Below are positions 1 through 44,917 of a stretch of 44,917 nucleotides of DNA, piece by piece. Both the position numbers and the translations under genes were made by a program. Below the pieces are notes generated by a model. It was not told where the DNA came from, made no database searches, and worked only from the letters and a program-made list of their open reading frames with translations. Each line of letters opens with the position of its first letter. Within the stretch, counting starts at the first letter, position 1. Source of the stretch: Nitrospirae bacterium GWF2_44_13. Lineage in GTDB: Bacteria; Nitrospirota; Thermodesulfovibrionia; Thermodesulfovibrionales; UBA1546. The DNA is taken from contig MHEE01000009.1 of NCBI GenBank assembly GCA_001805105.1, positions 42,095 to 87,011 on the forward strand, in the 5' to 3' direction.

Positions 1-1624
1 TTTTTACGGCGCTTCCTCCCACTCCCAATAATAACCTGCCGCCGAAAAAGGGTTTCGCAATCTCTGAATCCAGTCCTGCATATTGCATTTCAAGAATGCC
101 TGCAGTGCCTCTTATGAAAATATCAGGAGAGAAACGATGTATCTGTTGAAAGAAAAATTTATCGAAAATCAGTTTCTTTTCCATATAAAGCGTAATATCC
201 GACCTCACAGGGATGGAAAGAGGCTGTGAAGAACTCGATACATTTGTGAATGGAAATAGCGCCGCGCCTGCAACAAGAGAAGCGCCATTCCATGGGACAT
301 ATCCTGCCCATCCCAATATTCCTATGCTGCCTTTCCAGAAACCTGAGGGATCATTTAAAAAGAGACTAACATTGGGTCTGTAGCCCAAAAAAAAGCCTTC
401 TGACTTTACATCTCTTACTCCTTCAGCAATACGTAAATTCTCGGTTTCAAATTTCGAGATTTTGAAAAACTCACTTCGGGTGAGCCTTCCCTGCATCAAC
501 TCCTTTATATCAAATTGGGTCGTGTGGAATGAGAACATAGGGATGCCGTTCTCTTTAAAGATTATAGTTACATCTTCTATGTCCTCAGGAATCATGGGCG
601 CTATTGCTCTGAGCAGGGCCATCAGCGCACTTATCTCATAGAAGTACTTATTGTTCTGCACGTCAATTGTTAGAGATCTGTCGATCCTGTATATTCTGAA
701 ATCACTAAAATCTGAATAAAACAATGCCAATCTCATCCTCTTATCCCACGTTAGCGGCTTTGCATCAAGAGGCTCCTTATAGGGATGATCATATATCGGA
801 ACCATAGGCCTGCCTATTTCAAAAGGCAACGATAAATTAACGCCTATCTGGTTGCCCCGCTGATAGCTCAGGTCAATCTCAAACCACTTAGAGGGCATCC
901 ATCTAAAGCCAAAGTTATAATTTGACGGTACAGGCTCTCTGAAATATTTTGGCTGCGCTGGGTCACTAGTATGCTTATGATATTGGATAGGGCTGTACTC
1001 CACCATCAATGCATATTTTTCAGATGGGGCAAATTGGACGCCCCAAAAAAACTGGGAGTCAAGGAGCCACTGTTTTGTATCCTGAAACATCTCTATCCTT
1101 ATCCTCTCACCCAGTGAAGGAAGAGGCTTTATGCCAAACCTGCCGTTGCCGAACCCGAGGGTAAAATCAAACGGATAGATTTGTTTGCTTGCTACGATGT
1201 ATTGTGATGAGTAAAGTCTTGTACCCTGAGGATCCCTGATTCCCAGAGCTACAGCAGGAATATATTTGCCTTCGGGAATTATTTTAATTTTAAAACCCAG
1301 CACCTTGTCTTTGTAATTCCCATATTGTGATTCAGAAGAAGAACCGGGAAATCCAGGTACGCCCATGACTTCCGTTATCCCGCCGTCGATTTCAAGCCCT
1401 TCAAACGGGCTTATGGCTCCGTAGTAATATCTGTAAGGCTTAATCTGGCTGTAACCGATGCGGAAAGTATTTTCCCTCATTATTCTTGCAGTGGGTATCT
1501 CCATAAGCCCTGTACCGCCAGAGTTAGAGGGGTAGATAAACGGCTCATCACCGGCTAAACAGAAAGAAGAAGGAACTAAGCAACAAACAACGCACAGTAG
1601 AAAAAAAGCAATGTATCCATTCAT
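1..1624 (-). CDS. YjbH/GfcD-type exopolysaccharide outer-membrane protein, partial
   Basis: The reading frame is open from an ATG at 1624 to the left edge of the window, about 541 residues, so the C-terminus is missing. It begins with a signal peptide (hydrophobic run ending near CLAGDEP). A segment typical of the YjbH (DUF940) family follows: SGGTGLMEIPTARIM, then many alternating aromatic and hydrophobic strands as expected of an outer-membrane beta-barrel. YjbH/GfcD proteins act in secretion of exopolysaccharide together with a Wza-type export protein, which is the gene directly upstream (37 bases away). Family members are usually near 700 residues, so roughly a fifth is cut off. The weak ribosome site is AGAAG. 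The family call is a motif-level reading. Confidence 0.72.
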   Translation of the reverse strand, partial: MNGYIAFFLLCVVCCLVPSSFCLAGDEPFIYPSNSGGTGLMEIPTARIMRENTFRIGYSQIKPYRYYYGAISPFEGLEIDGGITEVMGVPGFPGSSSESQYGNYKDKVLGFKIKIIPEGKYIPAVALGIRDPQGTRLYSSQYIVASKQIYPFDFTLGFGNGRFGIKPLPSLGERIRIEMFQDTKQWLLDSQFFWGVQFAPSEKYALMVEYSPIQYHKHTSDPAQPKYFREPVPSNYNFGFRWMPSKWFEIDLSYQRGNQIGVNLSLPFEIGRPMVPIYDHPYKEPLDAKPLTWDKRMRLALFYSDFSDFRIYRIDRSLTIDVQNNKYFYEISALMALLRAIAPMIPEDIEDVTIIFKENGIPMFSFHTTQFDIKELMQGRLTRSEFFKISKFETENLRIAEGVRDVKSEGFFLGYRPNVSLFLNDPSGFWKGSIGILGWAGYVPWNGASLVAGAALFPFTNVSSSSQPLSIPVRSDITLYMEKKLIFDKFFFQQIHRFSPDIFIRGTAGILEMQYAGLDSEIAKPFFGGRLLLGVGGSAVK

Positions 1625-1662
1625 TCAATCTTCTAAATTAAGGTACTCTGACATCACGTTTG

Positions 1663-4161
1663 TCAGGGCAAAACTTTTATAACAACTGCAGCAATTACTG
1701 CCATCTGCATCAGTATCTGTGTTATATCTCTAATCTCCCTCATCCATGCAATACGCTCCAGTTTCTCAGGCACAACTATAGTGTCACCAGGCTCAATCTC
1801 TTTTACTTCATCGATAAAGGCTGGCATCTCCCATCGGGATTTTAATGAATTCCAGCTTATAAGACCAGATGACAGCTTCCTTGCACTGCCGTCAATTTTT
1901 AAGACATATACATTGTCGGTATCAGCGTATCTTGGATACCCGCCTGCCATTTCAATATAGTCTTTGTAATCATGTTTTTCCAAATATATAAGACTGCTAT
2001 GCGACATAACCGAGCCGATAACATTAACCACGCTGTTTTTTATGGGGATATGAAGATTGTCTCCTTCGTGAAGTTCAATATCGTATTCGCTGCCCTTCAG
2101 AAGCCTCAAATGGGCAAGCCGTATACTTATCCTTCCTGTTGCCTTAAGCTTCTTCAAAGACGCTATAAATTTCTGTTTGCTTTCCATCTCAGTATTTTTA
2201 GCAGAAACTTCTTCCGATGACACGGCAGTAGAAGCCGAAACAGAACTCCCAGCAATGAACTCCCTTTCAAGTCTTATGATCATCTCTTCAATGCTTTTTT
2301 GCTGCATGTCTTTAACGCTCTCCCGTATAAATACAGCTCCTCGCAGGTATGCGCTGTCTGTGTACCCGCCTGCCCTTTCGATAATAGAAGAGAGTTTGTC
2401 CCCCTTCTTAATGGTGTAAGTGCCAGGGAATTTCACTTCACCTTGAATTGTCACTGTCCTGTAAACCTGCCATTCAGGAACGGTGCGGACCAACAGATAG
2501 TCGTTCTCCTGAAGCTTTATATTGCTCGAGATATCTCCATTTAAGGCCTTTTCAATATTAATCGTAATCTTTTCGGTTTTTGGCCCAGCATTTGTAACGG
2601 ATACTCTCGTTAATTCGGCATCTTTATTATAGGCATAATATTTAAGCCCGCCTGCCATATGCAAAAGGTCTTTAATCGTCATGCCGGAACTGAAACCGTA
2701 TTCGCCTTCCTTCTGAACTGCGCCTACAAGCCTGACCACCTTCCTATCCTGCACAATCTGGAATATTTTCAACACATCTCCCGACTGAATGGCAAGGTCT
2801 TTATCTTTAACTGCATCCGTATCCGATTCAAACACTATATATTTATGGCCATCCACTATCCGCTCAATCTGAACCCTCCCCTTAAAAGCAACAGCATTCA
2901 GACCGCCCGCCATATCCATTAGTTGCTGAATCTTGGTCTCCCCTTTCAGCTCATAGATAGCAGGATTATTCACACTGCCTGCGATAGCAGCAACATTACC
3001 TATAGGCGGTATGAATATCACATCCTCAGGCATAAGCCTGACATCCTTTGTTTTATCACCCTTTAAGAGAAAATCGTACATGTCGAAATTGACGACTGTC
3101 GTACCGTTCCTCTTAACCTGTATATTCCTCATTGTGCCTGTTTTTGAGGGTCCTCCGGCCGCGAAGATGGCATTTACCAAAGTTGAAAGTGAAGAAAGAG
3201 TATATGCGCCAGGCTTGCTGGCATTGCCAACAACATAAACCCTCATAGTTCTCAAAGCTCCCATGCCTACATTCATCTCAAATCCGGTAAAATATTTGGA
3301 AAACTCTTTATGCAAAAGCGCTTTTAATTCCTTATAAGTCAGTCCTGTAACACCGAGCATACCAACTTTGGGCAGAGTTATTTTCCCATCCCTATCAACA
3401 ACAACAGACCATTGCCCCTCGATACTGCCCCATACTACTATTTTCACTTCATCATCGGGACCAATGACATAGTCAGGCCCTACAGGAACTTTTTCAACAG
3501 GAGCAAATGTCGAAAGAGGCTGGCTGAAAAGGTCGTAGCCAAACTGTTTGACAGTAATAGTCAGCGGGTATGAGCTTTTTATCCCTATAAGCTTAAATCC
3601 ATCAGCTATGGCTTCGGTAGAGCCAATTAAATATCCAGCATCCGTGATTACCGCATTTTTATCGCTGAGCTCCAATGTTTTTATTTCCTGTTTCTGTTGT
3701 TTCAGTTTATCTATTTCATCTCTGCCTTTGTCCTTATCCGCATCTATCTGTTCCCTTTCAACACGCTTGGTGATTTTGACTATTCTGATCGGAATTGCAA
3801 TCTTTCCGGTAGGCAAGGCCTTAGCCGTATACTGGAAGGTAATCCCTTCCAATTTTTTTAATATTTCGAATTGGAATTCGTCAATATCTATTGTCCCTCC
3901 TGAGATATACTGTTCGAATTCAGATGGCTTTTCCAAAGAAGGCTGCTGAAAGGTTGATGGTTGCTGAGATGGAGGCGGCATTTGTTGGGGCTGCTGCAAG
4001 TATGGCTGTCCAAACAGAGCAGAAGCTGTGGATGTTTGATTCCATGGCGATACTGGAATCATCTGCATCTCAACGGCAGACGCAATGCCTGAAAAAAGCA
4101 ACTGTATAGATATAATTATAAAAGTCAAAAACCTTAAAAATTTACTCTTAATGACTAACAT
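1663..4161 (-). CDS. Polysaccharide export protein, Wza-type with multiple SLBB domains
   Basis: This 832-residue protein has a signal peptide (cleavage after about residue 29, ASA|VE) and a Gln/Pro-rich linker (50-75). A Poly_export domain follows at about 228-305 (YVIGPDDEVKIVVWGSIEG). Then come about five SLBB-type beta-grasp repeats (about 307-387, 393-465, 477-560, 569-650 and 735-800), each with a recurring AGG turn and GDxLxIP-like end. A hydrophobic C-terminal helix (about 810-830) could cross the outer membrane as in Wza. E. coli Wza is about 380 residues, so this is a long version with extra SLBB repeats, and it has no lipobox cysteine. It probably forms the export channel for the polysaccharide controlled by the Wzz-like gene upstream. 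A GGGGG-type ribosome site lies about 10 bases before the ATG. Confidence 0.88.
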   Translation of the reverse strand: MLVIKSKFLRFLTFIIISIQLLFSGIASAVEMQMIPVSPWNQTSTASALFGQPYLQQPQQMPPPSQQPSTFQQPSLEKPSEFEQYISGGTIDIDEFQFEILKKLEGITFQYTAKALPTGKIAIPIRIVKITKRVEREQIDADKDKGRDEIDKLKQQKQEIKTLELSDKNAVITDAGYLIGSTEAIADGFKLIGIKSSYPLTITVKQFGYDLFSQPLSTFAPVEKVPVGPDYVIGPDDEVKIVVWGSIEGQWSVVVDRDGKITLPKVGMLGVTGLTYKELKALLHKEFSKYFTGFEMNVGMGALRTMRVYVVGNASKPGAYTLSSLSTLVNAIFAAGGPSKTGTMRNIQVKRNGTTVVNFDMYDFLLKGDKTKDVRLMPEDVIFIPPIGNVAAIAGSVNNPAIYELKGETKIQQLMDMAGGLNAVAFKGRVQIERIVDGHKYIVFESDTDAVKDKDLAIQSGDVLKIFQIVQDRKVVRLVGAVQKEGEYGFSSGMTIKDLLHMAGGLKYYAYNKDAELTRVSVTNAGPKTEKITINIEKALNGDISSNIKLQENDYLLVRTVPEWQVYRTVTIQGEVKFPGTYTIKKGDKLSSIIERAGGYTDSAYLRGAVFIRESVKDMQQKSIEEMIIRLEREFIAGSSVSASTAVSSEEVSAKNTEMESKQKFIASLKKLKATGRISIRLAHLRLLKGSEYDIELHEGDNLHIPIKNSVVNVIGSVMSHSSLIYLEKHDYKDYIEMAGGYPRYADTDNVYVLKIDGSARKLSSGLISWNSLKSRWEMPAFIDEVKEIEPGDTIVVPEKLERIAWMREIRDITQILMQMAVIAAVVIKVLP

Positions 4162-4251
4162 AGACTAACCCCCTATTTCTGATATCTCTTACTTTTAAAG
4201 ATTTTTCAAATTTACTATTATATATTCGCCGATGCGATTATAACATATCTT

Positions 4252-5031
4252 TTAAAATCTATAACTCATCAAAATCCCACCGCCTATACCCTTAAGTGGA
4301 ACAAAATTTAGCGATATTTTCTCTTTTTCCTCTGACTTCTCTACAGTATTACAACTCAGATATGCCAGATACCAGCCGAGCACAGCCTGTGAAAAGTAAT
4401 GTTTATTGTCATTTATTCTCGTAAGCCCTGGCAGTACGGACAATGCATACAGGATTGACTTTACGTATGTATTATCATTCATTTTAGCTGCAGTTATAAA
4501 AGGCACAGCGCCCAAAAAGGCATGCCCGCTTAATCCGTTAGAATCCTTTAATGGTCGCCATTTCGACTCGCCCTCTGAAGGATCGGATGCGCCAGTCATC
4601 CTTTGAAGAAATAAACCTGCAGGCGCGCCAACCATTATCGCCCTGAGAGATTTCTGAGCCCACTGGCCTGCTGGGTGTTCTTCTAAAAGCACATGCGTTC
4701 CCAAAAGTATGGGCAAGATAAAAACAGCATTGCCAGGCCACTTTAGCGCCTTTGCCGCGCTGTCTGTTGTCTCGCTTCTGACACTATCCTGATAGTATTT
4801 CTGAATCTCCTTGTCCATTGAAGAATTTGCAAAGATACCTGCAACTCCAACGCCTATGCCCAATCTGAGCAGGTTTTCTCCATTCGCATAAAAGTTCCTA
4901 TAATCTTTTTTAACTGCCTCTATATCACGCGATATTAAAGAATCGTCATCCGCAAAACATGGAGATATTAGAAATGCAAATGCCGTCATAACTACAACAA
5001 AGACGGCTGCACGGCCTAAAGATTTTGTCAT
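4252..5031 (-). CDS. PAP2-family phosphatase, exported
   Basis: This 259-residue protein starts with a signal peptide (cleaved near CFA|DD) and has several hydrophobic helices. The three PAP2 motifs are visible in relaxed form: KWRP near residue 155, GLSGHAFLG (the SGH motif), and LTRINDNKHYFSQAVLGW (the R-x5-H motif with the catalytic His). PAP2 enzymes dephosphorylate lipid phosphates such as undecaprenyl pyrophosphate or phosphatidic acid. Inside an export operon the likely role is recycling of the lipid carrier or trimming of a lipid-linked product, which is inference. Its ATG shares one base with the stop codon of the Wzz-like gene, so translation is probably coupled. Confidence 0.8.
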   Translation of the reverse strand: MTKSLGRAAVFVVVMTAFAFLISPCFADDDSLISRDIEAVKKDYRNFYANGENLLRLGIGVGVAGIFANSSMDKEIQKYYQDSVRSETTDSAAKALKWPGNAVFILPILLGTHVLLEEHPAGQWAQKSLRAIMVGAPAGLFLQRMTGASDPSEGESKWRPLKDSNGLSGHAFLGAVPFITAAKMNDNTYVKSILYALSVLPGLTRINDNKHYFSQAVLGWYLAYLSCNTVEKSEEKEKISLNFVPLKGIGGGILMSYRF

Positions 5032-6236
5032 TACTGCCTTCCCCTTCTGATTGGCAGCCTGAATGCTGCATATCGCTTAATGGCCTCAATCCTCTCTCTG
5101 TTTTCAGGATCGTTTGACGCTTTGTCTTTGTATTCCATAAAAAACGCTGCAAATACTGATAAAAAGAAACCCACAAATGTTGCAAGCATTACCATCTGCC
5201 TTCTTTTTGGCTTAACCCTTTTCTCAGGCGGTATTGCTTTTTCAATTATCTGGATTAGCGTGGCATCCCTTGACTCATCAAGTTTGGCACTAGTATATTG
5301 TTTTAATAAAAGTTCATAAAGTGTCTCATTGTATTTAAATTCGCGCATCTTCCTTATATACTCAGTGCCGAGAGAGGAAATTCTGCCGGTTGAAATAACA
5401 GCAGCAGAATTGCGGCTTCCGCTCTTCGCCTCAAGTCTGCCAATTTGATCCATTAGTCCCCTAATCTCCTCTTCAATTCTCTGGATATCAGGATTCTGCG
5501 GGGTGGCGTATGTTTTCATTACCTTAAGCTGAACCTCTTTTGCAGCTACCTGTGCCCTCAATTGGGCAATGCCTTCCACAACCATCGCTGCCTGCGTATC
5601 AAGTTTGATAACACCTGTCTTTTCCTGAAAACCTTTCAGGGACTCTTCTGCATTAAAAAGTCCTTCTTTTGCAAGTTTTAACTGCTCCTCAAAAAAAAGA
5701 CGCCTCTGTGACGCCTCTGTAACAGCAATATTCTTATTAAAATGCCTTAGTTCTTCCACTAAGGCATTTGCTATTTCCGCAGCCTTTTGGGGGTCCTTGT
5801 CCTCAAACCCTATAGTTATTATCCCGCTTTTTCTATCTTCGTGAGCCTTAAGTGAATCAAGTAGGATATGTCTTGCGTGATCCCTATATTTAGATTTATA
5901 AAGCTTCATCAAATCAAATCTGTCTATAACTCGGTCTAAAACAGTCCTTGATTTTAATAGCTCGATATAAAGGTCATTTTGTGTCTTTATACCTCCTCCG
6001 CCAAGTATGTTTGTTATGAGTGGCCCGCCCTGGACCATAAACTGAGTTGAAGCGATTGTCTGAGGAGGGAGTATCTTTGTTTCTGCCTTATAAATTGAGG
6101 GTATTATAAAGCTTATGATTGTGGTTATAACTGCTGCTCCAAAGGTAATTATTGCAATAAGCCTCTTTTTTTTAAAAATAACAACCAAATAGTCCAGCAG
6201 ATTAATTTCCTCAGAAAATTCTTCCTTATGCTCCAT
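5031..6236 (-). CDS. Wzz/GNVR polysaccharide chain-length determinant
   Basis: This 401-residue protein has the classic polysaccharide co-polymerase layout. A cytoplasmic N-terminus with the motif INLLDYLVVIFKKK leads to a transmembrane helix at about 26-47. A long periplasmic helical region with coiled coil follows (about 150-330), and a second helix sits at about 348-367 after a Pro-rich stretch (IPPEKRVKPKRRQ). There is no Walker kinase domain fused at the C-terminus, and no BY-kinase gene is next to it. It sets the length of the exported polymer and contacts the Wza-type protein. It is the first gene of a four-gene minus-strand operon. The ribosome site GGGAG lies 7 bases before the ATG. 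Confidence 0.87.
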   Translation of the reverse strand: MEHKEEFSEEINLLDYLVVIFKKKRLIAIITFGAAVITTIISFIIPSIYKAETKILPPQTIASTQFMVQGGPLITNILGGGGIKTQNDLYIELLKSRTVLDRVIDRFDLMKLYKSKYRDHARHILLDSLKAHEDRKSGIITIGFEDKDPQKAAEIANALVEELRHFNKNIAVTEASQRRLFFEEQLKLAKEGLFNAEESLKGFQEKTGVIKLDTQAAMVVEGIAQLRAQVAAKEVQLKVMKTYATPQNPDIQRIEEEIRGLMDQIGRLEAKSGSRNSAAVISTGRISSLGTEYIRKMREFKYNETLYELLLKQYTSAKLDESRDATLIQIIEKAIPPEKRVKPKRRQMVMLATFVGFFLSVFAAFFMEYKDKASNDPENRERIEAIKRYAAFRLPIRRGRQ

Positions 6237-6256
6237 TATAATCTCCCTTGAAATTT

Positions 6257-6290
6257 ATTATAAGTTTAGTGTCTATATAGATTACACTAA
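6257..6290 (-). promoter_or_regulatory. Candidate promoter and operator dyad before the export operon
   Basis: A TATAAT -10 hexamer (minus strand, 6257-6262) lies about 20 bases before the Wzz-like start. Overlapping the spacer and -35 region is a perfect 7-bp dyad, TTAGTGT (6266-6272) and ACACTAA (6284-6290), with an 11-base AT-rich spacer. No good -35 hexamer is seen, which fits an activator- or repressor-controlled promoter. The regulator is unknown. Confidence 0.35.
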
Positions 6291-6328
6291 TCTTTTTGTA
6301 TTCCGCAATATACATCGCTGGTAGAAAG

Positions 6329-6536
6329 TTACAAGAACTTAAAAAATTTCTTAACCTCATCCATAAAAACAACCCATATTCGGGGAATATTTTTAACAAG
6401 ATTTTCTAAAAGTGGTTCTTCAATCATGAATCCATATGCATGGATAAAGAAATGCCTGAAGGTCAATTTTATTTGGCTAAATAACAAGTCCGTAACCATC
6501 TGCTACATAAAGACATTCTTGCATTTCATGTCTCAA
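6329..6536 (-). pseudogene. Decayed HepT (HEPN) toxin remnant
   Basis: Between dinG and the export operon, two short minus-strand segments in different frames look like pieces of a HepT RNase. An upstream piece (6474-6536) encodes LRHEMQECLYVADGYG, like the HepT central helix. A downstream piece (6329-6466) encodes RHFFIHAYGFMIEEPL and runs to its own stop. The latter keeps the HEPN catalytic pattern R-x4-H-x-Y. Stops and a frame change separate the pieces, so no full protein can be made. No MntA partner is seen. The identification rests on motif resemblance only. Confidence 0.5.
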
Positions 6537-6573
6537 AAATAGATCCAGGCATTACACCTTCTTGTAATATTTG

Positions 6574-8463
6574 TCACACACCTTTTTTGTCCTGTAGCAC
6601 GCTCTCCAAAAACCTCTTTCCATATGCATTTGTTTTAATCCTTTCATCGCATATAATAACCCTGCCTGTATCTGTCTTTGACCGTATCAACCTTCCTGTA
6701 CCTTGCTTGAACTTCAGTATCGCCTTCGGAAGGGAATATTCATAAAACGGATTCCCTCCACCTTTTTCAATCTCTTCTGTCCTTGCCTTTACTATGGGCT
6801 CTGTGGGAACTTCAAAGGGCAGTTTTGTGATAATAAGGCACTTCAAGGAGTCTCCCTTAATATCAACGCCTTCCCAGAATGAATTAAGGCCGAATATGAC
6901 ACTGTTTTCACTCTCCCTCATTGCTTTAAGCATTGCCTTATTAGGGAGTTCACCCTGAACCATTGGATTTAGTCCGAGTTCCGTCAGCTTATCGGATGTC
7001 AAAGCCCATATCTTGCCCATTACTTCCTTTGATGTGAAAAGGACAAGAACTCCGCCGTCTTTCTTTGATGCCTCATCAATAATAACTCCGGCAAGCTTTC
7101 CTATGCCTTCGCCATTTACCAGGTTTATTCCTTTTTTTATCTCCATGGCAATTTGATTTCTGAGGTCAAAGGGAGAAGGAACAGACAGTTTTGCCGATGC
7201 CTCAAGTCCAAGTATCTTTTCGGTAAATCCAAAATCCCCTGAGACCGAAAGAGTGGCGGATGTTACTATTATGGAATTATACTCAGGGACTATGTTTTCC
7301 CTGATAAAATCCTTCGGATAGATGGGAGACATTCTAAGGGCAATTCTTTTTTCTTCTATCTCAGGCCATCTTACAAAGCCATCCATATCCTCTAAGAATA
7401 TCTCCAGCCCATCTGCAAAGTGCTTAAGCTTGGTTACTGACGCCTTCAGTTCAAGTTCCTCGTCTTCTTTAAAAAGTCCCATCGTTGATGTCCTGATATC
7501 TTCAATAAGGGATCTGATTGAAGATGAAAGAGCAGATGAAAAATTAGCTAATGCGAAGGTGCCTTTAATAGTTTTTCTGTGTTCCAGCTCTTTTTTCACC
7601 ATATCCCAGAAAAGCTCCATCTCCGTTCTCAGGGATTCAACTATCTGAAACAGGTGGTGGGATTTTGAAAGCAGGCCCTTATAGTTTCCTCTTTCATCAA
7701 GCCTGAGGAGTTTATTCAGGATATTTTCAAAGCCGCGTTTTGAGAGGTTTATCCCAATCTGCTCTGAAAGGGCACTATCAAGCGCATGCCCTTCGTCTAT
7801 GATTAAGACCTCAGCCTTAGGCAGTATCTTTGAGTCATCCGACAGCATTGCATTGATGCTTATAAGCGCATGGTTTGCAACTACTACCTGCACCCTTCCA
7901 CATCTCTGCCTTGCCTTGAAGTAAAAGCATTGGTTGTAATAACTGCATTTTTTGCCCTTGCATGCATCAGGGTCAGAAGACACCCTCTCCCACAAAAAGG
8001 ATCTATCAGGATAGTCTTCTACGTCTCCCTTCTCTGTTTCAGATGCCCAGATGGTAAGCCTTCTGTATTCAGATGCTTCCTCGTCATTCGAAACCCTGAA
8101 TGCATTGAGCCTTCTTAGGCAGAGGTAATTGCCCCTGCCCTTTGCAATGGCATAATCAAACTCTTTTAAGTCTGAAAGGAATCTCAGGTCCTTGGAGATG
8201 AGCTGTTCCTGAAGATTTAATGTCTTTGTTGAAATAATCCCTTTCTTTCCGGACAGGATTAAGGGGATTAGATAGGCAAATGTCTTGCCTGTCCCGGTTC
8301 CGGCCTCTGCCATGAGCACGTCGCCCTCCTCTATGGCCGTTATGGCCGTTGAACATGCCTCCATCATATCTAACTGCGGATTCCTCAGTTCATAATCCGG
8401 CATTGCCCCTGCCACATCAGCCTTGAGAAAATTTAGTGATTTCTGCGCTAATTTTAAATCCAT
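6574..8463 (-). CDS. dinG: DinG/XPD-family ATP-dependent DNA helicase
   Basis: This 629-residue superfamily 2 helicase has all the expected parts. The Q-like segment RNPQLDMMEA is followed by Walker A AEAGTGTGKT (52-61). The four cysteines of the iron-sulphur cluster are C115, C168, C173 and C179. The DEAH-type box reads DEGH (223-226), after VVANHALI. Motif VI is QGTGRLIRS (from 587). Such enzymes unwind DNA 5' to 3' and resolve R-loops, D-loops or G-quadruplexes. E. coli DinG is 716 residues, and there is no fused exonuclease domain here. Upstream lies a 128-bp element that is repeated at 10107-10233. Confidence 0.92.
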   Translation of the reverse strand: MDLKLAQKSLNFLKADVAGAMPDYELRNPQLDMMEACSTAITAIEEGDVLMAEAGTGTGKTFAYLIPLILSGKKGIISTKTLNLQEQLISKDLRFLSDLKEFDYAIAKGRGNYLCLRRLNAFRVSNDEEASEYRRLTIWASETEKGDVEDYPDRSFLWERVSSDPDACKGKKCSYYNQCFYFKARQRCGRVQVVVANHALISINAMLSDDSKILPKAEVLIIDEGHALDSALSEQIGINLSKRGFENILNKLLRLDERGNYKGLLSKSHHLFQIVESLRTEMELFWDMVKKELEHRKTIKGTFALANFSSALSSSIRSLIEDIRTSTMGLFKEDEELELKASVTKLKHFADGLEIFLEDMDGFVRWPEIEEKRIALRMSPIYPKDFIRENIVPEYNSIIVTSATLSVSGDFGFTEKILGLEASAKLSVPSPFDLRNQIAMEIKKGINLVNGEGIGKLAGVIIDEASKKDGGVLVLFTSKEVMGKIWALTSDKLTELGLNPMVQGELPNKAMLKAMRESENSVIFGLNSFWEGVDIKGDSLKCLIITKLPFEVPTEPIVKARTEEIEKGGGNPFYEYSLPKAILKFKQGTGRLIRSKTDTGRVIICDERIKTNAYGKRFLESVLQDKKGV

Positions 8464-8482
8464 AATATATTTCCCATATTTA

Positions 8483-8610
8483 TATTACCCCAGTTTTTAC
8501 CGTTTTCCCTTTATAGAGCCGCTTATTTTCAAAGTTTGTTTATACTAACATGTGCCTTTCTTAATGAAGAATTATCTTAACTATATAAATCAATACTATG
8601 ACTATTTCAC
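8483..8610. repeat. 128-bp direct repeat, copy A
   Basis: This block, just upstream of dinG, recurs at 10107-10233 in the same orientation with scattered mismatches. The best conserved core, about 42 bases with one mismatch, starts CTTTATAGAGCCGCTTATTT and ends TTTATACTAACA. The two copies bracket the ATPase gene at 8812-9984. The rest of the 348-base gap (8611-8811) holds nothing recognisable. Confidence 0.85.
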
Positions 8611-8811
8611 ATTATTAAGACCATAGCCAAAACAGCTATTACTGCAAAGCGCGGTGAAAATCGAAGGCAAAACACTTACTGCACGTTTATCTTTATATTT
8701 TATGCAATACCGTTGGGAAAAGATGAAAAGGTTGAGAAGGGAAAAAGGTAATCTACTTACCTCTCTGAAAATGGCTGCTATGAGCGCAGGGTTAGGGCCG
8801 CTTTTCTCGTA

Positions 8812-9984
8812 CTACGAATAGACCCCGCTCCATAAGTCGTCGAGAAACTTCTGGTACGGCAGAATAGTGATGCCATCCACAGTCCTCGCACGGGCTTCAA
8901 GACTAACACAGAGATAGCGTTTCAGTTTCTTCTCCTCTGCCAGCGCGCGCAGGGATTTAAGGTCTTGAGAAGACACATTTTCTTTAGCCTTCACCTCGAT
9001 GGCAGTATGATCACCAAGTATAAAATCGACCTCGAACCCCGATGTAGACCGCCAATAACTGAGGGGCTCGGCTGAAACATAATCACTGTAGCTCCTCAGT
9101 TCATGCAAAAGATAGGTCTCAAAGGCTTCGCCGAATTCAGGGGTGCCCGGCATAAATACTCTCCCTTGCAGCTTAGCCACCACTCCGACATCAAAAAAAT
9201 AGTATTTCGAGGAGACCAACGGCTTTCGTTTCACCGAACTGCGCCAAGCCGGAAGTTCATGGATCACAAGTGTATCCTTGAGTATTTCAAAATACTCATA
9301 GACAGTCGTGCGTGGTACCTGAGCATCATTTGAGACATTCGTAAAGTTGACGATTGTGCCGTTACAGAGGGCTGCAACCTTGAGGAAGCGGCTGAACGCA
9401 GGTACATTTCTTGTAGCCCCCTCAGCTATGATCTCCTGCTGCAGATAGGAACCTGCATAGGCCTGAAGGTCGGCGCCGGGATTGTCAGAGAAATAAATAG
9501 AAGGAATCAATCCGCGTTCAAGTGCACGAAATAAGTCGAACTGCTGCCCAAGCTCTCGGTAGGTGAGGGGATGCAGATATTTCGTGCGGGCCCTGCCGCC
9601 AAGCAGGTTCACGCCGCCGCGCCTGAGCTTCCGGGCGCTCGATCCTGTAAGCAGAAAGCGAATCCTGCGCTCTTCTATCAGCCTGTGCACTTCATTGAGC
9701 AGAATGGGCAAACGCTGTATCTCATCAATAACCACAAAACGGTTCTTGGGAGTCAATTCTTGAGCAAGACGACCGGGATTCTGGCTCATCGCCAGGAATA
9801 CCGATGTGTCCAAAAGGTCATAAACCTTCACATCCTTCAGGGTATGGCGAATAAGCGAGGTCTTCCCTGTCTGGCGTGGCCCGAGAAGAAAAAGGGATTT
9901 CTTCTCCAGAAGCGCTGGCAGACTCAGTGCCCTGTCTATATAAAGGCTATCAAGATTTTTCTGTTTCGTCGCCATATTCGTCAT
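8812..9984 (-). CDS. AAA ATPase with DUF4143 domain (1 of 4)
   Basis: This 390-residue protein has Walker A GPRQTGKT (35-42), Walker B VVIDEIQ (84-90) and sensor LLTGSSARKL. A winged-helix-like middle and a C-terminal PD-(D/E)xK-like fold follow, with FEVDF (D320) and AIEVK (E330, K332). DUF4143 ATPases are common in mobile and defence regions, but their function is not established. The gene is visibly richer in G+C (long GC-only runs around 9590-9660) than its neighbours and sits between two copies of a 128-bp repeat, which suggests separate arrival. A second in-frame ATG is at codon 4. Confidence 0.85.
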   Translation of the reverse strand: MTNMATKQKNLDSLYIDRALSLPALLEKKSLFLLGPRQTGKTSLIRHTLKDVKVYDLLDTSVFLAMSQNPGRLAQELTPKNRFVVIDEIQRLPILLNEVHRLIEERRIRFLLTGSSARKLRRGGVNLLGGRARTKYLHPLTYRELGQQFDLFRALERGLIPSIYFSDNPGADLQAYAGSYLQQEIIAEGATRNVPAFSRFLKVAALCNGTIVNFTNVSNDAQVPRTTVYEYFEILKDTLVIHELPAWRSSVKRKPLVSSKYYFFDVGVVAKLQGRVFMPGTPEFGEAFETYLLHELRSYSDYVSAEPLSYWRSTSGFEVDFILGDHTAIEVKAKENVSSQDLKSLRALAEEKKLKRYLCVSLEARARTVDGITILPYQKFLDDLWSGVYS

Positions 9985-10106
9985 ATATGATTACATATGA
10001 CGACAGTAATGTCAAGAGGGAATCTTGAAGCATTCCAGATAGGTATGGACATAGTTTCCAGTTTTCAGGGGATATTGTCCTTAAATGATAATATCCCCTA
10101 TAATTT

Positions 10107-10233
10107 TATTACCCTGATTTTTCCTGTTTCCCCTTTATAGAGCCGCTTATTTTCAAAGCTTGTTTATACTAACACGCCCCTTCTTAATGAAGAATTAACT
10201 TCACGATATAAATCAGCACAATAATTACTTCAC
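10107..10233. repeat. 128-bp direct repeat, copy B
   Basis: This is the partner of 8483-8610, in direct orientation, lying between the ATPase start and the integrase stop. It shares the core GAGCCGCTTATTTTCAAAG and the flank TTCTTAATGAAGAATTA. Copy spacing is about 1.6 kb. It may be a duplicated chromosomal target or a remnant att region; the sequence alone does not decide. Confidence 0.85.
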
Positions 10234-10257
10234 AGACCCTTCCTGCGTCTATATGCA

Positions 10258-11433
10258 TTATTCTTCCTCCCCTTCGGTATCTTTTTTGTAATCTTCCAAC
10301 TTTTTGCTTAGTATGGCCTCAAACGCCGAGCCGTCCTGCCTTGTCAGGTTAGGAATAAACTTGGAATAAACCCTGAAAAGCATTTCCGAGTTTGAATGTC
10401 CAAGCTGCCTTGATACCCACTCGGGATTTTCGCCTGATGCAAGCCAGAGTGTGGCAGCAGTATGCCGCGTCTGATACGGATTCCTCAGTGCCAGTCCTGC
10501 TTTTTTTAAAGTTGGATACCATATCCTCTTTGAAACATTGTTATAATCAAGCGGCCTGCCGCCTTTTGAGCTAAAGACAAGCTCTTCGTCTCCTGTTTTT
10601 TGTTTTTGATCCATAAGGGCATCTTCAACGACTTTTGACATGTCGATATCCCTTATAGAGCTCTCCGTCTTTGGGCTTACCCACTGATTTCTCTCCCAGG
10701 TCTCCCTCACTATTACCTTTTTATTTATGAAATCAACGTATTTCCATTTAAGCCCGTCTATCTCAGCTGTCCTCATCCCTGTGAAGAACCTCACCGCATA
10801 GTAATTATAAAAATCATCTCTTACAGCGCTGAGGAATATTAGTACCTCATCCAGGGAAAAGGGCATTATCTCGGGCTTTTTTACCGTAAGCGGCCTGATG
10901 TTTACAATAGGGTTTGTAAAATCAAACTCCTCCGCGGCCTCATTAAGCATCAGCCGCAATACGCAGAGGATGTTATTTATCCTTTTATTGCTCATTTTGC
11001 CTTTTTTCCCCTTGAGTTCTGAAAGCCGTGTCCTGAATTCCTTTATCATGGACTTTGTTATCTCTGTAAGGGTCCTCCCCTTAAAATAAGGGATAAGATG
11101 AAGGTTTAAAATAGAGTCAAAATCCCTCCTCGTTGATGGCTTCCACGCTACCTGGTTGTTTTTATACCACCTGTCAGCATATACCTCAAATGAAAGCCTC
11201 CCGGAACCTGTATTCGTATCTAAGATCCTCTGCTCGTTCCTGCTTCCAGGGAAATACATGGAATAATTGAATGTGCCCAGTCTTATCTCCCCTTCAATCC
11301 TTCTCATTGCCTCATTCATGAGCTTCATGTTCTCGGAAGTATTTTTCAGTTCAGTATACTCCCTGCATCTTACTCCCTGAAAGAAGAAATCAAAATAAAG
11401 ATAGTCTGCCTCAGTCACCCTGACATTGCCCAT
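10258..11433 (-). CDS. Phage-type tyrosine recombinase/integrase
   Basis: This 391-residue integrase has an N-terminal arm/core-binding part (SAM-like region about 85-180: YADRWYKNNQVAWKPSTRRDF). The catalytic domain contains box I RFFTGMRTAEIDGLKW, the PYQTRHTAATL box with its Arg and following His, LGHSNSEML, and the nucleophile Tyr in FRVYSKF. The first His of the usual HxxR is Gln here, as in many phage integrases. It overlaps the small excisionase-like gene by one base. Together with the XRE regulator at 12275 it forms a phage- or P4-like integration module. Which attachment site it uses is not clear: the tRNA scar at 26516 is 15 kb away. Confidence 0.9.
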   Translation of the reverse strand: MGNVRVTEADYLYFDFFFQGVRCREYTELKNTSENMKLMNEAMRRIEGEIRLGTFNYSMYFPGSRNEQRILDTNTGSGRLSFEVYADRWYKNNQVAWKPSTRRDFDSILNLHLIPYFKGRTLTEITKSMIKEFRTRLSELKGKKGKMSNKRINNILCVLRLMLNEAAEEFDFTNPIVNIRPLTVKKPEIMPFSLDEVLIFLSAVRDDFYNYYAVRFFTGMRTAEIDGLKWKYVDFINKKVIVRETWERNQWVSPKTESSIRDIDMSKVVEDALMDQKQKTGDEELVFSSKGGRPLDYNNVSKRIWYPTLKKAGLALRNPYQTRHTAATLWLASGENPEWVSRQLGHSNSEMLFRVYSKFIPNLTRQDGSAFEAILSKKLEDYKKDTEGEEE

Positions 11434-11681
11434 TAAGAGCTTCTCCTTCTTAGCCTGATCTTATCCATGGGGTTTTTATCTTCAGATGGCATGTCCATGA
11501 TCTTTTCAATCTCATCCCAGATGAAAAGTATCTTTCGTCCTCCAAAAGGCCTCAGATAATGGACGCCTTCAACAAATACTTTGTCCTTAAGGTGCTCCCT
11601 TATATAGCGGACATCGTACTTAATCCTTTGGCTTAATTCCCCTGCCGTTAGATAAATATTCATCTTTCCATGCTCGTGCAA
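11433..11681 (-). CDS. Excisionase/AlpA-like DNA-binding protein
   Basis: This small basic protein has up to 82 residues. A more likely start is the internal Met at 11663 (MNIYLTAGELSQRIKYDV), giving 76 residues. The opening matches winged-helix excisionase or helix-turn-helix type regulators that carry a YLTAxELSxRIKY-type segment, with RPFGGRKILFIWDEIEK after it. It lies directly before the integrase and its stop touches the integrase ATG. It probably helps direct the integrase or controls its expression. Confidence 0.65.
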   Translation of the reverse strand: MHEHGKMNIYLTAGELSQRIKYDVRYIREHLKDKVFVEGVHYLRPFGGRKILFIWDEIEKIMDMPSEDKNPMDKIRLRRRSS

Positions 11682-11746
11682 TTACGGGCAAGGCATCTGC
11701 CTATCCTCTTATCCGGCGTCGTGTCTTTTCTCATCGGCTTCAAATC

Positions 11747-11987
11747 TTATCCCTCCTTGGCTTCCTTATAAGCCTTCTTAATCATCGTCCTTGTTATCAT
11801 TTCATTGGGCTCAATCCCGCGCTCATCGTATATCTCATCTCCCACAATCTGTATTCTTGAGATATCCTCCCCTATTCTTTTGCTGCCTGCCTTTTGAATG
11901 CCGCTAAGAAACTTTTTTTTTCTTTTCATCATCCAGGCTTTTGTACAGGCCTTCAAAATAATTGAAGGCCTCTTTTTTGATGTACAT
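11747..11987 (-). pseudogene. Small unknown gene, apparently frameshifted at an A9 run
   Basis: A strong ribosome site, AAGGAGGGAGA, precedes an ATG at 11987 that opens MYIKKEAFNYFEGLYKSLDD. This frame stops right after a run of nine A (T9 on the plus strand near 11913-11921). A one-base shift there joins it to FLSGIQKAGSKRIGEDIS and on to a stop at 11747, giving a protein of about 80 residues. The nominal open frame 11747-12091 instead reads a Cys/Lys-rich stretch through the middle that looks out of frame. No family is recognised. It may be a sequencing indel, slippage or a dead gene. Confidence 0.45.
11949..11973. repeat. Perfect 10-bp hairpin followed by T6
   Basis: The arms AGGCCTTCAA and TTGAAGGCCT enclose a 5-base loop and are followed on the plus strand by CTTTTTTG. 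It looks like an intrinsic terminator for plus-strand transcription, but it lies within the small minus-strand gene and no plus gene ends here. Confidence 0.4.
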
Positions 11988-12136
11988 GTCTCCCTCCTTT
12001 TTTTGTTCTTAACTTTGTTATTCTGTTTACCAAGCCAAAAGTCAAGGAAATCACTGAAATTAGTTGAATTTTTCCTTAACTGATCAGCCACTGCCCCATT
12101 CCTCCTATTCTCAAATAATAATATTCTATATGTATA

Positions 12137-12184
12137 TTTGACATCCTTAATGTATTTATACCATTTTATATGTCATTTGTCAAG
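12137..12184. promoter_or_regulatory. Divergent promoter region with TTGACA/TGTCAA half-sites
   Basis: The AT-rich gap between the minus-strand small gene and the plus-strand XRE gene contains TTTGACAT (12137-12144), ATGTCA (12170-12175) and TTGTCAAG (12177-12184). These are related half-sites in opposing orientation. Such repeats would suit an operator for the neighbouring XRE protein. This is inference from spacing and symmetry only. Confidence 0.3.
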
Positions 12185-12274
12185 TATTTTTTACATCCTG
12201 AATAAAATATTTCTCTTTTATTTGTAAAAATGCTATTATTTATGCAAGAATGATGCAGCGATGGAGAACCGGAA

Positions 12275-12475
12275 TTGATTAAGTGCCATTTATCAAAACT
12301 TATGGGCGAAAGGAAGCTGAATATTGCAGACTTAGCCAGAGAAATCGGCGTGCATAGGAACACAATCACCCTGCTCTATTATGAAAAGGCTAAACGGATA
12401 GACTTTGAGGTGCTAGATAAGCTGTGCAAGTATTTTAATTGTTCCGCAAGCGAGATACTCGAATACAAAAAATAA
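12275..12475 (+). CDS. XRE/Cro-family transcriptional regulator
   Basis: This compact 66-residue helix-turn-helix protein reads MGERKLNIADLAREIGVHRN for its recognition region and ends with FEVLDKLCKYFNCSASEILE. That ending is the hallmark of the small YozG/Cro-CI group. The start is a TTG with GGAG about 9 bases upstream; an ATG at codon 10 is possible. It is the only plus-strand gene in this part of the island and is divergent from the integrase module, so it is likely the repressor that controls it. Confidence 0.85.
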   Translation: MIKCHLSKLMGERKLNIADLAREIGVHRNTITLLYYEKAKRIDFEVLDKLCKYFNCSASEILEYKK

Positions 12476-12537
12476 AAAAAGTGTTTTACTTATTTGGGTT
12501 TTTAATCTGATTGATTTTCCACAACAGCTCTTAGTTT

Positions 12538-13815
12538 TCAACCTGTCTTTTGCCTGATGCTCCAGTATTTCCAATATGGGATAGCCTCAACTACATGCCT
12601 TTCTTTCTGAAACTTTGTTTCAGTATTAAGGGTGATAAGCAGTGATCGCCGGAGATTATTTTTCTCCATAAACCTGAACAGAGTTTTAATATCATCCCTG
12701 CCTATTTTCTCCCTTATCTTTATTTCAACGGGCAGAATGCTTTTATCGCTGGCATGGATTATGTCTATCTCCTCTTTCTGCGGAGTTTTAAGGAAAAATC
12801 TTGCATCAAGGGTATTTACAAAAAATTGTTCCAGAACAGAGGGTAAGTCCGCTTGCGGGTTCAGTGCCATGGTAAAGGCTGTATTACAGAGGTAGATCTT
12901 CTTTACCTTCTTCTCGCTTGTGAGAAGATTTCTGGAATAGTTGTAAAGTTTTTGTAAAAATAGGGCATATTCAAGATACGATATGTAATTTGCAATCGTT
13001 CTCTGGTCTACTTTAAGGTCATTGCTTAGGTTCTTATAATCAAGATAAAAGCCCGGCCTGTATGCGGCGATGCTCAGCAGTTTCAGAAGGAGTTCCGGCA
13101 GATCAAGTTTGAAGGTCTGCGGTATATCCACAAAGGCAACTCTTTCAAGCAGGCTCTCCTTAAGATATTTTCTTAGCATATGCTCATCCATATTGAGCGC
13201 CTCGATAAATCCGCCTGTTCTCAGAAACCCCGCCATATGCCTCCTCATATCCATCTCGAAGATATTCTCCCTGTTTCTGTCTATCTTTGCTGCCTTGAAA
13301 TCAAGATACTCTTCAAAGTTCAGGGGCTTGATCAGAAAATCAAAGAATCTCCCTGCAAGGCTTTCCCTTGTTCCCCGCCACATGGTTATCTGAGCTGAGC
13401 CTGTCAAAAACAGTTTCAATTTAGGGTTTGCGTCATAAAGGAGCTTTATCTTGGAAGGCCAGCCGTCCAGCTTTTGTATCTCATCAAGAAATATGAATAC
13501 CTTCTCCTTAGAAATGTCCGTATGAAGCACATCTGTTTCATACCGTTTGATGATGTCTTCCAGATCATATTTCATCTCGTCAAATGAGAAATAAAGGATT
13601 TTGTACGGATTCACGCCTTTTCTGAGAAGCTCATCTATTATCTGGTACATCAGGGTTGTCTTACCCACCCTTCTTAATCCGGTAAACAGCACTATCTGGC
13701 GTTTATCAAGATATTTGATGACCTCGCCGAATATTGCTCTTTTCCTTCCAATAAACTCAGGCGATACCTTGCCATCCCGCCACCAGGGATTAAAGCTTTG
13801 TAGTTCCATTATCAC
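12538..13815 (-). CDS. AAA ATPase with DUF4143 domain (2 of 4)
   Basis: This 425-residue protein has Walker A GLRRVGKT (46-53), Walker B FIFLDEIQ (about 107-114) and sensor LFLTGSAQITM. A middle winged-helix segment follows (LSNDLKVDQRTIANYISYLE). The C-terminal nuclease-like motif is EEIDII (D351) with PVEIK (E364, K366). It differs strongly in sequence from the other three ATPases in the island, so the four are not recent duplicates. It sits between the XRE gene and the recombinase trio. Role unknown. Confidence 0.85.
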   Translation of the reverse strand: MIMELQSFNPWWRDGKVSPEFIGRKRAIFGEVIKYLDKRQIVLFTGLRRVGKTTLMYQIIDELLRKGVNPYKILYFSFDEMKYDLEDIIKRYETDVLHTDISKEKVFIFLDEIQKLDGWPSKIKLLYDANPKLKLFLTGSAQITMWRGTRESLAGRFFDFLIKPLNFEEYLDFKAAKIDRNRENIFEMDMRRHMAGFLRTGGFIEALNMDEHMLRKYLKESLLERVAFVDIPQTFKLDLPELLLKLLSIAAYRPGFYLDYKNLSNDLKVDQRTIANYISYLEYALFLQKLYNYSRNLLTSEKKVKKIYLCNTAFTMALNPQADLPSVLEQFFVNTLDARFFLKTPQKEEIDIIHASDKSILPVEIKIREKIGRDDIKTLFRFMEKNNLRRSLLITLNTETKFQKERHVVEAIPYWKYWSIRQKTG

Positions 13816-13989
13816 TCCAATGCTATTGAATTTTAATTACAGTTACATTATATAGAGATTGAAAAATAATAGCAAGAGGAGAAAGTTTCTTTATTTCCAA
13901 ATTAAATGGGGTCTGTGAAATCAAAATAATCCGTATCAGAAAAAGACTGAACAATCTCTCTATGTCCAGTTATCAGTGCTGCTCATTAA

Positions 13990-16476
13990 TTAAATTTTCT
14001 CAATCAGCTTTTTAAGCAATGAGCCCTGTTCAGATATCAAAATATCCAGCGGGAGCATCTGAGACTTCCTTTTTCTCAGGGTTTGGGGAAGAGAAGGATA
14101 GGATAGCTGCATGAAATCCTCGATCTCAGAGCTTTTCATTTTGAGGGCTGCTAGTCCTCCCTGAGCGCGGATAACCACATAAGAAAGCCAGTCTGCTATA
14201 TGGATGTAGCTTGACACTGTTGTGACAGGCCCTGCATGCCCGAGAAGCCTTGCCAAAGCAGGCAATATATACGAAAATAATGATTGCCCTGTTGAAAGCT
14301 CGCCAAATCCGTGCATGACTTCTCTGACCCGCCTCAGGTATTTGGGGCTAAAAAGCTCCTCCTTAAAAAAGGGCGCATGAGAGGGCAGATACCTCGCCTC
14401 TGAGATAGCAGCTATGCCACGCAGTAAAAACCAGTTAGCAAAGGAATGCCTAAGGTCGTGAAATCCTATGTCGGTGCCGCTCTTTGCAAAAATTTTCCGT
14501 ATCGTGCGAGAGCAATCCCTGCTCTCTGCGTAAGGCTCGGACTCTGCAAAAATACTGGCTTCTTCCTTGGAACGAGAATTTCTAAAAAAATTAACTACTT
14601 CTTTTAAATAACCATCGGGAAGCAGCAGAGAAAGGGGAATGCACCTTTCTCCGCTTGAACTCTTGCTTCTCCGGACATAAAGCGTATATCCGCCATCAGC
14701 TATAAGATCTGAGACTTGGATATGAAATATCTCAGAAACGCGCAGCCCAGCATAAAATCCGAGTATTACCGCTATCCGCAGCTTTAGCTTTACCGGGTCT
14801 ATTTCTTCATCTTCATCTTTGTTTTCAATGAATGAGAGTGCATTTTTAACATCTGTGAAAGAAGCAAGAGACTTGGTTCTTTTTATATCTGCCTTTCTCA
14901 GGTTTCTATTCGTGCTCCAAAGAAGCCTGTCCCATGCCATCTTAGGATAAAAATCATCCTGGTAATCATAAAGCACATCCGTAAAGCATTGAATAGCACT
15001 TCTGATGTTGGATGAGTCGTAAAGCTCAAAGGTAACAGATATCATATCTGCCAGCTCCTCGCTTTTTAACTCGTTTATTGCCCTATTGCCCAGAATAAAG
15101 AGAAAGGAACGCCATAGCTGGCTGGCATATGTGTGTATTGATTTGACCTTAATCTCTTTCGACTCCAGCTGTGACACTATCCACTGGCCTAAAAATCTGA
15201 GATTGATTAAAAACTTATCCTCGGCCTTGGAGTCATATTCAGGTAATGAGGAAATAATTTCAGTGATTTTCTTTGATTCCTCAATCCTCACAGCCAAATT
15301 AGCATCCCTGGAGATACCCCACACTGATTTTGTTATTTTTTTATAGACACTCGCAAACTGACGGCTTTCAAATAAAACTTTTTTCCCCTCAGCCAGGCGT
15401 TTTTTTGCCAATGACTCTTCCTTGGGAGAATCTTTTCTGCCTTTTTTTGATGGCTTTTTGTGCCTCCCTGGAATTTCAATAATAAGATGCCTGTTAATAT
15501 CTGGATCCAGTATAGATAGATGCTTAAGGTCAAGCGAATCGCACTTGATATCGCCGCTAAGCGCAGCTATCACAAAACTGGGAAGTTTCATTGACAGCCT
15601 GAACAATGCCTTTTTCCTGAATGTGGCTAAGGACATAGCCGGATATGAGACCTTATTGATTGTTGTTACATGCTGAATCCATTTCAAAAATTTATTTGGC
15701 AGCCCTGAAATATTTTCATTTGTCCTCCATGAAACAGGGAATATATAATCTCCTTGGAATTCCAGTTTTAGCCTCCTTCGCCTCTTATGAAGAAAGAGTA
15801 TCAGCCTGAGAAAGTAGGCCTCGGCAATCGGAGGCATCCAGTACCTGAGATACGATACATCCTCTCCCCCGCGATCTTCTGCCCTTGGATGTTTGTCAAC
15901 TGCAGAAAGTCTTCGCCTAAACGAAAGCGGATTAAGCGTAAGATCTGAAAATTTAGCATCTAAAATATCTCTATGGAAATTCCTGTAAAGTGCCCCTGAA
16001 AGCATTGATATAGCAAGAAACTCGCAAAAAAAGTAATCGGCGATTGTTTCTTCTGAAGCTCTTCCGTAGTCTTGTTTTAACCCAAACAAATAATCCATAA
16101 CAAGCTTGAATGATTCTGATGCGTTAGAAAGGTCATCTGTAAGATCAACGACGAGCTGTCTTGACACTTGTAACGGGATGTTCAGATAATACCCTTCATA
16201 CCTTTTTAAGAGCTTTAATTTTTCGAGTATCTCATTCAAACATATGCATTTTGAAAGGCAGTGGTAGTTGTGTTTACGGAAAACAATCCCGTGCAGCTTT
16301 CTTATATCTTCTTTTGATAACCTCAGAATAGCGTCTTTAATCTCTATCCTATTATCTGATAAAAATCTTACGAATTCTTTTACGGCAAGCAGATACATAC
16401 GCGGAAAACGCTTTTTCTTATTCGCAAGCTTTACTGCTATTTCCAGGCACTCCTTATGAAACTCAGTATATATCAT
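13990..16476 (-). CDS. Large tyrosine recombinase, third gene of the trio
   Basis: This 828-residue protein has a C-terminal tyrosine-recombinase catalytic domain. Box I is GFYAGLRVSEIFHIQ (R579), the beta-hairpin Lys is in VRRSKSS (K605), the HDLRHSFANW box gives H673 and R676, LLGHAG gives H747, and the nucleophile is Y757 in VSSYIH. All key residues are present. Between R676 and H747 are 70 residues instead of the usual 20-odd, a sizeable insertion. A SAM-like core-binding domain is at about 395-510. The first 390 residues match no family I know. Its start overlaps the end of the previous gene by 14 bases. It is far larger than ordinary integrases (300-450 residues). Confidence 0.85.
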   Translation of the reverse strand: MIYTEFHKECLEIAVKLANKKKRFPRMYLLAVKEFVRFLSDNRIEIKDAILRLSKEDIRKLHGIVFRKHNYHCLSKCICLNEILEKLKLLKRYEGYYLNIPLQVSRQLVVDLTDDLSNASESFKLVMDYLFGLKQDYGRASEETIADYFFCEFLAISMLSGALYRNFHRDILDAKFSDLTLNPLSFRRRLSAVDKHPRAEDRGGEDVSYLRYWMPPIAEAYFLRLILFLHKRRRRLKLEFQGDYIFPVSWRTNENISGLPNKFLKWIQHVTTINKVSYPAMSLATFRKKALFRLSMKLPSFVIAALSGDIKCDSLDLKHLSILDPDINRHLIIEIPGRHKKPSKKGRKDSPKEESLAKKRLAEGKKVLFESRQFASVYKKITKSVWGISRDANLAVRIEESKKITEIISSLPEYDSKAEDKFLINLRFLGQWIVSQLESKEIKVKSIHTYASQLWRSFLFILGNRAINELKSEELADMISVTFELYDSSNIRSAIQCFTDVLYDYQDDFYPKMAWDRLLWSTNRNLRKADIKRTKSLASFTDVKNALSFIENKDEDEEIDPVKLKLRIAVILGFYAGLRVSEIFHIQVSDLIADGGYTLYVRRSKSSSGERCIPLSLLLPDGYLKEVVNFFRNSRSKEEASIFAESEPYAESRDCSRTIRKIFAKSGTDIGFHDLRHSFANWFLLRGIAAISEARYLPSHAPFFKEELFSPKYLRRVREVMHGFGELSTGQSLFSYILPALARLLGHAGPVTTVSSYIHIADWLSYVVIRAQGGLAALKMKSSEIEDFMQLSYPSLPQTLRKRKSQMLPLDILISEQGSLLKKLIEKI

Positions 16477-19090
16477 TGCCTTCAGGCAGATAAGAAACAG
16501 GCAAAAGCCCTATTTCACTTACCGCCTCCTCAATAACACTGCTCAGCATTTTTAAGAATTCCTCATAGCAAAGCGCCGAGGTTATTCCCAACGGCTCTTT
16601 GGCCACGTGGTGATGGCCCATAAAGGCATTGGCTATCTCATGAGAAACGCCATGCTCATACAAGTAGGTTCGCATATAATGCCTGGGCATTTTTAGATCA
16701 AACGGATACGGCAGGCCTGCAGCCGCTAAAAAACCAAGCATTCTTTTAAGGGAAAACTCTATAGGACTACCGTCTTCTGCCAGAAAGAAGAAAAACAACT
16801 CGGGCTCAAATTTCAGCATCTGAGGATTTATCTTCCGCGCTACATATCTACGGATTCCATCAAAGCCTTGACGCATATTCCCGGCCAGAATATTCAAGGC
16901 AGATGCCGCAGACAAATACCGATCCTCACGGTAGGCATGGCTTAACTTGTCATTTATTACCACATGGCCATCCTTGCAAAACTCACTAAATGCATAGGGT
17001 ATTTCATTTCTCGGACGGTAAGCCATGCAGAACTGCATAGATAAAAAGCAGTATGAAATATAAAGGTTATGTCTCACAATTACCTCATTCCACTTTTTCT
17101 TTTCGATTGCCTCTTTTAGCGACGTAACATACGAAACTAGATTTTCCTTAAGAGGAATAAATCTTGAGCCATATCCAAAATCAGGTGAATTGTCATAGCT
17201 GGCTATCAGATTGTCAGATTCTGCTCTTGGCGAACCCGATATGAATTTCTTCTCCACTTCCGGCGCCAGATATTTTCTTGCGACACCCTTAGTGGCCATT
17301 TTCTCTTTTTCTATGTTCCGCAATATCTCTTTATGAACAGTTTCGGAAACGCTCAAATATTTTTTTTCAAGGTGTTGCGCTTGTATATGTATGTAATGCA
17401 GGTCAGAACCATAAAGTCTGTAATCCTGTCCGCTTATGTAGCAGGCAAGTATGGGATCTAGTCCGTACCGCGAGGAATATGTCGAAAAAAAAGACAGTGC
17501 AAGCGATGAAATTGTGATTGGCAGCACTGTCTTGTTTGAAATCTGTTTGAGAAAGGAAGCAACCGCATCAAGATTTATCGATGTTTTTTTATATGGGGCT
17601 TCGTGGGAAAAGAAAAACCCATCGTTTTCCTTATTGACCGGGGTCTCATCCATTAATTTACCTATCACATTAGGCAGAGGCACCATCACTGACTCAGAAA
17701 CTTTTCTACAAAGATCGTTTCCCTCTATTTTTGACTTTAATAAAACCAGAGGTGGTTTATACAAAATGTATCGGCCATTTGACCTGGAGATGTAAATATG
17801 CCGTTTCTCGAAATTCAGCCCGTTCTTTAGATCGGTGATATTCCAAAGACTGAAAAGCAGTCTGGGTTCGATACCAGTATGTATTACAATTAGTACGAAA
17901 ATAATTGTATTTTTTTCTTTGTCAGAAAACTTGCTCCAGGATTCCGCAATATACGAATAAATCAAAGAGTAGTGGTGCAATTTATAGTATTTTTTTTCCC
18001 AAAAAAACTTGTGAGAGCGAAGATTAATCTTATCTACCCACCTGTATTTTAAACTTGGCGGGCGGGGAACGGCTTTTTCATTAGCATCCTGGTCCGGATT
18101 GTGAAATAGGTCAAGATGGATTAATTCGTCGGGGTCCATAAGCTCGTCATCTTCCATCCGCTCATGAATTAATTTCCTCATGGGAATAGACGCCGCTGTA
18201 ACATAAACAGGAGGGAATTCGTATCCATCATAATCACTGTCAGTTTCATTACCGTTTATTCTGGCTTGCGTCAACCCTAATTTTCTTATATATGGATACT
18301 GCGGTGTTTTAACAGGTGAATCATGAGCATGAGAATGAATATCTTTATTCTCGATTAATATTCTAATGAGTTTTTTCTTGTACCCTATAGCGGCGTTGCC
18401 TAACTTGTCAGTTTTATTTCCCCATACAATATTATCGTAATTGATGATGGCGCCTTTGATGAGTTCAAGTAAAAAATTATCATCCTCATGTTTTTTCCCA
18501 AGCAGCTCTTCGTCATATTTCTTTTCTTCGTCTGCATAAAAGAAAAAATATCTGAATCCCCTGAGATAATCGCACTCAGTACCATCGACCAGACTGGACG
18601 ACATTACTTTTTTTATCCCTTGGAGAAATCTGAGACAGTAAAATCTGAAAAGTGGAGATGCCTCATTTTTTTTATAACCCATCTGGGAACTCTTTTTATC
18701 CATATAGCCTGAGGCATAAACATAAAAAATAAACACGGGGTGCTGGGTCATATTTACTTTTTTACCGTATTTTAGATCCGGAGATTTTTCAATAAAGGCA
18801 AACCATTTCGATAAAAGATCTGTTATAAAACCCTGCTCTGCCTTTCCCATGTTTTCATGCAAGCATAATTGCTGCAGCAACATCAGCAAGGCTTTTTTGC
18901 CCTGCAATATGCCACGCAGATCTTCAGGCGGGTGAATTAAACTCAGCACCATATCCAGCAGTGTTTTAATTTCATCTCCTTCAGCATAGAACTCTTTTGT
19001 GAGAGCTGAAAGGTAGTCTTCGTCATGATCATATGCCTGCTCTACAGTCACCAACTTTTTAAGCTTATCCACAATTTTTTTAATATCCAC
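16463..19090 (-). CDS. Tandem tyrosine-recombinase-like protein, second gene of the trio
   Basis: This is an 875-residue protein. The C-terminal part (about 640-860) has recombinase signatures: YRPRNEI (R692 or R694), a possible Lys near 715, PRHYMRTYLYEHGV (H804, R807), AFMGHHH (H826) and Tyr in LCYEEF (Y842). Upstream, about 390-580 looks like a second, degenerate copy: IHTGIEPRLLFSLWNITDL resembles box I with R410, and ITISSLALSFFSTYSSRYG then CYISGQ sits where HxxR and GH should be, but those residues are lost. The first 380 residues are unrecognised. It starts at GTG with a strong AAGGAGG. It overlaps the downstream recombinase and probably works with it. Confidence 0.7.
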   Translation of the reverse strand: MDIKKIVDKLKKLVTVEQAYDHDEDYLSALTKEFYAEGDEIKTLLDMVLSLIHPPEDLRGILQGKKALLMLLQQLCLHENMGKAEQGFITDLLSKWFAFIEKSPDLKYGKKVNMTQHPVFIFYVYASGYMDKKSSQMGYKKNEASPLFRFYCLRFLQGIKKVMSSSLVDGTECDYLRGFRYFFFYADEEKKYDEELLGKKHEDDNFLLELIKGAIINYDNIVWGNKTDKLGNAAIGYKKKLIRILIENKDIHSHAHDSPVKTPQYPYIRKLGLTQARINGNETDSDYDGYEFPPVYVTAASIPMRKLIHERMEDDELMDPDELIHLDLFHNPDQDANEKAVPRPPSLKYRWVDKINLRSHKFFWEKKYYKLHHYSLIYSYIAESWSKFSDKEKNTIIFVLIVIHTGIEPRLLFSLWNITDLKNGLNFEKRHIYISRSNGRYILYKPPLVLLKSKIEGNDLCRKVSESVMVPLPNVIGKLMDETPVNKENDGFFFSHEAPYKKTSINLDAVASFLKQISNKTVLPITISSLALSFFSTYSSRYGLDPILACYISGQDYRLYGSDLHYIHIQAQHLEKKYLSVSETVHKEILRNIEKEKMATKGVARKYLAPEVEKKFISGSPRAESDNLIASYDNSPDFGYGSRFIPLKENLVSYVTSLKEAIEKKKWNEVIVRHNLYISYCFLSMQFCMAYRPRNEIPYAFSEFCKDGHVVINDKLSHAYREDRYLSAASALNILAGNMRQGFDGIRRYVARKINPQMLKFEPELFFFFLAEDGSPIEFSLKRMLGFLAAAGLPYPFDLKMPRHYMRTYLYEHGVSHEIANAFMGHHHVAKEPLGITSALCYEEFLKMLSSVIEEAVSEIGLLPVSYLPEGNDIY

Positions 19091-19807
19091 AATCTTTTAC
19101 CTCCTTGCGGTATTTGCAGGCTTCATCAGCCTTAAAATTACCTGCGCACATTAAAAACCTCTTATCGCCGTGCGTACTGATTAAAAGACCCTCACGGCCG
19201 CAGTTTTCGCAGGTTTGGTTTTTTTTCGAAGCCATAACTCGGTAGGATATTTATTTGCCCAAAAAAGTTGCGCCTCGTCTTCCGACAGATGAGCCCTGAA
19301 ATCGCAGGGGCTTTTCTTGTTGAATTTGCCAAAACACGTTATCTTGTAAAATCCTTTATTGTCGCCCTCTTCTTCCCGTTTTCTGTGTTTTGACCCTTGC
19401 AATATCTTCCCGCATAATGGACACAGCATCCCCGCATCCTTGCGCCTTCGTCTGGATAACATCGCAGGCGTCACATTGCCTTTAATCCCCATAGCCTTTG
19501 CCCCAGAAATGACAATCTGTGAGTCCACATCATCCATCAAGAGGACTTTTTCTTGTTCTTTGGCGGTGACTATAAACGCGGGAATTTTCGTTTCACATGC
19601 GCGCACTAAAATATCGTAAGCATAGTGCCTTGCAATTAGGACATATGTGCTATTTTCCCTTAAAAAAATGGGTGGTTTTGAACGGCAGTAAAGTAGCAGT
19701 TTTTTACCATAGACTTTGTCCAGCATCTTTATGATGCCCGCATTGTCCGGCCTTTTCTCAGAAAATCTTATTTCTGAGCGTAAAAGGTCAAGTTCTGCTA
19801 CTTTCAA
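19080..19807 (-). CDS. Double zinc-ribbon protein, first gene of the trio, with -1 frame continuation
   Basis: The 0 frame (19181-19807) gives 208 residues from a TTG start with AAGGAGG upstream. It carries one zinc ribbon (CPLCGK, then ITCFGKF and SPCDF). At 19223-19230 a run of eight A provides the heptamer A AAA AAA in 0 frame. In the -1 frame the sequence continues for 46 codons to a TAA at 19080-19082. It encodes a second zinc ribbon of topoisomerase type: TCENCGREGLLISTHGDKRF, MCAGNF, EACKYRK. The total is about 242 residues. The extended frame overlaps the next gene start by 11 bases, just as genes two and three overlap by 14. The N-terminal part (YVLIARHYAYDILVRACE) is not recognised. 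Either programmed slippage or an indel explains it. Confidence 0.6.
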
Positions 19808-19834
19808 GATTCCTCCTTAAAGTTATCTGCTTCA

Positions 19835-19864
19835 AGGGGAATGGCTATTAGCCATAATACCCCT
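19835..19864. promoter_or_regulatory. Hairpin in the leader of the recombinase trio
   Basis: ATGGCT-ATT-AGCCAT (19841-19855) is nested in an outer AGGGG/CCCCT pairing, about 28 bases before the start of the first trio gene. It could be a protein-binding operator or a leader structure. The rest of the 378-base gap (19808-20185) shows only AT-rich sequence and nothing else I can name. Confidence 0.35.
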
Positions 19865-20185
19865 ACTATATATTACCCAGCTTCCATCGTCTTTCAGGAG
19901 AATCTGATAATTGGTATTGCAGAGTTGCATTTAAATGATAATTTCCCTTTAAAATCAGCCTGTTGATTGTAATTGCAAAATGTCTTAGATTTACGGATGA
20001 GGCGTTGAATTGGCTAAATCTCTTTTTGATGCTAGTGTGCTAAAACAGCATAACAAGCTTGATTTAATTACGTTTTTTATTAAAAATGCTTACTTTTATA
20101 ACTATTTTTTGACTTGCAGGTATTGTATTATTGATGTGGCAATTAAAAATTGAGCTCACCGCCTCTTGACTTTGGTCTTGAGAAC

Positions 20186-20410
20186 TTATTTTTCAGACGC
20201 ATCCCACAGGTCTCTTGAAGCTTCTTTTGCCAGATATTTTGCTCTTTCCTCGCTCATCCCCCTCCGAAGATAATCAGCAAGCATTTCAATTTCTATTTCC
20301 TCTGCGCTGTTGCAGTGGTCGTAAGAAATTACATCCTCATCGGTTATGCCAAGTATGTTCTTTATAGCCTCTGGTATCTTTGCTTTTCCTGTTTTTATTT
20401 TATAGCCCAT
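20186..20410 (-). CDS. Small acidic hypothetical protein
   Basis: This 74-residue protein (MGYKIKTGKAKIPEAIKNIL, then a strongly acidic helical C-terminus with EEIEIEMLADYLRRGMSEER). No family is recognised. There is no clear ribosome site on the minus strand before the ATG. The size and charge would fit an antitoxin or accessory regulator, but no toxin partner is beside it. It lies between the trio leader and an ATPase gene. Confidence 0.5.
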   Translation of the reverse strand: MGYKIKTGKAKIPEAIKNILGITDEDVISYDHCNSAEEIEIEMLADYLRRGMSEERAKYLAKEASRDLWDASEK

Positions 20411-20582
20411 GGTTTTATAAGGAGGAGGCTAACTGCCTGACTTCTTCCCTGAAATGAGATAGGCACTGTAGCCGCTATACAACTTTATTTTTATCTGTAC
20501 GGCCTTCACCGACTTTCATTACACCTTATTTGATAGCGTATCCAGCCTCTTTGGAGTTATCTCTACTGCCAAACAAATCCTC

Positions 20583-21848
20583 TTAGTGTCCCTCTATGCC
20601 AAAGAAGAACCCGAATGGTATCACAAGTGTATGTTTATCTATAGCTGTCATCTCTGTTCCTGGATAAAGAAGAACTGACATCACATGCTTGGCCTTTAAA
20701 TCCCTTGCACAGTCTTTCAATCCTGAAAAGTCTGACTCTCCGAGATTTTGCGTCCACTTGACCTCTATCGCTACAATTCTTTCGCCCTGTTCTATGAGAA
20801 AATCTACCTCTCTGCCTGTATAAGTGCGCCAGTAATAAAACTGATACCTTGTCTCTCCTACGGCGATTATCTTCTTCAGTTCCGAGGCCGCCCATGTCTC
20901 CACCATGTTCCCGATCTTTCCCTGCCGTTCAAGGGTCTCCCAGTTATCGGCGGATGAAAGGTGACAGGCCATGCCTGAATCTCCGATATACACTTTGGGC
21001 ATCTTTATCAGCCTTTTGCCTATATTTGCGTAATACGGCCTGACGAAGAATATTTGGTATGTTGTCTCAAGCAGGTCTATATACCTCCTGATCGTTGTAA
21101 AGGGAAGCCCGAGCTCTCTTGATATGTCCGAGAAGTTGACAATCTGCCCTGTCCTGAACGCAACGAGATTCAAAAGTCTGTTGAATGCCGGCAGATGTTC
21201 TATAGCCGAAATATTTCTTATATCTCTTTCAATATATGTCTGTCTGTATGAATCAAACCACCGCCGTCTTGCCTTTGCGGAAGGCATCATGGATGGCGTG
21301 GGATAGCCTCCGGCAATTATTTGCTTCTTAATTTCCTCTTTTCTGTCAGCAAAAGAATGCTTCTTCCATTTTTTAAGGAGGGTTGCCGAGTCCTTTTCGC
21401 TGAAGAGGTCAGATAGAATAGATGGTATTGTCTTTCCGTTTGTCTCAGACCATGTAAATGGCTGCAGTTCATGCAGAGCAATCCTTCCGGCAAGGGTCTC
21501 GGAAACCTTTGCAAGGGTCATTAAATTGGCAGACCCTGTGAGGAGATATTGTCCGGGTTCACGATTTTTATCCACTCTGACCTTTATGGCACGCATAAGA
21601 TCAGGCGCTCTTTGCACTTCATCTATTATTGCAGGAACAGGCGTTCCATTTATGAAACCATCGGGATCATTTAACGCTGCATCCAGGGTGATACGGTTGT
21701 CGAGGGTTATATACCTGGCATTCCAGTCGCTTTTGGCAAGTTCCTGCGCCAGAGTGGATTTTCCCACCTGTCGCGCCCCAGTAAGGAGAACGACCGGGAA
21801 ATTTTGCAGAGAATCAATTATATCGGGGGAAATGTGTCTCCTTATCAT
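20583..21848 (-). CDS. AAA ATPase with DUF4143 domain (3 of 4)
   Basis: This 421-residue protein has Walker A GARQVGKS (24-31), Walker B AIIDEVQR (about 73-80) and sensor YLLTGSANLMTL. A long basic insert comes at about 140-190. The winged helix reads DISRELGLPFTTIRRYIDLL, and the C-terminal PD-(D/E)xK-like pattern is REVDF (D349) with AIEVK (E362, K364). This is the most typical member of the ATPase/DUF4143 family in the window. Function unproven; such proteins are frequent cargo in genomic islands. Confidence 0.88.
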   Translation of the reverse strand: MIRRHISPDIIDSLQNFPVVLLTGARQVGKSTLAQELAKSDWNARYITLDNRITLDAALNDPDGFINGTPVPAIIDEVQRAPDLMRAIKVRVDKNREPGQYLLTGSANLMTLAKVSETLAGRIALHELQPFTWSETNGKTIPSILSDLFSEKDSATLLKKWKKHSFADRKEEIKKQIIAGGYPTPSMMPSAKARRRWFDSYRQTYIERDIRNISAIEHLPAFNRLLNLVAFRTGQIVNFSDISRELGLPFTTIRRYIDLLETTYQIFFVRPYYANIGKRLIKMPKVYIGDSGMACHLSSADNWETLERQGKIGNMVETWAASELKKIIAVGETRYQFYYWRTYTGREVDFLIEQGERIVAIEVKWTQNLGESDFSGLKDCARDLKAKHVMSVLLYPGTEMTAIDKHTLVIPFGFFFGIEGH

Positions 21849-21934
21849 AGTTACAATTTAACCACTTAATGGTGAAATTGTCAATAGCAAAGTTAATTAA
21901 AGATACCGCTTTTTCAGCATCGGCTGTTATACGA

Positions 21935-21982
21935 CTATTTTGCCTAAAAGCAAAATAGTTAGCGTAAAGTTTTGCTTTTAGG
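21935..21982. terminator. Two mutually exclusive hairpins after the SEC-C gene
   Basis: CTATTTTGC/GCAAAATAG (21935-21958, 6-base loop) and CCTAAAAGCAAAA/TTTTGCTTTTAGG (21943-21955 with 21970-21982) share one arm, so only one can form at a time. They lie between two minus-strand genes, about 60 bases before the ATPase start and after the gap following another gene start; the pair could terminate or attenuate transcription. No long U tract follows, so this is tentative. Confidence 0.4.
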
Positions 21983-22019
21983 AGAAACGATTACGTCAGT
22001 GTCATGGCAGATTTTTAAA

Positions 22020-23369
22020 CTATTCACCCTCTCTCTCAAGCCCCATCCTCTCCCACATCCATGACAGGTCATAATACGGTCTGCCTTCTTTTTTGTTTTG
22101 TTCTTCACCATTTTCAAAGAGTTTAAGCAAGTCGATAACTTTCTTCCTGCCCTCCACCGTCGTAACAGCCTGAACAGGGGTTTTGCCGTTAAGCACCGGT
22201 ATTTTATCCTTCAACCACTTCTCACAATGCTTCTGCATGAACTGAGAATAGATCTGCTGTTGGAGCTCCAGCGGCAAATCGTTCTTCTGCCTCTCGGGTG
22301 AACTCTTTTTATTGGATTTCATAGCTTCCATGGGGTCTTGAAACATGTCAGCCCTATGGATAACGGCATTTGGTAAGGCCTTACTGATAAGCTTCTTCCC
22401 CTTTTCGAGTCTTTTCTTGGAATTGCTCTCAAATATCAGCCTGTCATTTTTTATCTCGACACTTCCGAGGATTGTGGCGCTGCCCTCTTTATTACGTTTG
22501 TCATACCAGGTAAAACCATTCCCTGCCGGTTCAAAACCCTTTATTTCAGACAGCCCTTTAGCCACAGCCTCTTTGTCTTTGATTTCGAATATTGCTTTTG
22601 AAAACAGCATAGGCTCGCCGCTTGTTGTATGAATCTTTATCGCAGGAGGATTCTGTATCAGGTCATACCAGTAGAAATTGAATATCTCGCCGTTTTTCTT
22701 CAGGAAGTCATCCAGTGTGCTGTCAGGATAGTCCTGCTTATAATCCTCATACTCAGCATGAATGTCATTTAGTATGCGTTCCTTTTGCTTTAGAGGGTAG
22801 GGATAAACGGAACCGCTCATTATGTATTTCCCGTCAACATGCAAAAGCCTTGCAGCATAAATATCCCATTTTTTCAGTCCTCTTGTGGCTGCTCTTTCCT
22901 TTACGTCATATTCTCCGCCGAGCATAAGGTCATTAAGCAACAGCCCCTTTTCGGGGAAGACTTCCTGAACCTCATAAAGGCTTATGACGGAATTCTTCAT
23001 CATGGTCAGTATTTTGTGCTCGTCCAATGATAGATTTTTATTGTTCTCAAGATAAAGGTCTATGAGGGTCTTGTCATTTTCTTCATTAATGAGATAATCA
23101 TAGACAACCCATTCCATGAAGTTCTGGTATGCGATATCAAGGGCTGCGCCGTCTAAATGTTCATTTGGCTTGAATTCATCCCAGAATATGAAATGGGCAT
23201 ATTCCAATGTGTGCTTATAATTTTTTCCATAGAACTTCAGCAGATCTTGGACAAGACGTTTTTGGGTTGAGTCTTCCCTGCCGGTTTCTGTGTATGTTTC
23301 AACCAGGCAGCACTTCTTATGTTTTTTCCCGCTTCCGCAGGGACAGGGATCATTTCTTCCAATCTTCAT
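22020..23369 (-). CDS. SEC-C zinc-motif protein with MbcA/ParS-like C-terminus
   Basis: This 449-residue protein starts with a SEC-C zinc motif ([18 protein letters not shown]), the metal-binding tail known from SecA and many stand-alone proteins. The middle (about 25-370) is unrecognised. Near the C-terminus, [19 protein letters not shown] followed by [14 protein letters not shown] resembles the DUF2384/MbcA-ParS-Xre toxin-binding segment, which is found in some SEC-C proteins. It lies alone between two DUF4143 ATPase genes. Function unknown. Confidence 0.75.
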
Positions 23370-23530
23370 CTTTAAGCCTTTACTGATTATAAACTATCAC
23401 GTCTTTTAACTGAATATCTTATCGGCTTTAATCCTCATTAAGCCTTCTCTCTCAACATCGCTGTAAATATGTATTACACTTTTACATCATGATAAACCTG
23501 AAGCTGCCTGATAAGACTGGCCTTCAATAT

Positions 23531-24814
23531 CTATCCTGTTAAAAGCCATTCCCATAGGGGAATAACATTAATCTTTCCTGCCTCTGTCTTGATGATCTCC
23601 TTGTGCTCTGATGTCACGACGCTGCCCTCTTTGAGAGAAAATCTCTTCATTGCTTCAACCAATCCCCTGATTTCCCTCTCCCTTGTTGCCGGTGATTCCA
23701 TATCGTAGCTCACATTCAGGATGTGCTCTTTGCCGCTTGATGTGTAATAGAAATCCACTTCGTACTTCCCTTTAAAGTAATATATTTTTTCTGCCTTTCT
23801 TCTCAACTCAAGAAAGACGATGTTTTCAAAAATCCTGCCGACATCCATCGAAAAAGGATAGTCCATGGCCGTTTTGAAACCGACATCCACACTATAGATC
23901 TTCCTTGGGTTTCGCCATTGTTCGCGCACTGATTTTGCATATATTGGCACTGTGAACAGGGCGTATGCGTCCTCAAGGTAAGATATATACTCGTAGACGG
24001 TATTGCGCGAGATGCTCAGCCCCTCGGATTTAAAGTCATTGTAGAGTTTATTGAAACTTACATGCGTCGATATATTGGAAAAACAAAACTTGATCAGCCG
24101 TTTAAGAAGAAATGTGTTCGAAATTCCGTACCTCTCGATTACGTCTCTATACATGATGAGATCAATGTATTCCTGAAGAGTTTTGATAAAGACAGCCTGG
24201 TTGTAATTTATTATCTCTGGGAATCCACCTCTTATGAAGAAGTCTGCCTGAGCGTTTCTTATTTTTGCCTGAGACTTTGAGGAATGAAGATCCGGTTTAA
24301 TCCCCTTAAATCTCAGAAATTCGCTGAAGGAAAGAGGAAATACCTCATAGCTCAGTGTCCTGCCCCTCAACGCCGTCGCTATCTCCTTGCTCAGCAGTTT
24401 CGCAGACGATCCTGTTATAAAGACCGAGCAGTTTTCTGTATCATAGAGCCGCCTAATAAACTTTTCCCAATTCTGAACATTCTGTATCTCGTCAAAAAAG
24501 AGATATACCTTTTCATTCTTTTTGTCCGGATACATTTCATAGTAGGCATCCAGCATGGTATTCAGGTCTTTCAACTGAATAGGGAAAAGCCTGTCGTCCT
24601 CGAAATTTATATAAACAATATTCTTCGGATCAACATTCTTTTTGATTTTGTTGATTATCGAATAAAGGACATGGGTCTTTCCGCTCCTCCGCACCCCGAT
24701 CAGGGAGATGACCTTACCTGTATCGACAGGGATATGCATATCCCTGTCCAAAACATAGGACAGGTCTTTTTCCTGTGAATCGGCAATGAGTCTTTTAAAA
24801 ATATCTTTCTGCAT
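23531..24814 (-). CDS. AAA ATPase with DUF4143 domain, nuclease motif degraded (4 of 4)
   Basis: This 427-residue protein has Walker A GVRRSGKT (40-47), Walker B LFFDEIQN and sensor VFITGSSAKLL. The winged helix reads FKSEGLSISRNTVYEYISYL. In the C-terminal domain the first acidic residue is kept (YEVDF, D354). The ExK position reads NVS (367-369), so the PD-(D/E)xK pattern present in the other three is broken. It may act as an ATPase without nuclease-type activity. It is the last minus-strand gene of the island. Confidence 0.85.
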   Translation of the reverse strand: MQKDIFKRLIADSQEKDLSYVLDRDMHIPVDTGKVISLIGVRRSGKTHVLYSIINKIKKNVDPKNIVYINFEDDRLFPIQLKDLNTMLDAYYEMYPDKKNEKVYLFFDEIQNVQNWEKFIRRLYDTENCSVFITGSSAKLLSKEIATALRGRTLSYEVFPLSFSEFLRFKGIKPDLHSSKSQAKIRNAQADFFIRGGFPEIINYNQAVFIKTLQEYIDLIMYRDVIERYGISNTFLLKRLIKFCFSNISTHVSFNKLYNDFKSEGLSISRNTVYEYISYLEDAYALFTVPIYAKSVREQWRNPRKIYSVDVGFKTAMDYPFSMDVGRIFENIVFLELRRKAEKIYYFKGKYEVDFYYTSSGKEHILNVSYDMESPATREREIRGLVEAMKRFSLKEGSVVTSEHKEIIKTEAGKINVIPLWEWLLTG

Positions 24815-25101
24815 TATGTCCCTCCATATAGGGTAAGTATATACTATTTATTAACCTCTGTAAAGGGTACAAAAATTCTCGGTCCCATCAAGCCCAAACT
24901 CCGCCGATTTTTGCATTAACAATATTCTTATGCAAATTTCCCCTCAATATTAATCATTTTCCCCCGCAAAGCGCAATAGCGTGTATCCACGCAAAAACAC
25001 AGCAGTGTACAGGCAGGAAACATGGAAACAATCAAGCCATGACAGCAAATGAGTTATTCTCTCTCTTGATTTATAAGTGCAATTTCCTGTAATGTTATAT
25101 C

Positions 25102-25938
25102 ATGAGTGCCATAACCGGTCATAATAAGCCTGTGAAAGGCATACAAAATATAACACGCGGTCCATTGGGCAGGTCTGAGGCGAGATTTTTGGCTAAGGTC
25201 AACGCGAAAGTTACATTCACGACCAGTGAAGCGCAGGGCATACTTGGTTACAAGGGTGAAGACTCAACACAGAAGTTTCTTGAGCGTCTTCAAACTAAAG
25301 GATGGATAAGGCGTATCAGGCGGGGGAGATTTGCCGTAATCCCGCTCTCATCAGGAGAAAACCGTACTCCGCAGCTCCATGAATTCATTGTCGCTATGGC
25401 GCTTGTGTCACCAGCGGCTATTGCATACTGGTCTGCGCTTAATCATCACGGTATGACCGAACAACTCCCCAGAACCGTATTCATTGCAACAAACCATCCT
25501 GTGCGGCGGCGGCCAAGTGAGGTGCTCGGCGTGCGTTACAATATCGTCTCTCTGCGGCCTGAAAAGTTCTTTGGCAATGTGAAGGACTGGATTGATGAAA
25601 TGCCTTTTATGGTTACAGACCGTGAAAAGACTATCATTGATGGACTGGATCTTCCGCAATACGCAGGCGGCGTAGAGGAAATCGCCAAGGCGCTTTCAAA
25701 TGCATGGGCTCAACTTAATGAAGCCAAACTTCGGAAATATGCTGCGAAGATCGGAAATACCGCCGCTGCAAAGCGACTGGGCTTTCTGATGGAAACACTT
25801 GGATTAGGGAACATTGAAGCACTCCGCAAGGAAGTCGCCCTTGCGCCTGGTTTCTCGCCGCTTGATCCTACACTGCCGCGACACGGGAAATACAACCGCC
25901 GATGGGGGCTCATAGTTAACGCGGAGATTAAGGTATGA
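25102..25938 (+). CDS. AbiEi-type antitoxin (type IV toxin-antitoxin)
   Basis: This 278-residue protein has an N-terminal winged helix (TFTTSEAQGILGYKGE, then LERLQTKGWIRRIRRGRFAV) and the AbiEi antitoxin segment (SPAAIAYWSALNHHGMTEQL, then DREKTIIDGLDLPQYAGGVE). These proteins repress their operon and neutralise the AbiEii nucleotidyltransferase toxin. The next gene starts on an overlapping ATGA, as in true abiEi-abiEii pairs, but it breaks after 18 codons. The gene is richer in G+C than its surroundings. Confidence 0.85.
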   Translation: MSAITGHNKPVKGIQNITRGPLGRSEARFLAKVNAKVTFTTSEAQGILGYKGEDSTQKFLERLQTKGWIRRIRRGRFAVIPLSSGENRTPQLHEFIVAMALVSPAAIAYWSALNHHGMTEQLPRTVFIATNHPVRRRPSEVLGVRYNIVSLRPEKFFGNVKDWIDEMPFMVTDREKTIIDGLDLPQYAGGVEEIAKALSNAWAQLNEAKLRKYAAKIGNTAAAKRLGFLMETLGLGNIEALRKEVALAPGFSPLDPTLPRHGKYNRRWGLIVNAEIKV

Positions 25939-25991
25939 TTACGACTGCAGAACTGCATCGCGCAGCAGAGGATGACGGTAGAAATGGATAG
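25935..25991 (+). pseudogene. Truncated AbiEii toxin start
   Basis: The frame reads MITTAELHRAAEDDGRNG and stops at TAG. Its opening resembles that of AbiEii/nucleotidyltransferase toxins (MITxAELHRxA), and it overlaps the antitoxin stop as ATGA. The rest of the toxin (normally about 290 residues) is absent. The antitoxin is therefore an orphan here. Confidence 0.6.
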
Positions 25992-26053
25992 AAGCGTTTC
26001 ACAAGCTTACCGGCTTATGATTCTGCTCTTGTAAATAAAAATCAAATACGTAT

Positions 26054-26317
26054 ATGGAAAAGAAAGAACTTATAAAAAGATACACAGAGATGCACGGCAA
26101 CGTTTTAGGGCAAAGAGAAGACCTATATGTTAAGGTTGCCTCTCTGATAAAAGAAATGGACTATATCGGAATCACGGACAGGTACGAAAGGGAAGTTAAA
26201 AAGCTCTCTCTTATAGAAAAAGAGATCGGAAACAGCAAAGACTTGGATACGCTAAAATCTTTAGCCGCTTCCTTATTTCAACCAAAAGCCAGGCAAACTG
26301 ACGGGAAAGTGGAATAA
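26054..26317 (+). CDS. Small helical hypothetical protein
   Basis: This 87-residue, lysine- and glutamate-rich protein (MEKKELIKRYTEMHGNVLGQ onwards) is probably all helical. No family is recognised and no good ribosome site is seen before the ATG. It lies at the right edge of the island, just before the tRNA scar. It could be real or a chance frame. Confidence 0.4.
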   Translation: MEKKELIKRYTEMHGNVLGQREDLYVKVASLIKEMDYIGITDRYEREVKKLSLIEKEIGNSKDLDTLKSLAASLFQPKARQTDGKVE

Positions 26318-26515
26318 TAATAGAATAATCACTTCCATTCTTGTGATACTTGACCATTCCCGCGGCAAAACTTTATCAAATCTATAAACTTAAAGTATAA
26401 AAAAGTATAAAAATATAGCTCAAAAAAACTTAAAATAAATCATCTATGATTATAAGGGATGTTAAGTGGTATTTAATAAAATGTAACCCCTTAATTTTAA
26501 AGGATTTTATTCAGA

Positions 26516-26561
26516 GCTCATAACCCGAAGGTCAGAGGTTCAAATCCTCTCCCCGCCACCA
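26516..26561 (+). tRNA. 3' half of an initiator-like tRNA-Met(CAU): likely attachment-site scar
   Basis: The 46 bases run from the anticodon loop (GCTCATAACCC, anticodon CAT) through GAAGGTC to a perfect T arm (AGAGG-TTCAAAT-CCTCT), the acceptor 3' strand CCCCGCC, discriminator A and encoded CCA. The CCC after the anticodon loop is the hallmark of initiator tRNA. Just upstream, CAGA replaces the expected GGG, so the 5' half is missing. This is what remains of a tRNA gene when an element integrates at the anticodon loop. The remaining parts of 26318-26659 hold nothing I recognise. Confidence 0.8.
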
Positions 26562-26659
26562 ACTTCATAAATTAAATCGCCGGTTAATCTTTAAAGTCCC
26601 TCATCCTATCGCAACAATCTTATCTTGTAGTATCCCACACATCTAAGGTATATTCTTCT

Positions 26660-27829
26660 ATGGTTTTAACAGGGCTTGATAGGTTGGAAAAGGCATGGCC
26701 GAAGGAATTAAAAGGCTTGCGCGCAGGGCTTCTTGTGCATCCTGCTTCTGTTAACAGAAAACTTGAACATTCATTAAATGTATTCCTGAAATCCAAAAAA
26801 TTCCGGCTCAAAGCGCTCTTTGGCCCTCAACACGGAATAAGGGGAGAGACACAGGACAACATGGTTGAATGGGAGGGATTTCGCGACCCGCAGACAGGGC
26901 TTCCTGTTTACAGCCTCTACGGACATAAAAGAAAACCAGAACCTGAAATGCTTAAGGATATAGACGTCCTTGCTATAGACCTTCAGGACATCGGCTCAAG
27001 ATACTATACATTCATCTGGACCATGGAACTCTGCATGCAGGCATGTCTTGAATGCAATAAATCGGTTGTTGTCCTTGACAGGCCCAATCCGTTAGGAGGT
27101 TTAGCTATAGAAGGCGCCGTGCTTGATATGTCCTTTGCGTCATTTGTCGGGCAGCGTCCATTGCCGATAAGGCACGCGATGACTGTTGGAGAAATAGCAA
27201 ATTATCTTAAGAACGAATTTTACCCCTCTCTGGATTTACACATCATAAAGATGCAGGGCTGGAAAAGAAATATGTGGTTTGACCAGACAAAACTTCCATG
27301 GGTTATGCCCTCCCCTAACATGCCGACACTTGACACAGCAATCGTCTATCCCGGAATGTGTCTTCTTGAAGGGACCAATCTGAGTGAAGGACGCGGAACG
27401 ACAAGGCCTTTTGAGATATTCGGCGCCCCTTTCATAGAGCCTGATATATTAATAAAAAGGCTTAAAGCATTTAAGCTTTCAGGCATTGTTTTCAGGCCGA
27501 TGTCTTTCCAGCCCACATTCCAGAAACATGCAGGGAAACTTTGCGGAGGGGCACAGATCCATGTTATCGATAGGAATAAATTTAAGCCATTCAAAACAGG
27601 AGTTACAATCTTAAAAATAATACATGACCTTTATCCTGAGCAATTCAGGTGGAAAGAGCCTCCATATGAGTATGAGATAGAAAAGATGCCTATAGACATT
27701 CTCTGTGGAACAGGCAGTATCAGGAAGTATATAGAGAGCGGGAAAAGTATTAATGAGATGGAAGATTGGTGGAGAGAAGAATTAAACACGTTTCAGAAGA
27801 TAAGAAGAAAGCTCTTGCTATATCAATAA
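26660..27829 (+). CDS. namZ: NamZ-type exo-beta-N-acetylmuramidase (DUF1343)
   Basis: This 389-residue protein carries the DUF1343 signatures: LFGPQHGIRG (54-63), AIDLQDIGSRYYTFIW (about 105-120), LDRPNPLGG, and PSPNMPTLDTAIVYPG with EGTNLSEGRGTTRPFE. NamZ removes terminal MurNAc from peptidoglycan fragments. There is no signal peptide, so it probably acts on fragments brought into the cytoplasm. In characterised NamZ proteins the first motif is PEHG and its Glu is catalytic; here it is Gln. The next gene, two bases after the stop, can activate the released MurNAc. Confidence 0.85.
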   Translation: MVLTGLDRLEKAWPKELKGLRAGLLVHPASVNRKLEHSLNVFLKSKKFRLKALFGPQHGIRGETQDNMVEWEGFRDPQTGLPVYSLYGHKRKPEPEMLKDIDVLAIDLQDIGSRYYTFIWTMELCMQACLECNKSVVVLDRPNPLGGLAIEGAVLDMSFASFVGQRPLPIRHAMTVGEIANYLKNEFYPSLDLHIIKMQGWKRNMWFDQTKLPWVMPSPNMPTLDTAIVYPGMCLLEGTNLSEGRGTTRPFEIFGAPFIEPDILIKRLKAFKLSGIVFRPMSFQPTFQKHAGKLCGGAQIHVIDRNKFKPFKTGVTILKIIHDLYPEQFRWKEPPYEYEIEKMPIDILCGTGSIRKYIESGKSINEMEDWWREELNTFQKIRRKLLLYQ

Positions 27830-27830
27830 C

Positions 27831-29696
27831 ATGCCAAAGTTTTCTATAAAGATTTTTCTACCTGCAGCGGGGCTTGGCGAACGCCTGAGACCGATAACAT
27901 ATCACATGCCAAAACCATTGCTGCCGCTTCTTGGAAAGCCTCTAATTGCGATTGCCTTAGAAAAATTTTCAGCAATTTCATCAGGGGAAATCGGCATAAA
28001 TCTTCATTATAAGGCTGATATGATGAAAGAATGGGTTATGAATTCGGAATTTAAAGACAGAATTAAACTTTTTCCAGAAGACCCTATCCTCGGCACAGGT
28101 GGAGCATTGAAAAACGCCGAAGCATTCCTTTCAGGCAGACATTTTCTTGTACATAATGCGGACATCCTATCTGATGTTGATTTCGTGCGTCTTATAGAAA
28201 CGCATCTTTCTTCAGGAAATATTGCCACACTTGTAACTCACGATTACCCTAAATACAATAATGTAGTCCTAGACGACACCGGACATGTTATTGACGTTGA
28301 AAATCCCGGCACATCAACGCCTAATCCTGACAGGATTGCAAAAAAGATTGCATACACAGGCATTGCCGTATATTCTCCTGAGATATTTAAATTCCTGCCT
28401 TCCGAAATCTCCCATGCGACAGTTGCATGGCTTGCTGCTTCAAAAGCAGGCTATAAAGTTCAGGCTCTTGATTTCACCGGCTCTTACTGGAGCGATATAG
28501 GAACACCTGCCACCTACGCCTCTGCAATTATTGATGCGTTAAGGAAGGATGGAGAGACGGTTTATATTCACCCTTCAGTAAAAAACTGTAATGATGTTGA
28601 TATGGATGGACATATTGTTGTCGAAAGAGAATCCATATTAACTAAAGGCTCCTCGCTCAGGAATTGCATAATGCTTCAGGGAAGCACCGCTAAAAGCGGA
28701 GAACACTACGAAAACTGCATCCTTGCTCCTGATTTCAGCATAGGCCTTAAAGAATCAGAAGTAATAAGCACATCAACAGATGAAAGCAAAATGCTCATAG
28801 GCACAAGCGGCTCTGACAGAAAATACTTCAGGATTGAAAAAGACGGGAAAACAGCAGTACTCATGGAGTGCGGAAAAGACGATCCTGACTTTGAGAGGCA
28901 TATTGAATACACAAAATTTCTGTCAAGATACTCCATCCCCGTACCCGACCTTCTTGAAGCAAAAAAAGATGAAATGCAGGCAGTATTTGAAGACCTCGGA
29001 GACCTCTCGCTCTATAGCTGGCTCAAATGCAGGCGCGAACCTGAACAGATTGAGGCAATGTACAGAAAGGTTTTGGATATAGCAGTCAGTATCCACACAA
29101 AGGCTACTGCGAACGTTTCGGAATGTCCAATGCTTCAAGGCAGGGTTTTTGATTATGAACATTTCAGATGGGAGACGAGTTATTTCATGGAAAGGTTTGT
29201 GGAAGGTGTCAAAGGTATAAAAGTAAAAAGCGCGGCAGCCTTGGATGATGAATTCCATAGGCTCGCGCAAAAGGCTGATTCATTTCCGAAAGCCATAATC
29301 CACAGGGATTTCCAATCTCATAACATAATGATACACAAGGGGATACCAAGATTAATTGATTATCAGGGAGCAAGGATTGGGCCGCCTGCGTATGATATTG
29401 CATCAATCCTCTGGGATCCCTATTATCGCCTCGAAGACGGAATGAGGGAGCGGCTTTTGGAATATTATTCCGGTGAAATGGCAAAACATCACCGCCCTAT
29501 CCCCCTTGAGTCCGTCATCATGTGCCGCCTCCAGCGCCACATGCAGGCGCTCGGAGCTTACGGATTTCTTTCTGCTGTAAAAGGCAAAAAATATTTTCTG
29601 AAGTATATTCCGGAGGGAATATGGCTTTTAAAGGAAGATGTCGCTCTTGTGAAAAATGATTATCCTGTATTGTATGGGCTGGTTATGGGGTTGTAG
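27831..29696 (+). CDS. MurU-AmgK fusion: MurNAc kinase plus MurNAc-1-phosphate uridylyltransferase
   Basis: This is a 621-residue two-domain protein. The N-terminal domain (1-240) is a sugar-1-phosphate nucleotidyltransferase: PAAGLGERLRPITYHMPKPL (11-30) and HNADIL (D111), very close to MurU. A short beta-helix-like linker follows (245-305). The C-terminal domain (about 320-621) is an aminoglycoside-phosphotransferase-type kinase like AmgK: IIHRDFQSHNIM with D493, and LIDYQGARIGPPAYDIAS with D510. In Pseudomonas, AmgK and MurU are separate and convert MurNAc to UDP-MurNAc, bypassing de novo synthesis and its fosfomycin-sensitive MurA step. The domain roles here are inferred from motifs and from the adjacent namZ. 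Confidence 0.85.
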   Translation: MPKFSIKIFLPAAGLGERLRPITYHMPKPLLPLLGKPLIAIALEKFSAISSGEIGINLHYKADMMKEWVMNSEFKDRIKLFPEDPILGTGGALKNAEAFLSGRHFLVHNADILSDVDFVRLIETHLSSGNIATLVTHDYPKYNNVVLDDTGHVIDVENPGTSTPNPDRIAKKIAYTGIAVYSPEIFKFLPSEISHATVAWLAASKAGYKVQALDFTGSYWSDIGTPATYASAIIDALRKDGETVYIHPSVKNCNDVDMDGHIVVERESILTKGSSLRNCIMLQGSTAKSGEHYENCILAPDFSIGLKESEVISTSTDESKMLIGTSGSDRKYFRIEKDGKTAVLMECGKDDPDFERHIEYTKFLSRYSIPVPDLLEAKKDEMQAVFEDLGDLSLYSWLKCRREPEQIEAMYRKVLDIAVSIHTKATANVSECPMLQGRVFDYEHFRWETSYFMERFVEGVKGIKVKSAAALDDEFHRLAQKADSFPKAIIHRDFQSHNIMIHKGIPRLIDYQGARIGPPAYDIASILWDPYYRLEDGMRERLLEYYSGEMAKHHRPIPLESVIMCRLQRHMQALGAYGFLSAVKGKKYFLKYIPEGIWLLKEDVALVKNDYPVLYGLVMGL

Positions 29697-29746
29697 AAAA
29701 TGTGGAATGCGTTACAGCAAATAACTAATTTAACTACTTGTTTGAG

Positions 29747-30082
29747 TTATTGCCAAAGTACACACTTAATAAACTTATATTGTCCATTCTCAATCTTGAA
29801 ATATATCGCACCTCCCCCACCTACAATATTTTTGGGCTTTGGAATGAATTGAACAACAATAAAATCATCTTCCATAATAATTTTAATATCAGAATTGTCA
29901 TAATATTCCATTCTTGCTTTTTTCGCGATTTCCTTAGCCATAGATATTAAAGCATCTTTATTTTCTACGTTATAATCTCCATTCGCATATAATTTCCCCT
30001 GCAACACAGAAAAAAAGCTGAAATTTAATAGAACAACTGTACAGATAGCATTTTTTAAAAAAATATTAAGGACGCGCTCCAT
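29747..30082 (-). CDS. Exported hypothetical protein
   Basis: This 111-residue protein has a hydrophobic N-terminus (about 8-30) that should act as a signal peptide. The mature part (ENKDALISMAKEIAKKARME, then IYFKIENGQYKFIKCVLWQ) has the look of a small NTF2-like fold, as in some immunity and secreted proteins. No firm family. It lies downstream of the HicBA pair (2-base gap to hicA), so it may be co-transcribed. Confidence 0.6.
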   Translation of the reverse strand: MERVLNIFLKNAICTVVLLNFSFFSVLQGKLYANGDYNVENKDALISMAKEIAKKARMEYYDNSDIKIIMEDDFIVVQFIPKPKNIVGGGGAIYFKIENGQYKFIKCVLWQ

Positions 30083-30084
30083 TT

Positions 30085-30315
30085 TTAAATCTCCTTCAAA
30101 ATCTCAAAATATTCTTCCCTGCTGATGTTTGCAGTCCTGAGATTATTTTTGATGATAAATACAGGAACTTCTGCCCAATTAGGAATTACAACAGGTCGTG
30201 TTATGCCGGGCTTTGTATATACATAGTGGTCGCCTTCTATCCTTGCACATTTAAAACCAGCTTTTTCAAATATCTTACGGAGTTTGCTTGCAGAAATAGC
30301 AACTATTTTAGGCAT
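30085..30315 (-). CDS. hicA: HicA-family mRNA interferase toxin
   Basis: The 76 residues have the HicA double-stranded-RNA-binding-like layout: SASKLRKIFEKAGFKCARIE, the catalytic His in GDHYVYTKPG, PVVIPNWAEVPVFI, and the ending RTANISREEYFEILKE. HicA cleaves mRNA and is held by HicB. It lies 3 bases after the hicB-like gene in the same direction, antitoxin first. Confidence 0.85.
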   Translation of the reverse strand: MPKIVAISASKLRKIFEKAGFKCARIEGDHYVYTKPGITRPVVIPNWAEVPVFIIKNNLRTANISREEYFEILKEI

Positions 30316-30318
30316 ACA

Positions 30319-30582
30319 TTATATGCTTGCCATCTCAGTCGCTACCAGTTTTGGAGGTATCCATTTACCGCTCGAGTCTTTTACATAATTAGCTTCTTCA
30401 AGAATGTCTAACAGTGTTCCCATCTTCTCTGCTTCTTCAAGAAAAAGCCTCACAGCAGTCTTGAGCATCTGTTTGGCGCGTTCGATGCTATCACCGCAGC
30501 TTGAAACATCAAGCTCTGGACAATAGGAAACATATGTATCGTTCTCTTTAAAAACGATAATATCAAACTCTACAGGTACCAT
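30319..30582 (-). CDS. hicB: HicB-family antitoxin
   Basis: The 87 residues open with the HicB partial RNase-H-like fold: EFDIIVFKENDTYVSYCPEL, then DVSSCGDSIERAKQMLKTAV and LFLEEAEKMGTL. It lacks a clear C-terminal DNA-binding domain, so operon control may be weak or through another protein. A GGAGG ribosome site precedes the ATG. Confidence 0.85.
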   Translation of the reverse strand: MVPVEFDIIVFKENDTYVSYCPELDVSSCGDSIERAKQMLKTAVRLFLEEAEKMGTLLDILEEANYVKDSSGKWIPPKLVATEMASI

Positions 30583-30650
30583 ATCTGCCTCCTTTACTTG
30601 TTAAATATAGCATAAAAAATTACTCTAATGAAAGCATAGTATATATAGCC

Positions 30651-31028
30651 TCATTCCTCATTCTGCAATTTTATCATATTAAACTCTTTAAGATTCTCCA
30701 TTAACTGCTCTTCTGAAATAACTCCAAGCTGGACTAAAGCCTCTCCGAAAAATATATAGGTGTCTTGCTGTTCCTTTAAAAGTTCTTTTAACTGCTCCTC
30801 TGAAAGATATTTTTCCTTTACTGCTATCGCGCCGAACTTCTCCTGCATATCTTCCTGAATGATTAGTATCTTGTTCACACCATCTTCCGTCAGCCAGCCT
30901 TTCTTCACGGCAAGCTCTCCAATCATCAGGTTGTTTTGCTTTTGTATGAACCGCGCCTTCACAATATCAAGTTCATCAATAATCTTTTTTTCAAGAAGAT
31001 ACTGTCCGAATTTCAGAGACTTACTCAT
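30651..31028 (-). CDS. Hypothetical protein with three GspE-N-like repeats
   Basis: This 125-residue protein is made of repeated units of the form FGxxLxxxxxIxxxxLxxA: FGQYLLEKKIIDELDIVKAR, IGELAVKKGWLTEDGVNKIL, FGAIAVKEKYLSEEQLKELL and FGEALVQLGVISEEQLMENL. The pattern resembles the N-terminal helical domain of type II secretion and pilus ATPases (GspE/PilB, MshEN). It may bind a signal such as cyclic di-GMP or act as a docking module, but this is only suggested by pattern. It stands alone. Confidence 0.6.
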   Translation of the reverse strand: MSKSLKFGQYLLEKKIIDELDIVKARFIQKQNNLMIGELAVKKGWLTEDGVNKILIIQEDMQEKFGAIAVKEKYLSEEQLKELLKEQQDTYIFFGEALVQLGVISEEQLMENLKEFNMIKLQNEE

Positions 31029-31094
31029 TCATTAACTCCTATCCTTATACTAAACCACTATAACAAAATATTCCCTGCAGCTCAAGTTTTCCAA

Positions 31095-31301
31095 ATTCTC
31101 AATTAGCGATAGACAGGATTGGCTCTCGCTTTCTGCAGATATTTTTCTGTCGTTCTAAGACTCATTCCGCTACAGCCGCAAAACTCACCCTTCGGGTTCA
31201 GACAGTTGCGGCTGTTAGCGCTGCATTTCGCCAAGAACGAAAACGAAAAATCTCTAATGTCACTCAAACCAACCCTGCCTATCATCAGTCTTACGGAGAA
31301 T
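31095..31301. repeat. 207-bp imperfect palindrome upstream of tilS
   Basis: The arms pair almost end to end: ATTCTC (31095) with GAGAAT (31301), GATAGACAGGATTGG with CCAACCCTGCCTATC, ATTTTTCTGTCGTTCT (31141-31156) with AGAACGAAAACGAAAAAT (31234-31251), and a tight centre CGCTACAGCCGCAA (31168-31181) with TTGCGGCTGTTAGCG (31206-31220). An inner ACCC-TTC-GGGT caps it. It fills the 320-base gap before tilS. It may be a fold-back element or REP-like unit. Confidence 0.75.
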
Positions 31302-31348
31302 GTGCAACTATTGACATCTTCGCTCGCTAATCCTTAGAGTTAAATACA

Positions 31349-32725
31349 ATGAATCTTTTTGGACCGGTAAAAACAACGATAAAAAAACATTCAATGCTCA
31401 ATGAGGGCGACAGGGTATTAATCGGCCTCTCCGGAGGCCCGGACTCTGTATGCCTTCTCCATGCGCTGAGTAATTTAAAGGATGAATACAAGCTTGCGCT
31501 TCATGCTATATACATTGACCACGGCTTAAGGCCTGATGAAATTCCCGCTGAGATAGAGTTCTGCAAAAAACTCTGCGAAACTCTTGGCGTACCGTTTATC
31601 ACTAAATCTGTTGATGTAAAGCCTTATGCAATGGATTATGGCCTGAATAAGCAGGAGGCGGCAAGAGAATTGAGATATAAGGCTTTTGATGAAACCGTAC
31701 TGGAAATCAATGCTAACAGGATTGCGCTTGCTCATAACGCGAATGATCAGGCAGAGACATTCTTTATGAGGATTCTGAGGGGCTCCGGACAGAGAGGGCT
31801 TACAGGCATTCCGCCTGTCAGAGGTAGAATCATAAGGCCGCTGATTGAGATTGAAAGAAAAGATATAGAAGAATTTCTTGACAGCATATCGCAGTCTTTT
31901 ATCGTTGATTCATCAAATCTCAAAAAAGATTATTTTAGGAATTGGCTGAGGCTTGCTGTCATGCCGGAGTTCAAAAAGCAGAATCCCGCTCTGGTCAATA
32001 CCATAAGCAGGGTCTGCGAGATTATCAGAGAAGAAGATAATTATCTTGAACTCATTGTCACAAAGACTTTAATGAAACTAATTCCTAAAAAAACAGACAA
32101 ACTAATAGAGCTTTTCCTTGTGCCGCTGGAGAATATGGATAAGGTCATCCTACGAAGAGTCTTAAGAAGGGCCATTGATGCAGTAAAGGGGTTAAGGGGA
32201 ATCGGCTTTGTTCACATTGAGGACATTATTACGCTTGTGAAAAAAGGCGATTCCGGCGACAGGATTTATCTTCCGAAGGGCATCAGGGTCATTAAAGGGT
32301 ATGCAACATTAATTCTCACTTCAGAACAGCCTTCGCAGCTTCGTACATACAGCCTTAACGTACCTGAAGAGCTTGCATTGAAAGAGTCCGGCATTCTGAT
32401 AAAGTCTTCATCTGCTGACAGTGCGGAGATTTCCTGCGATGGAAAATCAAAAGTCATGCTTGACGCTGAAAGGATAAAACTGCCCTTGGTTGTGCGGGCA
32501 AGAAAGGCAGGGGATTTCTTTTATCCTGCCGGTTTCGGCAAAAAGAAAAAGCTGCAGGACTATTTTGTTAATGAAAAGATCCCTCGCGATGAGCGCGATT
32601 CAGTACCAATAGTTCTTTCGGGAGAGGATGTTGTCTGGATTGCAGGATACAGGGCAGATGAGAGGTTTAAGGTTACAGAAGGCTCAAAAAAGATTTTGAT
32701 GCTTGAGATAAAACCTTTGAGGTAG
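31349..32725 (+). CDS. tilS: tRNA(Ile)-lysidine synthase
   Basis: This 458-residue protein has the N-type ATP pyrophosphatase loop SGGPDS (28-33) in VLIGLSGGPDSVCLLHAL. It also has IDHGLRPDE, AHNANDQAETFFMRILRGSG, and the C-terminal TilS domain (VRARKAGDFFYPAGFGKKKK, then FVNEKIPRDERDSVPIV). TilS converts C34 of the CAU tRNA-Ile to lysidine, so that it reads AUA. It is essential in most bacteria. The long palindrome just upstream may influence its transcript. Confidence 0.93.
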   Translation: MNLFGPVKTTIKKHSMLNEGDRVLIGLSGGPDSVCLLHALSNLKDEYKLALHAIYIDHGLRPDEIPAEIEFCKKLCETLGVPFITKSVDVKPYAMDYGLNKQEAARELRYKAFDETVLEINANRIALAHNANDQAETFFMRILRGSGQRGLTGIPPVRGRIIRPLIEIERKDIEEFLDSISQSFIVDSSNLKKDYFRNWLRLAVMPEFKKQNPALVNTISRVCEIIREEDNYLELIVTKTLMKLIPKKTDKLIELFLVPLENMDKVILRRVLRRAIDAVKGLRGIGFVHIEDIITLVKKGDSGDRIYLPKGIRVIKGYATLILTSEQPSQLRTYSLNVPEELALKESGILIKSSSADSAEISCDGKSKVMLDAERIKLPLVVRARKAGDFFYPAGFGKKKKLQDYFVNEKIPRDERDSVPIVLSGEDVVWIAGYRADERFKVTEGSKKILMLEIKPLR

Positions 32726-32732
32726 AATGTTT

Positions 32733-35042
32733 CTAATTATCGAGCACGCTTCTAATCCTTTTTAAAAGTTCAAGGGGGAAAATGGGTTTTGCTATAAAGT
32801 TCAAACCTTCTTCAATCAAGCTCTGTTTCTGAATCATATCTGCAGGATACCCACTTATAAAAAGCACCTTAATATCAGGCTTCATCTTCTTTATTTTTTC
32901 GTAAGCCTCTTCGCCGCTTATCTTTGGCATTCTCACATCTAAAAGAAGAATACTGACCTTATCTTTATTTCCCATAAATTTATTTACAGTGTCTGCTCCA
33001 TCTACTGCCTCTATAACTTTATAGCCTGCTTCCACAAGCATATTTCTTATAAGTTCTCTGACGGCTTCCTCGTCTTCTGCTAATAATATCGTCTCTGTGC
33101 CACTTTTTAGTTTGGTAATCCCTGCAGCCTTTATTTCTTTAGCTGTTTCTGTTCTGGTAATAGGGAGATATATCTTGAAGGTAGTGCCTTTCCCTGCCTC
33201 GCTGTAGCAATTGATATATCCGCCATGCTGCTTGATTATACCGTATACCATTGAAAGCCCAAGCCCTGTGCCTTTGCCGACCTCTTTGGTCGTAAAGAAT
33301 GGCTCAAATATTTTCTCTCTTGTCTTTTCATCCATGCCTCCGCCTGTATCCGCGACACTGATTTCCGCAAATTCAGTGTCGAGTGGCAAGTGGCAAGTGC
33401 CAAGGGTCAAGATATTTTCCTTGCTACTTACACATCGCGTAGCAATGGTCAGAGTTCCTCCATCAGGCATCGCATCCCTCGCATTTGTCGCAAGATTCAT
33501 TAATACCTGCTCTATCTGCCCTGAATCAGCTATTACCGTTAAATCTCTATCTGAAAGCAATGTCTTAAGTTCTATGTCCTCACCAATAATCCTTAGCAAA
33601 AACTTTTCTACCTTCTTTATAATCGCATTGCATTTTACTGGAACCGGATTTATTATCTGCTTTCTGCTGAATGTAAGAAGACTCCGTGTGAGGTTTGCTG
33701 CCCGTTCACATGCTGCAAGTATTTGATCAATATTTGACCTTAATGGATTATCTTCTTTTATCTTCATCTGTAACATGCTTCCATATCCTATAATTGCTGT
33801 CAGGATATTATTAAAATCATGCGCAATGCCTCCGGCAAGCTGGCCGACAACTTCCATCTTCTGCGCCTGCCTTAACTGGTCTTCGAGTTTCTTCAATTTT
33901 GTGATATCTCTTAAAATTGCATCAGTAAACAGCAATTTGCCATTATCGTCATATACAGCCTTGGATTTTACGATTACAGGTATGACATTCCCATTCCTTG
34001 CAAGCAATTCCATTTCCCCTTCATACAAACCCTTGCTCTTTACAATCTCTAATTTTTCCTTGCAGAAATCCCTCGATTCTAATGGAATGATCTCGCTAAT
34101 ATTCTTGCCTATAAGTTCTTCGATTTTGTAACCAAGCTCCTCAGCTTCTGTTTTGTTGCATACTAATATAACCCCGTCTTCGTTTAATGAATGCATCATA
34201 TCCGGCGCGTTCTCATAAAGTTTCCTGTAACGCTCTTTGGACTCATCAAGCTGTCTTTCGAGTTTTACCATATCCGTTACATCTATAAGCGATTCGATTA
34301 CATAAACGATTTTGCCTGACGAGTCTTTGATTGGATATGAGTTTGTTTCGATATAAAGAGTCTCACCATTATTGTGATAATGGGTGTGTAAGGCCCTTCC
34401 GCAATCTCCCGTCTCAAAACACCTTTTTACTGTGCATTCACATCCGTTTCTTTTTTCACTACACGGGACATCGTGACCGTGCGATATCTGGTAGCAATGC
34501 TTGCCTATTATTTCTTCAAGAGGCCTCTTAACCTGCTCACAATACCCCCTGTTTGCCTTAATAATCCTAAGTTCATTGTCTAAAACTACAACCCCTTCTC
34601 CGATTCCTTCAAGAATGTTATCAAGGAAATCTTTTGTTTCCTGCAGCGTTTTTTCCGTCTTTTTACACTCTGTGACATCCCGTAAGACCTCAATCATAAA
34701 AACAACAGCGCCCTTTTCATCTAATATTGGCGAGGCGGTAATGCCGAATATCTTTTCCGTGCCGTCAGGCATAGTATGATCGTGAATCACAGATACAGAC
34801 CTGCCAATCTTAAATATTTCCGTATGGGGACAGGTTTCCGTATGGCATTTTTCAGGACATGGAACAGGACATAAATGCAGCAAGTCATGACACTTCTTTC
34901 CGGTTATATCAGCCGCTTTTATTCCGCAGCATTCAAGCATAGTTTTATTTGCAAAAACTATATTGTAATCCTTATCAATAACAAGAATGCCGTCTGCCAT
35001 AGCATCAAGTATCGCCTTTGTGTGTTCAATCATTTTCATCAT
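32733..35042 (-). CDS. Hybrid sensor histidine kinase: PAS-PAS-PAS-HisKA-HATPase-REC
   Basis: This 769-residue cytosolic protein has no membrane helix. It has three PAS domains (about 5-125, 135-260 and 270-390), HisKA with H408 (GGIAHDFNNIL), HATPase (LMNLATNARDAMPDGG, DTGGGMDE, GTGLGLSMVYGI) and a receiver with D702 (LLLDVRMPKISG). PAS 1 and 2 each carry cysteine clusters (C51, C58, C62, C66, C71; and C183, C194, C201, C203, C208), which could bind metal, a cluster or haem. Residues about 541-556 are encoded by tandem heptamers (33384-33411) and look like an insertion. It may pass phosphate to an unlinked partner. Confidence 0.9.
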   Translation of the reverse strand: MMKMIEHTKAILDAMADGILVIDKDYNIVFANKTMLECCGIKAADITGKKCHDLLHLCPVPCPEKCHTETCPHTEIFKIGRSVSVIHDHTMPDGTEKIFGITASPILDEKGAVVFMIEVLRDVTECKKTEKTLQETKDFLDNILEGIGEGVVVLDNELRIIKANRGYCEQVKRPLEEIIGKHCYQISHGHDVPCSEKRNGCECTVKRCFETGDCGRALHTHYHNNGETLYIETNSYPIKDSSGKIVYVIESLIDVTDMVKLERQLDESKERYRKLYENAPDMMHSLNEDGVILVCNKTEAEELGYKIEELIGKNISEIIPLESRDFCKEKLEIVKSKGLYEGEMELLARNGNVIPVIVKSKAVYDDNGKLLFTDAILRDITKLKKLEDQLRQAQKMEVVGQLAGGIAHDFNNILTAIIGYGSMLQMKIKEDNPLRSNIDQILAACERAANLTRSLLTFSRKQIINPVPVKCNAIIKKVEKFLLRIIGEDIELKTLLSDRDLTVIADSGQIEQVLMNLATNARDAMPDGGTLTIATRCVSSKENILTLGTCHLPLDTEFAEISVADTGGGMDEKTREKIFEPFFTTKEVGKGTGLGLSMVYGIIKQHGGYINCYSEAGKGTTFKIYLPITRTETAKEIKAAGITKLKSGTETILLAEDEEAVRELIRNMLVEAGYKVIEAVDGADTVNKFMGNKDKVSILLLDVRMPKISGEEAYEKIKKMKPDIKVLFISGYPADMIQKQSLIEEGLNFIAKPIFPLELLKRIRSVLDN
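33384..33411. repeat. Four tandem heptamers inside a kinase gene
   Basis: TGGCAAG, TGGCAAG, TGCCAAG, GGTCAAG run without gaps. They encode part of a loop in the HATPase domain. A related set sits in gltX at 35814-35835. Confidence 0.8.
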
Positions 35043-35055
35043 TTTCCCTCACACA

Positions 35056-35184
35056 TTAAATTTTTTCTTTTTTCTCCTGATACATCCTTTCATCTGCCTT
35101 CTTCAGAGCTAAATGCATGTCAGAACCTTCCTTAAAAGTTGAACCTCCGAAGTAAAATTGAAAATTAGGAAATTGAAACACCAT
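35056..35184 (-). pseudogene. GGDEF-domain C-terminal remnant
   Basis: A short minus-strand frame ending at 35056 encodes GGSTFKEGSDMHLALKKADE followed by RMYQEKKEKI. This matches the closing helix of GGDEF (diguanylate cyclase) domains, where ADxxMYxxK is conserved. The active-site half is gone. Upstream in the frame a repeated TTTCAATTT/TTTTCAATTT stretch marks a disruption. The rest of the 387-base gap (35185-35429) is the AT-rich leader of gltX. Confidence 0.6.
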
Positions 35185-35429
35185 ATTTCATCTGTCCTTA
35201 AAACTCGGACAATCCTCTAAGTTTTTTGAAGGTTGTATAAGAGGGTAATAGATAGATAATGATATAGCATTTTTTACTCCTAACCTAAAATTATAGCTAT
35301 AAAGTCTTGTTATAACTATAACATTATGGCGGCTGCGAAAACAATTAATAATCAGGCAAATCATGCATGATTCTTTAAAATCTGTTATATTGTAAAAATA
35401 ATTATTTATCCGGAGGTTTTCATTTACAA

Positions 35430-36842
35430 ATGATACGGGTTCGTTTTGCGCCGAGTCCTACAGGGCATCTGCATATTGGAGGAGCGAGGACTGCTCTTTT
35501 TAATTATCTCTATGCGCGGCACAACAACGGCAAATTTATTCTGAGAATTGAGGATACGGACAGGACACGCTCCACGGAAGAATATATAGAGGCAATCATT
35601 AAGGGCATGAAATGGCTTAAACTTGAATGGGATGAAGGCCCTTTCAGGCAGACCGACAGGTTTGATGTATATAGAAGTTATGTTGATAAACTTCTGAAAG
35701 AAGGCAAGGCATATTACTGCTGCTGCACACCCGAAGAGCTTGAGCAGAGAAGAAAAGAGGCTCTGGCTCAGGGAAAATCTCCAAAGTACGACGGGCGATG
35801 CAGAAACTTACAGGGTCAAGGGGCAAAGGGTCAAGGCGCAGTTAGATTCAAGATGCCTCAGGAAGGGCAGACAGTTGTTGATGACCTGATAAGGGGCAAG
35901 GTTGTATTTGAAAATGACCAGCTTGACGACCTCATTATAATGCGCTCCGACGGAACGCCAACATATAACTTTACAGTTGTTGTTGATGACGTTGATATGA
36001 AGATAACGCACGTTATAAGAGGTGATGACCACCTGAATAATACACCAAAGCAGATTCACATATATAAAGCCTTGGGATACGAGATTCCGCTCTTTGCGCA
36101 TCTCCCGATGATTCTCGGCTCTGACAAGACAAGGCTTTCAAAAAGGCATGGCGCAACATCTGTGATGGCATATCAAGAAATGGGTTATCTTCCTGATGCT
36201 TTGGTAAATTATCTTGTCAGACTCGGATGGTCATGCGGAGATCAGGAGGTATTTACAAGAGAAGAGTTGATAAAACATTTTTCGTTTGAGAATGTCGGCA
36301 AATCATCTGGTGTATTTAATCCTGAAAAGCTTCTCTGGCTAAATAGCCAGTATATTATCAAATCAAATCCTGATGAACTTGTTGGGCTTGTGATACCATT
36401 CCTTGAAAGTGCAGGCATAATCCGGAAGGGACAGGATATAGACAGAAAGTGGCTCTCAAAGGCAATAAAGACACTTCAGGAACGCGCAAAGACACTCGTT
36501 GAGCTTGCAAATTCCCTCAGGTATTACATTGCAGAAGATGTTCAGTACGATGAGAAGGCAAAGACAAAATTCCTGAACGAAAAGAGCATGCCGTATCTTA
36601 AAGAAGTGAAAGAGGGCATTGAATCTATCTCCGACTTTTCAGCTTTAGAACTTGAAAAGGTCTTTAAATCTATTGTAGAAAAGCATGGAATAAAGCTTGG
36701 CGCCCTCGCCCAGCCTGTGCGTGTTGCAATGACCGGAGGAACAGAGAGTCCGGGGATATTTGAGGTGCTTGAAGTTCTTGGGAAAGAGAAAACGTTAAGA
36801 AGATTGGATAAGGCGTTAAAAATAATAAAGGGTGAAAATTAA
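35430..36842 (+). CDS. gltX: Glutamyl-tRNA synthetase
   Basis: This 470-residue class I synthetase has the HIGH motif HIGG (15-18) in [20 protein letters not shown]. The CCC near residue 97-99 and C124 are the zinc-type positions. The KMSKS equivalent is LSKRH (236-240), and the helical anticodon-binding half has LLWLNSQYI. Residues 128-137 ([10 protein letters not shown]) look like an in-frame insertion from heptamer repeats. A GGAGG lies 13 bases before the ATG. glnS starts one base after its stop. Confidence 0.95.
35814..35835. repeat. Tandem heptamers inside gltX
   Basis: GGTCAAG, GGGCAAA and G-GGTCAAG follow each other and encode QGQGAKGQG-type sequence between the zinc-binding region and the conserved VRFKMP strand. 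The unit matches the last heptamer of the kinase-gene repeat at 33405-33411. Confidence 0.75.
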
Positions 36843-36843
36843 A

Positions 36844-38520
36844 ATGACTCCTGACAAGCCCGCTGATTTCATTCGTGAGATAGTCACTGAAGACATAAAG
36901 AACAGGAAATACGACAGCCGTGTTCACACGCGCTTCCCTCCTGAGCCTAACGGTTACTTGCACATAGGCCATGCAAAATCTATCTGCCTCAATTTCGGAA
37001 TAGCCAAAGAATTCAACGGTCTCTGCAACCTGCGCTTTGACGACACAAATCCCACAAAAGAAGAAGTTGAATATGTTGAATCAATAAAAGAAGACGTTAA
37101 ATGGCTCGGATTTGACTGGGACAAGAGAGAGTATTATGCATCTGATTATTTTGAGAAAATGTACGGATATGCTGTTGAATTAATAAAAAAAGGCAAGGCG
37201 TATGTCTGCGACTTGAACGCGGACGATATAAGGGAATACAGGGGAACACTCACAGAATCCGGCAAGGAAAGTCCGTATAGAAATCGCTCTGTTGAGGATA
37301 ATCTTGAACTCTTTGAGAAGATGAGAAAAGGCGAATTCCCTGACGGCTCGCGAACTCTCAGGGCAAAGATAGACATGAAGTCAGGAAATATTAATATGCG
37401 CGACCCTGTTATCTATAGGATAATGCATGCAGAGCATCACAGGACAGGAAATAAATGGTGTATTTATCCAATGTATGATTATGCTCACTGTGTTTCGGAC
37501 TCAATTGAAGGCATAACACATTCTATCTGCACCCTTGAATTTGAAGACCACAGGCCCTTGTATGACTGGTTTCTTGATGAGCTTGGCGTTTATCATCCAC
37601 GGCAGATTGAGTTTGCGAGGCTTAACCTCAGTTACACAGTCTTAAGCAAGAGAAGGCTCATCCGGCTTGTTCAGGAAGGGCATGTCAATGGATGGGATGA
37701 CCCGAGGATGCCGACAATCTCAGGATTTAGAAGACGCGGATATACACCTGAATCAATAAGGAATTTTTGCGAGCGCATAGGCGTTGCCAAAAGAGACAGC
37801 CTTGTTGACATGGCTCTGCTTGAATACTGCATCCGCGAAGGCCTGAACAAAAGCGCTCAGAGGGTTATGGCTGTTCTCAAGCCGCTGAAGGTAGTGATAA
37901 CAAATTACCCTGAAAATCAGACTGAAGAACTTGAGGCGATAAATAATCCCGAGGATGAGAGCATGGGTAAAAGAAAGGTTCCTTTCTCGCGTATTCTTTA
38001 TATTGAGAGAGATGATTTCATGGAGAATCCTCCCAATGAGTTCTTCCGCCTTGCGCCGGGCAGAGAGGTAAGGCTGAGATATGCGTATTACATCACTTGC
38101 GTTGACGTTATTAAGGACAAGACTACTGGAGAAGTTACAGAGCTTCACTGCACCTATGACCCTGCAACACGCGGCGGTGATTCTCCTGATAGAAGAAAAG
38201 TAAAGGCAACACTTCATTGGGTTTCCGCATCTCATGCAATTAAGGCAGAAGTTCGGCTTTACGACCATCTCTTCACAAAGCCTGTTCCCGGCGAAGAAAG
38301 CAATGATTTTAAGACAGACATCAATCCGAAATCACTTGAACTGCTGAAACAAGGCTTTGTTGAACCAAGCCTTGCCGATGCAAAATCAGGCGACAGATTT
38401 CAGTTTGAGAGAATGGGTTATTTCTGCGTGGACCGTGATTCGACAAACGAGAAACCCGTATTCAACAGAACAGTGACGCTTAAAGATACATGGGCGAAGA
38501 TTGAGAAGGCAAAAAGATGA
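36844..38520 (+). CDS. glnS: Glutaminyl-tRNA synthetase
   Basis: This protein of about 558 residues has the GlnS form of the HIGH motif ([20 protein letters not shown]), DDTNPTKEE, the KMSKS equivalent VLSKRRL, and the double beta-barrel anticodon domain ([20 protein letters not shown]). The ATG at 36844, with AAAGGG upstream, is preferred over an in-frame GTG at 36832 that lies inside gltX. It charges tRNA-Gln directly. GlnS has a patchy spread outside gamma-proteobacteria and is usually explained by transfer. The tight gltX-glnS pair would balance Glu and Gln charging. Confidence 0.95.
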
Positions 38521-38552
38521 AGACTCGGCAGCAACAATCTTTTTAATAGCCA

Positions 38553-39752
38553 TCATTCAGTAGAATTATTCCCTGCCAGCATCTTTATAAAAACCCGCGC
38601 AAGAACAGGGTCAAATAATTTACCACTTTTGTCATGTATAAATCTTAAGGTATTTTCAGGGCTATAAGCAGTCCGCTTATACACCTTTCCTGAAGTAAGC
38701 GCATCGTAGCAATCAGCAATACTTACAATCCTGCTGAAAATATTAGGGATTCTTTTATTGGGAAGCTCAGGATAACCACTCCTGTCATAGTTTATATGAT
38801 GTTCTAAAGAAGCAAGCATAGAAATAACTGTTATGTCACTGAGGTCTTTTGTCCTCATCAGCATTCTTACCCCATCTACAGGATGCCTCATCATAAGCTC
38901 CAGGTCATTTGAATCTAACTCTGAAGGTTTATTTAAAATTGACATGGGTATTTCAGCCTTCCCTATATCATGAAGGACCGCAGCCATTCCAAGCCTGCTT
39001 AACTGATTTCTCGGGAGATTGATTCTCTTGCCAATCCCTATCGAAAGTATAGCCGTATTCAACATGTGATTATACAAATAATTCTCAAAGCTCTTAAGTG
39101 TAGTAAATCCTAAAAGGTAAGCCTCATCCTTTAGAATATTATCAACAATAGCATGGATAACCCTCTTGACCTTTCTTGCGTTTATCGGTTTCCCTGCCCT
39201 TGCAGAGATGTCAATCTCTTTAACGGCAGCAAGGCCTATGGTATAGAGCCTTGTTGCAACCTCTCTCGTGTCGCTCATATCAAGAGAATCCTTCTTGTCA
39301 AAAAAGATAGGGCCTCCGATAGCAATGCCTTTTGTCAGCTTACTTTCAAGTAATGACTGTATCTCTGATGCCTCAACTCCGCCTTTAATAGAATATGCAA
39401 GGTATATCAGGTCATCATTTTGGAGTGGCGCCCTCAATGCCAGAACACCTATTCTCCTTTTCTTAAATTCCCCGGCAAGGAACTCAAAATTGTCAACATC
39501 CGATAAAGATGCCTTTACCCTCACATCCTCAATGAAAAATGAACCCTCAACCATCTTAAGGCTCAGTTCTCCTTCTTCGCCGATGAATGGTTCAAGGTCA
39601 GAAAGAAGTCTTGATGCGGCATTTATCATAGCCTCATTTATCGAGCCATGAATCCCCGTAAGTTTTACCAATATTGAGAGGTGGTTTACTATTAACCTTC
39701 CATATCTGGCAACATTTTCCTTAAATGCATCGTCAGTTTTTCTGTCTCTCAT
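38553..39752 (-). CDS. HD-GYP domain protein
   Basis: This 399-residue protein has an unrecognised N-terminal part (about 1-190) and a C-terminal HD-GYP domain. H229 sits in YNHML, the HD pair is in LHDIGK (261-262), MMRHP and EHHINYDRSGYP follow (GYP at 326-328), and IADCYDALTSGKVYKR comes after. HD-GYP enzymes break down cyclic di-GMP; whether this one is active is not shown. Its ATG overlaps the HEAT-repeat gene stop by 4 bases (ATGA), so the two are likely made together and may interact. Confidence 0.88.
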   Translation of the reverse strand: MRDRKTDDAFKENVARYGRLIVNHLSILVKLTGIHGSINEAMINAASRLLSDLEPFIGEEGELSLKMVEGSFFIEDVRVKASLSDVDNFEFLAGEFKKRRIGVLALRAPLQNDDLIYLAYSIKGGVEASEIQSLLESKLTKGIAIGGPIFFDKKDSLDMSDTREVATRLYTIGLAAVKEIDISARAGKPINARKVKRVIHAIVDNILKDEAYLLGFTTLKSFENYLYNHMLNTAILSIGIGKRINLPRNQLSRLGMAAVLHDIGKAEIPMSILNKPSELDSNDLELMMRHPVDGVRMLMRTKDLSDITVISMLASLEHHINYDRSGYPELPNKRIPNIFSRIVSIADCYDALTSGKVYKRTAYSPENTLRFIHDKSGKLFDPVLARVFIKMLAGNNSTE

Positions 39753-41365
39753 CTGACACCTGTTTTCATGCGTGCCTTCTTACAGGCATCACTCACAAAC
39801 CCTTCCTTCTCCCGCATCCCTTTTTCAAGGAGCACAATAGATTCTTTTGTGCCTAAGACCCCCAGGCCGTATGCGGCGCAGGCCCTCAGCTCCTCTGTCT
39901 CTACCTTCCTGAATAACCCTTTCTTTTCAAAAAACCCGGAGAGTATGGGGAATGCTGTCTCCCCGCCTGTTTCAGATAATGTTTCAAAAAGCTCTTTCTT
40001 TTCAGTATAAGGCCTCTCCTTTAAATCACCTGCCAATATTCTTTCTTTTACGATATCAAATAATTTTTTATCCTTGAATCTTCTCAGCGCTCTTAATGCG
40101 GATGTTCTTATCCCTGCATCGCTGTCTTTTAGGGCAATTATGAGCGAACCCTTTGTCTCTTCTGTTCCTATCAGTTCCAGCGCCTTAACAGCCTCTTTTC
40201 TAACCCGCAGTTCAGGATGGGCTATCGTTTCCTCTATACATTTTATTGCCCCGGATTCTTTTAGAATGCCAAGTATCATTAAAGTATTTCTGACGAGATA
40301 CCATCTCTTGTCATGGATACCGCAGACAAATGCGTCTGCCGCATCTTTACCCAAAACAGACAGGATATTGCAGAGATGCCTTCTCATCTTTCTGTCTTCC
40401 AATTCGCCAAGAATGTTAAGAAGAAAAGGAATCGCATTCTTATTAAGACAAAGCAGATATGTCTGAATGCTCTCCGGGTTCTTATCTTCTGAAAAGAGTT
40501 TTCTGAGCTTATCCTCGCTGCCTGCCCTGTCAATGACCTCATCAATTATTTTTTTATGTTCAGATGAAATCCCCGACTCGCTCATGTCTCTCAACTTGTT
40601 AAGAATTTCTATTACTCTTTGTATAGAGTTTTTTTCAAACAAGATGTCTATTATCTTCCCGACATTCTGCGCAAGCTCTTTCAATCCCCCAATATCTTTC
40701 TCCATTTTCACCAGCTCTAAAAACAAATCTGTTGCTTCGGAGAACAGCCCCTCATCCTCAAATTTCTGTATTTCATGATGGAAGGCATTAAGTTCATCAG
40801 GACTCACAGGCAATACCTCAAAATCAATCACAGAAGGAGCTAAAACAACACCCATATACATAGCGCCCATCGGAGCCAATTCATCCCCTGTTTCCTCCAA
40901 TAGAAGTTCGTTCCCGGCAGGCAGTTCTTCTTCAATAAATCCCTCTGAAACGGAATAGGTGATATGCTCAGGATTCTTCTCCCATAGAAGTGTTACCACA
41001 TCATCCTCAAGATTCTGGCCTTCTGACGCTATCTTAAAAATATCCGCAAAACTTATCAGCTCATTTAAGGTTATTCCTTTGTGAAAGCATATCTCTCTTA
41101 TGCCGTCAACAAAGAGCATAAGCGCAATATTATCAGTCCTGTCTTCGCTGTGGAAAACCTCCTTCCCGTTGAACAGCAGCGAAAATTGCTCCACTGTAAG
41201 AGGAAGGGTATCCTGCATCTCAAAAAAAGAATTAAATTTTCCGAGGAGCTCTTCAGCAAACTTTTGATATATGGGATTGTTTGGCAGGTAAGCCTTAAAT
41301 GTCTTGAGGGTCTTTGTCATGGACTTGAATATCTCACCTGCGAGGATTAAATCTTTTTCTTCCAT
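39749..41365 (-). CDS. HEAT-repeat protein
   Basis: This 538-residue protein has an N-terminal region resembling that of the downstream HD-GYP protein (a domain reading out LSLLFNGKEV-like strands). A disordered middle follows, and HEAT/PBS-lyase-type repeats run from about residue 300 to the end (for example RKEAVKALELIGTEETKGSL and RTSALRALRRFKDKKLFDIV). HEAT repeats are protein-binding scaffolds. The coupling to an HD-GYP gene suggests a signalling partner. Confidence 0.8.
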   Translation of the reverse strand: MEEKDLILAGEIFKSMTKTLKTFKAYLPNNPIYQKFAEELLGKFNSFFEMQDTLPLTVEQFSLLFNGKEVFHSEDRTDNIALMLFVDGIREICFHKGITLNELISFADIFKIASEGQNLEDDVVTLLWEKNPEHITYSVSEGFIEEELPAGNELLLEETGDELAPMGAMYMGVVLAPSVIDFEVLPVSPDELNAFHHEIQKFEDEGLFSEATDLFLELVKMEKDIGGLKELAQNVGKIIDILFEKNSIQRVIEILNKLRDMSESGISSEHKKIIDEVIDRAGSEDKLRKLFSEDKNPESIQTYLLCLNKNAIPFLLNILGELEDRKMRRHLCNILSVLGKDAADAFVCGIHDKRWYLVRNTLMILGILKESGAIKCIEETIAHPELRVRKEAVKALELIGTEETKGSLIIALKDSDAGIRTSALRALRRFKDKKLFDIVKERILAGDLKERPYTEKKELFETLSETGGETAFPILSGFFEKKGLFRKVETEELRACAAYGLGVLGTKESIVLLEKGMREKEGFVSDACKKARMKTGVR

Positions 41366-41426
41366 GCCTCTCGTCCCTCGGTGCTGACAAACCCTGTTCT
41401 TATATAAACATGAAACGCATATAATT

Positions 41427-42665
41427 TCAACTATTTACAGGCAGCCTTAATCTGAATGTCGTTCCCGAACCTGTACTGTCAACACGAATTGTGCCGGCGT
41501 GAGACGTGATTATCTTATGCACTATTGCCAGCCCAAGTCCTGTTCCCTTCTCCTTCGTTGTATAAAACGGCAGAAAAATCTTGTCTTTAATCCCCTCATG
41601 TATTCCATGCCCCGTATCAGATACGGTAATCTCTGCATAGCTACGAGTTTTTGCATACCCGAAACTAAGCTTCCCTCCGTCCTTCATTGCTTCAACTGCA
41701 TTCTGAATCAGGTTTGTGAATGCCTGTCTCAGAAGTATCTCATCGCCTGATATGAAAACAGACTTGTCAATATCAAGAAGAACCTCAACATTGCCGCTAA
41801 CACTTGCGATGCTTGACACACAACTGCCTATGATTTCACTGAGATTGATTTTTGAGAGAATTAATTCAACAGGCCTTGCAAATGACAAAAAATCAGAGAT
41901 AATCCTGTCCATAACCTCAATCTCCTTTGAGATTGCCTCAACTGTCGGTATCAGCGCAGCGTCAGCCTTTCTGGAGAGCAGTTTTGTATATCCCGCAATC
42001 ACTCCAAGCGGGTTCCTGAGTTCGTGTGCGATACCGGCAGACATCTCTCCGAGGCTTGACAGCCGTTTCCTCAGTTCTGCCTGAGACTCAAGCGCCTTAA
42101 GCTCTGTAAGGTCGGTAAAGACAAGTATGTTGCCTATTTCTTTACCCTCATTGTCGCGCAAAGGTGAAAAGGTAAGCCCAAGCCACAGTTCCCTGCCGTC
42201 AGATAACTTGTACTGAACCTCTCCTCTTTCAATGGGCTTTCCTTCTTTAAGGAGTTTTGCTACCGGGTTTTTAAAACGTTCCTCGCAGTTCCTTCCAATT
42301 GCATCTTCTGCCTTTATACCAATAATCTTTTCCGCTGATGAGTTCATGGTCTTGATTCTTAAATCCCTGTCAAAACTTATTACCCCACTCGGTACGCTCT
42401 GGAGAATATTCCTGTTGTAGCTTTCAACATCCCCTGCCCTCTGCTCGGCGAGCTTCTTTAACACCTCAAGCTCTTTCTCCTTTTCCTTCAGCTTGGAGAC
42501 AAGCTCATGAAATGTATCCACGACAAATCCGACATGGGACGTATCCTTCTGTTCTTTTTTTTTCTTTTCCTTGTTGAATTTCAGAAATGCCCTGAATAAA
42601 TAGAAGAAGATAACTATTACAATCAGGAATATAAAAAGAGGCAGGTATGCTGCTTCGGCGCTCAT
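41427..42665 (-). CDS. PilS/NtrB-type sensor histidine kinase
   Basis: This 412-residue protein has one N-terminal membrane helix (about 7-26), a basic coiled-coil linker, and a PAS domain (about 85-195). HisKA has H214 (GIAHELRNPLGVIAGYTKLL), and the HATPase carries DTGHGIHE and GTGLGLAIVHKI. The arrangement fits kinases that pair with sigma-54 regulators. Its start overlaps the pilD stop (ATGA), which hints at pilus control like PilS, but no response regulator is in the window. Confidence 0.87.
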   Translation of the reverse strand: MSAEAAYLPLFIFLIVIVIFFYLFRAFLKFNKEKKKKEQKDTSHVGFVVDTFHELVSKLKEKEKELEVLKKLAEQRAGDVESYNRNILQSVPSGVISFDRDLRIKTMNSSAEKIIGIKAEDAIGRNCEERFKNPVAKLLKEGKPIERGEVQYKLSDGRELWLGLTFSPLRDNEGKEIGNILVFTDLTELKALESQAELRKRLSSLGEMSAGIAHELRNPLGVIAGYTKLLSRKADAALIPTVEAISKEIEVMDRIISDFLSFARPVELILSKINLSEIIGSCVSSIASVSGNVEVLLDIDKSVFISGDEILLRQAFTNLIQNAVEAMKDGGKLSFGYAKTRSYAEITVSDTGHGIHEGIKDKIFLPFYTTKEKGTGLGLAIVHKIITSHAGTIRVDSTGSGTTFRLRLPVNS

Positions 42666-43441
42666 CTAAGCCCTATATACCAGTAAAAAATCTCCTGCCC
42701 TGCAAAGAGTGTTATAATTGCGCCTGCCGCAAGGAACGGGCCGAAAGGTATCTTGCTCTTTCTTCCACTTCCCTTAAATACCATCAGGAATATGCCCCAT
42801 ACAGAACCAAAGAGACTGCCGAGAAAGGTTGTCAGCAGGACGGATTTCCATCCCATCAGCGCGCCAACCATCGCCATCATCTTTATATCGCCTCCGCCCA
42901 TTCCTCCGCGGCTGAGAACAGCAATCAAATAGAAAAGGCCAAACCCTGTTACAGCGCCGATAATGGAAGTCTTATATCCCAGCAGAGCCCATCTAAAAAA
43001 CGGGTCGTGAAGCAGGAATGAGCCTGCAATCAATCCTATCAGAATGCCCGGAAGTGTTATGCTGTCGGGTATTATCTGAAAATCAAGGTCTATGAATGTT
43101 ATGACTATCAGAGAAGAAACTAACGCAAAGTAAACTAATGTGTGCCACCCCATTCCAAATCTCCATAAAACAGCAGCATAGAAAAAAGCATTCAAGGCTT
43201 CAACCACGGGGTATCTGAGAGATATATTCCCCTTACAGGCCCTGCACCTTCCCGCAAGCATTATATAGCTGATAACCGGCACGTTATCCCATATCTTTAT
43301 GGGAGTGTTGCATGACGGGCAGTATGAAGAAGGCAGGATTATTGATTTCTCTCTGGGGATTCTGTATATGCAGACATTAAGAAAAGAACCGACAATGGAG
43401 CCGAAGATAAAAACCATGAGGTAAAGGGGCAGGCTGTGCAT
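42662..43441 (-). CDS. pilD: Type IV prepilin peptidase/N-methyltransferase
   Basis: This 259-residue, polytopic A24 aspartic peptidase has FGSIVGSFLNVCIYRIPR at the start. A zinc-binding pair of CxxC motifs (C41, C44, C66, C69) marks the methyltransferase-type domain. The two catalytic Asp positions are FIDLD (D118/D120) and GGGDIKMMAM (D185). It cleaves and methylates type IV pilin or pseudopilin leaders at the inner membrane. It starts 6 bases after the coiled-coil gene. Confidence 0.94.
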   Translation of the reverse strand: MHSLPLYLMVFIFGSIVGSFLNVCIYRIPREKSIILPSSYCPSCNTPIKIWDNVPVISYIMLAGRCRACKGNISLRYPVVEALNAFFYAAVLWRFGMGWHTLVYFALVSSLIVITFIDLDFQIIPDSITLPGILIGLIAGSFLLHDPFFRWALLGYKTSIIGAVTGFGLFYLIAVLSRGGMGGGDIKMMAMVGALMGWKSVLLTTFLGSLFGSVWGIFLMVFKGSGRKSKIPFGPFLAAGAIITLFAGQEIFYWYIGLR

Positions 43442-43447
43442 ATTATT

Positions 43448-43762
43448 CTATCCTTCCACCTTGCTGACCTCGGATACCTTCTTATTTATATCTTCAATCT
43501 CGGCGTTGAGTTTCTCTATCTCGCTTATAGAGCCTGCTATAACCTTGTCTTTCAGCACGTTCTTATCCTGCTGTTCCTTCAACTCAAACACGCGCTCGCC
43601 GATAAGCCTCAGCTTTTCAGCCCGTTCTTTCTCCTTTTTATCCCTGTCGCTTACAAGCTTGATAACCGAAAATTCAATCTTCATTCTTTCAGATAAAATG
43701 GAAGAAAACCATTTTATCCTCCCTATGCCGGAATCAAAATTATTTTTAATCCTTTTCCACAT
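43448..43762 (-). CDS. Small coiled-coil protein
   Basis: The 104 residues are rich in Lys and Glu, with a long heptad-like helix over the last 60 (KEKERAEKLRLIGERVFELK, then IEKLNAEIEDINKKVSEV). There is no signal peptide or known domain. A strong AAGGAGG lies 5 bases before the ATG, and it leads the pilD operon. Role unknown. Confidence 0.7.
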   Translation of the reverse strand: MWKRIKNNFDSGIGRIKWFSSILSERMKIEFSVIKLVSDRDKKEKERAEKLRLIGERVFELKEQQDKNVLKDKVIAGSISEIEKLNAEIEDINKKVSEVSKVEG

Positions 43763-44023
43763 AAAACCTCCTTGCCTTTAATGCTAATTCATTCAAAAAT
43801 CAGGAGCCAATTCAGCTTTAAGCAATGTCTCATAATAACATAACAGACGGTGTTGAAAACACTTTTTCCGATTTGAAAAATCCGCCGGATATGCTATAGT
43901 TTAATCAGTTTTCGGAAAATACGACAGTTCGTGTAGTAATTGTAGTGCATCATAATAAATACCAAATTATGAAACATGCAATCCATAAATCAATGCCTTC
44001 CCTAACAACTCGGGGCCTACGCT

Positions 44024-44554
44024 ATGGGCGAACCTAATCAAATAACTGATCCATTTATGGACAAACTAATTATTGCTGCTATCAGTGCAATTGGCGGTGC
44101 AATCTGTGTTTATCTTGGTGCTGTAAGAATTGCTCAAAAAAACAGACGAGTTGAATCTGGGTTTAAACTTTATGATACCTTTAGACATACCATTAACAGT
44201 CTTGAGCGAGCCGAAAACTTTGACACTCAAGACATTCTCAAGCGTGACTTTGGCGAACAAACGAGAGCTGCTGAACATTTCGGCTTTTTCCTCCCATTGA
44301 GACAACGCAAAGCATTTACCAAGGCATGGAATGCTTACAAACAAAAATACAGCGAGAACAAATTTTCCGACATTGGCGAAAGAGATAAAAGAGATTCCCT
44401 GAGAAAGTTTGCCCTTAACCATATTTATAACATCTTGAAATTTACAGGATATCGTCAATATACATTCCGAGAAAAGATAAAAATACTTTGGAACAATATA
44501 AAGCTCAAAATAAAAAAGACTGCGCAACAAGGCGTTCAAGGCAACAGGGATTAA
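44024..44554 (+). CDS. Hypothetical membrane protein, probable integron cassette gene
   Basis: This 176-residue protein has one N-terminal membrane helix (about 14-32, LIIAAISAIGGAICVYLGAV), then a helical cytosolic part (AEHFGFFLPLRQRKAFTKAW). No family is recognised. Its last codons run into an attC-like site at 44522-44612, as is usual for cassette genes. The ATG follows CCTACGCT, like the short leader of a cassette. Composition differs from the neighbouring pilD operon. Confidence 0.7.
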   Translation: MGEPNQITDPFMDKLIIAAISAIGGAICVYLGAVRIAQKNRRVESGFKLYDTFRHTINSLERAENFDTQDILKRDFGEQTRAAEHFGFFLPLRQRKAFTKAWNAYKQKYSENKFSDIGERDKRDSLRKFALNHIYNILKFTGYRQYTFREKIKILWNNIKLKIKKTAQQGVQGNRD

Positions 44555-44612
44555 GCGTGGCTCGTTTTCGTTCAATCCTCTGTGCCCCTGCGCCTTAACT
44601 TTCACGTTCGAC
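44522..44612 (+). other. attC-like integron recombination site
   Basis: The site opens with GCGCAAC followed by AAGGCGTTCAAGGC and closes with GCGCCTTAACTTTCACGTTCGAC split as L'-like GCCTTAACT and R'-like GTTCGAC. The two halves are imperfectly complementary over their length: AAGGCG with CGCCTT, ACAG with CTGT and GGATT with AATCC, leaving unpaired bases between. This is the typical build of attC (59-base) sites: CAAC...CGTTCAAG and CTTAACT...CGTT. Length 91 bases. No intI gene is in the window. Confidence 0.65.
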
Positions 44613-44628
44613 GATAGAGGAATGCGAA

Positions 44629-44709
44629 ATGACAGATGACTATGACACTCGCTTCGACGGAAAGAAAGTCTATGAAAGAACGGAGATGGGGACGGTTCTA
44701 ATTAAATGA
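44629..44709 (+). pseudogene. Start of a second cassette gene, broken by an inverted-repeat element
   Basis: The frame MTDDYDTRFDGKKVYERTEM opens 17 bases after the attC-like site and is then interrupted by the 68-bp inverted-repeat element, which supplies GTVLIK and a stop. It may be the next cassette or host sequence. No family seen. Confidence 0.4.
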
Positions 44710-44755
44710 AAAAGTTGCAAACAAGAAAATGGGAATAATATATAGAACCGTCCCC
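44688..44755. mobile_element. 68-bp element with 12-bp perfect inverted repeats
   Basis: GGGGACGGTTCT (44688-44699) and AGAACCGTCCCC (44744-44755) enclose 44 AT-rich bases. Such short units with this end are seen as dispersed repeats linked to REP-type (Y1) transposases. No transposase is nearby. Confidence 0.7.
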
Positions 44756-44824
44756 AATAAGACTCTTGTTAGACCAATACTAAAAAAATTAAAAATAAAA
44801 CTGATAAATTAGGGGGTGGTTTCC

Positions 44825-44917
44825 ATGGCAAGTGAAATAATACGATTCTTGATAACGGCAGTGGCAAGTTCACTATGCTTTATAGGTTGTGGCGGTATTA
44901 GAGGTTATGGCTCGCTT
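44825..44917 (+). CDS. Lipoprotein gene start, partial
   Basis: The frame starts at ATG 44825 with a strong AGGGGGTGG ribosome site and stays open to the window edge (31 codons). It encodes a signal peptide (IIRFLITAVASSLCFIGCGG) with a plausible lipobox Cys (FIGC). The function cannot be told from this fragment. Confidence 0.6.
   Translation, partial: MASEIIRFLITAVASSLCFIGCGGIRGYGSL

Follow-up and report, generated by a model that had tools for sequence, protein, structure and literature searches.

A conserved trio of a ParB-like zinc-ribbon gene and two giant recombinase-type genes, a likely recombination module of mobile islands in Nitrospirota and Proteobacteria

Multi-recombinase elements and the gene plan of the trio

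Mobile elements with several recombinases form a short list that includes the gamma-mobile-trio (GmtX/Y/Z), a three-gene unit with recombinases that resides in defence-rich islands. Tn554, GInt, and SE elements combine a recombinase of ordinary size with one large one (PMC10214605). Tn554 (TnpA/B/C) has two recombinases and one small helper protein (as cited in PMC10214605), and GInt elements (ginABCD; Bardaji 2017, PMC5385486) encode, besides three recombinases, a small protein of the helix-loop-helix type in an operon at one end of a site-specific island with cargo. One of the recombinase-like GInt proteins, GinC, lacks part of the active site, namely, the first arginine, as reported (PMC5385486). 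SE elements, reported mainly in Gammaproteobacteria, are recognized by the intA-tfp-intB-srap gene order and by strand-biased 6-bp junctions; they include an ordinary IntA, a large recombinase, a recombinase-fold partner with none of the RHRY set (Tfp), and the small Srap, and their first gene adjoins the left end (PMC10214605).

The locus described here is found in a 44,917-nucleotide stretch (the window) of the genome of Nitrospirae bacterium GWF2_44_13 (G000; a 2.0-Mb assembly in 18 contigs) and comprises three minus-strand genes (Table 1; our own G, C, and L numbers denote genomes, contigs, and loci). The ORF listing gives 19181-19807 (208 aa) for gene 1, 16463-19090 (875 aa) for gene 2, and 13990-16476 (828 aa) for gene 3, as in the initial annotation. 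These coordinates bear out the reported 14 bases shared by genes 2 and 3, whereas the 11-base overlap of genes 1 and 2 exists only when gene 1 is extended in the -1 frame (19080-19235).

Like GInt, the trio is a recombinase operon with a small protein near one end of an island that carries cargo, and one of its recombinase-like members has an incomplete active site; however, the residue missing from gene 2 is the tyrosine of its C-terminal half. With only two recombinase-type genes, both giant, and a ParB-like zinc-ribbon protein encoded by gene 1, its gene content differs from ginABCD, and the two are compared by gene plan. Like SE elements, the trio pairs a large recombinase with a recombinase-fold partner that has no complete active site, and its first gene lies next to an element end, but the additional ordinary IntA and the small Srap have no counterparts. 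The initial annotation had likened the trio to the gamma-mobile-trio and, more loosely, to Tn554. Neither kinship is supported: the NCBIfam GmtY model scores 14.4 bits against the trio with a cut-off of 340, gene 2 matches no NCBIfam or PADLOC family, and, unlike Tn554, the unit has no ordinary-size TnpA-like gene, which sets it apart from that transposon as described. We know of no ParB-like or zinc-ribbon protein in Tn554. The model NF040692 (recomb_assoc), which we take to be that of GmtX, did not match gene 1 in NCBIfam scans; a whole-genome search with it was silent, as it was in the control genomes. No known family fits the trio, with SE and Tn554 set apart by their described gene plans. 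In its general plan it resembles GInt, SE, Tn554, and the gamma-mobile-trio (PMC5385486, PMC10214605), and it probably works in a similar way.

Table 1. Features of the window discussed in the text
Feature	Coordinates	Strand	Basis
Ordinary arm-binding (PF12167) tyrosine integrase	10258..11433	-	Pfam; homologue with same neighbours in L013
82-aa protein overlapping integrase, possible excisionase	11433..11681	-	ORF; position only
Small XRE-type HTH gene facing trio	12276..12475	+	Alignment to L013; reading frame read directly
AAA_14/DUF4143 ATPase between gene 3 and XRE gene	12538..13815	-	Family match; not at that place in L013
Gene 3, giant tyrosine recombinase, 828 aa	13990..16476	-	ORF, Pfam, conserved residues, profile match to Xer structures
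Gene 2, giant recombinase-like protein with two domains, 875 aa	16463..19090	-	ORF, homologues, residues, hhalign
Gene 1, predicted ParB/Srx-fold domain and two zinc ribbons, frameshift-split	19080..19807	-	Homologue L011, Pfam zinc ribbon, model, fold search
5.2-kb insert, cargo: two AAA_14/DUF4143 ATPases and SEC-C protein	19874..25065	.	Alignment break relative to L011; family matches
AbiEi, cargo between island end and trio	25102..25938	+	Family match; 89% identical to L011 AbiEi
Island terminus adjoining tRNA half	26383..26516	.	Alignment: conserved in G005, G003, L011; similar in L017
45-bp 3' half of elongator tRNA-Met(CAT), attachment remnant, island right end	26517..26561	+	Intact tRNA in relatives

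Proteins of the trio

Judging from its sequence, gene 3 encodes a complete tyrosine recombinase with the R-K-H-R-H-Y set in its C-terminal catalytic domain. It matches Pfam Phage_integrase over the cut-off (E=2.9e-12), its profile matches the structures of XerA, XerC, and XerD, and R579, K605, R611, R676, H747, and Y757 are found in all 16 homologues, with H673 in 15 of them, so that the catalytic motifs previously noted in this protein amount to the full set. Scans of Pfam, NCBIfam, and PADLOC with this protein gave matches to generic integrase and Xer models alone. The N-terminal half was considered as a second recombinase-like domain and set aside: the signal is weak (hhalign P about 0.0015-0.03).

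The catalytic motifs likewise noted in gene 2 were confirmed in part: the R/K/H-R/H residues are present in the C-terminal half, but the tyrosine is absent from that domain. The match to Phage_integrase is weak (E=0.08), searches of NCBIfam and PADLOC gave no family, and the gene 2 profile matched none of the solved structures. Seven residues (Y566, G641, R692, K715, R724, R803, and H826) are identical in 14 of 14 homologues, and the HxxR motif (H804, R807) is found in 12. At the place expected for the nucleophile, the C-terminal catalytic domain has no conserved Tyr; 12 of the 14 homologues have a serine there (S838). The N-terminal half (residues about 380-590) is homologous to the C-terminal half (hhalign E=1.5e-6, probability 90%; 0.17 for the reversed control), and Y566, followed by a "YIHI"-type sequence, occupies the usual tyrosine position of this half, where the remaining catalytic residues have been lost. 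Neither domain contains the complete catalytic set. With Y566 in one half and the pentad in the other, the two halves appear to retain complementary parts of one active site, which may be a novel arrangement for such an enzyme. The AlphaFold model of gene 2, built from four sequences, has a mean pLDDT of 34, so this two-domain reading derives from sequence comparison only.

The predicted fold of residues 1 to 105 of gene 1 is that of the ParB/sulfiredoxin family (mean pLDDT 76 for the model), and ParB, Noc, KorB, and PadC are the top matches in a fold search, with Z scores that reach 8.1, a borderline value. The assignment to the ParB_N fold is further suggested by the L015 version of gene 1, which passes the Pfam ParB_N model. 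However, unlike the ParB/Noc/KorB family, window gene 1 carries zinc ribbons, as do most versions of the protein after the ParB-like domain, and lacks the CTP-binding GERR-type motif, having RHYAYD in its place; the L015 protein has GHRRWKA there. Pfam, NCBIfam, and PADLOC gave no family name to genes 1 and 2 as such.

In the window, the 208-aa frame of gene 1 ends before the second zinc ribbon, which lies downstream in the -1 frame, whereas in L011 both ribbons are encoded in a single 244-aa ORF whose product is 68% identical to window gene 1. The window copy is therefore frameshifted, with 1 nt missing directly after the A8 run at 19219-19226. The sequence A_AAA_AAA is in frame in the window, and the relatives keep gene 1 in one frame; the shift may be a programmed -1 event, a mutation, or an assembly error, and because of it the window copy of the trio may be inactive.

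Distribution of the trio and ends of the islands

A gene 2 profile found matches in 19 of the 396 Nitrospirota genomes searched. At all 14 loci whose contig continues far enough to show gene 3, this gene directly follows gene 2 in the same order and on the same strand, mostly overlapping it, and a gene-1-like ORF precedes gene 2 wherever the upstream end is present. Such tandem conservation makes a chance arrangement untenable and answers the objection that the genes might not occur together elsewhere; the trio is a conserved but unnamed unit. The host is, as had been surmised, not a gammaproteobacterium but a member of Nitrospirota, and the related contigs belong to Nitrospirae bacterium JdFR-86, Thermodesulfovibrio sp., and Nitrospira sp. 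The viral contigs that were searched with gene 2 gave no match, and a scan of the genome-contig collection yielded just three relatives, all already known. In two Nitrospira-like genomes, a second ParB-like gene is encoded upstream of the trio (L044 7801-8772 and L045 7592-8542). The genes of L011 (G134) and L012 (G012) are identical, yet these contigs come from genomes filed under different families, and one of the two assemblies is probably contaminated.

Profiles rebuilt from the Nitrospirota loci detected remote trios outside the phylum, in Proteobacteria. Several Acinetobacter plasmids encode a 223-aa protein and a single 1682-aa fusion of genes 2 and 3 (E=5e-12 and 2e-22, respectively), the resistance plasmid pNDM1_010045 encodes a relative of the trio with proteins of 154, 779, and 1066 aa (6e-18, 2e-37; L134 14971-20992), and a Sphingobium plasmid encodes gene 3 (1e-55) and a truncated gene 2. 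Closely related copies of the 1066-aa protein are found on many Acinetobacter plasmids; by itself, this protein is present in 261 plasmid records, nearly all from Acinetobacter, with single records from Vibrio, Aeromonas, and Sphingobium.

The fused Acinetobacter genes and the 150 bp upstream of them are 92-99% alike on 8 plasmids. In these 8 records, the shared sequence breaks off at a single position ~150 bp upstream of gene 1, and the flanks outside it are unrelated. The ORF targeted in pYH12207-1 is uninterrupted in pYH12138-1. The empty-site partner of L132 matches on the left side only, the right flank being rearranged beside an IS3, and the right end of the element was not found. This comparative evidence suggests that the Acinetobacter cousin is a mobile element with an end set beside gene 1. 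Its plasmid sites are not in tRNA genes, its cargo includes BREX, and no other integrase is annotated around the fused copies.

The Nitrospirota islands are associated with tRNA genes. The tRNA-Met half in the window starts at the anticodon loop, CTCATAA, and two genomes of the same genus (G007 and G004) have an intact tRNA-Met at that site, followed by the same neighbour gene, an arrangement that points to a tRNA-integrating island. G000 itself has its intact tRNA-Met on another contig (C16), 1.3 kb short of the contig end, with an IS256-type transposase (recognized by eye) behind it. The island therefore has its left end outside the window, and it would measure at least 70 kb if the contigs join at tRNA-Met. 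A typical genome has one intact tRNA-Met and a single close 45-bp half, which is found near the trio. The same half flanks the trio in G000 and at five further loci (G001, G012/G134, G022, G056, and G161), always with its CCA end pointing away from the trio. Its distance to gene 1 is 121 bp in L014, 325 bp in L017, 1.5 kb in L043, 3.6 kb in L011, 6.7 kb in the window, and about 16 kb in G022. In two Nitrospira loci, the half is instead one of tRNA-Lys(TTT), at 0.85-0.91 kb from gene 1. No tRNA half was seen in the stretches examined for Nitrospira L044-L047, an Rfam search of three Nitrospira loci showed no tRNA remnants, and in G127, G211, and G091 a position of the trio next to a tRNA-Met half could not be established, the contigs being short or the half not found.

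In G005, a tRNA-Met island without the trio (L107/L108; C6:37784-71265) has 33 kb, including a fatty-acid/polyene-like cluster, between the intact tRNA-Met and its 3' half. In G127 (L110; C8), an AAA_14/DUF4143-like ATPase gene (8973-10569) lies between two tRNA-Met 3' fragments; such candidate-defence ATPases may be mobile in their own right, using tRNA-Met.

The genes that the initial annotation regarded as cargo, ATPases, SEC-C, and AbiEi, do lie within the island that has the tRNA-Met half as its end. The AbiE pair is not intact, however: AbiEi is whole, and comparison with L011 shows that nearly all of AbiEii is gone from window 25938-26383, leaving AbiEi alone. On the other side of the trio, the XRE-type HTH gene shows 74.5% DNA identity over 200 bp to L013 13456-13655; in L013 it stands directly after gene 3. 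A DinG-type helicase (6574-8463) that resembles type IV CRISPR-associated DinG models adjoins the integrase and has no good match in 6 of the 7 other genomes of the genus. Between the integrase gene and dinG, which overlap in L013, the window has an inserted AAA_14/DUF4143 ATPase gene (8812-9984) with 145-bp direct repeats on either side (83%; 8467-8611 and 10091-10234); this repeat-flanked unit looks like a small mobile unit.

Proposed role of the trio

From its conservation, catalytic residues, and position at island ends, and from the left end of the Acinetobacter cousin, we infer that a family of mobile genomic islands would use the trio as its recombination (excision/integration) module, with a probability of roughly 0.72. 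The earlier view of a recombinase unit on a mobile island is thus strengthened by the recurrence of the trio and by the tRNA-Met half as the island end. Gene 3 would cut and rejoin DNA at the attachment core, gene 2, with its pentad and Tyr in different halves, would join the same synaptic complex, and the ParB-fold zinc-ribbon protein would recognize the island end or control direction. In Nitrospirota, insertion would occur at tRNA anticodon loops (tRNA-Met and tRNA-Lys), leaving the 3' tRNA half at the trio-proximal end. A bolder version, which we consider tentative and somewhat unlikely, has the active site of gene 2 split, its C-terminal domain contributing R-K-H-R-H and its degenerate N-terminal domain the attacking Y566; together with gene 3, or within the 1682-aa fusion, gene 2 would then make up the greater part of a synaptic complex that normally consists of four subunits, with just one or two chains, the ParB-like protein helping or gating.

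Arm-binding integrases are the usual enzymes at tRNA sites, and one such integrase lies inside the same island in the window. This integrase, with its small neighbour, could move the island into tRNA-Met, the trio being a passenger or a nested second element. The 82-aa neighbour has no Pfam family match and is an excisionase candidate by its position. Homologues of the integrase are encoded downstream of the trio in L013, where integrase, XRE gene, and trio are arranged as in the window and a DinG-type helicase adjoins the integrase, and, in G161, together with the trio on one 89-kb stretch; the trio is also followed by integrases in Nitrospira L048 and L050, and in L050 an ordinary integrase gene overlaps the tRNA-Lys half from the other side. 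However, about 15 kb separate the window integrase from the tRNA half, whereas in L014 and L017 the recombinase nearest to the half is the trio. The trio contigs of G056, G134, and G012 have no ordinary integrase, and the Acinetobacter cousin has its own left end with none annotated beside it. We therefore regard this explanation as the main rival, though an unlikely one.

A role of the trio in anti-phage defence or regulation, as cargo of defence-rich islands, is suggested by neighbours such as AbiEi, PDC-S01 ATPases, restriction systems, and BREX, but it is very improbable, given that PADLOC matches none of the three proteins, that gene 3 keeps the full recombination active site, and that the genes occupy element ends in a fixed orientation. 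It is hardly to be expected, either, that the trio is a divergent member of GMT, GInt, SE, or Tn554: several adjacent tyrosine recombinases and a small protein at one island end are a shared plan (PMC5385486, PMC10214605), but the GmtY score is far below its cut-off, the unit has no ordinary-size recombinase, and the ParB-like product of gene 1 has zinc ribbons, in contrast to the published descriptions of GinD and Srap as small, helix-loop-helix or coiled-coil proteins (PMC5385486, PMC10214605).

As a putative recombination module, the trio would extend the short list of mobile elements with several recombinases by an unnamed member, one that is found in both Nitrospirota and Proteobacteria. 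Its Acinetobacter versions travel with BREX or share plasmids with resistance genes (e.g., pNDM1_010045), and gene 2 would allow tests on a tyrosine recombinase in which the pentad and the nucleophile appear to be conserved in separate domains.

Follow-up and report, generated by a model that had tools for sequence, protein, structure and literature searches.

The described systems closest in design to the locus studied here are the GInt islands and the SE elements. GInt islands carry the ginABCD operon, in which three tyrosine recombinases (ginA, ginB and ginC) are encoded together with ginD, and they have short imperfect direct repeats as flanks (Bardaji et al. 2017, PMC5385486). All four genes of this operon have been found to be essential (PMC5385486). 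SE elements carry the genes intA-tfp-intB-srap in this order, and their ends are imperfect inverted repeats of 13-19 bp (PMC10214605). Another module of three recombination genes, one of them for a tyrosine recombinase, is the Gamma-mobile-trio (GmtY, NCBIfam NF040693).

Here we analysed a window of 44,917 nucleotides from Nitrospirae bacterium GWF2_44_13. On its minus strand lies an operon of three genes (the trio), which begins with a gene for a zinc-ribbon protein and continues with genes for a degraded and for an intact tyrosine recombinase. The trio resembles GInt islands as a tyrosine-recombinase-like operon in which one member has an incomplete catalytic set, and it likewise has a small DNA-binding-type gene and would lie near one end of an island with repeats at its ends (PMC5385486). 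It differs from them in its composition, with one intact recombinase, one degraded recombinase and a zinc-ribbon gene in place of three tyrosine recombinases and ginD. Moreover, the first gene encodes a double zinc-ribbon protein in the trio and an integrase in GInt, and the apparent target is tRNA-fMet for the trio, whereas GInt uses ssb or an ABC transporter gene. A helix-turn-helix gene is present in the window but, unlike that of GInt, it is convergent and lies outside the operon.

With SE elements the trio shares a degraded protein of the tyrosine-recombinase fold directly before a large active tyrosine recombinase, as well as overlapping, probably translationally coupled genes. However, the first gene of the trio encodes a zinc-ribbon protein and not IntA, Srap is not recognised in the trio, and the order intA-tfp-intB-srap is not found; the hosts are Nitrospirota and the target is a tRNA gene. 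The GmtY model gives the 828-aa protein of the trio only 14.4 bits, compared with a cut-off of 340. Thus, the trio resembles GInt and SE elements but differs from both, and from the Gamma-mobile-trio, in the features that define them. Since all four GInt genes are essential, the analogy suggests that the zinc-ribbon gene, which is broken in the window, may matter for mobility.

The interrupted gene and its homologs

The 0 frame of the first gene is an open reading frame of 208 aa (19181..19807, minus strand). It starts at a TTG codon at 19807 with AAGGAGG just upstream, and comprises an N-terminal domain, a first zinc ribbon (CPLC...C...C) and an out-of-frame tail. The frame breaks at a run of eight A (19226-19219 on the minus strand, T8 on the plus strand), which is read as CGA AAA AAA ACC with the heptamer A_AAA_AAA in frame. 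As an earlier note on this DNA had described, the 0 frame ends soon after the run, at TAA 19183-19181 after KKTKPAKTAAVRVF, while the -1 frame encodes a second four-cysteine ribbon (CENC...C...C; 19080..19218, minus strand) that ends over the start of the next gene. From the run, the -1 frame reads NQTCENCGREGLL...MCAGNFKADEACKYRKEVKDCGY; it encodes CENCG...MCAGNF...EACKYRKEVKDCGY and ends at the stop codon TAA 19082-19080, and the overlap with the GTG (19090) of the 875-aa gene is 11 nt. Fused, the 0 and -1 frames would give a product of 242 aa. The loose motif CxxC..C..C should turn up about 1.8 times in 45 kb of shuffled sequence read in six frames, so the cysteines alone are not decisive and the homologs are. 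The ribbon region matched the homolog profile with E=4.9e-13, a value flattered by the presence of the window's own sequence in that profile.

We searched for homologs with the 875-aa neighbour in 100 related genomes and with a double-ribbon profile in the order, the class and the phylum. This gave nine independent Nitrospirota homologs: G012, G001, G022 (Nitrospirae JdFR-86), G056 (Thermodesulfovibrio sp. SW.3.86), G091, G242 (Nitrospirae DeMMO3_8), G291, G319 and G306. The copy in G162 is identical to that in G012 and was not counted separately. No relatives of the double-ribbon protein were found in the genome-contig and plasmid collections that were scanned.

Both ribbons lie in a single frame in all nine homologs, and the frame break occurs in none of them; for G291, G319 and G306, which the automatic pattern did not match, the single frame was read off the translations. 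In the loci that were measured, a linker of 96-99 nt separates the two ribbons, and its longest A-run is A4-A6. In G091, an A8 occurs at another place in the open reading frame and leaves the frame unbroken, which indicates that such a run can be coincidental. The closest homolog, in G012, is 68% identical and one base longer at the site. From a conserved CGA codon to the first cysteine codon of ribbon 2 there are 17 nt in the window versus 18 nt in G012, where the sequence is CGA AAA ACT TCC AAA ACA TGC.

We conclude that the gene at 19807-19080, which opens a recombination operon of three genes, normally encodes a two-ribbon protein of about 240 aa, and that its A-tract is one base short in the window and is not a programmed frameshift site; we give this reading a probability of about 0.88. 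The earlier note had predicted a natural product of about 242 residues with both ribbons, and the homologs bear this out, as none of the nine ends without ribbon 2, the outcome that the note had named as speaking against it. It had offered programmed slippage or an indel as the cause and proposed a homolog alignment to separate them. This comparative test was clear and settled the candidate recoding site as an indel; the programmed part of the proposal did not hold. An in-frame A_AAA_AAA with a next frame that encodes a conserved domain is therefore insufficient for a claim of programmed frameshifting.

The allele in the window would make mostly a truncated protein with one ribbon, with a little full-length product perhaps arising from leaky slippage on A8. 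Ribosomes that stop at 19181 would lose translational coupling to the 875-aa gene. Both large genes downstream of the broken gene are full length.

By eye, the N-terminal domain appeared ParB-like (YVLIARHYAYDIL...ETKIPAFIV) and akin to the small first genes of Polynucleobacter trios. We did not retain this assignment: the hhalign probability was 7.5%, and a comparison with PDB profiles gave no match to the N-terminus. The structure model was of low confidence (pLDDT 55) and Foldseek returned no significant match.

Origin of the missing base

A second small gene on the minus strand of the window is also broken at a homopolymer. It starts at an ATG behind GGAGG and runs from about 12050 to 11747, within 11747-12091, and its break lies at a run of nine A (11913-11921) that is one base too long compared with its homologs. 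These were found in 11 other related genomes, where they are about 78 aa long and in one frame, for example in G046 with 76% identity. The two breaks are of opposite sign and 7 kb apart, which would be compatible with local miscalling as well as with slipped-strand mutation in a weakly selected island.

We scanned 398 kb of the genome heuristically for frame breaks, and none of 37 coding A8 or A9 runs showed a frame change; the method has little sensitivity close to gene ends and overlooked both of the breaks described above. These 37 intact runs argue against a generally error-prone assembly. The same scan gave 18 frame-break candidates at shorter runs. The 13 candidates that we inspected resembled ordinary gene junctions or a stretch beside a run of N.

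In our judgement, the loss of the base is somewhat more probably than otherwise a true recent slipped-strand mutation. An error of assembly or of homopolymer calling ranks behind it, as a substantial possibility of roughly one in three.

Possible slippage and recoding at the A8 run

We then considered that the base was truly lost and that accidental slippage of polymerase or ribosome on A8, without being programmed, yields enough full-length protein for ribbon 2 to remain under selection. There is precedent for such a rescue in tssM, an interrupted gene in which transcriptional slippage on poly-A at A11 restores the product (PMC4256274). Moreover, ribbon 2 is constrained like the rest of the gene. 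In the comparison with G012 by the method NG86, ribbon 2 in the -1 frame gave dN 0.190 and dS 0.845 over 43 codons, and the gene before the A-run gave dN 0.197 and dS 0.864 over 194 codons. The ratio dN/dS is thus about 0.22 for both, although a pair comparison of the window with G012 averages both branches, 43 codons are few, and YN00 gives different values (dN 0.255, dS 0.400). The changes in ribbon 2 fall mostly on the third codon position (9, 5 and 16 for the three positions).

Since there is no trace of relaxed selection on ribbon 2, the break would be recent, not real, or partly rescued. However, equal constraint is just what a very recent break would leave behind, and the run is only A8, near the minimum slippage length reported for E. 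coli RNA polymerase, for which no insertion slippage was detected on runs of fewer than 8 As and poly(T) was preferred (PMC6260861). We consider such a rescue improbable, at most a minor contender. The constraint comparison supports a break that is recent or not real, in line with the loss of one base, but is not decisive.

Even less probable, and in our view quite unlikely, is a programmed event at A8, either -1 ribosomal frameshifting or transcriptional slippage, by which proteins with one and with two ribbons would be made in a regulated mixture, on the pattern of IS transposases. The site shares with A-run recoding of the IS type and of the tssM type a slippery A-run and, after it, an alternative frame that is conserved. 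The heptamer A_AAA_AAA is a known slippery motif of the form X_XXY_YYZ and lies in frame, and the -1 frame is a conserved coding sequence that ends over the start of the next gene. In contrast to those systems, the break is present in none of the nine homologs, the linkers that were measured reach only A4-A6, and no stimulatory structure was seen. The RNA downstream of A8 folds as is ordinary for its composition (fold z -0.69 and 0.08, calculated without pseudoknots), and no Shine-Dalgarno-like sequence was seen in the DNA before the run.

The heptamer itself is also frequent in long intact genes of the same genome. Across 398 kb, we counted 91 in-frame occurrences of A_AAA_AAA in 269 open reading frames of 200 aa or more, and three of these 91 are in the 875-aa gene. 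In E. coli, frameshift-prone heptamers are weak when no stimulator is present, at 2.1-10x a background of about 0.055% (PMC4066793), and the limits on polymerase slippage cited above (PMC6260861) apply to the programmed case as well.

The weakest alternative, that ribbon 2 is a separate gene translated by itself as a 51-aa protein, can be dismissed: an ATG at 19235 does lie in the ribbon-2 frame just ahead of the run, but it lacks a good ribosome-binding site, it is in that frame only because of the missing base, as the corresponding ATG of G012 sits out of frame, and in all homologs the ribbon is part of a long open reading frame.

The trio operon and the initiator tRNA gene

The second gene of the trio encodes a tyrosine-recombinase-like protein of 875 aa (16463..19090, minus strand) with an RPRN arginine box and PRHY..R and GH boxes, in which no conserved catalytic tyrosine follows GH. 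The third gene encodes a tyrosine recombinase of 828 aa (13990..16476, minus strand) with intact GLRxxE, K, HxLRH, GH and Y, and in the homologs that were examined the boxes GLRxxE, K, HxLRH, GH and YxH are found. This protein matches Pfam Phage_integrase (E=2.9e-12) and a PHROG integrase; no relative of it was found among viral contigs. Both large recombinase genes follow the zinc-ribbon gene in order in six of the nine homolog loci. The second gene is truncated in G012, and the contigs of G001 and G091 break off within it. In several loci there is an overlap of 4-20 nt between genes 1 and 2, which makes translational coupling likely.

Convergent with the trio lies the small gene (12275..12475, plus strand) that we assigned by eye to the helix-turn-helix type, and G022 has it in the same place with 74.5% identity over 200 bp. 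A tyrosine integrase of 391 aa (10258-11433) is encoded on the same side of the trio. Together with a DinG-like helicase of 629 aa it lies beyond the trio (6574-11433), an arrangement that is common to G022 (locus L012, 13903-17141), again with the convergent helix-turn-helix gene.

At 26516..26562 on the plus strand, the window contains a 47-nt fragment of the 3' part of an initiator tRNA(Met) gene, which starts in the anticodon loop and is a probable attachment-site remnant. Such fragments are present in five trio loci, those of the window, G012, G001, G056 and G242. All five begin at one position of the anticodon loop (CTCATAA), are oriented against the trio and lie upstream of gene 1 at distances between about 150 nt and several kb; outside the window they are at about 5069-5115 in L015, about 7444-7490 in L013, about 6399-6445 in L030 and 14975-15024 in L011. 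The window's genome carries its intact tRNA gene on contig C16, near position 80903. In G012, some 10.5 kb that hold the trio remnant lie between an intact tRNA(Met) gene and a repeat of about 47-51 nt; the far end of the island was not found in the window's genome. At the chromosomal site of the window, G007 has an intact tRNA(Met) gene, and G005 and G003 have a tRNA fragment. The stretches of G005 and G003 that were examined gave no match to the window's trio.

Judged from the gene order and the tRNA fragments, the intact trio probably serves a tRNA-fMet island as its integration module. It would mediate both the insertion of a genomic island at the initiator tRNA gene and its excision from there. 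In this scheme, the 828-aa recombinase would cut and join, and its tyrosine-less 875-aa relative and the double zinc-ribbon protein would bind DNA or assemble the complex. Alternatively, the 391-aa integrase could be the enzyme that acts at the tRNA gene.

More broadly, the loci may represent a family of Nitrospirota integrative elements that has not been described before, a proposal to which we give even odds. In such elements, a coupled trio of a double zinc-ribbon protein, a tyrosine-less recombinase and a very large active recombinase would use the anticodon loop of the gene for the initiator tRNA as the place of insertion, and the copy in the window would be crippled or throttled by one base of an A-tract. 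The operon context is of moderate interest in itself. The conserved operon of a zinc-ribbon gene and two recombinase genes may be a distinct integration machinery that targets the initiator tRNA, outside the usual models from Proteobacteria and Firmicutes.

Some further observations concern the loci around the trio. Between 25102 and 26383 the window keeps an AbiEi gene, and most of the partner nucleotidyltransferase gene seen in G012 is missing. The loci L011 and L029 are 99.99% identical over 12.8 kb, where they differ at one base and carry the trio in the same truncated form, and the genomes G012 and G162 are assigned to different families; either a contig shared by mis-binning or a very recent transfer would account for this. 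Proteobacterial relatives of the 828-aa protein, from Polynucleobacter, Thaumasiovibrio and Woeseiaceae, are also encoded in trios (L039, L040, L042, L047 and L050), in which the first gene is small and lacks cysteine ribbons and the second is large.
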